Shown here one piece after another: positions 1 to 46,091 of a stretch of DNA of 46,091 bases (position 1 is its first letter; each line of letters begins with the position of its first letter). The stretch spans positions 1 to 46,091 of the forward strand of contig SCQL01000005.1 of the NCBI GenBank assembly GCA_004299235.1, given 5' to 3'. The notes under the pieces were generated by a model. The model worked only from the letters and a program-made list of their open reading frames with translations, had not been told where the DNA came from and ran no database searches. Source of the stretch: a bacterium (GTDB lineage Bacteria > Chloroflexota > Dormibacteria > Dormibacterales > Dormibacteraceae). The position numbers were made by a program, and so were the translations under genes.

Positions 1-1
1 C

Positions 2-82
2 TGCCTTAAGAGATACGTGGCCCGGGAGGTCTACAGGGCCTTGGTCGGCCCGCGCGAGGAGGCCATTCGCAGCGCCGCATGA
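2..82 (+). CDS. C-terminal fragment of a probable IS110-family transposase (5' end outside window)
   Basis: An open frame enters from the left edge and stops at TGA 80-82. Its last 26 residues contain LKRYVAREVYRAL, which resembles the basic Lys/Arg-rich C-terminus of IS110-type transposases (recalled similarity, not searched). Just after the stop lies a TTGACATCTATAGGAGG stretch (100-116), a sequence I associate with the short non-coding right end of IS110 elements. If so, the element ends within about 50 bases of the next gene. Only the tail is visible, so intactness cannot be judged. It could also be the tail of an unrelated basic protein. Confidence 0.5.
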   Translation, partial: CLKRYVAREVYRALVGPREEAIRSAA

Positions 83-149
83 GCCCCTCAAATCGCCCCT
101 TGACATCTATAGGAGGATCGGAGTACACGCTCCCAGCCGAGACGCGCCC

Positions 150-2477
150 ATGGCAGGACGGAGCTTGAGCATTCTGGGTAATCGGGTACTGCGCACCGAG
201 GACGCGAAGTTCCTGACCGTCGGCGGCAACTACGTCGCCGACATCGTCCTGGAGGGCGCCGCTCACGTGACGTATGTGCGTTCCAACATGGCCCATGCCC
301 GCCTCACGCAGCTGGACCTGGCCGAGGTGCGCTCCGCCCCCGGCGTGATCGACGTGGTCACCGCGGAGGACATCGACATGGACTGGGTGGAGCCCGCGGA
401 CCCCATGCTCAACCAGGCCATGATGCGGCCCTGGCTGGCGCAGGGAGTCGTCCGCTATGTGGGCGAGCCGCTGGCGGCCATCATCACGGAGCAGGCAGAC
501 CAGGGTGAGGACGCGGCCCAGCTCGCGTTCGTGGACTATGAAGCGCTGCCGGTGGTGATCGACCCGCTGGCGTCCAGCAGCGACGAGACGCTGCTCTTCC
601 CCGAGGCCGGCACCAACGTCAGCTTCGCGTGCGGATCGAGCTCAGGCGACGCTCTCTTCGAGGGCTGTGACGTCGTCGTGCGTCAGCGCCTGCACAACTC
701 CCGTGTCGCCCCCTGCCCGCTCGAGGTCCGGGCGGTGGCCGCACGCTGGGACGCGGACGGCCGCCTGACCTATTGGGCTTCCACCCAGACGCCGCACACG
801 GTGCGCGACGACCTGATGCGCTATCTGCGACTGGACCAAGAGCACGTGCGGGTCATCGCGCCCGACGTCGGCGGCGGATTCGGCGCCAAGATCGGCGATT
901 ACCCCGACGAGCTGCTGGTGGCCTGGCTCGCCAGGCGGGCGGGCCGGCCTCTGCGCTGGGTCGAGACGCGATCCGAAAGCATGCTCTCGCTCGGTCACGG
1001 GCGGGCTCAGATCCAGGACGTGGAGATCGGCGGCTTCCGAGACGGCAGCATCCAGGCCTATCGCCTGACGGCGCTGCAGGACGGTGGCGCCTACCCACGG
1101 GTCGGGTCGGTGCTGCCGCTGTGGACCGGGGTCATGACGGCCGGCGTCTATCAGATCCCAAAGGTGGAGTTCGTGGCCCGCACCGTGATGACGAACACGA
1201 CGCCGATCGGCGCCTACCGGGGCGCGGGGCGGCCGGAGGCCGCCGCCGCCATCGAGCGGGCGATCGACCTCTTCGCGGCCGAGATCCAGGCCGACCCGGC
1301 GGAGGTTCGCCGCCGCAACTTCATTCCGAAGGACGCATTCCCGTTCACCACCCCGGTGGGCGCGACCTATGACTGCGGTGACTATGTGGCCGCCCTGGAC
1401 CGGGTGCTCGAGGCGGCGGGCTACGACGAGCTGAGATCGGAGCAGCGCCGGCGCCGCCAGGCCGGTGGTGAGCGCCTGCTCGGCATCGGGGTGTCCACCT
1501 ACGTGGAGATAACCGGAGGCACCCTCCAGGGCGACTACGGGTCGGTGGAGGTGCAGCCGGACGGCCGCGCCGTCGTCAGCACGGGCACGTCCCCGCATGG
1601 GCAGGGCCACGTGACCTCATGGGCCATGTTGGTGAGCGACCAGCTGGGCATTCCCTTCGACGACGTGTCGGTTCAACACGGCGACACGGCGCTCGTCCCG
1701 CGCGGAGTCGGGACCTACGGATCCCGCTCTCTGCAGACCGGGGGGATCGCCGCCAGGGAAGCAGCCGCTCTGCTCGTCGAGCGGGCGCGCCAGCTCGCCG
1801 CCGACGAGTTCGAGGTCGAGCCCTCCGACGTCGTCTTCGACAAGGCCGGAGGCCGCTTCCACGTGGCGGGCATGCCCTCCGCCGGTCGCACCTGGGCTCA
1901 GCTGGCGGTGGCCGCGGGCCGGCACGGCGGCCTGCGCGCGGAGTCTGACTCCAAGCCCAGCGCCGCGACCTTTCCGTTCGGTGCCCACGTGGCGGTGGTC
2001 GAGGTCGACAGCGCCACCGGCAAGGTGACCCTGAAGCGCATGGTCGCGGTCGACGACGCCGGCCGGATCATCAATCCGCTGATCGCGGAGGGCCAGGTCC
2101 ACGGCGGTCTCGCCCAGGGCGTGGCGCAGGCGCTCATGGAAGAGGTCCGGTACGACGAATCGGGCAATCTCAAGACCTCCAACCTGGCCGACTACGCGTT
2201 CATCTCGGCGGCCGAGCTGCCCAGCTTCGAGGCCATCATTCAAGAGACGCCCACCCCGGTCAACGAGCTCGGGGTCAAGGGCATCGGCGAGTCGGCGACG
2301 ATCGGCTCCACCCCCGCCGTCCTCAACGCCGTGATCGACGCGATGGCCCACCTGGGGGTGCGACACATGGACATGCCGACCACCCCTGAGCGGGTCTGGC
2401 GGGCGATTCTCGAGACCAAGGGCGCCGGCCGTCATCAGCGCCCCGTCACGCCACGGGGCTTATTGGCAACCTCATGA
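150..2477 (+). CDS. Molybdopterin-binding large subunit, form II CoxL / xanthine dehydrogenase family
   Basis: This 775-residue protein is the catalytic Mo-cytosine-dinucleotide subunit of a molybdenum hydroxylase. The glycine-rich GGGFGAK is near residue 241, and the loop near 355-361 reads AYRGAGR. That is the signature of form II CoxL-like proteins and not the AYxCSFR of true (form I) CO dehydrogenase. The base-catalyst glutamate lies in GIGES near residue 714. Length matches the family. The three subunits are ordered L-S-M with overlapping codons (the ATG of the S subunit sits inside this stop region), so they are translationally coupled and form a heterotrimer. The true substrate (purine, aldehyde, N-heterocycle or CO) cannot be read from sequence. 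Start ATG 150 gives the usual N-terminus, with AGGAGG far upstream at 111-116 and no good closer ribosome site. Confidence 0.93.
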
Positions 2478-2962
2478 AAATCAGAATGCGGGTCAACGGC
2501 ACTCAGCACGAGCACGATGTCGAGCCACGGCTCCTGCTCGTGCACTACGTCCGTGACGTCCTGGGGCTCACGGGCGCCAACGTCGGTTGCGACACGACGT
2601 CATGTGGAGCTTGCACCGTGCTCCTGAACGGCGAGTCGGTGAAGTCATGCACGGTGCTGGCGGTCCAGGCCGACGGTGCGGAGCTGACGACCATCGAAGG
2701 CCTCGCGGCCGGCGGCAGCCTGCACCCGGTGCAGGAGGCCTTCCGGGAGCATCACGCGCTCCAATGCGGTTTCTGCACCCCGGGAATGGTGATGGCGACT
2801 TTGTCGCTGCTGACCGAGAATCCCAAGCCGACGGAGGCCGAGGTCCGTCTCGGCCTGGAAGGCAACCTCTGCCGGTGCACCGGTTACCACAACATCGTCA
2901 AGGCGGCGCTGGCGGCGGCGGCGGCCCTGGACGGGCCCGCCCAGGAGGAGAACGCCAGGTGA
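2474..2962 (+). CDS. [2Fe-2S] iron-sulfur small subunit, CoxS family
   Basis: This 162-residue electron-transfer subunit carries two [2Fe-2S] clusters that pass electrons from the Mo site to the FAD subunit. The plant-ferredoxin-like cluster motif [12 protein letters not shown] is near residues 38-49. The C-terminal cluster motifs are CGFCTPGM (about 98-105) and LCRCTGY (about 134-140). All expected cysteines are present and the length is typical. The start ATG overlaps the stop of the large subunit gene by four bases, and its own stop overlaps the GTG of the FAD subunit, so the three genes are one operon. It is cytoplasmic, with no signal peptide. Confidence 0.95.
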
Positions 2963-3807
2963 TTCCACCGCCATTCCGCTATGCCCGGGCCGCCTCTTTG
3001 GACGAAGCCCTGCAGCTGCTCGCCGAGCACGGCGACGAGGCCAAGTGCCTGGCCGGCGGCCATTCCCTGGTGCCCCTGATGAAGCTGCGGCTCGCGGCAC
3101 CGTCCGTGCTGGTCGACATCGGTCGCCTGCGGGAGCTGTCGTACGTCCGCGAGGAAGGCGACCGGGTGGCGATCGGCGCTCTGAGCAGGCATCGAGACCT
3201 GGAGGTGTCGGAGATCCTGGCCCGGCAGGTCCCCATCCTCCCGTACGTCGCCGGGCTGGTCGGAGATCCTCAGGTACGGCATCGGGGCACGATCGGCGGC
3301 TCGATCGCCCACGGCGACCCGGCCTCCGACCTGCCGGCGGCGATCCTGGCGCTCGAGGCGGAACTCGTCCTGTGCAGCCGTCGCGGCCGCCGTGTGGTCG
3401 CGGCGATCGACTTCTTTCGCGGCTTCCTCGAGACCGCCCTGGAGCCCGACGAGATCCTGGTCGAGATTCGCGTGCCCAAGATCGGGCCCAACTGGTCCTA
3501 TCAGAAGTTCAACCAGCGCGCGCAGGACTGGGCGATCGTCGGGGCCGCGGTCGTGCTCCACGGCAGCCCGAGGATCGCCCTGGTCAACATGGGCGGCACG
3601 CCGTTGCGCGCGCCGGCCGCCGAATCAGCCCTGGCGGGCGGAGCTTCCATCACGGCGGCGGCGGAACTGGCGGCGGAGGGCACCCTGCCGACTTCCGACG
3701 GCGCCGCCAGCGCCGAGTTCCGCCGTCATCTCGCGAGGGTCCTGGTCCGCCGCGGCCTGGAAGAGGCGACGGCGCCCGGCCGGGTGACGACCGGCCGCCA
3801 CCCGTAG
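2959..3807 (+). CDS. FAD-binding middle subunit, CoxM family
   Basis: This 282-residue flavoprotein subunit takes electrons from the Fe-S subunit. The FAD-binding motifs [11 protein letters not shown] (about residues 33-43) and [14 protein letters not shown] (about 112-125) are both intact, followed by the CO_deh_flav_C-like C-terminal domain. The start is GTG 2959, overlapping the previous stop by four bases, with AGGAGGAG (2943-2950) as ribosome site. Longer reading of the frame upstream runs through the Fe-S gene and is not the protein. The gene ends nine bases before the stop of the convergent SMP-30 gene. Confidence 0.93.
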
Positions 3808-3815
3808 CGCCGAGG

Positions 3816-4667
3816 TCAGGCTGGGGCGATTCGCGCCGGCGTCAGGGGCAGGCCGGGAACCCCTACCCGGGTCTTGTAGATCGCGCCGCCGTCGGCGCCA
3901 GCACCGACATGGCCGGTGACCACATAGAGGTCGGCCAGGTCTGCGCCGCCGAAGCAGACGTTGGTCACCATCGGCGCCGGCACCTCAAGGCGCCCCCTCT
4001 CCCTGCCGCCGGGTTCCAACGCGACGACCAGCCCCGGCGCCTGCGCTGTCGCGAGGGCCACCCAGATCGCCCCGTCCGCCGAGATCGCCAGGCCGTCTGG
4101 CGTCGCCGACTCCCACGAGGCCAGCAGCCGGCGCGAGCCGAGACCGTCACCCTCATCCACGGGAAAGGCCCAGAGGCACCGGCGGGCGGAATCGATCAGC
4201 AGCAGCGTCTTCCCGTCGGCCGAGAATGCGAGCCCGTTGGCAAACAGGACGTCATCGGCGAGCACCGTGACCGAGCCGTCGAGCTCGATGCGGAGAACAT
4301 GGCTCGGTCTCGGACTCCCCTCGGGCGTCGGCGGGTCCAGGTTGAGAGCCCCCACGCAGATGCGTCCGCGGCCGTCGACCGTCAGGTCGTTGAAGCTGCG
4401 CACATCGCGCTCCGGGTCGGCTTCGAGCAGGACGCGCGAATCAAGCCCGTGCTTCCACGAAACGTTGCGTCCGGTGACAATCAGCCCACCTTGCTCATGG
4501 GCGGCCAAGCCTCCGATCCCGCGTCGATGCTCGATGACGGTCTCGACGCCGCCATCCGCGCCGATGCTGTAGACCCCGCCCCGGAGCACGTCGGAGAAGA
4601 GAAGGCGTCCTTCCGCGGCGTGGAAAGGGGCTTCGAGGATGCCGAAGCCGGAGGCGATCCGATGCAC
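3816..4667 (-). CDS. SMP-30/gluconolactonase/LRE family protein
   Basis: This 283-residue six-bladed beta-propeller is of the SMP-30/gluconolactonase type, which hydrolyses sugar or other lactones with one bound divalent metal. Family hallmarks are the N-terminal metal glutamate in LEAPF (about residue 12), NDLTVDGRGRICVG in the middle, NGLAFSADGKTL and PDGLAISADG further on. There is no signal peptide, so it is cytoplasmic. The start is GTG 4667, since no better in-frame start leaves the first blade intact. A back-to-back promoter with the phosphotriesterase-like gene lies in the 4668-4729 gap. Together with its neighbours it points to breakdown of a cyclic ester, but the substrate is unknown. 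Confidence 0.85.
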   Translation of the reverse strand: MHRIASGFGILEAPFHAAEGRLLFSDVLRGGVYSIGADGGVETVIEHRRGIGGLAAHEQGGLIVTGRNVSWKHGLDSRVLLEADPERDVRSFNDLTVDGRGRICVGALNLDPPTPEGSPRPSHVLRIELDGSVTVLADDVLFANGLAFSADGKTLLLIDSARRCLWAFPVDEGDGLGSRRLLASWESATPDGLAISADGAIWVALATAQAPGLVVALEPGGRERGRLEVPAPMVTNVCFGGADLADLYVVTGHVGAGADGGAIYKTRVGVPGLPLTPARIAPA

Positions 4668-4707
4668 GATGTAAACGTTACCGAGAACCTTGACAGTCAG
4701 TCAAGGC
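4668..4707 (-). promoter_or_regulatory. Putative promoter of the SMP-30-like gene
   Basis: Reading the minus strand, TTGACT (4704-4699) is followed after 18 bases by TAACGT (4680-4675), and seven bases later by the GTG start at 4667. The predicted transcript would start at or beside the start codon. The -10 is a weak match. Confidence 0.4.
4688..4706. promoter_or_regulatory. Perfect palindrome in divergent promoter region (candidate operator)
   Basis: CCTTGAC-AGTCA-GTCAAGG is a perfect 7-bp inverted repeat with a five-base spacer, lying in the only gap between two divergent hydrolase genes. Each arm contains the -35 box of one of the two promoters (TTGACA to the right, TTGACT to the left). 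A regulator bound here would control both genes. The nearby LacI-type protein (7110-8162) is one candidate. The symmetry may also simply reflect two overlapping -35 boxes. Confidence 0.5.
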
Positions 4708-4719
4708 GACCCCTAAGAT
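4690..4719 (+). promoter_or_regulatory. Putative promoter of the phosphotriesterase-like operon
   Basis: A consensus TTGACA (4690-4695) is followed after 18 bases by TAAGAT (4714-4719). The -10 overlaps the ATG at 4718, which argues that translation begins at a later ATG (4730 or 4742). Confidence 0.45.
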
Positions 4720-4729
4720 GCACGGCATC

Positions 4730-5650
4730 ATGACCGCGGTGATGACCGTTCTCGGCCCCATCGATTCCGGGGACCTGGGGTTCACGCTCACCCACGAGCA
4801 CTTCTTCATCAACCTGCTTCGCGAGTACCGGGGTGAAGGCCTCCTCAACGATCCCGAGCTGGCCAAAGACGAGGTGCTGCGATTCAAGGCGGCGGGTGGC
4901 CGAACCGTCGTCGACTGCACGAGCATCGGGCTGCAGCGCGATCCAGCCGCCCTGCGCCGGCTGGCTCAGGAGACCGGCCTCAACGTGATCATGGGTTGCG
5001 GCCACTACCGGGATCCCTACATCGACCGCGGCTGGCTGGATTCACAGAGCGCCAACAAGGTCGCCGATCTCATTGTTCGCGACATCGACGTCGGCGCCGA
5101 CGGCACCGGGATTCGAGCCGGCATCATCGGCGAGGTCGGTTGCGACAAGCGTTACGTCTCAGCGGCCGAGGAGCGTTCCCTGCGGGCCGCGGCCCGCGCG
5201 CACCTGCAGACCGGGCTGACCATCACGACGCACGCCGCTCGCTGGCCGGTGGGATTGCCTCAGCTGGAGATACTGCGGAGCGAGGGCGTCGATCCCGCTC
5301 GCGTGGTGATCGGCCACTGCGACACGGTGCCGTCATACGAGTACCACGAGGAGGTGGCGCGCCTCGGAGCCTGGGTGCAGTTCGACACGATCCGCGGCGA
5401 GAGCGAGTACGACATCGCCCACCGCGTGCGCATGGTGTTGAACCTGGTGAGCAAGGGCTTCATCGATCGGATCCTGCTTTCGCACGATGTGTGCCTGCGT
5501 TCGATGCTCAGGATCTGTGGTGGCGGGGGTTACGACCTGATCCCCACCGTTTTCCTCCCCCGGCTGCGGGAGGCGGGATTGTCGGCAGAGCAGCTCGCCA
5601 GGATTACCGTCGACAACCCGCGACGAGCATTGACCGGAGAGGAGGATTGA
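4730..5650 (+). CDS. Phosphotriesterase-family metal hydrolase
   Basis: This amidohydrolase-superfamily TIM barrel of about 306 residues belongs to the phosphotriesterase/PHP/lactonase group. Counting from the upstream ATG at 4718, the metal ligands are THEH (His26, His28), the bridging residue Glu139 in GEVG, His172 in THA, His200 in GHCD and Asp257 in LSHD, so the binuclear site is complete. A glutamate replaces the carboxylated lysine of classical phosphotriesterase, as in some PHP-type members. ATG 4730 was chosen because the -10 box overlaps ATG 4718; MTVLGPI at 4742 is also possible. The stop overlaps the next ATG and the neighbouring SMP-30 gene is divergent. Lactone or ester hydrolysis is the likely activity, and organophosphate activity is not implied. 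Confidence 0.85.
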   Translation: MTAVMTVLGPIDSGDLGFTLTHEHFFINLLREYRGEGLLNDPELAKDEVLRFKAAGGRTVVDCTSIGLQRDPAALRRLAQETGLNVIMGCGHYRDPYIDRGWLDSQSANKVADLIVRDIDVGADGTGIRAGIIGEVGCDKRYVSAAEERSLRAAARAHLQTGLTITTHAARWPVGLPQLEILRSEGVDPARVVIGHCDTVPSYEYHEEVARLGAWVQFDTIRGESEYDIAHRVRMVLNLVSKGFIDRILLSHDVCLRSMLRICGGGGYDLIPTVFLPRLREAGLSAEQLARITVDNPRRALTGEED

Positions 5651-6990
5651 TGGCCAGGCATCTTACGGAGACCAATCGACCGGCGGACGCCCGCTCGCGC
5701 GAGCCGTCTGAGGAGTACAGGCGGGCAGAGGCCGTCCTGCCGGGAGCCTGTCTGGGCGACTTTCGCCTGCCCTCCGAGCTGGCCTTCATCGCCGCCCGGG
5801 GCCAGGGCGCAACGGTCTGGGACACCGCCGGCAACCAGTACATCGACTATCTGTTGGGCTCCGGCCCGCTGGTGCTGGGCCATGCCCACCCGGCCGTCGT
5901 GGCGGCCGTCCAGGAGCAGGTGGCCAAGAGCTCGACCTTCTACACCCTCAACGAGCCGGCGATCGAGCTGGCGGAGAAGATCGTTGAGATGGTCCCCTGC
6001 GCGGAGGCGGTGAAGTACGCGAGCGACGGCACCGGGGCCACGTTCTACAGCCTGCGCCTCGCGCGTGCCTTCACCGGCAAGAACCTGGTCCTCAAGTTCG
6101 AGGGCGGCTTCCACGGTCATTCCGACTACGCGCTCCAGAGCTTCACGCCGTCGGTGCGAAGTGAATATCCGAAGCCGATCCCGGACTCCGCCGGCATCCC
6201 GCAGGCGGTCGGGGAGACCGTGCTGATCGTGCCCTTCAACGACCTCGAGATGGCGACGGAGGTGGCTGAGCTCCACCGAGACGACCTGGCGGCGATCATC
6301 GTCGAGCCTCATCAACGGGCGCTGGCGCCGCTGCCCGGCTTCCTGCAAGGGCTGCGTGCGCTCGCCGACCGCCTCGGCTGCCTGCTCGTGTTCGACGAGG
6401 TGGTGACCGGATTTCGCCTGGCTCCCGGCGGAGCCCAGGAGCTCTACGGTGTGACCCCCGACCTGGCGGCGCTGGGCAAGATAATGGGCGGCGGCCTGCC
6501 CATATCGGCGGTCGCCGGGCGTCGAGACGTGCTGGATCTCTCCATCCCCGATTCCGGCCCGAAGCGCGTCTACATCGGTGGGACGTTGAACGGCAATCCC
6601 CTGGCCGCTGCGGCCGGCCTGGCCGCGCTCCGCGCGGTGGTCGAGGAGAACGTCTGCGCCCAGCTGGTGGCCAACGGCGAGGCGCTCAGGGACGGCCTGA
6701 TGGCCGCGGCCAAGCGGCTCTCGGTGCCGTTGCAGGTCATCGGTCACCCGTCGTTCACGGACGCCGTGTTCGGGACGGGACCGATCACCAACTACCGGGA
6801 ATACCTGGCCACCAACCGCGCCGCGGCGAAGGCCTTCGGGCTGGAGCTACTCCGCCGCGGGATCTACCTCCGGCCGGCGAGCAAGATCTACATGTCGGCG
6901 GCGCACACGCCGGAGCAGCTCGAGTTCACCGTCGAAAAGGCCGAGGAGGCCATGCGGGTGGTTCGGGATCAGGGATTCTTCGATGCCTGA
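5650..6990 (+). CDS. Class III aminotransferase, glutamate-1-semialdehyde aminomutase-like
   Basis: This 446-residue PLP enzyme is of the class III aminotransferase fold. Visible hallmarks are GSGPLVLGHAHP near residues 74-85, the PLP aspartate in VFDEVVTGFR (about 247-256), and the Schiff-base lysine 277 in LGKIMGGGLP. Sequence style is that of HemL-like proteins. The location in a catabolic operon, translationally coupled (ATGA) to a phosphotriesterase-like hydrolase, and not in a heme cluster makes an amino-acid or amino-alcohol transaminase/mutase more likely than tetrapyrrole synthesis. Start ATG 5650 follows GGAGG (5641-5645). An upstream extension of the frame overlaps the hydrolase and is rejected. 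Confidence 0.88.
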   Translation: MARHLTETNRPADARSREPSEEYRRAEAVLPGACLGDFRLPSELAFIAARGQGATVWDTAGNQYIDYLLGSGPLVLGHAHPAVVAAVQEQVAKSSTFYTLNEPAIELAEKIVEMVPCAEAVKYASDGTGATFYSLRLARAFTGKNLVLKFEGGFHGHSDYALQSFTPSVRSEYPKPIPDSAGIPQAVGETVLIVPFNDLEMATEVAELHRDDLAAIIVEPHQRALAPLPGFLQGLRALADRLGCLLVFDEVVTGFRLAPGGAQELYGVTPDLAALGKIMGGGLPISAVAGRRDVLDLSIPDSGPKRVYIGGTLNGNPLAAAAGLAALRAVVEENVCAQLVANGEALRDGLMAAAKRLSVPLQVIGHPSFTDAVFGTGPITNYREYLATNRAAAKAFGLELLRRGIYLRPASKIYMSAAHTPEQLEFTVEKAEEAMRVVRDQGFFDA

Positions 6991-7109
6991 AGACCGGGGT
7001 GGGTGCCCTGGGCTAACCTTGACGCGGACCGGGCGCGGGGCCCCGCGGCGACCACCGCTGGCGCCGCAGGCGCGTCACCGCGCCGGCCGCACTGCCTTGG
7101 GGGGGTGAA

Positions 7110-8162
7110 CTGAGGTCGCGTAGCCGCAGGGGCATAACCATCGAAGACGTGGCCCTCGCGTGCGGGGTTTCGGTGGCCACGGTCTCCCGCGTCGTGCGCG
7201 ATCATCCCGATGTAAGAGCGGAGACCCGCGAGCGCGTGCGCCAGATCATCCAGGACATGGGCTATCGCCCGTCGCCGGCGGCGCGGGCCCTGGTGTCCGG
7301 CCGCCAGTGGGCCATCGGCTTGCTGGTCAGCGACATCGCCAACCCTTTCTATCCGCAGCTCGCGAAAAGCGTGGAGCGGGAGACGCGCAAGTTCGGGTGC
7401 GTGGTCGTCATGTGCAGCACCGAGGACGACGTGCGTGAAGCCAAGCGCAGCACGCAACGGCTGCTGGAGCAGGGCGTGGAGGGCATCATCCACGCCTCGG
7501 CCGGAAACGATGAGGAAGCGGTCCTCGCCCTGGTGGGCAATCCCAATCGCATCGTCTTCGCCAACCGCCGGCCACGCACTCCCGGCTGCAACTACGTCGT
7601 CTCGGACAACGTCGCCGGCGCCGCCGAGCTCACCCGGCACCTGCTCGCCGCGGGGCACCGGCGCATCGGCTTCATCAACGGTCCCAGCTACGCGTCCAAC
7701 GCGGTGGAGCGGCTGCAGGGCTTCATCACGGCGCTCGAAGACGTGCCCGACGCCGAGCCGGTGGTGATCGAGGGGGGCATGACCTACGAGAGCGGGCTCC
7801 GCGCCGCTGAGACGTGGCTGCGGGTCCCGGGCCGGCCGACGGCCATCATCGGCGCCAACGACTCGATCGCGCTCGGGGCGATGGAGGCGATTCTGAAGGC
7901 CGGGCTGTCGGTCCCCGGCGATATCGCCGTCGCCGGATTCGATGACATCCAGCTCGCCTCGTCCTACGTCATCAGCCTGACCAGCGTCGCCCAGCACATC
8001 GATCAGATGGCGAGACGTTCGGTTCGAATCCTGATGGGAATGCTGGAGGACCCGACCCGCAAGAAGGTCGTCCAGGAGGTGATCCAGCCCACCCTGCTGG
8101 TGCGCCGGTCCACGAGCGCGCCGGCGCTCGCGGCACCGCCCCGGACCCTGATCCGTGCCTGA
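7110..8162 (+). CDS. LacI-family transcriptional regulator
   Basis: An N-terminal LacI helix-turn-helix (TIEDVALACGVSVATVSRVV) is followed by a periplasmic-binding-protein-like sensor domain (about residues 70-335) with the usual DNIAGAA-like and GFDDIQLA-like motifs. The first GTG (7149) would cut off part of the HTH. The only start that restores a normal N-terminus is CTG 7110, giving LRSRRGITIEDVA and preceded by GGGGGTGA (7101-7108). This rare start is an inference. The gene ends inside the beginning of the acyl-CoA synthetase gene, so it is transcribed with it. It probably controls this catabolic block in response to a small ligand. Confidence 0.88.
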   Translation: MRSRSRRGITIEDVALACGVSVATVSRVVRDHPDVRAETRERVRQIIQDMGYRPSPAARALVSGRQWAIGLLVSDIANPFYPQLAKSVERETRKFGCVVVMCSTEDDVREAKRSTQRLLEQGVEGIIHASAGNDEEAVLALVGNPNRIVFANRRPRTPGCNYVVSDNVAGAAELTRHLLAAGHRRIGFINGPSYASNAVERLQGFITALEDVPDAEPVVIEGGMTYESGLRAAETWLRVPGRPTAIIGANDSIALGAMEAILKAGLSVPGDIAVAGFDDIQLASSYVISLTSVAQHIDQMARRSVRILMGMLEDPTRKKVVQEVIQPTLLVRRSTSAPALAAPPRTLIRA

Positions 8163-9864
8163 GATGAGCTCGGGGAGCGACGGCGAGGTGCCGTCGCCCT
8201 ACGAATCGCGCCCCTGGCTGGCGCGGTATCCGAGCTGGGTGCCGCACGGCCTGCGTCCCTCCTCGCCCAGCGCTCTCGACATGTTCGCCGCCAGCCTGCG
8301 CCGGGCTCCCGACGCGCCCGCCATCCATTACCGGGAGCAGTCCGTTTCCTTCAAGGAGCTGGATCGGGCGTCGGCCGCCTTGGGGACGGCTCTGGCCGTC
8401 CGTGGCGTGGCCCGAGGGGACCGGGTCGCGGTCTATCTGCAGAACATCCCCGAATTCGTGCTCAGCGCCCTGGCCGTTTGGAGGCTGGGGGCCGTGCTGG
8501 TACCCCTCAGCCCGATGCTGAAGGAGCGGGAGGTCCGGCACCAGCTGACGGACTCGGGGGCCCGAGCCCTGGTGGCGCTGGACGGCATCTATGAGGAGAA
8601 CGCCCGCCCCGCTCTGGCCGGGACCGACCTGCGGACGGTGATCACGGTCCGCGGTCCGGATGAGGCCTTGGGCTCGAACCCGGGAGGGGCGGCGGGCACC
8701 GGCGGCGAGCCGGCGCCGGAGGATTTCCACCGGCTGCTCGGGGAGTTCGACGGCGCCACCCTGCCGGACCCCGGCCTGCGCCCGGAGGACATCGCCGTCC
8801 TGACCTACACCTCGGGCACCACGGGCCGTCCGAAGGGGGCGATGAACACGCACGGCAACGTCGTCTTCAACGCGGAGTTCTATCGCACCTGGCTCCGGCT
8901 GGGCCCCGGCGACGTCATGCTGGGCGCCGCGCCTCTGTTCCACATCACCGGCCTCGTGGCGCACATGGCGGTGTGCCTGTCGGCCGGCATCCCGCTGGTG
9001 CTCTTCTACCGGTTCGAACCGGGCGAGGCCCTCCGGCTGATCGAGCGCTGGCGCTGCACGGCCACCGTCGCCAGCATCACCGCCTTCCTCGGCATGATGG
9101 CCCGGCCCGAGATCGGCACCCGCGACCTCAGCCGTTTCCGAAAGGTTTACAGCGGGGGAGCGCCGGTCGCGCCGGCGACGGTGCGCCGCTTCCAGGAATT
9201 GACCGGCGCCTACATCCACAACATCTACGGACTGACCGAGACGACGTCGCCCTCGCATGCGATCCCGCTCGGGACGAGCGCCCCGGTCGACCCGGACAGC
9301 GGCGCCCTGTCGGTCGGGGTGCCGATCCCCGACACGGTGGTCAAGGTGGTGGACCCGGAGACCATGGTCGAGGTGCGCCCGGGCGAGATCGGTGAGCTGT
9401 GGACCAAGGGCCCGGGCGTGGTGCCGGGTTACTGGCGGAACCCGGACGCCACCGCCCAGGGATTCACGCAGGGCTATCTCCACACGGGGGACATCGGGAA
9501 GATGGACGCGGACGGCTGGTTCTTCATCATCGACCGGGCCAAGGACATGATCAACGCCTCCGGCTACAAGGTCTGGCCCAGAGAGGTCGAGGACGGCCTG
9601 TACCAGCACCCGGCCGTGAACGAGGCGAGCGTGGTCGGCATTCCGGACCCCTACCGCGGAGAGACGGTCAAGGCCTACGTCTCGCTGAAGCCCGGCCACC
9701 AGGCGACCCCGGAAGAGCTGGTCGATTTCTGCCGCGCGCGGATGGCGGCCTACAAGTACCCGAGGACGGTGGAGATCGTGGATGAGATTCCGAAGAACGC
9801 GAGCGGGAAGTTCCTCCGCCGCGTGCTCCGCGAACGCGACCTCAACCGGAGTCCCGAGGCATGA
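8155..9864 (+). CDS. AMP-forming acyl-CoA synthetase
   Basis: This 569-residue adenylate-forming enzyme activates a carboxylic acid through an acyl-AMP to the CoA thioester. The ATP loop YTSGTTGRPKG is near residues 218-228, YGLTETT near 359-365, HTGDIGKMDADGW further on, and the catalytic lysine in PKNASGKFLRR near 546-556. All core motifs are present. Start GTG 8155 overlaps the LacI stop; ATG 8164 is an alternative three codons in. The following SDR gene overlaps by four bases. It resembles medium/long-chain fatty or aryl acid ligases, but substrate cannot be fixed. Confidence 0.92.
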   Translation: MPEMSSGSDGEVPSPYESRPWLARYPSWVPHGLRPSSPSALDMFAASLRRAPDAPAIHYREQSVSFKELDRASAALGTALAVRGVARGDRVAVYLQNIPEFVLSALAVWRLGAVLVPLSPMLKEREVRHQLTDSGARALVALDGIYEENARPALAGTDLRTVITVRGPDEALGSNPGGAAGTGGEPAPEDFHRLLGEFDGATLPDPGLRPEDIAVLTYTSGTTGRPKGAMNTHGNVVFNAEFYRTWLRLGPGDVMLGAAPLFHITGLVAHMAVCLSAGIPLVLFYRFEPGEALRLIERWRCTATVASITAFLGMMARPEIGTRDLSRFRKVYSGGAPVAPATVRRFQELTGAYIHNIYGLTETTSPSHAIPLGTSAPVDPDSGALSVGVPIPDTVVKVVDPETMVEVRPGEIGELWTKGPGVVPGYWRNPDATAQGFTQGYLHTGDIGKMDADGWFFIIDRAKDMINASGYKVWPREVEDGLYQHPAVNEASVVGIPDPYRGETVKAYVSLKPGHQATPEELVDFCRARMAAYKYPRTVEIVDEIPKNASGKFLRRVLRERDLNRSPEA

Positions 9865-10688
9865 GTCGTGGCGGCCCCGCGCCGGCGGATTCCCGGCGCT
9901 CCTCGGACCCCGACCTCGGCGGCCGCGTGGCGGTCGTCACCGGCGGCGGCCGGGGCCTCGGGAGGACCCTTGCCCGGCGGTACGCCGCGGCCGGCGCCGC
10001 CGTGGTGCTCGCCGGCCGGGGGCGGGAGGCGCTCGAAGAGACGGCCGGGGCGATCCAGTCGGCGGGCGGGCAGGCCGAATGGGTCGTCGCCGACGTGACC
10101 TCGGTCCAGGACGTGGACGCCGTGGTCGCGCGGGCGAAACGGGCCTTCGGGCACCTGGACGTGCTGGTCAACAACGCGGGCATCCCCGGCCCGACGGTGG
10201 AGCTGGAGCGGCTTTCGCTCGAGGAGTGGCAGGAGGTCATGGCGGTCAACCTGACCGGGGTCTTCCTCTGCTGCCGGGCGGCGATCCCGCTCATGCGTGA
10301 GGCGGGGGGAGGACGGATCATCAACATCGGCTCCGTCTCGGGCAAGCGGCCGCTCCCGGGGCGGACCCCCTACGCGGCGTCGAAGCTCGGCCTGATCGGG
10401 CTGACGAGGACGCTCGCCCACGAGGTCGGAAAGCACGGCATCAACGTCAACGCGATCTCGCCGTGGCTGGTGGCCGGCGACCGGCTCGACCTGGTCATCG
10501 GCCGGGCGGCCGCGGCCGCGGGCGTCGACTCGGATTCCGTCCGCGCGGAGTGGACGGCGCTGTCGCCCTTTGGGCGCGGCGTCACGGAGGACGACGTCGC
10601 CAACGTGGCTCTGTTTCTCACCTCCGCCGCGGCGGAGAACATGACGGGTCAGGACATCAACGTGACGGCCGGCGCCGTCATGTACTGA
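9861..10688 (+). CDS. SDR-family NAD(P)-dependent oxidoreductase
   Basis: A classical short-chain dehydrogenase/reductase of 275 residues. It has the nucleotide-binding TGGGRGLG (about 26-33), the structural NNAG (about 104-107), and the catalytic Ser158 with YAASK (Tyr171, Lys175). FabG-like length and motifs suggest oxidation or reduction of a hydroxy- or ketoacyl substrate. It is coupled by ATGA to the acyl-CoA synthetase, which fits action on the CoA ester made by that enzyme. It is the last gene of the first catabolic block; about 235 bases of non-coding DNA follow. Confidence 0.92.
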   Translation: MSRGGPAPADSRRSSDPDLGGRVAVVTGGGRGLGRTLARRYAAAGAAVVLAGRGREALEETAGAIQSAGGQAEWVVADVTSVQDVDAVVARAKRAFGHLDVLVNNAGIPGPTVELERLSLEEWQEVMAVNLTGVFLCCRAAIPLMREAGGGRIINIGSVSGKRPLPGRTPYAASKLGLIGLTRTLAHEVGKHGINVNAISPWLVAGDRLDLVIGRAAAAAGVDSDSVRAEWTALSPFGRGVTEDDVANVALFLTSAAAENMTGQDINVTAGAVMY

Positions 10689-10740
10689 GGTCGGAGCAGA
10701 AGCCCCCGCGCGGCGCTCCCGGTCAGCTCCCGGATTACGC

Positions 10741-10759
10741 ACGCAATACGTGTATGCGT
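10741..10759. promoter_or_regulatory. Imperfect palindrome in the SDR-TetR gap
   Basis: ACGCAATACGTGTATGCGT has arms CGCA-ATAC and GTAT-GCG around a central GT, with one unpaired A. It is a TetR-operator-sized palindrome about 130 bases upstream of the TetR promoter. Its function is unproven. The rest of the 10689-10889 gap shows no gene. Confidence 0.3.
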
Positions 10760-10889
10760 CCGCTGAGCCTTTAGTGGTCCAGCCCTCTCCCAGACCCTCT
10801 GAGGGCGCCTTCGCGGAGGAGCCTTATTCACCCGGGCTGCCAGGCTGGCTGGGGGTCGGCTATTCCGGTGCTGGTGCGTGGTCACTGTC

Positions 10890-10918
10890 TTGACAACGGC
10901 TTCCGCCGCCCTTACAGT
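10890..10918 (+). promoter_or_regulatory. Promoter of the TetR gene, leaderless geometry
   Basis: TTGACA (10890-10895), a 17-base spacer, TACAGT (10913-10918), six bases, then the GTG start at 10925. The predicted +1 falls on the start codon, so the mRNA would be leaderless. Confidence 0.65.
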
Positions 10919-10924
10919 CACCCG

Positions 10925-11575
10925 GTGCCAATCGATCGATCGATAGGTAACTCGACCAGGTTAAGGAGTGGGGAGCGTGCGGAGATACGGACCCAGCGCC
11001 AGATCTACGGAGCTGCCGTGAAGCTGATGTACGAGCTTGGCTATCACGGCACGTCGACCAGGGCGATCGCGAAGGCCGTGGGAATCGAGAGCTCCTCGAT
11101 CTACTACCACTACCCCAGCAAGCAACACGTGCTGGTCGACATCATGACCCGCAGCATGAGCGACCTGATCGCCGACGTGGAGGCGGCGGTCGCTCTACAT
11201 CACGAACCCGCCGACCAGCTCCGCGCTGCAATCCGGGCACATGTCAGATTCGAATGTCGGGACAGGATGCAGTCGTTCGTCACCGACTCAGAGGTTCGTG
11301 CACTAGAGCCGGCAAACCGCGCCGAAATTCTCAGGCTCCGAGACAGGTACGAGCGAATTTTTCAGCGGATACTCAAGGAAGGCACCGCAGGGGGACAGTT
11401 CGCGGTTCACGACACCCGACTGACAGTGATGGCCTTGATGGCTCTCTGCACTGGAGTGTCCACCTGGTACCAACCCGAAGGTAGGTTGGGGCCGGACGAG
11501 ATCGCCGAGCGGTATATCGCTCTCGCTCTGGACGGCATCACAAGCCGCGAGCCCAGAGCTGCGGAAGTCAAGTGA
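10925..11575 (+). CDS. TetR-family transcriptional regulator
   Basis: This protein of about 216 residues has an N-terminal TetR DNA-binding domain (helix-turn-helix STRAIAKAVGIESSSIYYHYPSK) and a TetR_C ligand domain of the kind seen in KstR2/FadR-like acyl-CoA-responsive members. The start GTG 10925 was chosen because a good promoter ends at 10918; starts further up would lie inside the promoter. The stop overlaps the GTG of the next gene, so the regulator is the first gene of the operon running to 15708 or further. A CoA ester made by the ligase in this operon would be a natural inducer, which is an inference. Confidence 0.9.
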   Translation: MPIDRSIGNSTRLRSGERAEIRTQRQIYGAAVKLMYELGYHGTSTRAIAKAVGIESSSIYYHYPSKQHVLVDIMTRSMSDLIADVEAAVALHHEPADQLRAAIRAHVRFECRDRMQSFVTDSEVRALEPANRAEILRLRDRYERIFQRILKEGTAGGQFAVHDTRLTVMALMALCTGVSTWYQPEGRLGPDEIAERYIALALDGITSREPRAAEVK

Positions 11576-12444
11576 CCACAGAGCACAGGGTGATCGACGC
11601 TCGGGTCCGCCTTCCGCTGGAGAGGTGGCCCGAGCAGTTCCGCAGCCTCCGCGAAGAGTACGTGACCCAGTACGACCGGGTGCTCCACCTCAGCGCCAAT
11701 CGTGAGCGGTCTGTCGACCTCCTGAAGGAAGACATGAGTAACGCCGGCGTCAGCCACGCGATCGTGCACGCAGAGCACGAGATGGGCGATGCGGCCGACG
11801 CGCTCACCGAAGCGGTCGCACAACTGGTGGCGAGCGATCCGGACCGCTTCTCAGGTTTCGGCAGCATTTCGCTCGAGCACTTCCAGATCAAGCGCGCCGT
11901 GCGCCAGGTCCAGAGAATTCACGATCTTGGCCTGATTGGAGTCTGCTTCCAGCCCTCGTTCGCCGGCATGGCGATCGACGACCGGCGGCTCTACCCGGTC
12001 TACCTGCGAGCGATGGAACTGGAGCTGCCGGTGGCGGTCCACACGGGTATCAACTACTCGACCTCGCACCCGATCGTCAATGACCACCCGCTGATGGTCG
12101 ATCAAGTCGCGTGCGATTTTCCGGACCTTACGGTGATCGCGTGCCACGCCGGCTGGCCGTGGGTTCCGGAGATGGTTGCCGTTGCGTGCAAGCATCCCAA
12201 GGTGCTCATGGAGTTCGGCGGGCTGGCGCCCAAGTACGTCGGAGAGACTGGCACCGGTTGGGAAGTGATGCACCGGTTCATGAACAGCGTGCTTCAGAAG
12301 CAGGTTCTGTTCGGGACGGACTGGCCCGTGTTTCCGATGGGGCGCGCAGTTTCGGAGTGGCGAGCCATGGACCTCAAGCCGCAGGTGCTGACCGCGCTGC
12401 TGGGTGGCAATGCCGAGGAACTCTTGATGCGGAGCCGATCATGA
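11572..12444 (+). CDS. Amidohydrolase-2 family protein lacking the N-terminal HxH
   Basis: This 290-residue amidohydrolase_2 (ACMSD-like) TIM barrel is of the kind that catalyses decarboxylation or hydrolysis of small acids. His in VAVHTG (about 156), His in ACHAGWPWV (about 189) and the catalytic Asp in FGTDWP are present. The first-strand metal motif DxHxH is replaced by DARVRLP, so two usual metal ligands are missing. A subgroup with this I-D-x-R-V-R pattern exists to my knowledge, but its chemistry is unclear. The start GTG 11572 overlaps the TetR stop by four bases. The stop overlaps a 31-codon ORF in the same ATGA manner. Confidence 0.85.
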   Translation: MTTEHRVIDARVRLPLERWPEQFRSLREEYVTQYDRVLHLSANRERSVDLLKEDMSNAGVSHAIVHAEHEMGDAADALTEAVAQLVASDPDRFSGFGSISLEHFQIKRAVRQVQRIHDLGLIGVCFQPSFAGMAIDDRRLYPVYLRAMELELPVAVHTGINYSTSHPIVNDHPLMVDQVACDFPDLTVIACHAGWPWVPEMVAVACKHPKVLMEFGGLAPKYVGETGTGWEVMHRFMNSVLQKQVLFGTDWPVFPMGRAVSEWRAMDLKPQVLTALLGGNAEELLMRSRS

Positions 12445-12536
12445 CTCTTCGCAGCTCCATCCTGCCCCGGTCGGTCTGGTCACGGCTCGATCTCCAGGCA
12501 TCCGCATTGCTGATCGAAGAGGGAGGACAGGCATGA
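12441..12536 (+). CDS. 31-residue ORF joined by ATGA overlaps at both ends
   Basis: A short frame starts with ATG 12441 inside the amidohydrolase stop and ends with TGA 12534-12536 inside the start of the lactonase gene. It therefore fills the gap exactly, with a four-base overlap on each side. The product begins MTLRSSILPRSVWSRL and ends LIEEGGQA, with no membrane segment or known motif. The codons for its last residues also form the GGAGG ribosome site (12522-12526) of the next gene. It may be a translation-coupling leader, a real small protein, or the tail of a decayed gene. I do not recognise it. Confidence 0.45.
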   Translation: MTLRSSILPRSVWSRLDLQASALLIEEGGQA

Positions 12537-13303
12537 AGCTCTACGCGATACATGGGGGTGGGGAGCGCGCCGACATGGCGGCGTTCAACCCCTTCGACGA
12601 GAAGGTCGGGACGAAAGTCGACATCCCTTTCTTCTTCTATGTGATCGAACATCCAAAGGGCCTGGTCCTGTTCGACACGGGCGGCCACCCTGACCTCTTC
12701 GAGAACCCGCGCGCCCGGCTCGGAGACGCCGCTGACGCGTGGGAGGTGACCGGCGTTGCCGGCGACGATGTCGTCTCGAAACTGAACCAGATGAACCTCA
12801 AACCGAAGGACATCGAGCGCGTCGTCCAGTCACATCTCCATTACGACCACGCGGGCGGCCTGGAGTTCTTCAAACACGCGACCATCTATGTCCAGAAGTC
12901 GGAGCTGGAATTCGCATACTCGCCTCCGGTCTACCAGAGGGACCTCTACATACGCGCCGACTTCGACCACGAGCTGGAGTGGATGCAGGTCGATGGCGAT
13001 CACGACATCTTCGGCGATGGCCGTTTGGTGCTATTCCCGACTCCGGGACACACTCGCGGACACCAGTCGATGCTCGTCAAGCTCGACACCCAGAACATCA
13101 TCTTGGTCGCCGATGCCGCGTACCTGCCCAAGAACATTGAGCAGCGGCTGCTGACGGCGGTGGTGTGGAGTCCCGACGCGATGGTGGCGAGCTGGGACAG
13201 GATCGATGAGATCCGGGCCCGGGAAAACGCCTCGCTCATCTTCACTCACGACCTCGAATGGCCGGACAAGACCAGGCTTGCGCCGAAGGAGTGGTACCAA
13301 TAG
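12533..13303 (+). CDS. MBL-fold hydrolase, N-acyl homoserine lactonase-like
   Basis: This 256-residue metallo-beta-lactamase-fold enzyme carries the binuclear zinc motif HLHYDH (His101, His103, Asp105, His106), a third-ligand GHTRGH near residue 171, the bridging Asp in VADAAYL (about 193) and His in FTHDLEW (about 238). Fold and motifs match the AttM/AiiA lactonase group, which opens homoserine lactone or other gamma-lactone rings. Embedded between an amidohydrolase and a CoA ligase, it more likely opens a catabolic lactone than serves quorum quenching; AttM itself is known in gamma-butyrolactone use. It is cytoplasmic with no signal peptide. Confidence 0.87.
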   Translation: MKLYAIHGGGERADMAAFNPFDEKVGTKVDIPFFFYVIEHPKGLVLFDTGGHPDLFENPRARLGDAADAWEVTGVAGDDVVSKLNQMNLKPKDIERVVQSHLHYDHAGGLEFFKHATIYVQKSELEFAYSPPVYQRDLYIRADFDHELEWMQVDGDHDIFGDGRLVLFPTPGHTRGHQSMLVKLDTQNIILVADAAYLPKNIEQRLLTAVVWSPDAMVASWDRIDEIRARENASLIFTHDLEWPDKTRLAPKEWYQ

Positions 13304-14931
13304 CCGCTCCGATTTCGCATCAAGGCGCGGGCGCACCTTGGAGCGGTGTGGGCGACTCGCCCAACATTGTTCAGTTGGCCCGCGCGGGGTCCGCGCTGAA
13401 TCCCGAAGCGCCGGCGATCATCTTCGAGGACGGCCTCGTAGTGAGTCGCTCCGAGCTAATGGAACGCGTTGCATCGTTCGCGAGCTACCTGAAGGAGCGT
13501 CTGGCTCCCGGCGACCGGGTGGCGATCATCCTCGAGAACCGGGCTGAATTCATGATCGCCTGGCTGGCGGTAGCGGCTTGCCGAGCGACCTTGGTCTCGA
13601 TCAATACAGGCGCTCAGGCGCACGACGGCGGCCACATCTTGCATGACTCGGCCGCCAAGATGGTCATCACGGGTGATGCCGGGGAGTCACTTGTTGCGCA
13701 GCTGAAGCCCGACCTTCCCCAGCTCCGCGAGGTCATAAGGGTCGGTGGCAGCGAACCCGACGGGCTGTCGAGATTCGCGGGCGCGCACAGCTTTAATTGG
13801 TCCGAGTTAGGCATACAGCCGGACGACGCGACCAACGTCTACTACACCTCCGGAAGCACTGGGCTGCCGAAAGCCTGCATCCTCGACCACACCTACTGGC
13901 TGCGTTTCGTCGACGTGTTCCAAAGGCTCTATGGCATGGGCCCGGAAGACAGGCTCCTGTCGTCGCTGCAGTTCTCCTACGGCGACCCGCCCTGGATGAT
14001 GCTGACGTCACTCATCTCCGGCGGCACCTTGGTGGCGATGCGCAGGTTCAGCGTCAGCCGCTACTGGCAAGTCGTACGCCGGCACGGCGTCACGATCATC
14101 TTCGGAATCGCATCGATTCCGAGCCTGCTTCTGAAGCAACCGCCATCGACTGAGGACAGAAACCACAAGGTGAAGTTCGCCCTCCAGCTCGGCATGCCGG
14201 CGCACCTGCACCGAAGCGTGGAGGAGCGCTGGGGATTTCGTTGGGTCGAAGGTTATGGACTCACAGAAACCGGGCTGGTGGTCTCGATGCCGTTGGCGCT
14301 GGCGGCGGAGATGACCGGTTCAGGTTCCATTGGAGTGCCTTGCCCGGAGGCGGAAGTCTCGGTGATAGACGACGCCGGCAAACCAGTCGCTCCTGGCGAC
14401 ATCGGAGAGATCTTGATCAAAGCCCCAGGGCTCATGAAGGGCTATCTCAATCGTCCCGACGCCACAGCGGCAACCATCCAAGACGGCTGGCTTTTCACCG
14501 GCGACCTCGGCCACTTCGACGATCGTGGCTTTCTCTACTTCAACGGCAGGAAGAAGGACATCGTCCGCCGCGGCGGCGAAAACGTGGCGGCGGCTGAAGT
14601 CGAGCAGGTGCTGCGTTCGCATCCCCTTGTGCTCGAGGCCGCCGTCGTGCCCGTTCCGGATGACGTTCGAGGCGAAGAGGTCAAGGCTTTCATCCTACTG
14701 GTCGAAGGGGCAACGCCCGACCAATTTCCGCCTCCAAAAGTGGTCGAGTACTGCGCCCAGCGTTTGGCTCGCTACAAGGTGCCACGGTATATCGAGTACC
14801 GCCGAACGGATTTTCCTCGGACACCCTCGATGAGAGTCAAGAAACATGCCCTCCTTGAGGAGCGGCGTGACCAGATCGCTGGCGCATGGGATCGCGAGCA
14901 CGAAGCCACGACCAACGCCACGCCAGGTTAG
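13258..14931 (+). CDS. AMP-forming acyl-CoA ligase, CaiC-like
   Basis: This 557-residue adenylate-forming ligase has the ATP loop YTSGSTGLPKA near residues 200-210, GYGLTETG further on, FTGDLGHFDDRG, and the hinge GRKKDIVRRGGENV. The C-terminal lysine segment reads TPSMRVKKHAL. Its style is that of crotonobetaine/carnitine or fatty-acid CoA ligases. The frame opens at ATG 13258, overlapping the lactonase gene by 46 bases. GTG 13291 is an equally good start with shorter overlap, directly after AAGGA. It would activate the hydroxy acid released by the lactonase, then pass it to the enoyl-CoA hydratase encoded next. That order is an inference from the operon. Confidence 0.9.
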   Translation: MAGQDQACAEGVVPIAAPISHQGAGAPWSGVGDSPNIVQLARAGSALNPEAPAIIFEDGLVVSRSELMERVASFASYLKERLAPGDRVAIILENRAEFMIAWLAVAACRATLVSINTGAQAHDGGHILHDSAAKMVITGDAGESLVAQLKPDLPQLREVIRVGGSEPDGLSRFAGAHSFNWSELGIQPDDATNVYYTSGSTGLPKACILDHTYWLRFVDVFQRLYGMGPEDRLLSSLQFSYGDPPWMMLTSLISGGTLVAMRRFSVSRYWQVVRRHGVTIIFGIASIPSLLLKQPPSTEDRNHKVKFALQLGMPAHLHRSVEERWGFRWVEGYGLTETGLVVSMPLALAAEMTGSGSIGVPCPEAEVSVIDDAGKPVAPGDIGEILIKAPGLMKGYLNRPDATAATIQDGWLFTGDLGHFDDRGFLYFNGRKKDIVRRGGENVAAAEVEQVLRSHPLVLEAAVVPVPDDVRGEEVKAFILLVEGATPDQFPPPKVVEYCAQRLARYKVPRYIEYRRTDFPRTPSMRVKKHALLEERRDQIAGAWDREHEATTNATPG

Positions 14932-14940
14932 GAGGCGATT

Positions 14941-15708
14941 TTGCAGGTCAAGTACGAGGTCAAAGGATCGGTTGCTCAGATCACCCTGGATCGGCCTGAG
15001 GCAATGAACGCGATGAATCCCGAGATGTATCAACTGATCGATGAGAGCCTGCTCAAACTGGACGGCGATCCAGCCGTCCGCGTGGGCATCATCACGGGCG
15101 CGGGCGACCAAGCGTTCACCGCCGGTGCCGACCTTAAGCGAATGCATACGGAAGAAGAACGAGAGCAGCCTTGGCAGCCATGGCGGCCGCACCGCTGGGA
15201 GTTCGGTCTCTCGATCTCGAAACCATTAATCGCAGCCGTCAATGGATACGCGTTGGCGGGTGGGCTGGAGCTGGCGTTGATGTGCGACATCAGGCTCGCC
15301 TCCGCCACTGCGCAGTTCGGCACGCCGGAGGTGAAGTGGAACATTCTCCACGGTTATGGAGCGCTGCGGCTACCCCAGATGATGTCACTCTCGGACGCCT
15401 TTCTCATGCTGCTCACGGGGCAATTCATCTCGGCGGACGAGGCGCTACGGATGGGACTCGTCAGCCGAGTGGTGCCACCGTTGGAGTTGATTCCAGCCGC
15501 CTACTCGATCGCTGACGCAATCAGCCAAAACGGACCACTGGCGGTTCGCATGACCAAGGAGCTGGTCTATCGAGGCTTGGACATGTCGCTCGAGGATGCC
15601 CTTCGCATCTATTCGGCCTATTACCAAATCATCGGCCAGACGGCGGACCAGCGCGAAGGTACGACTGCCTTCGCTCAAAAGCGCAAGCCGAAGTTCACGG
15701 ACTCATAA
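14941..15708 (+). CDS. Enoyl-CoA hydratase/isomerase family protein
   Basis: This 255-residue crotonase-fold protein acts on acyl-CoA. The oxyanion-hole segments AGADLKRM (about residues 61-68) and NGYALAGGLELALMCD (about 101-116) are intact. The start is TTG 14941 with AGGAGG (14932-14937) a few bases upstream; no ATG lies nearby in frame. The terminal KRKPKF motif is typical. Its gene follows the CoA ligase after nine bases, so the two share a transcript. Hydration of an enoyl-CoA is the default activity, but crotonase-fold enzymes also catalyse isomerisation, ring opening or decarboxylation. Confidence 0.92.
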   Translation: MQVKYEVKGSVAQITLDRPEAMNAMNPEMYQLIDESLLKLDGDPAVRVGIITGAGDQAFTAGADLKRMHTEEEREQPWQPWRPHRWEFGLSISKPLIAAVNGYALAGGLELALMCDIRLASATAQFGTPEVKWNILHGYGALRLPQMMSLSDAFLMLLTGQFISADEALRMGLVSRVVPPLELIPAAYSIADAISQNGPLAVRMTKELVYRGLDMSLEDALRIYSAYYQIIGQTADQREGTTAFAQKRKPKFTDS

Positions 15709-15770
15709 GCGGAGAGCGACCACAACAACATCGATTGCCGGCCCAGGTCTATTGAAAGGAGGAAGTTCGG

Positions 15771-17195
15771 ATGGATGATGCGGCTGCCAAGGTAACTACG
15801 CTCAAGGCTCGATCCGTCGGGCTGCCGGAGGCGGTCGCCATGTCCGCGGCCTTGATCGGGCCCGCGGTTGGAGTGACCGCGGGCAATGTGTTCATCGCTG
15901 GCTTTTCGGGCATTGCGTCGCCGCTAGCATTTGTGTTCGGCACTCTGGTCTGCATCGCGATCGCGAGCGTCATCGGCGACTACGCAAGGAAGCTGCCGAG
16001 CGCCGGCTCGTTCTACACGTACCTGACGAACACGTTCGGCCCCAAGACGGGGTTCGTAACAGGGGTGCTCCTTTTCGGCGCTTACGTGCTGCTGCTCCCA
16101 TTTCAAGCGGCATTCTTTGGTTCCTTCGTCCAAGGAGCGCTTGCGAACATCAACATCAACCTGCCCTGGCAGCTATTCTCGATAGCGCTTCTGTTACTGA
16201 GCACCGCACTCGTGGTGATCGGCGTGCGTCCTTCGCTCGGGACCGTACTGGTTGGCTTGACCTTCGAAACTGTCGTCTTTCTGGTGCTCGCTCTGGTGAT
16301 CGTCGCCCACGGAGGAGCAACAGGGAATTCCCTACAGCCCTTCAACCCTTCTCACGCGCCGTCGTCGTCGGGTTTGCTGATTGCGGTCGTCTACACAATC
16401 TTTGCGTTCGTGGGGTTTGAGTCGGCGACGACCCTGGGTGAGGAGGTAAAGCACCCGACGAGGCTGATTCCGATCGCAGTATTCGCAACCACCGTCATCA
16501 TCGGATTCTTTTATATATTCGTCACCTATGCCGAGGTCATCGGTTTCGGCGTATCCGCCGACGGATTGCACCAGCTTCAGAGCAACCAGAGTCCATTCAC
16601 CGACCTGGCCACGAAGTACGTGGGAGGCTGGTACAGCGCGCTGGTGACCCTGGCAACCATCTCCAGCTTTTCGGCGCTGAACATCGTCACCGTCATCGCG
16701 GGAAGTCGCATGGTGTACGCCATGGGCCGCGATCGAATGTTGCCCGCCGTATTCGGAAAAGTGAACGTGCGCCACTCACCGAGTAATGCCGCATATGCTG
16801 TCGGCGCCTGGGGCATTGGCGTGACCGTAGTCATGGGATCAATGTTCGGTCCCGTGAACCTCGCATCGTGGTTCTCCTATTTCGCCACGCTTTTCTTCAT
16901 CGGCGCCTACATCCTTCTCTGTGTGGGTGTGATCAGGTTTTACTTTCAAAAGCACCGGAGTGAGTTCAACTGGTTTCGGCACATCCTGGTGCCGCTGGTC
17001 GCTCTTACTGGAATGGCGTGGGTTACCTATGGCAACGTGGTGCCCGTGCCAGCGGCGCCCCTCAGCTACTTCATCCCCCTGACGATTGCTGTGATCATCG
17101 CGTCGGCCATCGCCGCTGCATTTCTGGAACGACGAAACCCGCAGATTGTGCGGACGGCGGGCGAGATCTTCGCCGCTGCAACTGAAGAACCGTAA
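15771..17195 (+). CDS. APC-superfamily permease
   Basis: This 474-residue integral membrane protein has about twelve hydrophobic segments, starting with PEAVAMSAALIGPAVGVTAGNVF and ending near ASAIAAAFLER. It contains the APC-type FVGFESATTLGEE motif in the sixth to seventh segment region. It should carry an amino acid, amine or similar compound across the inner membrane. A good ribosome site AAAGGAGG (15754-15761) precedes ATG 15771. A 62-base gap separates it from the hydratase gene, with no clear terminator, so it is probably in the same operon. It is the likely importer for the substrate of this block. Confidence 0.9.
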   Translation: MDDAAAKVTTLKARSVGLPEAVAMSAALIGPAVGVTAGNVFIAGFSGIASPLAFVFGTLVCIAIASVIGDYARKLPSAGSFYTYLTNTFGPKTGFVTGVLLFGAYVLLLPFQAAFFGSFVQGALANININLPWQLFSIALLLLSTALVVIGVRPSLGTVLVGLTFETVVFLVLALVIVAHGGATGNSLQPFNPSHAPSSSGLLIAVVYTIFAFVGFESATTLGEEVKHPTRLIPIAVFATTVIIGFFYIFVTYAEVIGFGVSADGLHQLQSNQSPFTDLATKYVGGWYSALVTLATISSFSALNIVTVIAGSRMVYAMGRDRMLPAVFGKVNVRHSPSNAAYAVGAWGIGVTVVMGSMFGPVNLASWFSYFATLFFIGAYILLCVGVIRFYFQKHRSEFNWFRHILVPLVALTGMAWVTYGNVVPVPAAPLSYFIPLTIAVIIASAIAAAFLERRNPQIVRTAGEIFAAATEEP

Positions 17196-17234
17196 GCAGA
17201 CGTCTAGACTCGGACCGAACGAGAGAGCACCTGG

Positions 17235-18569
17235 ATGATCGGCCCATCCAACATGGGCGATCTCCAGGTGCGCTGGGTCAAGAAACCGGAGCTCGAGTCA
17301 GCCGAGCACCGGCAGCTGATCGAGGCCACCGTGAGCGAAATCATCGCTGCAGTGCAGGAGCGAGGCGATGAAGGCCTGCGCCATCACTCCAAGAGGCTCG
17401 ACCACTGGAATCCGCCGTCGTTTCGTGTGACACGCGCGCAGATAGACCAGGCGTATGAATCAGTTGGGCCGGACTGCGTGGCCCTCATTCAACTCGTACG
17501 CGACCAGGTGGTGAGCTTTGCGAACGCTCAACTGCAAGGTCTTCAACCGGTCGAGATAGAACCGCATCCCGGCATAACAATGGGACATCGTCTCGTGCCG
17601 CTCACGTCAGTAGGCTGCTACGTGCCAGGCGGCGCTTACCCTCTGGTCGCTGCCGTACACATGCAGGTCGCCACGGCCAAAGTTGCTGGGGTAGGGCGGA
17701 TCCTTGCATGTGCGCCCCCGCGGGACGAAAACGGTATATGGCCGGCGACGCTCGTCGCTATGGATGTGTGCGGCGCCGACGAGATCTATTGCATGGGTGG
17801 CGTGCAAGCACTCGCGGCGTATGCGTTTGGGACTTCCGAAATCAAACCGGTGGACATGATCACCGGCCCTGGCAACGCCTATGTCGCAGAAGCCAAGCGA
17901 TTGCTGTTTGGGCACGTCGGCATCGATCTCCTCGCGGGAGTGACCGAGATCTTGATCATCGCCGACGAGACTGCCGACCCAGAGATCGTGGCCGCGGATC
18001 TTCTTGCACAAGCCGAACATGGTCCAACCTCCCCCGCCCACCTCGTCACCGATTCGGCGGTTCTTGCCGACGCGGTATCGGAGGTCGTTGAATCACAGTT
18101 GAAGGTCTTGCCGACGCGGGAGATCGCCGAGCAGGCATGGCGGCGCCGCGGCGCCATCGCGCTTGTTCGGGGGCCGGAAGAGATGGCGATCTATTCAGAC
18201 ACTGCTGCTCCGGAGCATGTGGCGGTTCTTTGTCGCGACACCGAATGGTTCCACGGGCGCCTGAAGAACTATGGATCGATCTTCCTTGGCGAAGGGGCCA
18301 ATGTCGTCTACTCGGACAAGGCGATCGGAACCAACCACACGCTGCCAACCGGCCGCGCCGCGCGATACACGGGCGGCCTATGGGTGGGCAAGTTCATAAA
18401 GGTGGTTACGTACCAACGCCTCACGAGCGCAGGTAGCAATTTCATTGCACCCTACGCACGGCGTGTCGCGGAGATGGAAGGGATGCTCGCCCACGCCGCG
18501 GCGTGCGCGATGCGCGAACGAAAGTACAAAGACGTGACGCTCGATCAAAGACCTGGCGGGGTGGAGTGA
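17235..18569 (+). CDS. Histidinol-dehydrogenase-family enzyme, HpsN-like
   Basis: This 444-residue NAD-dependent enzyme has the HisD fold. Zinc ligands Gln and His appear in AQAEHGPTS, the catalytic Glu-His pair in APEHVAV, and the Asp ligand in YSDKAIGTNHTLPTG. Motifs SVGCYVPGGAYPL and ARYTGGLWVGKF resemble sulfopropanediol dehydrogenase HpsN more than biosynthetic HisD, whose usual motif is IGLYVPGG. With no other his genes nearby and a catabolic operon upstream, oxidation of a primary alcohol to an acid is more likely than histidine synthesis. The 39-base gap upstream contains TAGACT and GAGAG. The gene end overlaps the convergent lipoprotein gene by 25 bases. Confidence 0.87.
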   Translation: MIGPSNMGDLQVRWVKKPELESAEHRQLIEATVSEIIAAVQERGDEGLRHHSKRLDHWNPPSFRVTRAQIDQAYESVGPDCVALIQLVRDQVVSFANAQLQGLQPVEIEPHPGITMGHRLVPLTSVGCYVPGGAYPLVAAVHMQVATAKVAGVGRILACAPPRDENGIWPATLVAMDVCGADEIYCMGGVQALAAYAFGTSEIKPVDMITGPGNAYVAEAKRLLFGHVGIDLLAGVTEILIIADETADPEIVAADLLAQAEHGPTSPAHLVTDSAVLADAVSEVVESQLKVLPTREIAEQAWRRRGAIALVRGPEEMAIYSDTAAPEHVAVLCRDTEWFHGRLKNYGSIFLGEGANVVYSDKAIGTNHTLPTGRAARYTGGLWVGKFIKVVTYQRLTSAGSNFIAPYARRVAEMEGMLAHAAACAMRERKYKDVTLDQRPGGVE

Positions 18570-19693
18570 GGCCACGCATCCAGGACCCCCGAGAGCCGCG
18601 ACGTGACCTCTGACGCGCCGGCGATGTCGTAGATGTAGGTCACGCCGGTGGATGTGGGCATGCCGCCGAAGCACGTGGAGCACGCCCGCTCACCCTGGTA
18701 CCAGACCAGGTCGTTGGTGAGGAACCACACGTCCGAGCGGCCTGGCGGCGTGGTGTTCGAGACGCTGTTGCCCTGAACGCTGTAGAAGCCGACCCCGCCG
18801 AGTCCGCCGGAGGTCCGAAACGTATAGGCGATCCAGCGGCCGTCGGGCGAGGACGCGGGACCGATCCAGTGGAGGGACAGCATCGAAGACAGCCCGCTGC
18901 TGGGGTCCCACCGGCGCACGCCGCCCGCGGCGTCACGAAAGAACAGGCGGCTGGGAACCGACGCCCAGACGGCCATGGTCATGCCGGAGGTCGAGTAGAC
19001 GAGCGATCCGTCGGCGGCGCGCCGGATCTGGTCGGGCGCGGTGGCGCCGCTGCCGCCGGTGTGAAAGGTCTGGACGAGGGCGATGTACTGGCCGTCGGGT
19101 GAGAACCTGAGGAAGCTGGAATCCTCGTCCGGGTTGACTCCGCGACCAGGCACGGCGGGCAGCGTGGTCAGTACCCGGTTGCCGGATGGGGTGACCAGGT
19201 GCCAGGCGTTGCCATCCAGGTACGTGACCGAGCGGCCGTCAGGGCTGACGGAATACTGACCGGAGCCGAAGCCGGCGGCGTAGGTGGCGACCACCGCCGT
19301 CGGGCCGCCGGCGAGGTCGGCCCTGACGATCTGGTCGCTCCCCGTCTCGTACACGACCTGGGAGGCGCTCACGAACTGCGGCGAGTTGGCCCCGGAGTCG
19401 AAGTGGCAGAGGTTGCGGGCGTTGGCGGGGTCCTGGATGTCCCGAACCACGACCGTGGCATCGCCGGCCACCGTCCCGATCACCAGGTTGTCGCCCGCCG
19501 GCACCGCCGAATCGCAGTGGACCAGCGCGGCGGGGCTTGGCGCCGTCGACGGGGCGGAAGAGCTCGAAGCCGCCGGGCTGCCGGCGGCGCCCGGCGAAGT
19601 GCTGGAGCCGGCTTGAGATCCGCTTGGGTGCGGCGAGCCGCCACAGGCGGTGAGGATCATCAGCGCCGCGACCGCCGCCGGCTTCACGCGCAC
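18545..19693 (-). CDS. Predicted lipoprotein with beta-propeller-like repeats
   Basis: This 382-residue protein has a lipoprotein signal: positively charged start, hydrophobic core AAVAALMI, and lipobox LTAC at about residues 13-16. A Ser/Ala/Pro-rich linker (about 18-60) follows. The rest contains repeats such as SPDGRSVTYLDG, SPDGQYIALVQ and SPDGRWIAYTF, typical of TolB/PD40 propeller blades, plus a CSTC pair near the C-terminus. It would be an extracytoplasmic, membrane-anchored protein of unknown function. Start GTG 19693 coincides with the predicted +1 of an upstream promoter. The tail overlaps the HisD-like gene convergently. Confidence 0.82.
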   Translation of the reverse strand: MRVKPAAVAALMILTACGGSPHPSGSQAGSSTSPGAAGSPAASSSSAPSTAPSPAALVHCDSAVPAGDNLVIGTVAGDATVVVRDIQDPANARNLCHFDSGANSPQFVSASQVVYETGSDQIVRADLAGGPTAVVATYAAGFGSGQYSVSPDGRSVTYLDGNAWHLVTPSGNRVLTTLPAVPGRGVNPDEDSSFLRFSPDGQYIALVQTFHTGGSGATAPDQIRRAADGSLVYSTSGMTMAVWASVPSRLFFRDAAGGVRRWDPSSGLSSMLSLHWIGPASSPDGRWIAYTFRTSGGLGGVGFYSVQGNSVSNTTPPGRSDVWFLTNDLVWYQGERACSTCFGGMPTSTGVTYIYDIAGASEVTSRLSGVLDAWPHSTPPGL

Positions 19694-19699
19694 GCGGTA

Positions 19700-19728
19700 A
19701 CAGTATCCGGACGCCCTCGCGGTGGCCA
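19700..19728 (-). promoter_or_regulatory. Promoter of the lipoprotein gene, leaderless geometry
   Basis: On the minus strand, TGGCCA (19728-19723), a 17-base spacer, TACTGT (19705-19700), six bases, then GTG 19693. The -35 matches consensus at four of six positions. Confidence 0.45.
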
Positions 19729-19926
19729 GGCCGGGACCTGGATGGGGAGGGCGCGGGCGTGACCGTGTGTGTCGCTCGGAGGCGCTGCGCGATGTCGGTG
19801 GGGGAGGGACTGGGAAGGGGGGTGTGAGTGTCGGGCTTGGAGGTGATCAAGCTGGGCCGGCTGCGGGCAGAGGGCAAGGGTGCGGGGCGCGAGAGAACGT
19901 TTTCGCGATTTACATGCGTCTGTTGC

Positions 19927-19955
19927 TTGACTCCAGAACGGATGTTTGGTAGCCT
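19927..19955 (+). promoter_or_regulatory. Promoter of the DUF222/HNH gene, leaderless geometry
   Basis: TTGACT (19927-19932), a 17-base spacer, TAGCCT (19950-19955), six bases, then ATG 19962. The predicted +1 is the A of the start codon, and no ribosome site is present upstream. Confidence 0.6.
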
Positions 19956-19961
19956 GTCCGT

Positions 19962-21161
19962 ATGTTGGGGGAAGGGGGCACAGACCTTCAGAAGCTGGCG
20001 TTGGCCGTGCGCGAGTTCCAGGCCCGCGACGAGCGCCGCGTCGACGCCAAGGGCCTGCGCGCCCTGATCGACGCCCTGGAGGGCGAGTTCGCCGCCGAGG
20101 CGCGCTGTGTCCAGCAGTCGGGCGAGCATCTGGCCGGCGGCAGCGTCTCCGCCGTCGCCTGGCTGAGCCGGACCTGCGCCATGTCCGCCACCTCGGCCGC
20201 CGACCGCCTCTGCGCCGGCGAGCAGCTGGAGGCACTGCCTCAGGTGGCCCAGGCCCTGGGCGCGGGGGAGATCGGCTACCAGTCGGCGGCTTTGCTCTGC
20301 CACCTGCGCCAGCAGCTGGGCGACAAGCGCGAGCTCTTCGACGAGACAGAGATGCTGGAGCTGGCGCGCCGCCATTCGGTCGCCAGCCTGCGCTTTCTGT
20401 GCCGCTACGCCCGCCATGTCGCCGACCCCGACGGCTTTTTCAACCAGGCCGAGGAGGACTACAGCCGCCGCCGCCTCCACCTCAGCCAGATGGCCGACGG
20501 CATGCACGCCATCGAGGGCGTGCTCGACCCCGAAGGCGGGGCGGCGCTGCGCACCGCGCTGGACGCCCTGGCCAAGCGGCTGGGGCCGGAGGACGAGCGC
20601 AGCTACCGCCAGCGGCTGGCCGACGCCCTGGTCGAGTGCGTGCGCCACGCCATGGACGAAGGCCGGCTGCCCAAGCGCAACGGGGTCCGGCCGCACCTCA
20701 CCCTGACGACCACGCTGGAGGGATTGAAGAACCAGCTCGGCGCGGCGGCCTCCGACCTCGAGCTCTCGCTGCCGATCTCCAGCCGGACGGTGGAGCGCCT
20801 GGGGTGCGACGCCGCCATCTCCCGCGTCCTGCTCGCCGGCTCGGTGGTGATCGACGTCGGCCGGGCGACGCGGGTGGTCTCGGCGCCAACGCGGCGGGCG
20901 CTGCGGATCCGGGATCGCGGCTGCCGCTGGCCGGGCTGCGACCGCCAGGTCAACTGGTCGACGCCGCATCACATCGTCGCCTGGGCCAAAGATGGTCCGA
21001 CCGACCTGTCCAACCTCGTGCTTTTGTGCTTCGCCCACCACCGCCTCGTCCATGAAGGCGGGTGGTCGGTGCTCAAGGCCGGCCGGGAGTTCCGCTTCCT
21101 GCCCCCCGAGCGGGTGGTGATGCGGCGGGCGCGGGGACCGGGGGTGCGCTGGGCGGCCTAG
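19962..21161 (+). CDS. DUF222 domain and HNH endonuclease-domain protein
   Basis: This 399-residue protein has an N-terminal helical DUF222 (13E12-repeat) region covering about residues 10-300 and a C-terminal HNH nuclease domain. The HNH core is visible as CRWPGCDRQ, then STPHHIVAWAKDGPTDLSNLVLLC, then AHHRLVHEGGW, so both cysteine pairs and the catalytic histidines are intact. Such proteins occur in many copies in Actinobacteria and relatives, and their role (mobile or selfish nuclease, DNA repair) is not settled. It is not part of a recognisable operon: it is convergent with the amino acid dehydrogenase and has its own promoter. Confidence 0.9.
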   Translation: MLGEGGTDLQKLALAVREFQARDERRVDAKGLRALIDALEGEFAAEARCVQQSGEHLAGGSVSAVAWLSRTCAMSATSAADRLCAGEQLEALPQVAQALGAGEIGYQSAALLCHLRQQLGDKRELFDETEMLELARRHSVASLRFLCRYARHVADPDGFFNQAEEDYSRRRLHLSQMADGMHAIEGVLDPEGGAALRTALDALAKRLGPEDERSYRQRLADALVECVRHAMDEGRLPKRNGVRPHLTLTTTLEGLKNQLGAAASDLELSLPISSRTVERLGCDAAISRVLLAGSVVIDVGRATRVVSAPTRRALRIRDRGCRWPGCDRQVNWSTPHHIVAWAKDGPTDLSNLVLLCFAHHRLVHEGGWSVLKAGREFRFLPPERVVMRRARGPGVRWAA

Positions 21162-21167
21162 GCTAAA

Positions 21168-22238
21168 TCAGCGGGCGGCGTCGAGGCGGGACTGCGCGAT
21201 CCGCCGGGCGGCCGTGTCGGTGTCGATGCTCTCGCGGTCGGCGGTCAGCAGGATCTGATAGATCGCCTCGCCGATGCCGGCGAGGCGCGCGTCGAGCGTC
21301 TCGCGCGACCAGCCCTGCTCTTCCAGGCCGCCGCCATGGAGCACGCCGCCCGAGTTGATGACGAAGTCGGGCGCGTACGCGATGCCTCGCCGGCGCAGGA
21401 GGTCGGCGTCGGACGGCCGCTCGAGCTGGTTGTTGGCGGCGCCGGCCACCAGGCGGCAGCGAAGGAGCGGGATGGAGCGGCGGTTGATCACCCCGCCCAC
21501 GGCGCAGGGCGCGAGCACGTCGCAGGGCGTGGTCAGCGCTTCCTCGGGCGCCACGACCTGAGTGCCACCATCACGCAACCGTGCGAGGCGGTCGGGATCG
21601 ACGTCCGTCGCGATCACGTTCACGCCTGCTCTGTCCAGCATTTCGATGAGCGGTCCGCCGACGCCGCCGGCACCCTGGACCAGCACCGTGCGCCCGCTCA
21701 GATCATCCGAGCCGAAGGCGTACCGGCAGCCGGCGCGGATGCCGTGAAACACTCCGACCGCCGTATCCGGCGCCGTGTCGCCCGACCCGCCGGCCGCCTC
21801 TGTCCTGCAAAAGACGTGGGGGCACACCTCCGCGATCACGTCCATGTCCTCGGCCGACGTGTTCATGTCGGGGGCGCAGCTGTAAACGCCGCCGAGCGAG
21901 CGCACGAAAGCGCCGAATTCATGCAGCAGCCGGCGCCGCGCCTCACCTCGAGGCTGCTGCGGCGCGGGCAGCGCGATGACCGCCTTGCCGCCGCCGCGCG
22001 GAAAGCCCACGCTGGCGAGCTTCAGCGTCATCGCCTCCGACAGCCTGAGGCCGTCCGCCAGCGCATCGGCCAGGCGCGGATAGTGCTTCATGCGCGTCCC
22101 GCCCGCCGCCGGACCCAGCCGGGTCGAATGGACGCACACGAGCATCCACGTGCCGGTCGGGCGGTCGCGGTGAATCGATACCGACTCGCCGTCCCAGGCT
22201 TCCAGCAACCGCTCCATCGCCGGCTCGGATTCGACCAC
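21168..22238 (-). CDS. Glu/Leu/Phe/Val dehydrogenase family protein
   Basis: This 356-residue amino acid dehydrogenase resembles leucine, valine or phenylalanine dehydrogenase. The substrate-binding LGPAAGGTRM (about 41-50), Lys73 in MTLK, the catalytic Lys85 in GGGK and Asp124 in APDMNTS are present. The NAD-binding QGAGGVGG follows. It would reversibly deaminate a branched-chain or aromatic amino acid with NAD in the cytoplasm. Start GTG 22238 lies eight bases after a TAGACT -10 (22252-22247, minus strand). ATG 22217 is the alternative. The divergent neighbour is a methyltransferase and the convergent one the HNH gene. Confidence 0.92.
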   Translation of the reverse strand: MVESEPAMERLLEAWDGESVSIHRDRPTGTWMLVCVHSTRLGPAAGGTRMKHYPRLADALADGLRLSEAMTLKLASVGFPRGGGKAVIALPAPQQPRGEARRRLLHEFGAFVRSLGGVYSCAPDMNTSAEDMDVIAEVCPHVFCRTEAAGGSGDTAPDTAVGVFHGIRAGCRYAFGSDDLSGRTVLVQGAGGVGGPLIEMLDRAGVNVIATDVDPDRLARLRDGGTQVVAPEEALTTPCDVLAPCAVGGVINRRSIPLLRCRLVAGAANNQLERPSDADLLRRRGIAYAPDFVINSGGVLHGGGLEEQGWSRETLDARLAGIGEAIYQILLTADRESIDTDTAARRIAQSRLDAAR

Positions 22239-22306
22239 TCACCGCGAGTCTAGTCCCGGCGATCCGACTTGAACAACGGGGGTCCAGCGATCAGAATGCG
22301 CGCTGC

Positions 22307-23062
22307 ATGAAGGCGGCTCGAGCGGAGGACTCGGAGCGGGACCGGGCGCTGCTGCCGCTCACGTTGCAGAACACCTACCGGGCGCGGTACCGCGCGATGC
22401 GGCCGGAGTGGCGGTCGAGCGGCGACCAGCTGGAGGCGCTGGTTCGCGGCCGCCTGACGCGCGAGAGCCGGGTCCTCGACCTCGGCTGCGGGCGCGGCGG
22501 CGTGGTCGAGCTCTTCTGGCGTGACGTCAGGCTCGCCGCCGGCCTCGACCCCGATTCACCCTCGCTGGCCGAGCATCGCGCTCCCGGCATGCCGATCATC
22601 CGCGGCGTCGGGGAGAGCCTGCCGTTCGCCGATGGCGCCTTCGACCTGATCGTCTGCCTGTGGGTGCTCGAGCACCTGAAGGCGCCGCAAACCGTGCTGG
22701 CCGAGGTGCGCAGGGTGCTGCGGCCCGGCGGCCATTTCGTCTTCCTCACGCCCAACCTGAGCAATCCGCTCCTGCTGCTGAACCGCATCGGCAAGGCGCT
22801 GCCCGGGCTGCAGCGGCGGCTGGTGCCGAGGCTCTACGGTCGCGTCGAGGCGGACACGTTCCCGGTCCAGTACCGGGCCAACTCCGCGCGAGCTCTTCGA
22901 GCGCTGGCCGCCGCGAGCGGCCTGCGGGTGGCCGAGCTTCGCGCCGTTCCCGATCCGACCTATCTCGCGCTGAACCGGCTCATGTTCCGGGCCGCGGTGC
23001 TCTCGGAGCGCGTCATGCCGCGGAGCTGGGGCGTCCACCTGCTGGGCGACCTGACCAGGTAG
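22307..23062 (+). CDS. Class I SAM-dependent methyltransferase
   Basis: This 251-residue Rossmann-fold methyltransferase has motif I VLDLGCGRGG (about residues 56-65), an acidic ribose-binding Asp in AGLDPDS, motif II-like FDLIVCLWVLEHL, and the RVLRPGGHFVFLTPN segment typical of UbiE/methyltransf_11 proteins. The C-terminal third is longer and basic. Substrate is unknown. A weak promoter (TTGAAC 22269-22274, 17 bases, CAGAAT 22292-22297) ends nine bases before ATG 22307. It runs convergently toward the Pot-like ABC genes with 16 bases between stops. Confidence 0.87.
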   Translation: MKAARAEDSERDRALLPLTLQNTYRARYRAMRPEWRSSGDQLEALVRGRLTRESRVLDLGCGRGGVVELFWRDVRLAAGLDPDSPSLAEHRAPGMPIIRGVGESLPFADGAFDLIVCLWVLEHLKAPQTVLAEVRRVLRPGGHFVFLTPNLSNPLLLLNRIGKALPGLQRRLVPRLYGRVEADTFPVQYRANSARALRALAAASGLRVAELRAVPDPTYLALNRLMFRAAVLSERVMPRSWGVHLLGDLTR

Positions 23063-23078
23063 GAGCCGCCGGCGTCGC

Positions 23079-23882
23079 TCAGCGGGCCTGGACCTTGGCG
23101 ACGCCTCCGCCGCCCGTGAGTCGCGCGGCGATGACCACCGGGATGACGGTGACGAGGATCACGAAGGAGACCACGACGTTCACCTCGGGCAGCCGCTGCC
23201 CGAGGCGGATCGCGCCGAAGATCCACAGCGGCAGCGTGTTCTGGGCCCCGGCGGTGAAGGTGGTGACGATGACCTCGTCAAAAGAGAGCGCGAACGCGAG
23301 CATGCCGCCGGCGACGACAGCCGTCGAGATCAGGGGCAGGGTGATGTCCCGGAAGGTCTGAAAGCCGTTGGCGCCCAGGTCCATGGCGGCTTCGATCAGC
23401 GAGCCCTGCGTCCGCCGCAGCCGCGCCAGGACGTTGTTGTAGACCACCACGATGCAGAACGTGGTGTGGCCGACCACGATGGTCCAGATCGACAGGGTCA
23501 CGCCGTTGAAGCTGAAGAACGCGTTGAGCGCCATGCCGGTGATGATCCCGGGCAGCGCGAGCGGCAGGATGAACAGAAGGCTCACGACGTCGCGACCGAA
23601 GAACGTCATGCGGTGGATGGCGAATGCCGCGCATGAGCCGAGCACCAGCGCCAGCACCGTCGCGGTCAGGCCGGCCTTGAGCGAAAGCAGCAGCGCCTGA
23701 CGCACCTCGCGGTCGTTCCAAGTTGAGCTGAACCACTTCAGCGTGAGCCCGGGAATGGGCCAGCTCTCGATGTTCGAGGTGTTGAACGCATAGAAGAAGA
23801 TCAGAAGGATGGGGAAGAACAGGAACAGCAGGAGGAGCACGGCCCACAGCCGCAGGGCGAGCTTGGTCCAGATACCTTCCAT
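23079..23882 (-). CDS. ABC transporter permease, PotC-like
   Basis: This 267-residue inner-membrane permease of a spermidine/putrescine-type ABC importer has six predicted membrane segments, the first being LWAVLLLLFLFFPILLIFFYAF. The cytoplasmic EAA loop reads EAAMDLGANGFQTFRDITLP (about residues 170-189). Start ATG 23882 overlaps the stop of the PotB-like gene by four bases (ATGA). A longer reading of the frame runs through that gene and is not real. It is the last gene of an operon that begins at the transaminase gene at 29859. Confidence 0.93.
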   Translation of the reverse strand: MEGIWTKLALRLWAVLLLLFLFFPILLIFFYAFNTSNIESWPIPGLTLKWFSSTWNDREVRQALLLSLKAGLTATVLALVLGSCAAFAIHRMTFFGRDVVSLLFILPLALPGIITGMALNAFFSFNGVTLSIWTIVVGHTTFCIVVVYNNVLARLRRTQGSLIEAAMDLGANGFQTFRDITLPLISTAVVAGGMLAFALSFDEVIVTTFTAGAQNTLPLWIFGAIRLGQRLPEVNVVVSFVILVTVIPVVIAARLTGGGGVAKVQAR

Positions 23883-24793
23883 CACAGAGCCTCGAAGGCG
23901 CCCAGGCGCTTGGCCCCGAGCAGGTACACGGCCATGATCGCGACCGGGATCATCGCCAGCGCCGCGGCGAAGGGCACGTTGTTGGCGATGCCGACGCTGC
24001 TGTAGACGACGTTGCCGATGAAGCTCGAGCCCGCGCCGCCGACCAGGATCGGGGTGATGAAGTCGCCCAGCGTGAGCGAGAAGGTGAAGATCGAGCCCGC
24101 CGCGATGCCGGGAAGCGCCAGGGGCAGCACCACGTCGCGCACCGCTCGCCAGCGCCGGGCGCCGAGGTCGGCGGCGGCTTCCAGAAGCGACTCGGGAACC
24201 CTCTCCATGGCCGCGTAGACCGGGATGATCATGAACGGGAGCCAGATGTAGGAGAAGACGACCCACATCGCGACGTTCGTGTAACCGATGTTGGCCGGCG
24301 GCAGGCCGATCGACTGCAGGCTCCAGTTGAGGACGCCGTCGTGGTTGAGGATCAGGATCCAGGCGTAAACACGCGCGAGGTAGCTGGCCCACAGGGGCAG
24401 CAGCACCGCGGCGAAGAGCAGCGTCTGGGTGCGGCGTGAGGCGACGCGTGCCATGTAGTAGGCGAAGGGGAAGGCGAGCAGCGCGTCGGTGACCGTGACC
24501 AGGACCGCCATGGTCACGGTGCGGCCGATGATGCGGCGATACGCGGGCTCGGTGAAGATGGTCCTGAAGTTGTCGAGGTTCCAGACCTGGACGATCTGCG
24601 TGGTGAACGTGTCGATCGTCCAGAACGCGGTCACCAGCAGCAGGACCAGCGCCGCGAGGTAGACGAGCACGAACCAGGCGAGCGGCGGTGTCAGGAGCAG
24701 CCACGCGCGAAGCCACGGCACGCGCCAGAGCAGAGCCTGGATCCGGACGGCCCCGCGCATCTTGCGGGGCCGCCCGGCTGCGACCAGCGCCAT
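23882..24793 (-). CDS. ABC transporter permease, PotB-like
   Basis: This 303-residue partner permease has about six membrane segments beginning with LLLTPPLAWFVLVYLAALVL. The EAA loop reads EAAADLGARRWRAVRDVVLP near residues 218-237. The arginine/lysine-rich N-terminus (RPRKMR) is cytoplasmic. It lies 12 bases after the substrate-binding protein gene and is coupled to the PotC-like gene. Together they would form the membrane channel for polyamines or related amines. Confidence 0.93.
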   Translation of the reverse strand: MALVAAGRPRKMRGAVRIQALLWRVPWLRAWLLLTPPLAWFVLVYLAALVLLLVTAFWTIDTFTTQIVQVWNLDNFRTIFTEPAYRRIIGRTVTMAVLVTVTDALLAFPFAYYMARVASRRTQTLLFAAVLLPLWASYLARVYAWILILNHDGVLNWSLQSIGLPPANIGYTNVAMWVVFSYIWLPFMIIPVYAAMERVPESLLEAAADLGARRWRAVRDVVLPLALPGIAAGSIFTFSLTLGDFITPILVGGAGSSFIGNVVYSSVGIANNVPFAAALAMIPVAIMAVYLLGAKRLGAFEAL

Positions 24794-24805
24794 CTCAGCG
24801 CGAGG

Positions 24806-26014
24806 TCATGCGGTGATCGAGGTCCACGCGGTCTGCCACTGCGCGTACGGGATGCAGTCGGTGCTGCCGTCGTCGCAGGTCGCGATTGGCGTCTTCCAGA
24901 ACTTGATGCTCTGGAAGTACGAACCGGGCGCGTCGGCGTGGTACTGGGCGCACGAGCCGGCCTGGAGCGCCTCCATCTCGGCGCAGGCCTTGGTGTTGAC
25001 GGGCGTCTCGCCGAACGAGATCGCCTGCTGGGCCTGAACCTTGGGCGTGCTCACCCACTTGGTCCACAGGTACGCGCAGTTGGGGTGCGGCGCGTTGGTG
25101 GCCAGCATCCAGGTGTCGCCCCATCCCGTCGCCCCCTCGCTGGGAATGGTGTCGGCGACCTGCACCTTGCCGTCCGCGACCAGGGTGTTGGTCTGGTACG
25201 GCCAGGCGGCGCCCACCATCGCGTCGCCGTTCTCGAAGAGCGAGATCTCGTCTGAAGCGAGGGCCCAGTACTTCTTGACCAGCGGTCGCTGCTGCTTGAG
25301 CAGGGCGACCGCGGCGTCGAACTGCTTCTGGGTCAGCTCGTACGGGTCCTTGATGCCGAGGCTGGGCTGGGTCTTCGAGAGATAGAGCGCCGCGTCCGCG
25401 ATCTGGATCGGGTTGTCGGGCACGGTCACCAGGCCCTTGTTGGCCGGGTCGTAGATGACGTTCCAGCTGGTGGGCGCGTTGGGGAACTTCTTCTTGTTGT
25501 ACAGCAGCGTGTTCGGACCCCACTGCAGGGAGATGCCGTAGTGGACGCCGCCGATGGTGTTGTAGGGCGGGTTCTGGAAGTACGGCTGGAAGTTCGCGAA
25601 GTCGGGAATGAGGGCCGGGTTCATCGGCCTCACGTCACCGCCGTAGATCAGGCGGAGGTCGGCGTCACCCGAGGCGGAGACCATGTCCCACTGGCCGCCA
25701 CCACCGTTGGCCATCAAAGTCACCATCTCGTCGGACGAGCCGGCGTACTTGGCGTTGACGACGCAGCCGGTGTCCTTCTGGAACTGGTCCTTCCAGGTCG
25801 GGTCGACATAGCCCTCCCACGCGATGAGATTGAGCGCGCCCTCACCCGCACCGATCGCGCTCAGAGGCTTCATGTCCGCGGTCGGCGGCGGCTTGAGGGT
25901 GGATCCGCCCCCGCCGCTCGTCGCGCCGCACGCGCTCACCGCGAGGGCCGCGGCGGCGGCCAACGTCCCCAGCCGGACCCAACCGGCCGGGCTACCTGCT
26001 GATGAACTCATCAC
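24806..26014 (-). CDS. ABC transporter substrate-binding lipoprotein, PotD-like
   Basis: This 402-residue extracytoplasmic solute-binding protein has a lipoprotein signal peptide with hydrophobic core LGTLAAAAALAV and lipobox VSAC (Cys at about residue 29), then a GGGG-rich linker. The mature part shows the PotD/PotF style LNLIAWEGYVDPTWKDQF near its start and family segments such as GISLQWGPNTLLYN. It delivers a polyamine-like ligand to the permeases. ATG 26014 follows the PotA-like gene by three bases, so the two are translationally close. Confidence 0.92.
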   Translation of the reverse strand: MMSSSAGSPAGWVRLGTLAAAAALAVSACGATSGGGGSTLKPPPTADMKPLSAIGAGEGALNLIAWEGYVDPTWKDQFQKDTGCVVNAKYAGSSDEMVTLMANGGGGQWDMVSASGDADLRLIYGGDVRPMNPALIPDFANFQPYFQNPPYNTIGGVHYGISLQWGPNTLLYNKKKFPNAPTSWNVIYDPANKGLVTVPDNPIQIADAALYLSKTQPSLGIKDPYELTQKQFDAAVALLKQQRPLVKKYWALASDEISLFENGDAMVGAAWPYQTNTLVADGKVQVADTIPSEGATGWGDTWMLATNAPHPNCAYLWTKWVSTPKVQAQQAISFGETPVNTKACAEMEALQAGSCAQYHADAPGSYFQSIKFWKTPIATCDDGSTDCIPYAQWQTAWTSITA

Positions 26015-26017
26015 TTC

Positions 26018-27085
26018 CTACCTCCCCTTACTCTCGATTACATACGTGTTGCCGGTCGTCCATGCCAGCCTCACCGGCCGGCCCTCATGCCGCTGCGCGT
26101 CGCCCGCGGTGTCCGTGTTCTGGCGCACGGCGACGAGCTGCTCTCCGCGGTCGAGGCGCACGACATAGCGCGTCGACATCCCGACGTAGACGACCTGCTC
26201 GACCGTGCCGGGCTCGACCGTCATCCCCGGGCCGGCTGATTCGCCATCGCCCAGAATCCGGATCTTCTCGGGCCGCACGACGAACCGCACACCGTCGCGC
26301 TGCAGCACGTTCGAGATGCCGATGAAGCCGGCCACGAACTCGGTCGCCGGCCGTTCGTAGACCTCGACGGGCGGACCGATCTGCTCGATCTGACCGTTGG
26401 TCATCACGGCCATCCGGTCGCTCATGGTGAGGGCCTCCTCCTGGTCGTGAGTCACGTAGACGAAGGTGATGCCGACCTCTTTTTGGATTCGCTTGAGCTC
26501 GAGCTGCATCTCCTGCCGCAGCTTGAGGTCGAGCGCGCCCAGCGGTTCGTCGAGGAGCAGGACCTCGGGCTCGTTGACCACCGCCCGGGCCAGCGCGACG
26601 CGCTGGCGCTGGCCGCCGGAGAGCTGGTTGGGGCGGCGCTTGTCCAGCCCGACCAGGCGCACCATCTGCAGCGCCCGCTCGACGCGCCGGCGGCGCTCCG
26701 GTCCCGGAATGCCCTTGATGCGCAGCCCATAGCCGATGTTCTCGCCGACGGTCATGTGCGGGAACAGGGCGTAGTCCTGAAAGACAGTGTTCGTCTCCCT
26801 CAGGTGAGGCGGCAGAGACGTCACGTCCCGCCCGGCGAGCTCGATTCGCCCCGCATCCGCGTGTTCGAAGCCGGCGATCAATCGGAGCAGCGTGGTCTTG
26901 CCCGAGCCGGAGGGCCCGAGGAGGGTGAAGAACTCACCCTCGGCGACGGTGAGCTCCACGCCGGCGACGGCGGTGACGCTCCCGTAGCTCTTGCGCACGC
27001 CCTCGAGGCGAAGGGCGGCCGGACGCGCCGCGAGCGCGATCACGCCAACTGGTGATGGTGCCCTGTTGGTGTCGATTGCCACCAT
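26018..27085 (-). CDS. ABC transporter ATP-binding protein, PotA-like
   Basis: This 355-residue ATPase of the importer has Walker A GPSGSGKT (57-64), Q-loop VFQDYALFPHMTV, signature LSGGQ (155-159), Walker B VLLLDE (175-180) and switch His213. A C-terminal TOBE-like domain (about 265-350) is typical of the PotA/MalK group. Start ATG 27085 overlaps the aldehyde dehydrogenase stop by four bases. Upstream extension of the same frame lies within the dehydrogenase and is discarded. Operon order is transaminase, aldehyde dehydrogenase, ATPase, binding protein, permease, permease. Confidence 0.95.
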   Translation of the reverse strand: MVAIDTNRAPSPVGVIALAARPAALRLEGVRKSYGSVTAVAGVELTVAEGEFFTLLGPSGSGKTTLLRLIAGFEHADAGRIELAGRDVTSLPPHLRETNTVFQDYALFPHMTVGENIGYGLRIKGIPGPERRRRVERALQMVRLVGLDKRRPNQLSGGQRQRVALARAVVNEPEVLLLDEPLGALDLKLRQEMQLELKRIQKEVGITFVYVTHDQEEALTMSDRMAVMTNGQIEQIGPPVEVYERPATEFVAGFIGISNVLQRDGVRFVVRPEKIRILGDGESAGPGMTVEPGTVEQVVYVGMSTRYVVRLDRGEQLVAVRQNTDTAGDAQRHEGRPVRLAWTTGNTYVIESKGR

Positions 27086-28530
27086 CAGTCTAGCGACGCC
27101 ATCACGTGCTTGATCTGCGTGTACTCCTCGAGCGAGTAGATCGACATGTCCTTGCCGTAACCGCTCTGCTTGTAGCCGCCGTGGGGCATCTCGTTGACCA
27201 GCGGGATGTGCGTGTTGATCCACACCGTCCCGAACTGGAGCCGCCGCGCCATGCGCAGCGCCCGCCCGACGTCGCGGGTCCAGACCGAGGCGGCGAGTCC
27301 GTAGTCGACCCCGTTCGCCCACCTGAGCGCCTGCTCCTCATCGCCGAACCGCTGGACGGTGACCACCGGGCCGAAGACCTCGCGCGTGACGATCTCGGCT
27401 TCGGGGCTGGAAGGCACCACGACCGTCGGCGAATACCACGAGCCGGCGCGCTGGATCCGCGCTCCGCCCGTGAGCACCTCGGCGCCGTCCTGGCGCGCGC
27501 GGTCGACGAAGCCGGACACGCGCTGGGCCTGCTCCTCGGACACCAGCGGTCCCATCTCGGTGTCGGCGGCCTGCGGGTCCCCGACCTTGAGCGCGCTGAT
27601 CGCCGGGACCAGGCCCTGCAGCAGGTGCTCGTGGATCTGGGGGCCGGCGATGACGCGGGTGGCGGCGGTGCAGTCCTGGCCGGCGTTGAAGAACCCGCCG
27701 ATCTTGATGCCCTCGATCACGGCGTCGACGTCCGCGTCATCGAAGACGATGACGGGGGCCTTGCCGCCGAGCTCGAGGTGGACGCGCTTGAGCGTGGAGG
27801 CCGCGGCGCGCGCGACCTCTTTGCCGGTGGCGACGTCGCCGGTCAGCGAGACCATGGCCACGCCCGGGTGGCGGACCAGGCCGGCGCCGACGGGCTCGCC
27901 GTCGCCGGTGATGACGTTCAGCACCCCGGCGGGCAGGATGTCGGCCGCCAGCTCCGCGAGCCGGAGCGCCGTCAACGGCGTCCATTCGGAGGGCTTGAGG
28001 ACGACGGTGTTGCCGGCGGCCAGCGCGGGGGCGACCTTCCAGGCCGCCATCAGCAGCGGGTAGTTCCACGGCGCGATCGAGCCGACGACGCCCAGCGACT
28101 CGCGGCGCAGGATGCTGGTGAAACCGGGCATGTACTCGGCCGCGGCCCGGCCTTCGAGCTGGCGAGCGGCGCCCGCGAAGAAACGAAAGCAGTCCGCGAT
28201 CGGCGGGATCTCCTCGGAGCGGGTGGGCGCCAGCGGCTTGCCGACGTTCTCCGACTCCATGCGCGCGAGCTCGTCGCCATGGGCCTCGATGGCGTCGGCC
28301 AGCTTGAGCAGCCTTTCGCCGCGCTCGCGCGGCGTGCTGTCGAACCAGCTCTCGTCGTAAGCCTTGCGCGCGGCGGCGACCGCTCGGTCGACGTCTTCCG
28401 CCGTCCCCTTGGGCACGTGCGCCATGACCTTTCCAGTGGCGGGGTTGACGATCTCCTGCTCGGTCCCGCCGGTGCCGGCGGTCCACTTCCCCCCGATGAA
28501 CATCTCGTGACGCCGCGGCGACGTGCTCAT
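27085..28530 (-). CDS. NAD-dependent aldehyde dehydrogenase, aminobutyraldehyde dehydrogenase-like
   Basis: This 481-residue aldehyde dehydrogenase has catalytic Cys287 in NAGQDCTAA, Glu253 in HLELGGKAP and Asn156 in PWNYP. The sequence style ([26 protein letters not shown]) matches gamma-aminobutyraldehyde/betaine aldehyde dehydrogenases. In an operon with a polyamine-type importer and a GABA-type transaminase, oxidation of 4-aminobutanal to GABA is the natural reading. Oxidation of succinate semialdehyde cannot be excluded. It is coupled by ATGA to the ATPase gene downstream. Confidence 0.93.
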
Positions 28531-28545
28531 GCAGTCCTCCTTCAG

Positions 28546-29859
28546 CTACCGGCCATCGCTGCTGGCGCGCGCGACCTCGCCGAGAGCCGCGCCCAGCATG
28601 TCCAGGCCCTCCTCGAGGTGCTCGTCCGGGATGGTCAGCGGCATGAGCGTGCGGATCACGTTGTGATGCGTGCCCGCCCGTATGACCATCAACCCCTTCT
28701 CCCGCGCGGCGGCGAGCACCCCGGCCGTCTCCCTGTCCGCGGGCGTGCGAGCCGTGCGGTCGCGCACCAGCTCCATGCCCGCCATGGCCCCCAGGACTCT
28801 GACGTCGCCGACCAGCTCATGCTCGGCCGCCCAGGTCTGCATGCGCTCCTCCACGACCGAGCCGATCCTGGCCGCCCGCTCCGGCAGCTTTTCGTCGCGC
28901 ATGACGTCCATGACCGCCAGGCCGGCCGCGCATGCGACCGGGTTGCCGCCGTACGTGCCGCCGAGGCCGCCCGGGTCGGGGGCGTCCATGACGTCGGCGC
29001 GGCCGACCACCGCCGACAGCGGGAAACCGGCGGCCAGGCTCTTGGCGACCGTGACCAGGTCTGGGGTCACCCCGGAGTGCTCGATGGCAAAGAACTTGCC
29101 GGTGCGTCCGAATCCCGTCTGGATCTCGTCGACGATGAGCAGGATGCCGTGACGCGCCGTCAGCCCGCGGAGCGCGCGGAGGAAGGCCGGCGGCGCGGGC
29201 ACGAATCCGCCCTCGCCGAGCACCGGCTCGATGATCACCGCCGCGACCCGCTGGGGCGAAACGTCGGACTCGAAGATGTCCTCGAGCGAGGCCAGCGCCC
29301 GCTCCGTGCTCCAACCCCTGTACTCGTACGGGAACGGCGCCTGGTACACCTCGGCCGCGTACGGCCCGAAGTTCTGCTTGTACGGGCTGGCCGAGCCGGT
29401 GAGGCTCAGCGTCAGCAGCGTCCGTCCGTGGAATCCGCCGCGAAAGCTGATCACCGCCGTGCGGCCGGTGTAGGCGCGCGCGACCTTGATCGCGTTCTCG
29501 ACCGCCTCGGCGCCGGTGCTGAGGAAGATCGCCTTCTTCGGCCCCTGGAGCGGAGCCACCTCGCACAGCCGCTCCGCCAGGCGCAGGTAGGGCTCGTACA
29601 TCGCCACCTGGAAAGCGGTGTGCGTGAGGCGCTCGAGCTGCGCGCGGACGGCCTCCATGACGCGCGGGTGGCCGTGACCGACGTTCATGACGCCGATGCC
29701 GCCGACGAAATCGATGTAGCGGCGGCCGGAGGCGTCCCAGAGCTCCGACCCCTGTGCACGCGAAGCCACGATGGGATGCATGTTGGTCACGCCGCGCGGG
29801 ACGTAGCGATCCCGCAGTGCCTGAAGCTCGTCAACCCCTGATGTCACGTCGGCCCCCAC
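28546..29859 (-). CDS. Class III aminotransferase, 4-aminobutyrate transaminase-like
   Basis: This 437-residue PLP enzyme has Schiff-base Lys273 in [11 protein letters not shown], the PLP aspartate 244 in [14 protein letters not shown] and Glu211 in [10 protein letters not shown]. The arrangement matches GabT, which moves the amino group of GABA to 2-oxoglutarate to give succinate semialdehyde. It might also serve putrescine or another diamine. Start GTG 29859 is preceded by GGAG about ten bases upstream. It is the first gene of the operon running down to 23079. Its promoter (29917-29945) and an inverted repeat (29883-29900) lie just upstream. Confidence 0.92.
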
Positions 29860-29882
29860 CTGATCAAATCTCCGCCCACCGC

Positions 29883-29900
29883 GTTCTGAAACTACAGAAC
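29883..29900. promoter_or_regulatory. Inverted repeat in the leader of the GabT-like operon (candidate operator)
   Basis: GTTCTG-AAACTA-CAGAAC is a 6-bp inverted repeat in an AT-richer patch, located between the promoter and the start of the transaminase gene. It is a plausible binding site for the MerR-XRE-cupin regulator encoded immediately upstream. Confidence 0.45.
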
Positions 29901-29916
29901 AAGCGTAGGTTCGGCA

Positions 29917-29945
29917 ACCCTAGCACTCGCCCTGCGGCGAGTCAA
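29917..29945 (-). promoter_or_regulatory. Promoter of the GabT-Pot operon
   Basis: On the minus strand, TTGACT (29945-29940), a 17-base spacer and TAGGGT (29922-29917). The predicted transcript would carry a leader of about 50 bases containing the inverted repeat and a GGAG site. A second pair, TTGCCG then TAGTTT, lies slightly downstream. Confidence 0.5.
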
Positions 29946-29954
29946 GTGCCGCCT

Positions 29955-30752
29955 TCAGAAGGTCGGAGGCGTGTTGACCCAGAAGATCCGGGCCGGCACC
30001 GGGCCGGGGTTGAGCCATCGATGTTCCTGGGAGCTCAGGAAGTAGAGCGTGTCGCCGACCTCCAGGCGAAAGTGCTCGGATTCGTCGAGAAAGACTTCGA
30101 GGGTGCCCTCGAGGACGAAGAGGACCTCCTCTCCCCCGTGGGAGTAGCTGCCGCCGCTGCCGCCGCCGGGGGCGACGGTGAAGATCTCGATCTCGAGCAC
30201 GGCCCCCGGGAAGGCGACGAGGTGTTCCATCTCGACGCGGTCGAAGCCGCGCAGCTTGCGCCTCTCGGCGGCGCGCACGAGCTTGTGCTGTCCGTCGGAG
30301 CGTGGCGTGGGGCCGAAGAACTCGAGCAGCGTGCCGCCATAGGCCGAGGCGACGCGCTGCAGGACCGAGACCGAAGGCTGCGCCAGTCCGCGCTCGACCA
30401 GGCTGAGGTAGGAGGCCGACACCCCGGCGGCGGCGGCGGCGCCGCGGAGCGACATGCCGCGCCGCCTGCGCGCCGGCCTGAGGCGCGCGCCGGCCAGCGC
30501 TTCTTCCGGTACGTCCCGGCCGTGCATCATCGCCCGCAGCGCGCCGTGACCGTAGCCCCGACCCAGAAGTGATTGGGCGGCGCGCAGGCGTTCGATGTCG
30601 TCCTGCGTGTACCGGCGATGGCTGCCGCCCTCACGGCTGGGAGTGACGAGGCCCTCGCGCTCCCACGTGCGGATCGTCGATGGACTCACTCCGACAAGCC
30701 GTGCGACATCGCCGATGCGAAACACGGGACCGCCGTTCTCAGACTTGGCCAA
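29955..30752 (-). CDS. Transcriptional regulator: MerR HTH + XRE HTH + cupin
   Basis: This 265-residue protein combines three domains. A MerR-type winged HTH spans about 10-77 (FRIGDVARLVGVSPSTIRTWEREGL). A second XRE-type HTH spans about 91-145 (SLRGAAAAAGVSASYLSLVERG). A cupin sensor spans about 165-265, with His205 and Glu209 in YSHGGEEV and His244. The XRE-cupin half looks like PuuR, the putrescine-responsive repressor. Start TTG 30752 was chosen for GGAGG (30762-30758, minus strand) five bases upstream and a clean MerR N-terminus. It is divergent from the phosphotransferase and upstream of the GabT-Pot operon, which it probably controls in response to a polyamine or amine. Confidence 0.88.
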   Translation of the reverse strand: MAKSENGGPVFRIGDVARLVGVSPSTIRTWEREGLVTPSREGGSHRRYTQDDIERLRAAQSLLGRGYGHGALRAMMHGRDVPEEALAGARLRPARRRRGMSLRGAAAAAGVSASYLSLVERGLAQPSVSVLQRVASAYGGTLLEFFGPTPRSDGQHKLVRAAERRKLRGFDRVEMEHLVAFPGAVLEIEIFTVAPGGGSGGSYSHGGEEVLFVLEGTLEVFLDESEHFRLEVGDTLYFLSSQEHRWLNPGPVPARIFWVNTPPTF

Positions 30753-30815
30753 TCTGACCTCCGAAAGTGCCTCATTCAAGCACAGCGCGGGGTTGGAGCT
30801 TAGACTCCGCGTGCT

Positions 30816-31709
30816 GTGGAAGCCGCCGCGGCCGTGGAACGGCTCTGGCCGGGACGTCCCGCGCGGGTGCTCGCGCTCGATGGCGGCATCACCAACCGCA
30901 ACTACAAAGTCGACTTCGAGGGCGAGTCCTATGTCCTCCGGATGGGCGGCTTGCGCACCGAGCTGCTCGGCATCGACCGCGCCGTCGAGCACGCCGCCAG
31001 CCTGCGCGCCGACGAGATCGGGGTGGGGCCTTCCGTCGTCGCCTTCGTCCAGCCGGAAGGCTGGCTCGTCACGCGCTTCATCGACGGCCGCCGGTTGGCG
31101 CCGGAGGAGATCCGCACGCCGGAGATTCTGCTGCGGGTGGCCGGCGCGCTGCGCAAGGTGCACGGCGCCGCGGCCATCCCAGGGCGCTTTGACGCGCATG
31201 CCGTCGTCGACGAGTACAGGGTGCGGGCCCAGGCCTATGAGGTGACCATCCCTGACGCGTTTGCCGCCGCGCGCGAGACGGCGGAGCGGATCCGGCGCGC
31301 GCGCGGACCTCAGCCCCTGGTGCCCTGCCACAACGACCTGCTCAACGCCAACTTCCTGGACGACGGGGAGATCCGCATCGTCGACTGGGAGTACGCCGGG
31401 ATGGGAGACCGCTTCTTCGACCTCGCCAACCTGTCCGTGAATCACGACTTCGAGATCGCTGACGACCGGGCGCTCCTGTCCTGCTACTTCGGCGTCGAAC
31501 GGCCGTCGGACCTCGCCGCGCTGCGGCTCATGCGGTTCATGTCGGACTTTCGCGAGGCGATGTGGGGGGTGCTGCAGAGCGGCATCTCGGAGCTCGACTT
31601 CGACTTCACCGGTTACGCGGCCAAGCACTTCGAACGTCTGGGGCGGACGGCCGCCGATCGGGCCTTCGAGCAGCACCTCGAGGCGGCTCGGCCTCGGGAT
31701 CGGGTTTGA
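30816..31709 (+). CDS. Choline/aminoglycoside kinase-like phosphotransferase
   Basis: This 297-residue kinase-fold protein has a glycine-rich N-terminal loop LDGGITNRNYKV (about 20-31), the Brenner motif CHNDLLNANF (about residues 170-179) and the metal-binding DWEYAGMGD. The ITNRNY and DWEYAG segments are closer to choline/ethanolamine kinase (LicA-like) than to antibiotic kinases. It would phosphorylate a small amino alcohol. Start GTG 30816 lies nine bases after a TAGACT -10 (30801-30806). Divergent from the regulator and convergent with the dimethylglycine-dehydrogenase-like gene, it has no cotranscribed partner. Confidence 0.87.
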   Translation: MEAAAAVERLWPGRPARVLALDGGITNRNYKVDFEGESYVLRMGGLRTELLGIDRAVEHAASLRADEIGVGPSVVAFVQPEGWLVTRFIDGRRLAPEEIRTPEILLRVAGALRKVHGAAAIPGRFDAHAVVDEYRVRAQAYEVTIPDAFAAARETAERIRRARGPQPLVPCHNDLLNANFLDDGEIRIVDWEYAGMGDRFFDLANLSVNHDFEIADDRALLSCYFGVERPSDLAALRLMRFMSDFREAMWGVLQSGISELDFDFTGYAAKHFERLGRTAADRAFEQHLEAARPRDRV

Positions 31710-31722
31710 GCGCGATCTCGGC

Positions 31723-34140
31723 CTAGGCGCGCACCCGCTGTCCGGTGGGGTCGTACAGCGGTTCCTTCGCCACCTGGCCGCTCACCCACGTGCCGAAGAT
31801 CTCGACCTCGACCGCAGTGCCGACGGCCGTGCTCGCCGGCACGAACGCGTAGGCGATCGACCGCTCGACCGAATAACCGTAGCCTCCGCTGGTCACCCGG
31901 CCGACAACGTCGCCACCGACGCGCACCGGCTCGGAGCCGAGCGCGACCGAACGCGGGTCGTCCAGCACCAGGCACACGAGCCGCGTGCTTGCCGGCGCCT
32001 CGAGCTTCCGCGTCAGAGCCGAGCGTCCGATGAAATCGCCCTTGTCGAGCTTGACGCAGAAACCGAGGCCGCTCTGGTACGGATCAACCTCCGGGCCGAT
32101 GTCCGCGCCCCAAACCCGATAGCCCTTCTCCAGGCGCAGTGAATCGACGGCCTTGTAGCCGCCCGCCACCAGGCCCCTGTCCCCGCCCGCCTCCCAGATC
32201 GTGTCCCACAGCCGGAGGCCGAACTCCGCCGGGCAGTAAAGCTCCCAACCGAGCTCGCCGACGTAGGTGACGCGAAGGCCCAGGCACGGCACGGAGCCGA
32301 TCGCGAGCTGCTTGGCGGTCATGAACGGGAATGCGGCAGGGCTGAGGTCGGTCGGGGTGAGCGGGCGCAGGATGTCGCGAGCGGCCGGGCCCCACAGCCC
32401 GATGCACGCGTAGGCCGAGGTCACGTCTTCGACCTGCACCGAGCCGTCGCTCGGCGCGTGGTCTTTGACCCACGACAGGTCGTGCTGACCGAAGGCGGTG
32501 CCGGTGATGATCCGGAAGCGGTCCTCGGCCAGGCGTGTGACCGTGAAGTCGCATTCGATCCCGCCGCCCTCGTTGAGCATCTGCGTGTAGGTGAGGGCGC
32601 CCACCGCCCGGTCGACGCGGTTGTCCGCCAGGCGTTCGAGGAATGACGCGGCGCCACGGCCTCGCACCTCGACCTTGGCGAACGACGTGAAGTCGAAGAG
32701 GGCGGCGGTCTGGCGGCACGCCGCGTGCTCGACGCCGATCGCCGGCGACCACAGCGTGCCCGCCCAGCCGCGAGGCCGCAGGCTCTGATCGCCGCGGGCG
32801 CCGTTGGGCTCGAACCAGTTGGCCCGCTCCCAGCCCGACTTCTCGCCGAACGCCGCGCCGAGCTCGGCCAGACGCGGGTACGCGGGTGAGAGGCGGAGCG
32901 GCCGGCCGGCGCTTCGCTCATGACCCGGGTACTTGACGTCGTAGTAGGTGGAGTAGACCTCCCGCGTCCGGGCGAGGGTGTGCTCCCGGCTCGTGTAGTG
33001 CGGGCCGAACCGGCGGGAGTCCATCTCCCACGCGTCCAGGCCGGGGCGGCCGTCCACGATCCATTCCGCGACCAGGCGGCCCATCCCGCCCGCGCCGGCC
33101 AGGCCGTGGGCGCAGAACCCCGCCGCCACCCAAAAGCCCCGCACCTCGCTCGGGCCGAGGATGAACTCGCCGTCGGGGGTGAACGCCTCGGGCCCGTTGA
33201 CCAGGCGCACGACCTCCGCCTCCTTGATGGACGGGGTCCGGACGATCGCGTTGTTCATCAGCGGCTCGAACCGGTCCCAGTCCGGCTCGAGCAGCCGGCC
33301 GTTGAAATCCGGGGGGATGCCGTCCATGCCCCACGGCGCCGGGTCGCGCTCGTAGCCGCCCATGATCAGGCCGCCCGACTCCGGCCGGTAGTAGACGAGC
33401 AGGGACGGGTCGCGCATCGTCGGCATGTCGAGCGGCAGGCCGGCCGGCCTGGTGATCAGGTACTCGTGCGCCATCGCGATCAGCGGCACGTTGACGCCGG
33501 CCATGCGGCCGATCTCGGGCGCGAACATGCCGCCCGCGTTGACCACCAGCTCGGTGTCGATGTTGCCGCGCTCCGTGATGACGCGGCAGACCCGCCCGCC
33601 CGCCACCTCGATGGCGCTGACGCGCGTGTCCTCGCAGATCTCAGCGCCCCGGCGGCGGGCGCCTTCGACCAGCGCGAAGGTCAGCTGGCTCGGGTCGATG
33701 TAGCCGTCGGTCGGCAGGTAGGCCGCACCCAGGACGCCGTCCGTCGACATCGGCGGGAACATCCGCTGCGCCTCCCGCGCGGAGACGAGCTCCAGCGGCA
33801 GGCCGAAGGTCTTCGCCCAGCCGGCCTGCCGCGCCAGCTCCTCCATCCGCTCCTGGCTGGAGGCCAGCCGCAGCGAGCCGACCTCGTGCCAGCCGGTCTC
33901 CAGCCCGACCTCCTGGGCCAGCGACCGGTAGAGGTCGACCGAGTTCATCATCATCCGGGTCAGGCTGAGCGAACCGCGCAGCTGGCCGACCAGGCCGGCG
34001 GAGTGGAAGGTCGAGCCGCTGGTGACGCGCGAGCGCTCGAGCAGCACCGTCTCGGTCCAGCCGAGGCGCGCCAGCCAGTAGAGGATGGCGGCGCCGCCGA
34101 CGCCGCCGCCGATCACGACCGCGCGGGCGTGGGCTCTCAA
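31723..34140 (-). CDS. FAD-dependent dimethylglycine/sarcosine dehydrogenase-like protein with GcvT domain
   Basis: This 805-residue two-part flavoenzyme has an N-terminal DAO-type FAD domain with VVIGGGVGGAAI near residues 8-19 and the GSTFHSAGL segment whose histidine is the usual covalent FAD attachment point. Its C-terminal half has the folate-binding GcvT-like fold (FDFTSFAKVEVRG, YVGELGWELY, LGFCVKLDKGDFIG). Length fits dimethylglycine dehydrogenase/oxidase. It would remove an N-methyl group and hand the C1 unit to tetrahydrofolate. Start TTG 34140 is the only initiator before the FAD loop. Longer reading of the frame continues antisense-free through the permease gene but in a different phase. 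Confidence 0.9.
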   Translation of the reverse strand: MRAHARAVVIGGGVGGAAILYWLARLGWTETVLLERSRVTSGSTFHSAGLVGQLRGSLSLTRMMMNSVDLYRSLAQEVGLETGWHEVGSLRLASSQERMEELARQAGWAKTFGLPLELVSAREAQRMFPPMSTDGVLGAAYLPTDGYIDPSQLTFALVEGARRRGAEICEDTRVSAIEVAGGRVCRVITERGNIDTELVVNAGGMFAPEIGRMAGVNVPLIAMAHEYLITRPAGLPLDMPTMRDPSLLVYYRPESGGLIMGGYERDPAPWGMDGIPPDFNGRLLEPDWDRFEPLMNNAIVRTPSIKEAEVVRLVNGPEAFTPDGEFILGPSEVRGFWVAAGFCAHGLAGAGGMGRLVAEWIVDGRPGLDAWEMDSRRFGPHYTSREHTLARTREVYSTYYDVKYPGHERSAGRPLRLSPAYPRLAELGAAFGEKSGWERANWFEPNGARGDQSLRPRGWAGTLWSPAIGVEHAACRQTAALFDFTSFAKVEVRGRGAASFLERLADNRVDRAVGALTYTQMLNEGGGIECDFTVTRLAEDRFRIITGTAFGQHDLSWVKDHAPSDGSVQVEDVTSAYACIGLWGPAARDILRPLTPTDLSPAAFPFMTAKQLAIGSVPCLGLRVTYVGELGWELYCPAEFGLRLWDTIWEAGGDRGLVAGGYKAVDSLRLEKGYRVWGADIGPEVDPYQSGLGFCVKLDKGDFIGRSALTRKLEAPASTRLVCLVLDDPRSVALGSEPVRVGGDVVGRVTSGGYGYSVERSIAYAFVPASTAVGTAVEVEIFGTWVSGQVAKEPLYDPTGQRVRA

Positions 34141-34163
34141 GGCGTTGCTCTCAGGGGGAGATC

Positions 34164-34188
34164 GGGGCCGGGTGCACCACCCGGCCCC
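34164..34188. terminator. GC-rich hairpin between permease and flavoenzyme genes
   Basis: GGGGCCGGGT-GCACC-ACCCGGCCCC is a perfect 10-bp stem with a five-base loop in the 56-base gap. There is no T-tract on either side, so it may end or attenuate transcription of the permease gene, stabilise its mRNA, or act through Rho. Confidence 0.45.
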
Positions 34189-34196
34189 GTGGTTCC

Positions 34197-35720
34197 TCAG
34201 GCCGTCGCTTCGGCCGGCTGGATCGCGGCGGTGTCGGGCATCCCGCGCTGCGCCAGCGCGTAATAGATGAGCCCGACGAGCACGATCACGCCGATGGTCG
34301 CTTCGAAGATCGGGATGCCGCCCAGGGGCCCCAGGTTGGGGACGTTGGGCAGAGAGCTCAGCGGCGGGTTGCTGCTGAGTCGCGGCCACAGGAAGTTCAC
34401 GAGCATGCTGCCGCCCCAGAGCAGTCCGAGCAGGTTGACGATCGTGCCCCAGCTGCCGAGCTTGAACGGCGCGGCCTCCTTCGGCCAGCCGCGCCTTCGC
34501 GCGATGAGGATGGCGACGTTGCCGAGGAAGTAGGAGGTGTAGATCATCCCGGTCGCGGCGATCGCGATGATGCCGGCGCCGGCGTAGTAGAGCAGGGGGA
34601 TCGCGGACAGGCCGCCGATCACGATGCACGTGCCGATCGGCGTGTGCAGGCTGGGGCTGACCTTGTTGTACACCTGCCCGAGCGGGAGCTTGCCGTCCCG
34701 CGCCATGCCGAACGCCAGCCGGATGGTCGAGGTCTGGATGGCGAGGCAGCAGACGTAGATGGCCGCGAAGACGATGAACAGATACAGGTTGGCCGCCCAC
34801 CCGGGAAGGTTCCCGGTGATGATGTCCACGGGCGGGGCGGCCTTGCCCTGCCCGATCGCCGCCACGTAATCGCTCATGTTGCCGGGGACCGCGAGCAGGG
34901 TGGCGAACAGGAAGATGGCGCCGATCACCGCCGCCCCGATGATGGCCGCGATGACCGCGCGCGGCGCTTCCCGCCGTGGGTTCCTGGTCTCTTCGGCCAG
35001 GGTGCTCGCGGTGTCGAAGCCGTAGATCACGAACAGCGACATGAACATGGCCGCCATGAACGTGCCGAAGGGGTTGGCTCCGCCGGCGCTCAGGGTGCTG
35101 GTGTCGAAGATGACGCCGGGCGAATGATGCGAGTAGAAGATCAGCAGGATCAGCGCGAAGACGACCATGCCGAGGATCTCGAAGACCACACCGGTGTTGT
35201 TGACGATGGCCACCAGCCTGACGCCGAAGATGTTCAGGAGCGTGGTGCTGACGAGGATGATCGCGGCGATGATGATCTGGCTCTGCGTGTTGTTGGGGAT
35301 GTTGATGCCAAGCCCGTTCAGGAGCGGGATGAGGACGATCGGGACCGTCACGTCGACGGCGGTGACGGTCAGCACGCCGGCGAAGAGATAGATCCAGCCG
35401 GTGAACCACGAGTACGTCCGGTTGGACAGGTACTTGGTCCATTGGTAGACCGAGCCCGCGACCGGGAAGTGGGAGCTGACCTCGGCGAAGTTGAGGCCGA
35501 TGATCAGCTGCCCGACGACGACGATCGGCCAGCTCCAGATGAAGGCCGGCCCGCCGATGCCGAGGCCGAGGGCATATAGAGTGAAGATGCCGGTCGACGG
35601 CGAGATGTAGGAGAAGGCGACGGCGAAGCTGGAATAGACCCCCAGCGCCCGGCGCAACTCCTGTTTGTAGCCGAACCTCGCGAGGTCACGGACGTCGGCG
35701 TGGTGCGCATGGTCGTCCAA
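34197..35720 (-). CDS. APC-superfamily amino acid/GABA permease
   Basis: This 507-residue membrane protein has about twelve hydrophobic segments. The N-terminal FGYKQELRRALGVYSSFAVAFSYISPSTGIF resembles the GABA/choline/amino acid transporter group of the APC family (UGA4/BAT1-like). FDTASTLAEETRNPRREAPRA is the expected loop motif. It likely imports GABA, choline or a related amine for the enzymes around it. Start TTG 35720 follows AAAGGAGGGG at a normal distance; the nearby ATG is out of frame. A clear promoter with an inverted repeat lies upstream. Confidence 0.9.
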   Translation of the reverse strand: MDDHAHHADVRDLARFGYKQELRRALGVYSSFAVAFSYISPSTGIFTLYALGLGIGGPAFIWSWPIVVVGQLIIGLNFAEVSSHFPVAGSVYQWTKYLSNRTYSWFTGWIYLFAGVLTVTAVDVTVPIVLIPLLNGLGINIPNNTQSQIIIAAIILVSTTLLNIFGVRLVAIVNNTGVVFEILGMVVFALILLIFYSHHSPGVIFDTSTLSAGGANPFGTFMAAMFMSLFVIYGFDTASTLAEETRNPRREAPRAVIAAIIGAAVIGAIFLFATLLAVPGNMSDYVAAIGQGKAAPPVDIITGNLPGWAANLYLFIVFAAIYVCCLAIQTSTIRLAFGMARDGKLPLGQVYNKVSPSLHTPIGTCIVIGGLSAIPLLYYAGAGIIAIAATGMIYTSYFLGNVAILIARRRGWPKEAAPFKLGSWGTIVNLLGLLWGGSMLVNFLWPRLSSNPPLSSLPNVPNLGPLGGIPIFEATIGVIVLVGLIYYALAQRGMPDTAAIQPAEATA

Positions 35721-35768
35721 GTGCTACCCCTCCTTTCGGTTGAGCGCGGCCGGAGCGTGGTCGAGACG

Positions 35769-35813
35769 AACCTATCACCCACCTGGAGGTGCGTCAACGC
35801 CCGCGTTTGACGC
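35769..35813 (-). promoter_or_regulatory. Promoter of the APC permease with inverted repeat over the -35
   Basis: On the minus strand, TTGACG (35797-35792), a 17-base spacer and TAGGTT (35774-35769). The -35 is one arm of a 7-bp inverted repeat, GCGTCAA (35791-35797) and TTGACGC (35807-35813), spaced by nine bases. A leader of about 40 bases with a strong ribosome site follows. Confidence 0.5.
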
Positions 35814-35820
35814 GGAGGGC

Positions 35821-35849
35821 GGGGAGGGCGGGGCGTGCCCGCCCTCCCC
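35821..35849 (-). terminator. GC-rich hairpin downstream of acs
   Basis: GGGGAGGGCGGG-GCGTG-CCCGCCCTCCCC is a perfect 12-bp stem starting 13 bases after the acetyl-CoA synthetase stop. It lacks a T-tract, so it is either a Rho-type or I-shaped terminator. Confidence 0.55.
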
Positions 35850-35861
35850 GAAGGCCGGCGG

Positions 35862-37967
<2,106 letters not shown>

Positions 37968-38000
37968 CGTCTGCCCTCCATGCCTGGTATAGCGCCATCA

Positions 38001-38035
38001 CCGGCCGTCACAGGCCGGAGCCTGGTGACGGCCGG
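38001..38035. terminator. Long GC-rich hairpin between satP-like gene and acs
   Basis: CCGGCCGTCACAGGC-CGGA-GCCTGGTGACGGCCGG folds into a 15-bp stem with one bulged G and a four-base loop. It lies after the transporter stop and before the acs start, with no T-tract. It may be a terminator of the transporter transcript or a leader element of acs. Confidence 0.5.
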
Positions 38036-38058
38036 CCTTCGCTGACTATAAATTGTGC

Positions 38059-38655
38059 CTAGACCCAGATCGCTGTGCCGACGGGCAGTATGGGCTTGGC
38101 GCGCATGCTGTTGGCCACCACGGCGGCGGACGTGTACCAGGCGACGATCGCCGTGAGGATGCCAACCCATCCGCCGAGGTTGACGAGGCCCGTGGAATTC
38201 GAGAAGAAGCCGATGAAGAGCAGGATCTCGGTGACCTCCAGAGTCAGGAAGACCAGGAACACCGCGATGTTGACGCGCGCACTCCAGAAGAGCATGTAGG
38301 TGTTGAAGATGGCAAACGACAGCAGGAACCACCCGAGGTCGCTGCTGACGTCCTTCGAAGGCACCTTGCCGGCGAGGAGGAGGACGACAAAGCTGGCGAG
38401 GGCCAGCCAGAAGGCGCCGTAGGTCGAGAAGGCGGTGGCGCCGAACGTGTTGCCGGTCCGGAACTCCCACATGCCGGCGCAAAACTGCGCCAGCCCGCCA
38501 TAGAAGAATGCCAAGCCCACCCACGTGAGGTCTGGCGCCAGGCCCGCGTTATGGGTGCTCAGCACGAAGGTGGTGAGGGCGAAACCGCCGAGCCCTAACG
38601 CGGCTGGGTTAGCAATCGCTGCTACCGGTGGCGCCGCGGATCTGACTTCAGCCAT
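38059..38655 (-). CDS. Acetate/succinate transporter, GPR1/FUN34/YaaH (SatP) family
   Basis: This 198-residue membrane protein has six hydrophobic segments and the family signature NPAALGLGGFALTTFVLS at about residues 16-33, matching the usual length of about 190-200. A later AFWLALASFVVLLLAG and FLTLEVTEILLFIGFF fit the fold. ATG 38655 was chosen because AGGAGG (38669-38664, minus strand) is eight bases upstream; the TTG two codons earlier is too close to it. It imports acetate or a related acid by proton or facilitated transport for the adjacent acetyl-CoA synthetase. A hairpin plus U-tract abuts its ribosome site. Confidence 0.92.
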   Translation of the reverse strand: MAEVRSAAPPVAAIANPAALGLGGFALTTFVLSTHNAGLAPDLTWVGLAFFYGGLAQFCAGMWEFRTGNTFGATAFSTYGAFWLALASFVVLLLAGKVPSKDVSSDLGWFLLSFAIFNTYMLFWSARVNIAVFLVFLTLEVTEILLFIGFFSNSTGLVNLGGWVGILTAIVAWYTSAAVVANSMRAKPILPVGTAIWV

Positions 38656-38669
38656 CTCCAATGCCTCCT

Positions 38670-38698
38670 AAAAACAGCGCCAGGGAAGTGGCCCTGGC
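38670..38698 (-). terminator. Terminator-like hairpin plus U-tract in the satP leader (possible attenuator)
   Basis: On the minus strand, GCCAGGG-CCACTT-CCCTGGC (38698-38679) is followed by GCTG and UUUUU (38674-38670), immediately before the AGGAGG ribosome site of the transporter gene. A TTGACA box (38746-38741) upstream suggests a leader of about 60 bases. The position fits transcriptional attenuation, but four bases separate stem and U-tract. Confidence 0.5.
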
Positions 38699-38885
38699 AA
38701 CCTCTGATGCACAGCTAAAGATGCTCCCGCCGCGAGTCCGTGTCAAATTCAGGTCGCCAGCCAACCTTGCCGCGCGGCGCGCGGCTCGTTGCCCAGGGTT
38801 GATGAGGCCGGGGTGTTGACGTAACCTGGGGCGCCATGTGTTGTTGGCTGGTTTCGAACGCGAAACCGATGAGGTGGAGTATCGA

Positions 38886-39869
38886 GTGAACGGGCGGTTG
38901 GGCGGGGCGAGCGTGGATCGTTACTCGGTCGTCCTCGTCGCGGTCGCCGCCACGCTCTGGGCCTCCGATGCCTATTTCCGCAACCAGCTGATCAGCCACC
39001 TGAGCCCCACGCAGATCGTGGTCGCCGAGGACGCGCTGGTCAGCCTGTTCCTGCTGCCGGTGCTCGTGCGGAGCTGGCGGGAGCTGCGTCATCTCGGTCC
39101 CCGTGGCTGGTTGGCGGTGGGGCTGATCGCCGCGGGGGCGCAGTCCCTGGCGACCATCCTGTTCACCGCCTCGTTCTCGTACCGGATCTTCGCCGAGACC
39201 TTCGTCCTCCAGCAGACCCAACCGGTGATCGCCATCGTGCTCGCATGGCTCGTGCTGGGCGAGCGCCGGCGCCCATGGTTCTGGCCGGCGGTCGGGGTCG
39301 CCCTGGTCGCCGTGTACCTGGTGGTCTTCGCGCAGGATCCGGCCGCTCCCGTATCCGCGCTGCAGAAGGGCCGGCTGGAGGCGGGACTGCTCGCGCTGGG
39401 CGCGGCCGCCCTGTGGGCGAGCGGGACCGTCCTCGGCCGTTTTGCCCTCGGCTCCATCAGCTTCTGGAGCATGACGTCGCTGCGCTTCATCCTGGCTCTG
39501 CCGGTGCTGGTGGTGATCGCCCTGGTCCAGTACGGCCCCGGCGGCTTCAGCCACTACCAGGTGAGTGATTTCCTGCCCAACCTGCTCGCCATCGCGCTGA
39601 TACCGGGCCTGCTCGCCCTCCTCCTCTACTACCGTGCGCTTTCGCGGACTCCGGCTTCGCTGGCGACCATCGCCGAGATGGCGTATCCGGTCGCGGCGAC
39701 GCTGATCGCATCGGCGCCTCCGCCGTGGGGCTTCAGCCAGCCGCTCTACCCGGTGCAGGTGGCCGGCACCGCGCTGCTGCTGGTCGTGATCGTCCTCCTC
39801 AACTGGACGAAGGAGAGGGCCGCTCCCGTGACCGTCCCGGCGGGCGCGCTCAAACCGGCCGAGGGCTGA
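38886..39869 (+). CDS. EamA/DMT-superfamily transporter
   Basis: This protein of about 327 residues has ten hydrophobic segments in two EamA repeats (about residues 12-140 and 165-300). The first starts DRYSVVLVAVAATLWASDAYF, and the second contains LLALGAAALWASGTVLGRF. Family members export amino acids or metabolites. GTG 38886 was taken as start because GGTGGAG lies six bases upstream. An open frame from 38838 would also include a promoter-like TTGACG/TGTTGT pair (38816-38844) and is less likely. It is divergent from the acetate transporter. Confidence 0.87.
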   Translation: MNGRLGGASVDRYSVVLVAVAATLWASDAYFRNQLISHLSPTQIVVAEDALVSLFLLPVLVRSWRELRHLGPRGWLAVGLIAAGAQSLATILFTASFSYRIFAETFVLQQTQPVIAIVLAWLVLGERRRPWFWPAVGVALVAVYLVVFAQDPAAPVSALQKGRLEAGLLALGAAALWASGTVLGRFALGSISFWSMTSLRFILALPVLVVIALVQYGPGGFSHYQVSDFLPNLLAIALIPGLLALLLYYRALSRTPASLATIAEMAYPVAATLIASAPPPWGFSQPLYPVQVAGTALLLVVIVLLNWTKERAAPVTVPAGALKPAEG

Positions 39870-39996
39870 CCCCGCTCCACAGCTGCTGCGCCCGAACGCC
39901 CAGGCCGTGCACGACCGCGGTGAAGGCGTCGCGCTGCTCGAATCGATTCTCGCCGAACGTCGCCGCGAGGTCGATCGGAGCTGGTGTCGCGTTCAC
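39850..39996 (-). CDS. Possible 48-residue protein with leaderless-type start
   Basis: On the minus strand, TATAGT (40008-40003) is followed after six bases by GTG 39996, the same spacing as at three other genes here. The frame reads VNATPAPIDLAATFGENRF and ends at 39850, overlapping the tail of the EamA gene by 20 bases. Codon third positions are GC-rich as in real genes. The -35 region is poor, and no family is recognised. It may be a small real gene, a remnant, or chance. Confidence 0.3.
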   Translation of the reverse strand: MNATPAPIDLAATFGENRFEQRDAFTAVVHGLGVRAQQLWSGVSPRPV

Positions 39997-40061
39997 AACG
40001 GGACTATAAATGTGCGTGTTCTGGGGTGATCCGCCGGTCACACGACCAAAAGGGAGGAGCC

Positions 40062-40481
40062 ATGGCTGAGTACGGAACGTCGGTCGAGACCACCGCCTCG
40101 GCGGATCGGGTCTGGAGGATCTGGTCGGACACCACGACGTGGGGTGAATGGAACCCCAACGTCAGCACCATGGAGATGAGCGGGCCGTTTGCCAGCGGGA
40201 CCAACGCGATCATGAACACGCGTGCCGGACAGCACCACAAGATGACCCTGCTCGACGTCCAGCAGGGCCGCGGCTTTGCCCTCGAGACCAGTGTCGTTCC
40301 GGGGACGAGATTCCGATTCAACTGCCGGATCGTGCCGGCCGGCGCCAAGACCAAGATCAGCCAGACGGTCGAGGTCAAGGGCCCGCTGGGGCCGATTATG
40401 CGGGGGGTGCTGGGCCCGCAGGTGTCGAAGGAGTTCGGGACCCTGCTCGCCAACCTGGCGAAGATGGCGGAGGCGAGCTAG
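40062..40481 (+). CDS. SRPBCC-family protein (polyketide cyclase/START-like)
   Basis: This 139-residue protein has the SRPBCC (Bet v 1-like) hydrophobic-pocket fold. The opening VETTASADRVWRIWSDTTTWGEWNP is typical, and the C-terminal helix LGPQVSKEFGTLLANLAKM completes it. Such proteins bind or transform lipophilic ligands. ATG 40062 follows GGGAGGAG. Its stop overlaps the stop of the convergent MarR gene by three bases (the shared CTAG), which suggests an antisense-overlapping pair. Confidence 0.88.
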   Translation: MAEYGTSVETTASADRVWRIWSDTTTWGEWNPNVSTMEMSGPFASGTNAIMNTRAGQHHKMTLLDVQQGRGFALETSVVPGTRFRFNCRIVPAGAKTKISQTVEVKGPLGPIMRGVLGPQVSKEFGTLLANLAKMAEAS

Positions 40482-40945
40482 CTTTCGTCCTCCGCAAGAA
40501 GGTTGGTGATTCGCGAAAGCGCGGCGTTCATCACGTCCGCCTCATCCGGTTCCAGCTGGCTGCCTAGATTGCGATTCAGGCTGCGCAGGAAGACGGCGTG
40601 CGCTTTCTCGTATGCCGCCGTGCCCCTTTCCGTCAGGTGCGCGTACACGCCACGCCGGTCCGTCGGACAGGAGCGGCGGTCGATCAGGCGGGCTTTGATC
40701 ATCTGCTCCAGCCGGCGCGAAGCGCCGCTGTCGGTGATACCGGCGACGCGCGCCAGATCCTGGAAGCGGAGCATGGCGCCAGGCGCATGATGCAGGTGGG
40801 CGAGCACCTGGTACCAGCCGAGCGGAATGCCAGCCTTGGGCAGCATGTCCTGCTCGAGCGCTGCGGTCATGGTGCTGTGAAGGCGGGCGAGGCCCTCCCA
40901 CACCTGGACCGCCTTGGTCTGGCTGACCTTGGTCACGGCGCTCAT
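40478..40945 (-). CDS. MarR-family transcriptional regulator
   Basis: This 155-residue winged-helix regulator has the DNA-recognition region LRFQDLARVAGITDSGASRRLEQM (about residues 65-88) and the wing with CPTDRRGVYAHLTERG, the classical MarR DxRxxxxxLT pattern. ATG 40945 is preceded by AAGGAG eight bases upstream; upstream GTG/TTG extensions lie inside repeats. Tandem repeats that look like its own operator lie directly upstream. The YceI gene upstream in the same direction is a frequent partner of MarR genes. Confidence 0.92.
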   Translation of the reverse strand: MSAVTKVSQTKAVQVWEGLARLHSTMTAALEQDMLPKAGIPLGWYQVLAHLHHAPGAMLRFQDLARVAGITDSGASRRLEQMIKARLIDRRSCPTDRRGVYAHLTERGTAAYEKAHAVFLRSLNRNLGSQLEPDEADVMNAALSRITNLLAEDES

Positions 40946-40961
40946 CGTATTTGCTCCTTGG

Positions 40962-40981
40962 ACACGTATTAACACGTATTA
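40962..40981. promoter_or_regulatory. Two tandem ACACGTATTA repeats upstream of the MarR gene (candidate operator)
   Basis: ACACGTATTA occurs twice head to tail (40962-40971 and 40972-40981), in an AT-rich patch of otherwise GC-rich DNA. The junction ACGTATTAACACGT is also an imperfect palindrome with two mismatched positions, the size of a MarR half-dimer site. Autoregulation is likely. Confidence 0.55.
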
Positions 40982-40988
40982 ATAGGAA

Positions 40989-41011
40989 GGGGCCGGGATT
41001 TCCCCGACCCC
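40989..41011 (-). terminator. Terminator of the YceI gene
   Basis: The minus-strand transcript forms GGGGTCGGG-GAAAT-CCCGGCCCC (9 bp, one G-U pair) 14 bases after the YceI stop. It is followed by UUCCUAUUAAUA, a weak U-rich tract. Confidence 0.6.
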
Positions 41012-41024
41012 TCGGAGGAACCGC

Positions 41025-41573
41025 TTAAGAAGCCTCGGCGAGCTCGGACGCCTTGACCACGATCTCGGCGTTAATGTTCAGCTTGATGGTGTGGCTGACC
41101 ATCGGCACGGCACCCGCCAGACCGTCCCAGTTCAGGCCGAAGTCCATCCGGTTGATGTGGCCCGTGGCGGTGACGCCGAGCCGCTCCTTGCCGCCAAACG
41201 GGTCGGGAACGCGGCCGTCGAGGCTGGCCTCGAGCGTGATCGGCCTGGTCGTCTCCTTGATCGTCAGATCGCCGAGGACGTGGTAGCTGTCGCCGTCGCG
41301 CGGTTCGACGCCGGTGACCTTGAAGGTGATGAAGGGGAACTTGTCCGCGTCGAAGAAGTCGGCGGAGCGGAGGTGGTTGTCGCGCATGTCGGCGCGGGTG
41401 TCGATGCTCGCGACCTCGATCTTCAGCTCGCCGCGCGCTTTCGTCTCGTCGTCTTCGGGCCCTTCGAAGCCGCCCTCGAACTTGCTGAAGTGGCCGTGCA
41501 CCGTGGACACGGCCATATGCTTGGCTGAAAAGCCGATTGTTGAGTGTGCTGGATCGATTTCGTACCTGACCAT
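41025..41573 (-). CDS. YceI-family protein
   Basis: This 182-residue lipocalin-like beta-barrel has the YceI opening YEIDPAHSTIGFSAKHM and internal motifs RDNHLRSADFFDADKFPFITFK and GDLTIKETTRPITLE. YceI proteins bind isoprenoid quinones or polyprenoid chains. No signal peptide is present, so this one is cytoplasmic, unlike E. coli YceI. ATG 41573 follows GGGAGGAA. An inverted repeat upstream (41622-41635) and the downstream MarR gene suggest MarR-controlled expression. Confidence 0.94.
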   Translation of the reverse strand: MVRYEIDPAHSTIGFSAKHMAVSTVHGHFSKFEGGFEGPEDDETKARGELKIEVASIDTRADMRDNHLRSADFFDADKFPFITFKVTGVEPRDGDSYHVLGDLTIKETTRPITLEASLDGRVPDPFGGKERLGVTATGHINRMDFGLNWDGLAGAVPMVSHTIKLNINAEIVVKASELAEAS

Positions 41574-41621
41574 TGGTTCCTCCCGGAATTGAGCGGATGC
41601 AGACCGCAGTTAACCTAACTA

Positions 41622-41635
41622 CTTGCCTGCGCAAG
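41622..41635. promoter_or_regulatory. Inverted repeat CTTGC-CTGC-GCAAG upstream of YceI (candidate MarR operator)
   Basis: A 5-bp inverted repeat with four-base spacer sits about 50 bases before the YceI start, next to TAGTTA, which could act as a -10 on the minus strand. TTGC-N-GCAA is typical of MarR sites near YceI genes as I recall them. Confidence 0.45.
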
Positions 41636-41661
41636 CATCTATTCCCGGGAGAGTGGGGCGC

Positions 41662-42150
41662 CTAGCGGGTGGTGGCGATCCGGCGGTGGAAGGCGGCGCT
41701 CGCCTGGCGCCAGCTGATCCAGATCCCGATGAGCATGGCGATGGGAAACGCCGCCAGCGCGGCGGTGAACAGCGCGGGTCCGACCTTCCCGCCGCCGACC
41801 GCTGCCGCGAGCGGGCCCCAGTCGACGGTGGCGGCGCCGTTCAGCCAGGCGATGAGCCCGGTGACGAATGCGATCAGCGCGAGGGTCCAGCGCCTTTCAT
41901 GCGTGGACATCTGCACGAGATCGAGGCGTCGCTGGCGCGCTGACACCGGGATCCTTCCCAGGCGGGTGAGGAGCACCAGCCAAACCACGAGCATCGCCAG
42001 GCCGATGGCGAGAGCGATCCCCGGGTAGGCGGTCTGGTCGATCGGTGAGAGGTCGGCGGAGCCGGCCCACGCGGCCGTCGGGATCGCCCAGACAAGGCTC
42101 GTGATGGCGGCGAATCCCGTCCTGCCGAAGCGATCGACCATGCGGTTCAT
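41662..42150 (-). CDS. Hypothetical membrane protein with four membrane segments
   Basis: This 162-residue protein has four hydrophobic stretches: ITSLVWAIPTAAWAG (about 13-30), GIALAIGLAMLVVWLVLLTRL (about 43-65), TLALIAFVTGLIAWL (about 88-104) and GPALFTAALAAFPIAMLIGIWISW (about 125-150). A basic loop follows the second (RIPVSARQRR). No family is recognised. Start ATG 42150 overlaps the stop of the NmrA-like gene by four bases, so they are coupled. The upstream extension of the frame lies within that gene. Confidence 0.75.
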   Translation of the reverse strand: MNRMVDRFGRTGFAAITSLVWAIPTAAWAGSADLSPIDQTAYPGIALAIGLAMLVVWLVLLTRLGRIPVSARQRRLDLVQMSTHERRWTLALIAFVTGLIAWLNGAATVDWGPLAAAVGGGKVGPALFTAALAAFPIAMLIGIWISWRQASAAFHRRIATTR

Positions 42151-42935
42151 GCTCGTGCGGGGTACTTGGCGGCCAGGTACTGCTCGAAGGTGATCGTGCC
42201 GTCCGCATGTTCGGGGCAGAGCAAGCGGCCTTCGGCGAACTGACGGCTGAACCTGAACGGCAGCCACAGGTTGACGAGGTGCTTGCGCAACTCTTTTGCC
42301 GCCAGCCACGACTGGGCGATGCTCTTGAAATCCCTCACCTCAGGACCGCCGAAGTCGGGGAGCAGGCCGGCAGGGCTGCCGGCGACCACCTCGACCAGGC
42401 GCGCGGCGACGTCGTGGGTGTCGACGGGTTGGAACCGCCACCCGAACGGCACCGTGGTGAGGCCGGGGAGGGTCGAGAAGCGTTCGAGGAAGAGCTCCAT
42501 GAGAGTGTGAAACTGCGTCGCCCGCAGGATCGACCACGGCACGATGTTCTCCCGCATCACGGCTTCCGCCGCGAGCTTGTGTCTGTAGTACGGATAGACG
42601 ACGCCCTCCATGCCGACGATCGAGACATAGACGACGTGCCGCACCCGCGCTTCGCGCGCCATGGCCAGCAGCCGGCGCGTGCCGAGGACGTCGGTGTCGT
42701 GGTATTTCCGCGGTTGAGATGCGTTGGAGCCGGCATGGACGATCGCGTCCATCCCCGTCACCGCCTGCTCGAGGCCCGCGCCGGTGGCGAGGTCGCCCTG
42801 CACCCAATCATCGCCCTCCCCGGGCCTGCGGCTGAGGATGCGCGCGCGATGTCCGGACCCGCGCAGCCGCTCCACGACGTGATGGCCGAGCGCGCCCGTG
42901 CCGCCGGTGACCAGGACATTCATGAGGGTCAACAT
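42147..42935 (-). CDS. NAD(P)-binding NmrA-like/atypical SDR protein
   Basis: This protein of about 262 residues has the dinucleotide-binding loop VLVTGGTGALGHHVVE at its N-terminus and the atypical-SDR pattern VYVSIVGMEGV followed by YYRHKLAAEAVM, as in NmrA-like and YcfA-type quinone/nucleotide sensors or reductases. It lacks a full catalytic YxxxK in the usual place, having YRHK. ATG 42935 or 42923 is the likely start; GTG 42968 is possible. None has a clear ribosome site. It is coupled to the membrane protein downstream. Confidence 0.83.
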   Translation of the reverse strand: MLTLMNVLVTGGTGALGHHVVERLRGSGHRARILSRRPGEGDDWVQGDLATGAGLEQAVTGMDAIVHAGSNASQPRKYHDTDVLGTRRLLAMAREARVRHVVYVSIVGMEGVVYPYYRHKLAAEAVMRENIVPWSILRATQFHTLMELFLERFSTLPGLTTVPFGWRFQPVDTHDVAARLVEVVAGSPAGLLPDFGGPEVRDFKSIAQSWLAAKELRKHLVNLWLPFRFSRQFAEGRLLCPEHADGTITFEQYLAAKYPARA

Positions 42936-43090
42936 GGTGACTGAAACGACGGCGATTCTGGCAACCACGTAGACTGAGTTTCACGGCCGGTACGCCGGCC
43001 CGCTCCGCTCGGGTCCTCTCTCGCCGTCACGATAACGGTGTCCTGATCGTCGCGAACAAATACGAAAAACGAGAGGATCAGGAGAATACG

Positions 43091-44341
43091 TTGTCATCAT
43101 TCGCCGAAGCGGGCGTGGGCCCGCGCACATTGGCGGCCCTGGCCGCTCAGGGTATCGCCGAACCGGTTCAGGTGCAGTCGGAAGCAATCCCAGCCCTCCT
43201 GGACGGGCGCGACGTCGTCATCGAGGCGCCGACTGGGTCGGGCAAGACCCTGGCGTACCTCGTCCCGTTGGTCGAGCGCCTGACCAAGGGTGGCGCGGGG
43301 CCGCGCGCCCTGGTCGTCGCCCCGACGCGAGAGCTGGCGCTCCAAGTGGAGAAGGTCCTTCGCTCGCTGTCCGGCGGACTGCGCACAACCGTGCTGTACG
43401 GTGGCGTCGGCTACGCCACGCAGAGGTTGGCTCTGCGGCGGGGAGTCGACGTGGTCGTGGGCACGCCCGGACGCATCCTTGACCTGCTCGGCCAGGGCTT
43501 GCTCTCGCTTTCCCGAATCGAGTACCTGGTGCTCGACGAAGCGGACGAGATGCTAGACGCCGGATTCGCTCCGTCGGTCGAGCGGATTTTGGGCCTCACC
43601 TACGAGCCGCAGACGGTGCTCGCCTCGGCGACGATGCCGAGCTGGGTGACCCGCATGGTCGAAAAGCACACACACGAACCGGTGCAGGTGCGTGTGGAGT
43701 CGCACCACGCCGAGCGCCTCGAGCACGGCATGCTGCGCATCGGGCGCGAGCAGAAGCTGCAGACGTTGAGCCGGCTGCTGCGCCGTCATGGCGGAACGGC
43801 GATCGTCTTCGGCCGCACCAAGCACGGCGTCAAGAAGCTCAATCACAACCTGCGCCAGCTCGGGCACAACTCGGTGGAGTTGCAGGGAGATCTGTCGCAG
43901 TCCATCCGCGACCGTGCCATGGCTTCGTTTCGCGAGGGGCGGAGCCAGATCCTGGTCGCTACCAACGTGGCGGCCCGCGGTATCGACGTGGACAACGTCG
44001 GACTGGTGGTGAACTTCGAGCTACCCGAGTCAGCGCAGTGGCTCACTCACCGCGTCGGACGGACTGCGCGAATGGGGGAGACCGGTCGCGCGCTGACGTT
44101 CGTGACGCCGGAGGACGAGCCCGCGTGGGTGAAGCTCAGCCGCCAAGGCGCGCCCGACATCCGCGAACTCGACGCCAACCGTTTGCTCGAGGAGGGCGGC
44201 TGGCACTACCGTGAGCGCCGGCCAATGGAGGCGCATGCTCCGGCTCCGGCGCAGGCTCAGCCCCGCGGCGTGGATCGCAATCGGCGCCGGCGGTGGCCGG
44301 CGGGGAACCGATCGAGCCGACCGAGCCGACCGAGCCGTTAG
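43091..44341 (+). CDS. DEAD-box ATP-dependent RNA helicase
   Basis: This 416-residue RNA helicase has the Q-motif region PVQVQSEAIP, motif I APTGSGKT, Ia PTRELA, TPGR, motif II DEAD, motif III SAT, ATNVAARGIDV and motif VI HRVGRTAR, so all core motifs are present. The C-terminus is an arginine-rich tail ending SRPSRPSR, suited to RNA binding. Start TTG 43091 follows AGGAGA at six bases, and no ATG is close. It probably acts in RNA turnover, ribosome assembly or cold adaptation like DeaD/RhlE. Confidence 0.94.
   Translation: MSSFAEAGVGPRTLAALAAQGIAEPVQVQSEAIPALLDGRDVVIEAPTGSGKTLAYLVPLVERLTKGGAGPRALVVAPTRELALQVEKVLRSLSGGLRTTVLYGGVGYATQRLALRRGVDVVVGTPGRILDLLGQGLLSLSRIEYLVLDEADEMLDAGFAPSVERILGLTYEPQTVLASATMPSWVTRMVEKHTHEPVQVRVESHHAERLEHGMLRIGREQKLQTLSRLLRRHGGTAIVFGRTKHGVKKLNHNLRQLGHNSVELQGDLSQSIRDRAMASFREGRSQILVATNVAARGIDVDNVGLVVNFELPESAQWLTHRVGRTARMGETGRALTFVTPEDEPAWVKLSRQGAPDIRELDANRLLEEGGWHYRERRPMEAHAPAPAQAQPRGVDRNRRRRWPAGNRSSRPSRPSR
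44313..44337 (+). repeat. Nine-base tandem repeat at the 3' end of the helicase gene
   Basis: CGAGCCGAC is repeated nearly three times, encoding a short Ser-Arg-Pro repeat at the helicase C-terminus. Its length may vary by slippage between strains. Confidence 0.6.
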
Positions 44342-44504
44342 TCCTTAACGGGCTTGGTGTTGTCGTTAGGGGTGCATAGCTCACCACGATCGTTTTCACC
44401 GGCCTGAAACTCGACCCGATGACTCGAGGAGACGCTAGCGGCGGCGCCGGAGTGAGACCTGAAGCGGGCGGTATCATCATCTGACTGCGCATCGTGCGCG
44501 TCGT

Positions 44505-44581
<77 letters not shown>

Positions 44582-45824
44582 TGTCATGTCTCAGGTAGAA
44601 GCGGACCGCTGTCTCACCTGATTCCGGACCAGTTTAGGCGGGGCAGAGCGCTGGTAATCGCGGCTGGGACCCAGTGTCACTTCGCGCAGCAGTGCGCCAT
44701 CTTCGGCGATGACGCGCACGTGGTCGCCGGCGACCAGGAGCATGACTGGTTCGCCGCGGTGCTTGTAGCTGACCTGGAAGTGGCGGAGCCGACTCAGGTA
44801 GCGGAGTGTGACTCGGCCGCCGCCATCGAGCCGGTCGCGACGGATGCGGTAATTGACCTGGGGCTGAGCCAGCCAAGGGGATGCCTTGAGTCGAGCGTTG
44901 AAGGCCTGCCAAGGTGTGCGCCCATCGAGGGCTCGGTGTGGGCGCTGTTGGTTGTAGATGGTGCGGAAAGCATCGAGCTGGAGCTGCAGGTGGGCAATCG
45001 ATTCGGCCGGAGCCTGCCGGGCGAGGTAGAGCTTCAAGGTCTGGTGGAAGCGTTCGACCTTGCCGCAGGTCTGGGGGTGATAGGGAGTGGAGTGCACGCA
45101 CTGAATGCCGAGGCGGTCGAGCTCTGACTCCAGAGCCACGCGGCCGCGTCGCGACTTGCCGCTGAAGACGGCCGCGTTGTCGCTGAGGAAGCGGGCAGGG
45201 AGATCGAATTCCTCGACAGCCGAATACAAGGTCTGGACGGCGTCCGCGGCTCGTACGGTTTGGACGGCGACCGAAGCCAGGCAGAGACGGGAGTGGTCGT
45301 CGATGAGGTTGAGGATCTCGACCTTGCTCGAGTCGGCCAGGTGCCACTCGGTGGCGTCGATTTGCCAGAGCTCGTTGGGCAGCTCCGCTTCAAAGCGGAC
45401 AAAAGAAGCCTTGGGGCGTTTGTGAGGCTCCGGGGTGATCAGGCCCTGGCGCTTGAGAATGCGCCAGACCGTGACTCGAGATGGGGTCTTTTCGAAACGG
45501 CCGCGGAGGTGGTGGAGGATGGTCTGGGGACCGGCGTCGAGCCCGGCCGCAGAGAGCTCGGCGCGGAGCTCGAGGATGGCGTCAACGACGGTCTTGTCGA
45601 CCTGATGAGGACAGGCGGCAGGGCGGTGGGGTCTGGGCTCTAGGGCAGTGGGTCCGTCGCGACGGTAGCGAGCCAGCAGCTCATAGAACCAGCTGCGCGA
45701 GATCGGTGTTCACGGACCAGCTGATTCGGGCTTTGCTTGCCCAGCACGACCGCCTCGACCAGGAACCTTGCCAGTTGCATGCCGCGACCTCCAGTGGCGG
45801 TCCGGTATCACCTGAGACATGCTA
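44582..45824 (-). mobile_element. IS481-like insertion sequence with terminal inverted repeats
   Basis: The imperfect terminal repeats are CATGTCTCAGGT then AGAAGCGGACCGC at 44585-44609, and their inverted counterpart at 45797-45821; 21 of 25 positions match, with all mismatches in a five-base block. Between them lies one transposase frame on the minus strand. The element is about 1.24 kb, a normal IS481 size. No obvious target-site duplication is seen in the immediate flanks. It lies one base after the CCA end of tRNA-Ala. Confidence 0.85.
44591..45780 (-). pseudogene. IS481-family transposase, frameshifted
   Basis: Beginning at ATG 45780, an N-terminal segment with QSPNQLVREH shifts phase at 45704-45705. 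One base appears missing between CAC and ATC, where the sequence would continue ISRSWFYELLARYRRDG. The rest of the frame is open to 44591 and covers a second helical DNA-binding region and the DDE integrase core: WQIDATEWH, LSDNAAVFSG and GKVERFHQTLK carry the Asp, Asp and Glu. Catalytic residues are therefore intact, but no full-length protein can be made without frameshifting. It may be an inactivated copy or a sequencing deletion. Confidence 0.85.
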
Positions 45825-45859
45825 TGCCCGGCCGGTCCGGTAACTACTGAACTCTCACA

Positions 45860-45875
45860 CCCTCGGGTCCACCAA
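45860..45875 (+). repeat. tRNA 3'-end repeat, copy 2
   Basis: A second copy of CCCTCGGGTCCACCAA, with only the final third of the T-arm and acceptor strand. The upstream sequence does not fold as a tRNA, so this is not a second tRNA gene. Confidence 0.6.
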
Positions 45876-46091
45876 TGTCCTGTCTCAAGACATCGAGGAC
45901 ACCTGTTGCAGGACATTGTGCACAGGCCAGCGGCCTGCAAGACCGTAGTGGCTTCGGTTTGGCTCGAGGGCGAGGGCTCTGAGAAGCTGACCGTCCTCGG
46001 TGACGATGCGGACGTCGGCACCGGCGACGAACAGGCGAACCTTCCGGTTCTTGTGGGCGGCACCGACGCGGATGTGCCGGAGCTTGCTCAG
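45876..46091 (-). mobile_element. Left end of a second IS481-like element (continues beyond the window)
   Basis: Starting TGTCCTGTCTCA, it resembles the end of the first element (TGTCATGTCTCA), and is placed at exactly the same base after the repeated tRNA end. It contains the C-terminal part of a transposase gene. The other end is outside the window. Confidence 0.7.
45885..46091 (-). CDS. C-terminal part of a second IS481-type transposase (5' end outside window)
   Basis: The minus-strand frame entering from the right edge encodes 68 residues ending at TGA 45887-45885. The segment LSKLRHIRVGAAHKNRKV and later VRIVTEDGQLLRALALEP align with LSRLRHFQVSYKHRGEPV and VRVIAEDGALLREVTLGP of the first element. 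The two are therefore related but clearly different family members. This is the C-terminal beta-rich tail after the integrase core. Confidence 0.8.
   Translation of the reverse strand: MSKLRHIRVGAAHKNRKVRLFVAGADVRIVTEDGQLLRALALEPNRSHYGLAGRWPVHNVLQQVSSMS

Follow-up and report, generated by a model that had tools for sequence, protein, structure and literature searches.

In the blcABC/attKLM gamma-butyrolactone operon, an AttM-type lactonase acts first, and the hydroxy acid that it releases is then oxidised. Side chains are handled by the cou, hpe and pip systems, with which the phd system of Corynebacterium glutamicum is grouped. In the cou operon of Rhodococcus jostii RHA1, the hpe system (acetovanillone) and pipUVWX, a CoA ligase is combined with an amidohydrolase-superfamily enzyme that ends side-chain cleavage; cou and pip additionally contain an enoyl-CoA hydratase, and in their side-chain pathways it is a beta-ketoacyl-CoA that the amidohydrolase cleaves (PMC4737184, PMC9618137, PMC12753220). 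It has also been demonstrated that HisD/HpsN enzymes carry out the four-electron oxidation of an alcohol to an acid, HpsN being marked by the diagnostic motif GRY(A/S)H and the sulfonate-binding His126 (PMC11382572). Finally, in the BxdA cluster for maize benzoxazinoids an enzyme annotated as an AHL lactonase heads the catabolic genes, as in the locus analysed here; the two are likened by description, and the portion of the published account considered here describes no ligase/HisD-like set (PMC11297187).

The present locus lies in a window of 46,091 nucleotides (the whole stretch of DNA that was analysed) from a bacterium of the family Dormibacteraceae. It consists of seven intact genes at positions 10,925-18,569, all on the + strand, whose coordinates and family assignments (Pfam/NCBIfam) were confirmed. 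The genes and the features next to them are:

9861 to 10688, + strand: SDR of the high-GC upstream cluster, 236 bp before tetR
10890 to 10918, + strand: promoter-like site TTGACA-17-TACAGT, 10/12 consensus matches
10925 to 11575, + strand: TetR-family regulator (TetR_N and TetR_C_24)
10928 to 10947, no strand: 20-bp palindrome CCAATCGATCGATCGATAGG, candidate TetR operator, 9/10 complementary
11572 to 12444, + strand: Amidohydro_2 enzyme, fold group LigW/LigJ/LigY/ACMSD (Pfam, fold, active-site residues)
12533 to 13303, + strand: metallo-beta-lactamase-fold lactonase, AttM/AiiA type (Lactamase_B; complete metal site)
13258 to 14931, + strand: AMP-forming acyl-CoA ligase (AMP-binding)
14941 to 15708, + strand: enoyl-CoA hydratase, crotonase type (ECH_1; both catalytic glutamates)
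15771 to 17195, + strand: APC-superfamily permease (AA_permease_2)
17235 to 18569, + strand: HisD-like NAD-dependent dehydrogenase, catabolic group (Histidinol_dh; full Zn/catalytic set)

The genes thus run in the order TetR, amidohydrolase, lactonase, ligase, hydratase, permease and dehydrogenase; the sequence-only reading had named all these families, although it placed the lactonase ahead of the amidohydrolase. Their spacing is -4, 88, -46, 9, 62 and 39 bp (every gap at most 88 bp), where the value of -46 bp assumes the longest ligase start and the actual start may be later, at 13291 or 13348. No forward terminator-like site was found inside the block. With their common strand and tight spacing, the seven genes look like one regulated operon, which agrees with the single unit proposed earlier. 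The promoter-like site ends 6 nt ahead of the GTG start of tetR, so that a leaderless tetR mRNA is possible; two such sites were found against 1.4 expected by chance, and position is therefore the main argument for this one. Palindromes like CCAATCGATCGATCGATAGG are too common by chance (nine in the window against 4.7 expected) for it to be accepted as a proven operator, and it is its position that argues for it as a candidate. For the regulator itself, the best family model is that of a FadR-type fatty-acid regulator, with a score far under its cut-off.

The block shares with the CouO and HpeF systems an amidohydrolase fold encoded alongside a CoA ligase, and with cou and pip also an enoyl-CoA hydratase. 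Likeness of the amidohydrolase to CouO (WP_011597356.1) is by fold and gene company: the nearest fold is that of BB4693, followed by the C-C lyases/hydrolases LigW, LigJ, LigY and ACMSD. BB4693 (PDB 3irs/3k4w), an uncharacterised protein with about 29% identity and the nearest solved relative, likewise lacks the HxH pair. Strand 1 of the amidohydrolase reads I-D-A-R-V-R-L, the HxH metal pair being replaced by R11-V-R13, and His157, His192 and Asp250 are retained. The enzyme had been called metal-poor, rightly in view of this loss, and it could be no hydrolase at all. At 24 of 37 loci, where the background rate is 0.062, a gene for an AMP-ligase, enoyl-CoA hydratase, CaiB-type CoA-transferase or ADP-forming ligase is found within 3.5 kb of a member of its family; the window is one of these loci, and related genomes are among them, so that they are not independent. 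The AMP-ligases, CaiB-type CoA-transferases and ADP-forming ligases are three mutually unrelated activating families. Taken together with the fold, this linkage (the background being some 6%) makes the ligase-hydratase-amidohydrolase set resemble the side-chain core of cou and pip. The ligase contains the nucleotide-binding motif YYTSGSTGLPK and has Arg526 at the usual position of the A10 (adenylation) lysine, an arginine also present in its relatives from genome G279 and Tsukamurella; the catalytic pair of the hydratase, Glu110 and Glu130, is intact.

The CoA route put forward by the sequence-only reading is supported, but describing it as complete was too strong. Operons of the cou/phd type include a 3-hydroxyacyl-CoA dehydrogenase, whereas the seven genes here include none; the closest gene that might supply the missing step is the SDR at 9861-10688, a role that is possible but unproven. 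The block further differs from cou in having a TetR in place of a MarR regulator, and from cou, hpe and pip in that it adds a lactonase, an APC permease and a HisD-like gene and that its amidohydrolase lacks the HxH pair.

The lactonase carries the full active site of the AttM/AiiA N-acyl homoserine lactonases, HxHxDH plus His, Asp, Tyr and His (H101, H103, D105, H106, H173, D194, Y197 and H239), and this complete metal set points to a lactone step, as had been suggested. Its best family models are AttM and AiiA (AHL lactonases), whose NCBIfam equivalog cut-offs are not reached (178/390 and 134/375, respectively). A vitamin B6 (4-pyridoxolactone) route was rejected, since the lactonase is under the cut-off of the 4-pyridoxolactonase model (121/325) and the block contains no B6 ring enzymes. 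The dehydrogenase has the Zn ligands (Q259, H262, D361, H420) and the catalytic Glu-His (E327, H328) of HpsN, as well as H368. In a tree read without row L016, a wrong-frame ORF, it falls with HpsN in a separate group (99/100) apart from biosynthetic HisD, and after the metal Asp it has Lys362, in contrast to the Tyr of biosynthetic histidinol dehydrogenase. As the host also encodes its own HisD elsewhere (G000:C24), a biosynthetic identity was rejected, and by residues and tree position the enzyme is assigned to an uncharacterised catabolic HisD-like group.

The seven-gene cluster was not found elsewhere in 110 genomes of the class, in 300-400 genomes of the phylum per query or in plasmids, and a single contig scan with the lactonase gave one weak match. 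Literature searches likewise returned no described pathway with a matching gene set, as the sequence-only reading had stated. Its refuting condition, scattering of the genes in relatives, largely applies to the set of seven, but does not hold for the ligase/hydratase/amidohydrolase core. Amidohydrolase and ligase recur together on Roseobacter plasmids (34% and 39%), amidohydrolase and hydratase (40-63% and 52-57%) in three genomes from the phylum of the host, and ligase, SDR, hydratase and amidohydrolase in a genome of the same family (L053). In the genomes searched, no relative of the lactonase, the permease or the HisD-like gene was seen to be linked to the core, with the exception of an APC permease that adjoins a relative of the ligase on a plasmid from Tsukamurella; a lactonase relative in genome G111 adjoins an iron alcohol dehydrogenase. 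These three genes, whose relatives occur without the core, look recruited to it. A plasmid of Mesorhizobium combines HisD-like, amidohydrolase and AHL-lactonase-family genes but offers no more than a parallel, its amidohydrolase giving no match to that of the block and its lactonase a short weak one. Every part is of a known kind, and the seven-gene combination is not seen elsewhere in the genomes searched.

We tentatively favour, with a probability of roughly 0.4, one catabolic operon under TetR control that serves to break down a lactone or a cyclic ester resembling one. What the analysis shows is the seven genes with their catalytic residues, their arrangement as an operon and a conserved association of the amidohydrolase with genes for CoA activation and for hydratases; from these we infer a substrate, a reaction for each enzyme and an order of steps. 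The APC permease would import the compound and the AttM/AiiA-type lactonase would open its ring to a hydroxy acid, whose primary alcohol the HisD-like enzyme, using NAD, would convert to an acid in a single four-electron reaction, standing in for the alcohol and aldehyde dehydrogenases of blcABC/attKLM. CoA steps would then follow: thioester formation by the ligase, addition of water onto the 2-enoyl-CoA by the hydratase, oxidation of the 3-hydroxy group by an SDR outside the block and C-C cleavage of the resulting beta-ketoacyl-CoA by the metal-poor amidohydrolase, like CouO and HpeF. The amino-acid-type permease and the amine-related neighbours of related genes are circumstantial indications of a nitrogen-containing substrate, an unproven element of the sequence-only reading. 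Against the pathway stand the absence of the seven-gene set from the other genomes searched, the lack of a dehydrogenase for the 3-hydroxy step, the HxH loss and Arg526 of the ligase. It is rather unlikely, though conceivable, that the locus represents an undescribed pathway in the full sense: once the lactone is open, a single HisD-like four-electron dehydrogenase would do the work of separate alcohol and aldehyde dehydrogenases, and an amidohydrolase that has lost its metal pair, from a family branch associated with CoA-activating enzymes of three unrelated kinds, would have taken on the role of a hydrolase/lyase for C-C bonds in acyl-CoA thioesters.

It is also conceivable, though rather unlikely, that independent catabolic genes were gathered side by side by chance, partly horizontally, and form no single pathway. 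The occurrence of the set in this genome alone among those searched would fit, as would the different lineages (G003, G005/G023, G279) of the nearest relatives of different genes and the local drop in GC (0.61 in the block, 0.70 upstream of it and 0.68 downstream). Genome-wide, however, the GC of the block is among the lowest 8% or so of sampled windows (11/133), which makes it weak evidence for horizontal gain, and the idea of a clear-cut horizontal island was rejected; since the amidohydrolase, hydratase and dehydrogenase also have the best relatives found for them in the family of the host, transfer from afar is not demonstrated. A chance assembly is made less likely by the close packing of the genes on one strand, by the single candidate promoter/operator and by the recurrence of the ligase-hydratase-amidohydrolase linkage elsewhere. 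That same linkage, being the cou and pip set, and the grouping in L053 would suit a shortening of aromatic or unsaturated side chains of the cou/phd/pip type, acting on a plant-derived unsaturated acid or amide with the lactone step secondary. Such a reading is unlikely, as the operon has no SDR, its regulator is TetR and not MarR, its amidohydrolase lacks the metal pair, and neither the lactonase nor the HisD-like enzyme would have a role.

Those two enzymes would find one in the catabolism of AHLs or free homoserine lactone, where the ring would be opened, the fatty acid ligated and beta-oxidised, homoserine converted to aspartate by the HisD-like enzyme and the amino lactone imported by the permease. 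The lactonase models, the ability of the HisD family to turn an amino alcohol into an amino acid, the amino-acid family of the permease and the FadR-type model of the regulator are in line with this. We nevertheless consider it improbable: the lactonase scores far under the equivalog cut-offs, the block lacks an amide hydrolase with an intact site, no published AHL pathway with this gene set was found, and enzymes annotated as AHL lactonases can take other cyclic esters, such as BxdA on MBOA (PMC11297187). Sulfonate (DHPS) oxidation through an HpsN-type enzyme, also raised by the sequence-only reading, is highly improbable. The dehydrogenase is 44-45% identical to solved HpsN/R-DHPS dehydrogenase and 36% to the genome's own HisD, shares with HpsN (R-DHPS 3-dehydrogenase) its fold family and Zn and catalytic residues, and would be expected to perform a four-electron oxidation, so that its description as HpsN-like is apt for overall similarity. 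It does not extend to the diagnostic motif, since residues 133-137 read GAYPL, where 8v35 has GRYAH and 8wwe GRYSH (GRY(A/S)H; PMC11382572), and the Lys contact is common to the whole catabolic HisD-like group, not specific to HpsN. Moreover, a search for desulfonation genes that covered SuyAB and Xsc gave no match to the SuyB/UxaA family (PF04295) and none over the cut-off to Xsc (TIGR03457) in the genome (96.8% complete).

If the favoured reading of a TetR-controlled operon for a lactone or lactone-like ester is right, it would reveal a lactone-to-CoA route in a lineage that is poorly represented in culture. It would also provide a testable function for two orphan groups of enzymes, namely the HisD-like dehydrogenases that carry a G-x-Y-P-(L/M) motif, which annotations usually call histidinol dehydrogenase, and the Amidohydro_2 proteins devoid of the metal pair, including the structural-genomics structure 3irs.

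The seven open reading frames described in the sequence-only reading all lie in place on the forward strand, and Pfam/NCBIfam models confirmed the family of each:

10925-11575, +, TetR regulator
11572-12444, +, AH2, amidohydrolase
12533-13303, +, LAC, lactonase
13258-14931, +, LIG, AMP-forming acyl-CoA ligase
14941-15708, +, ECH, enoyl-CoA hydratase
15771-17195, +, APC permease
17235-18569, +, HIS, HisD-like dehydrogenase

From TetR to HIS the intergenic spacings are -4, 88, -46, 9, 62 and 39 bp, the LAC-LIG overlap being reduced or abolished by a later LIG start (13291 or 13348), and no forward terminator-like site was found inside the block. A promoter-like TTGACA-17-TACAGT site, with its 3' end 6 nt ahead of the tetR GTG, is followed by a 20-bp palindrome; each signal is weak alone: chance would give 1.4 such promoter-like sites in the region, and the window has nine palindromes of this kind versus 4.7 expected. 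The gene 3' of HIS is convergent and overlaps it by 25 bp. Judged by this layout, the block reads as one predicted operon.

The strongest new result of the analysis is that AH2 is predicted, from gene neighbourhoods, to act on, or beside, CoA thioesters. A CoA-related gene (AMP-ligase, enoyl-CoA hydratase, CaiB-type CoA-transferase or ADP-forming ligase) lies within 3.5 kb at 24 of 37 amidohydrolase loci, the window included, compared with 0.062 for randomly placed positions in this genome; because the genomes are related in part, the binomial P serves only as a guide. The 24 do not include one locus whose sole neighbour of this sort is a 3-hydroxyacyl-CoA dehydrogenase fusion at 2.6 kb. The description of AH2 as metal-poor was borne out: the strand-1 HxH position is R11-V-R13, His157, His192 and Asp250 are kept, and Roseobacter relatives have lost more. 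The CoA linkage shows the same tendency with (11/16 loci) and without (13/21) the strand-1 His, and therefore belongs to the wider family and not to metal-poor members alone. The AlphaFold model of AH2 (mean pLDDT 88.5) best matches BB4693, a solved relative, followed by LigW, LigJ, LigY, ACMSD and other C-C lyases, hydratases and hydrolases. The AH2-LIG pair recurs on Roseobacter plasmids, AH2-ECH in three genomes (G005, G023, G376), and LIG-ECH in G279 and as a fusion in Tsukamurella.

Three genomes of a single genus (L054, L056, L057) have amidohydrolases without HxH immediately beside CaiB-type CoA-transferases. On the Tsukamurella plasmid (L092, 6974-9427), a single protein joins a CoA ligase (40% to LIG) to an enoyl-CoA hydratase domain, with an APC permease and a glutamine-synthetase-like gene nearby.

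In the cou cluster, a CoA ligase is followed by a hydratase, a dehydrogenase and, last, an amidohydrolase-superfamily or similar enzyme, which together shorten a side chain (PMC4737184), and the pip genes follow the same scheme (PMC12753220). CouO has been called unusual as an amidohydrolase that performs the last step with an acid as product (PMC4737184), and its homologue HpeF acts after a CoA ligase alone (PMC9618137). The LIG-ECH-AH2 core fits the cou/pip scheme, although the block lacks the dehydrogenase step, which an SDR at 9861-10688 might supply. The permease would import the substrate, LAC would open a ring and HIS would then oxidize the alcohol to an acid, both preparing the acid.

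LAC keeps a full AiiA-type site (HLHYDH at 101-106, His173, Asp194, Tyr197, His239) and scores far under the equivalog cut-offs of AttM, AiiA and 4-pyridoxolactonase. It has been reported that BxdA opens MBOA, such that catabolic-cluster enzymes annotated as AHL lactonases can use other cyclic esters (PMC11297187). LAC is likely to open a ring, which need not mean quorum quenching. A 36% relative in G111 adjoins an iron alcohol dehydrogenase, a lactone-then-oxidise pair.

HIS is 44-45% identical to solved HpsN (R-DHPS dehydrogenase) versus 36% to the genome's own HisD, and retains the Zn ligands and catalytic residues. The motif separating the two families is GRY A/S H in HpsN versus GSAPL in HisD, and its last His in HpsN touches the sulfonate (PMC11382572). 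HIS reads GAYPL. In the tree, HIS and a 64% relative from G003 (GHYPL) fall within a well-supported group that contains HpsN, set apart from both HpsN proteins; other members carry G(R/K)YP(M/L) or GRLPM. Because HIS lacks the HpsN motif and the genome holds no SuyB/UxaA-family gene and no Xsc match above cut-off, the sulfonate substrate envisaged earlier is unsupported. HIS is expected to convert an alcohol to an acid with two NAD. The G003 relative adjoins an AtzD/TrzD-type ring-opening amidohydrolase and a molybdopterin dehydrogenase, hinting at N-heterocycle catabolism there.

Elsewhere (L027, G003:C35; L028, G016:C40), a sugar-type ABC transporter cluster that also holds SnoaL-like and C-N hydrolase genes has a distinct HisD-like paralogue on either side; a Deinococcus plasmid cluster (L080) is similar. 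On a Mesorhizobium ciceri plasmid (L114, 10594-17066), these three kinds of function are grouped independently: a single sugar-acid-type cluster carries a HisD-like gene, a distinct amidohydrolase and a gene of the AHL-lactonase family.

An amine link is circumstantial: the permease is of amino-acid type, LIG relatives lie beside Pot-type transporters, amidases or gamma-glutamyl-amine genes, and AH2-ECH in G005 sits in a betaine-type neighbourhood (Rieske oxygenase, DAO, M24).

The genome (2.87 Mb, 100 contigs, 96.8% complete) contributes one entire contig, C5 of 46,091 bp, as the window. Block GC is 0.61 versus 0.70 upstream and 0.68 downstream, and sampled windows of the same genome reach 0.55, with 11/133 at or below the block's value; a horizontal origin is possible. 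Upstream, the stretch 3-5650 holds a molybdopterin dehydrogenase together with SMP-30/gluconolactonase and phosphotriesterase-family genes, two possible additional lactonases near the block; CoA-ligase and SDR genes also lie on that side. Downstream, aminobutyraldehyde dehydrogenase, GABA transaminase, a YdcS/Pot-type ABC transporter and a second, urea-carboxylase-type APC permease (23882-35720) probably form a polyamine/GABA catabolic cluster. A kinase-like protein (30816-31709) scores 307 bits with the GntI guanitoxin-pathway kinase model, whose cut-off is 357, and is probably a related small-molecule phosphotransferase. The window, from a probable Chloroflexota genome, also carries a DUF222-HNH protein (19962-21161), of a family known mainly from actinobacteria, and, close to the contig end, tRNA-Ala with an integrase-like transposase fragment after it (44505-45229).

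No strong LIG match occurs among 109 other genomes of the class, and one (57%, G279) among about 300 of the phylum; LAC relatives are rare, and relatives of HIS, LAC and LIG stand at separate loci. The core pairs are conserved and the seven-gene set is not. The gene set noted earlier stands as an observation, and its interpretation as an uptake-to-CoA route for a nitrogen- or sulfonate-containing compound is supported in part. The seven genes are best read as a core of known kind with recruited extras, a predicted catabolic operon that varies a known operon kind.
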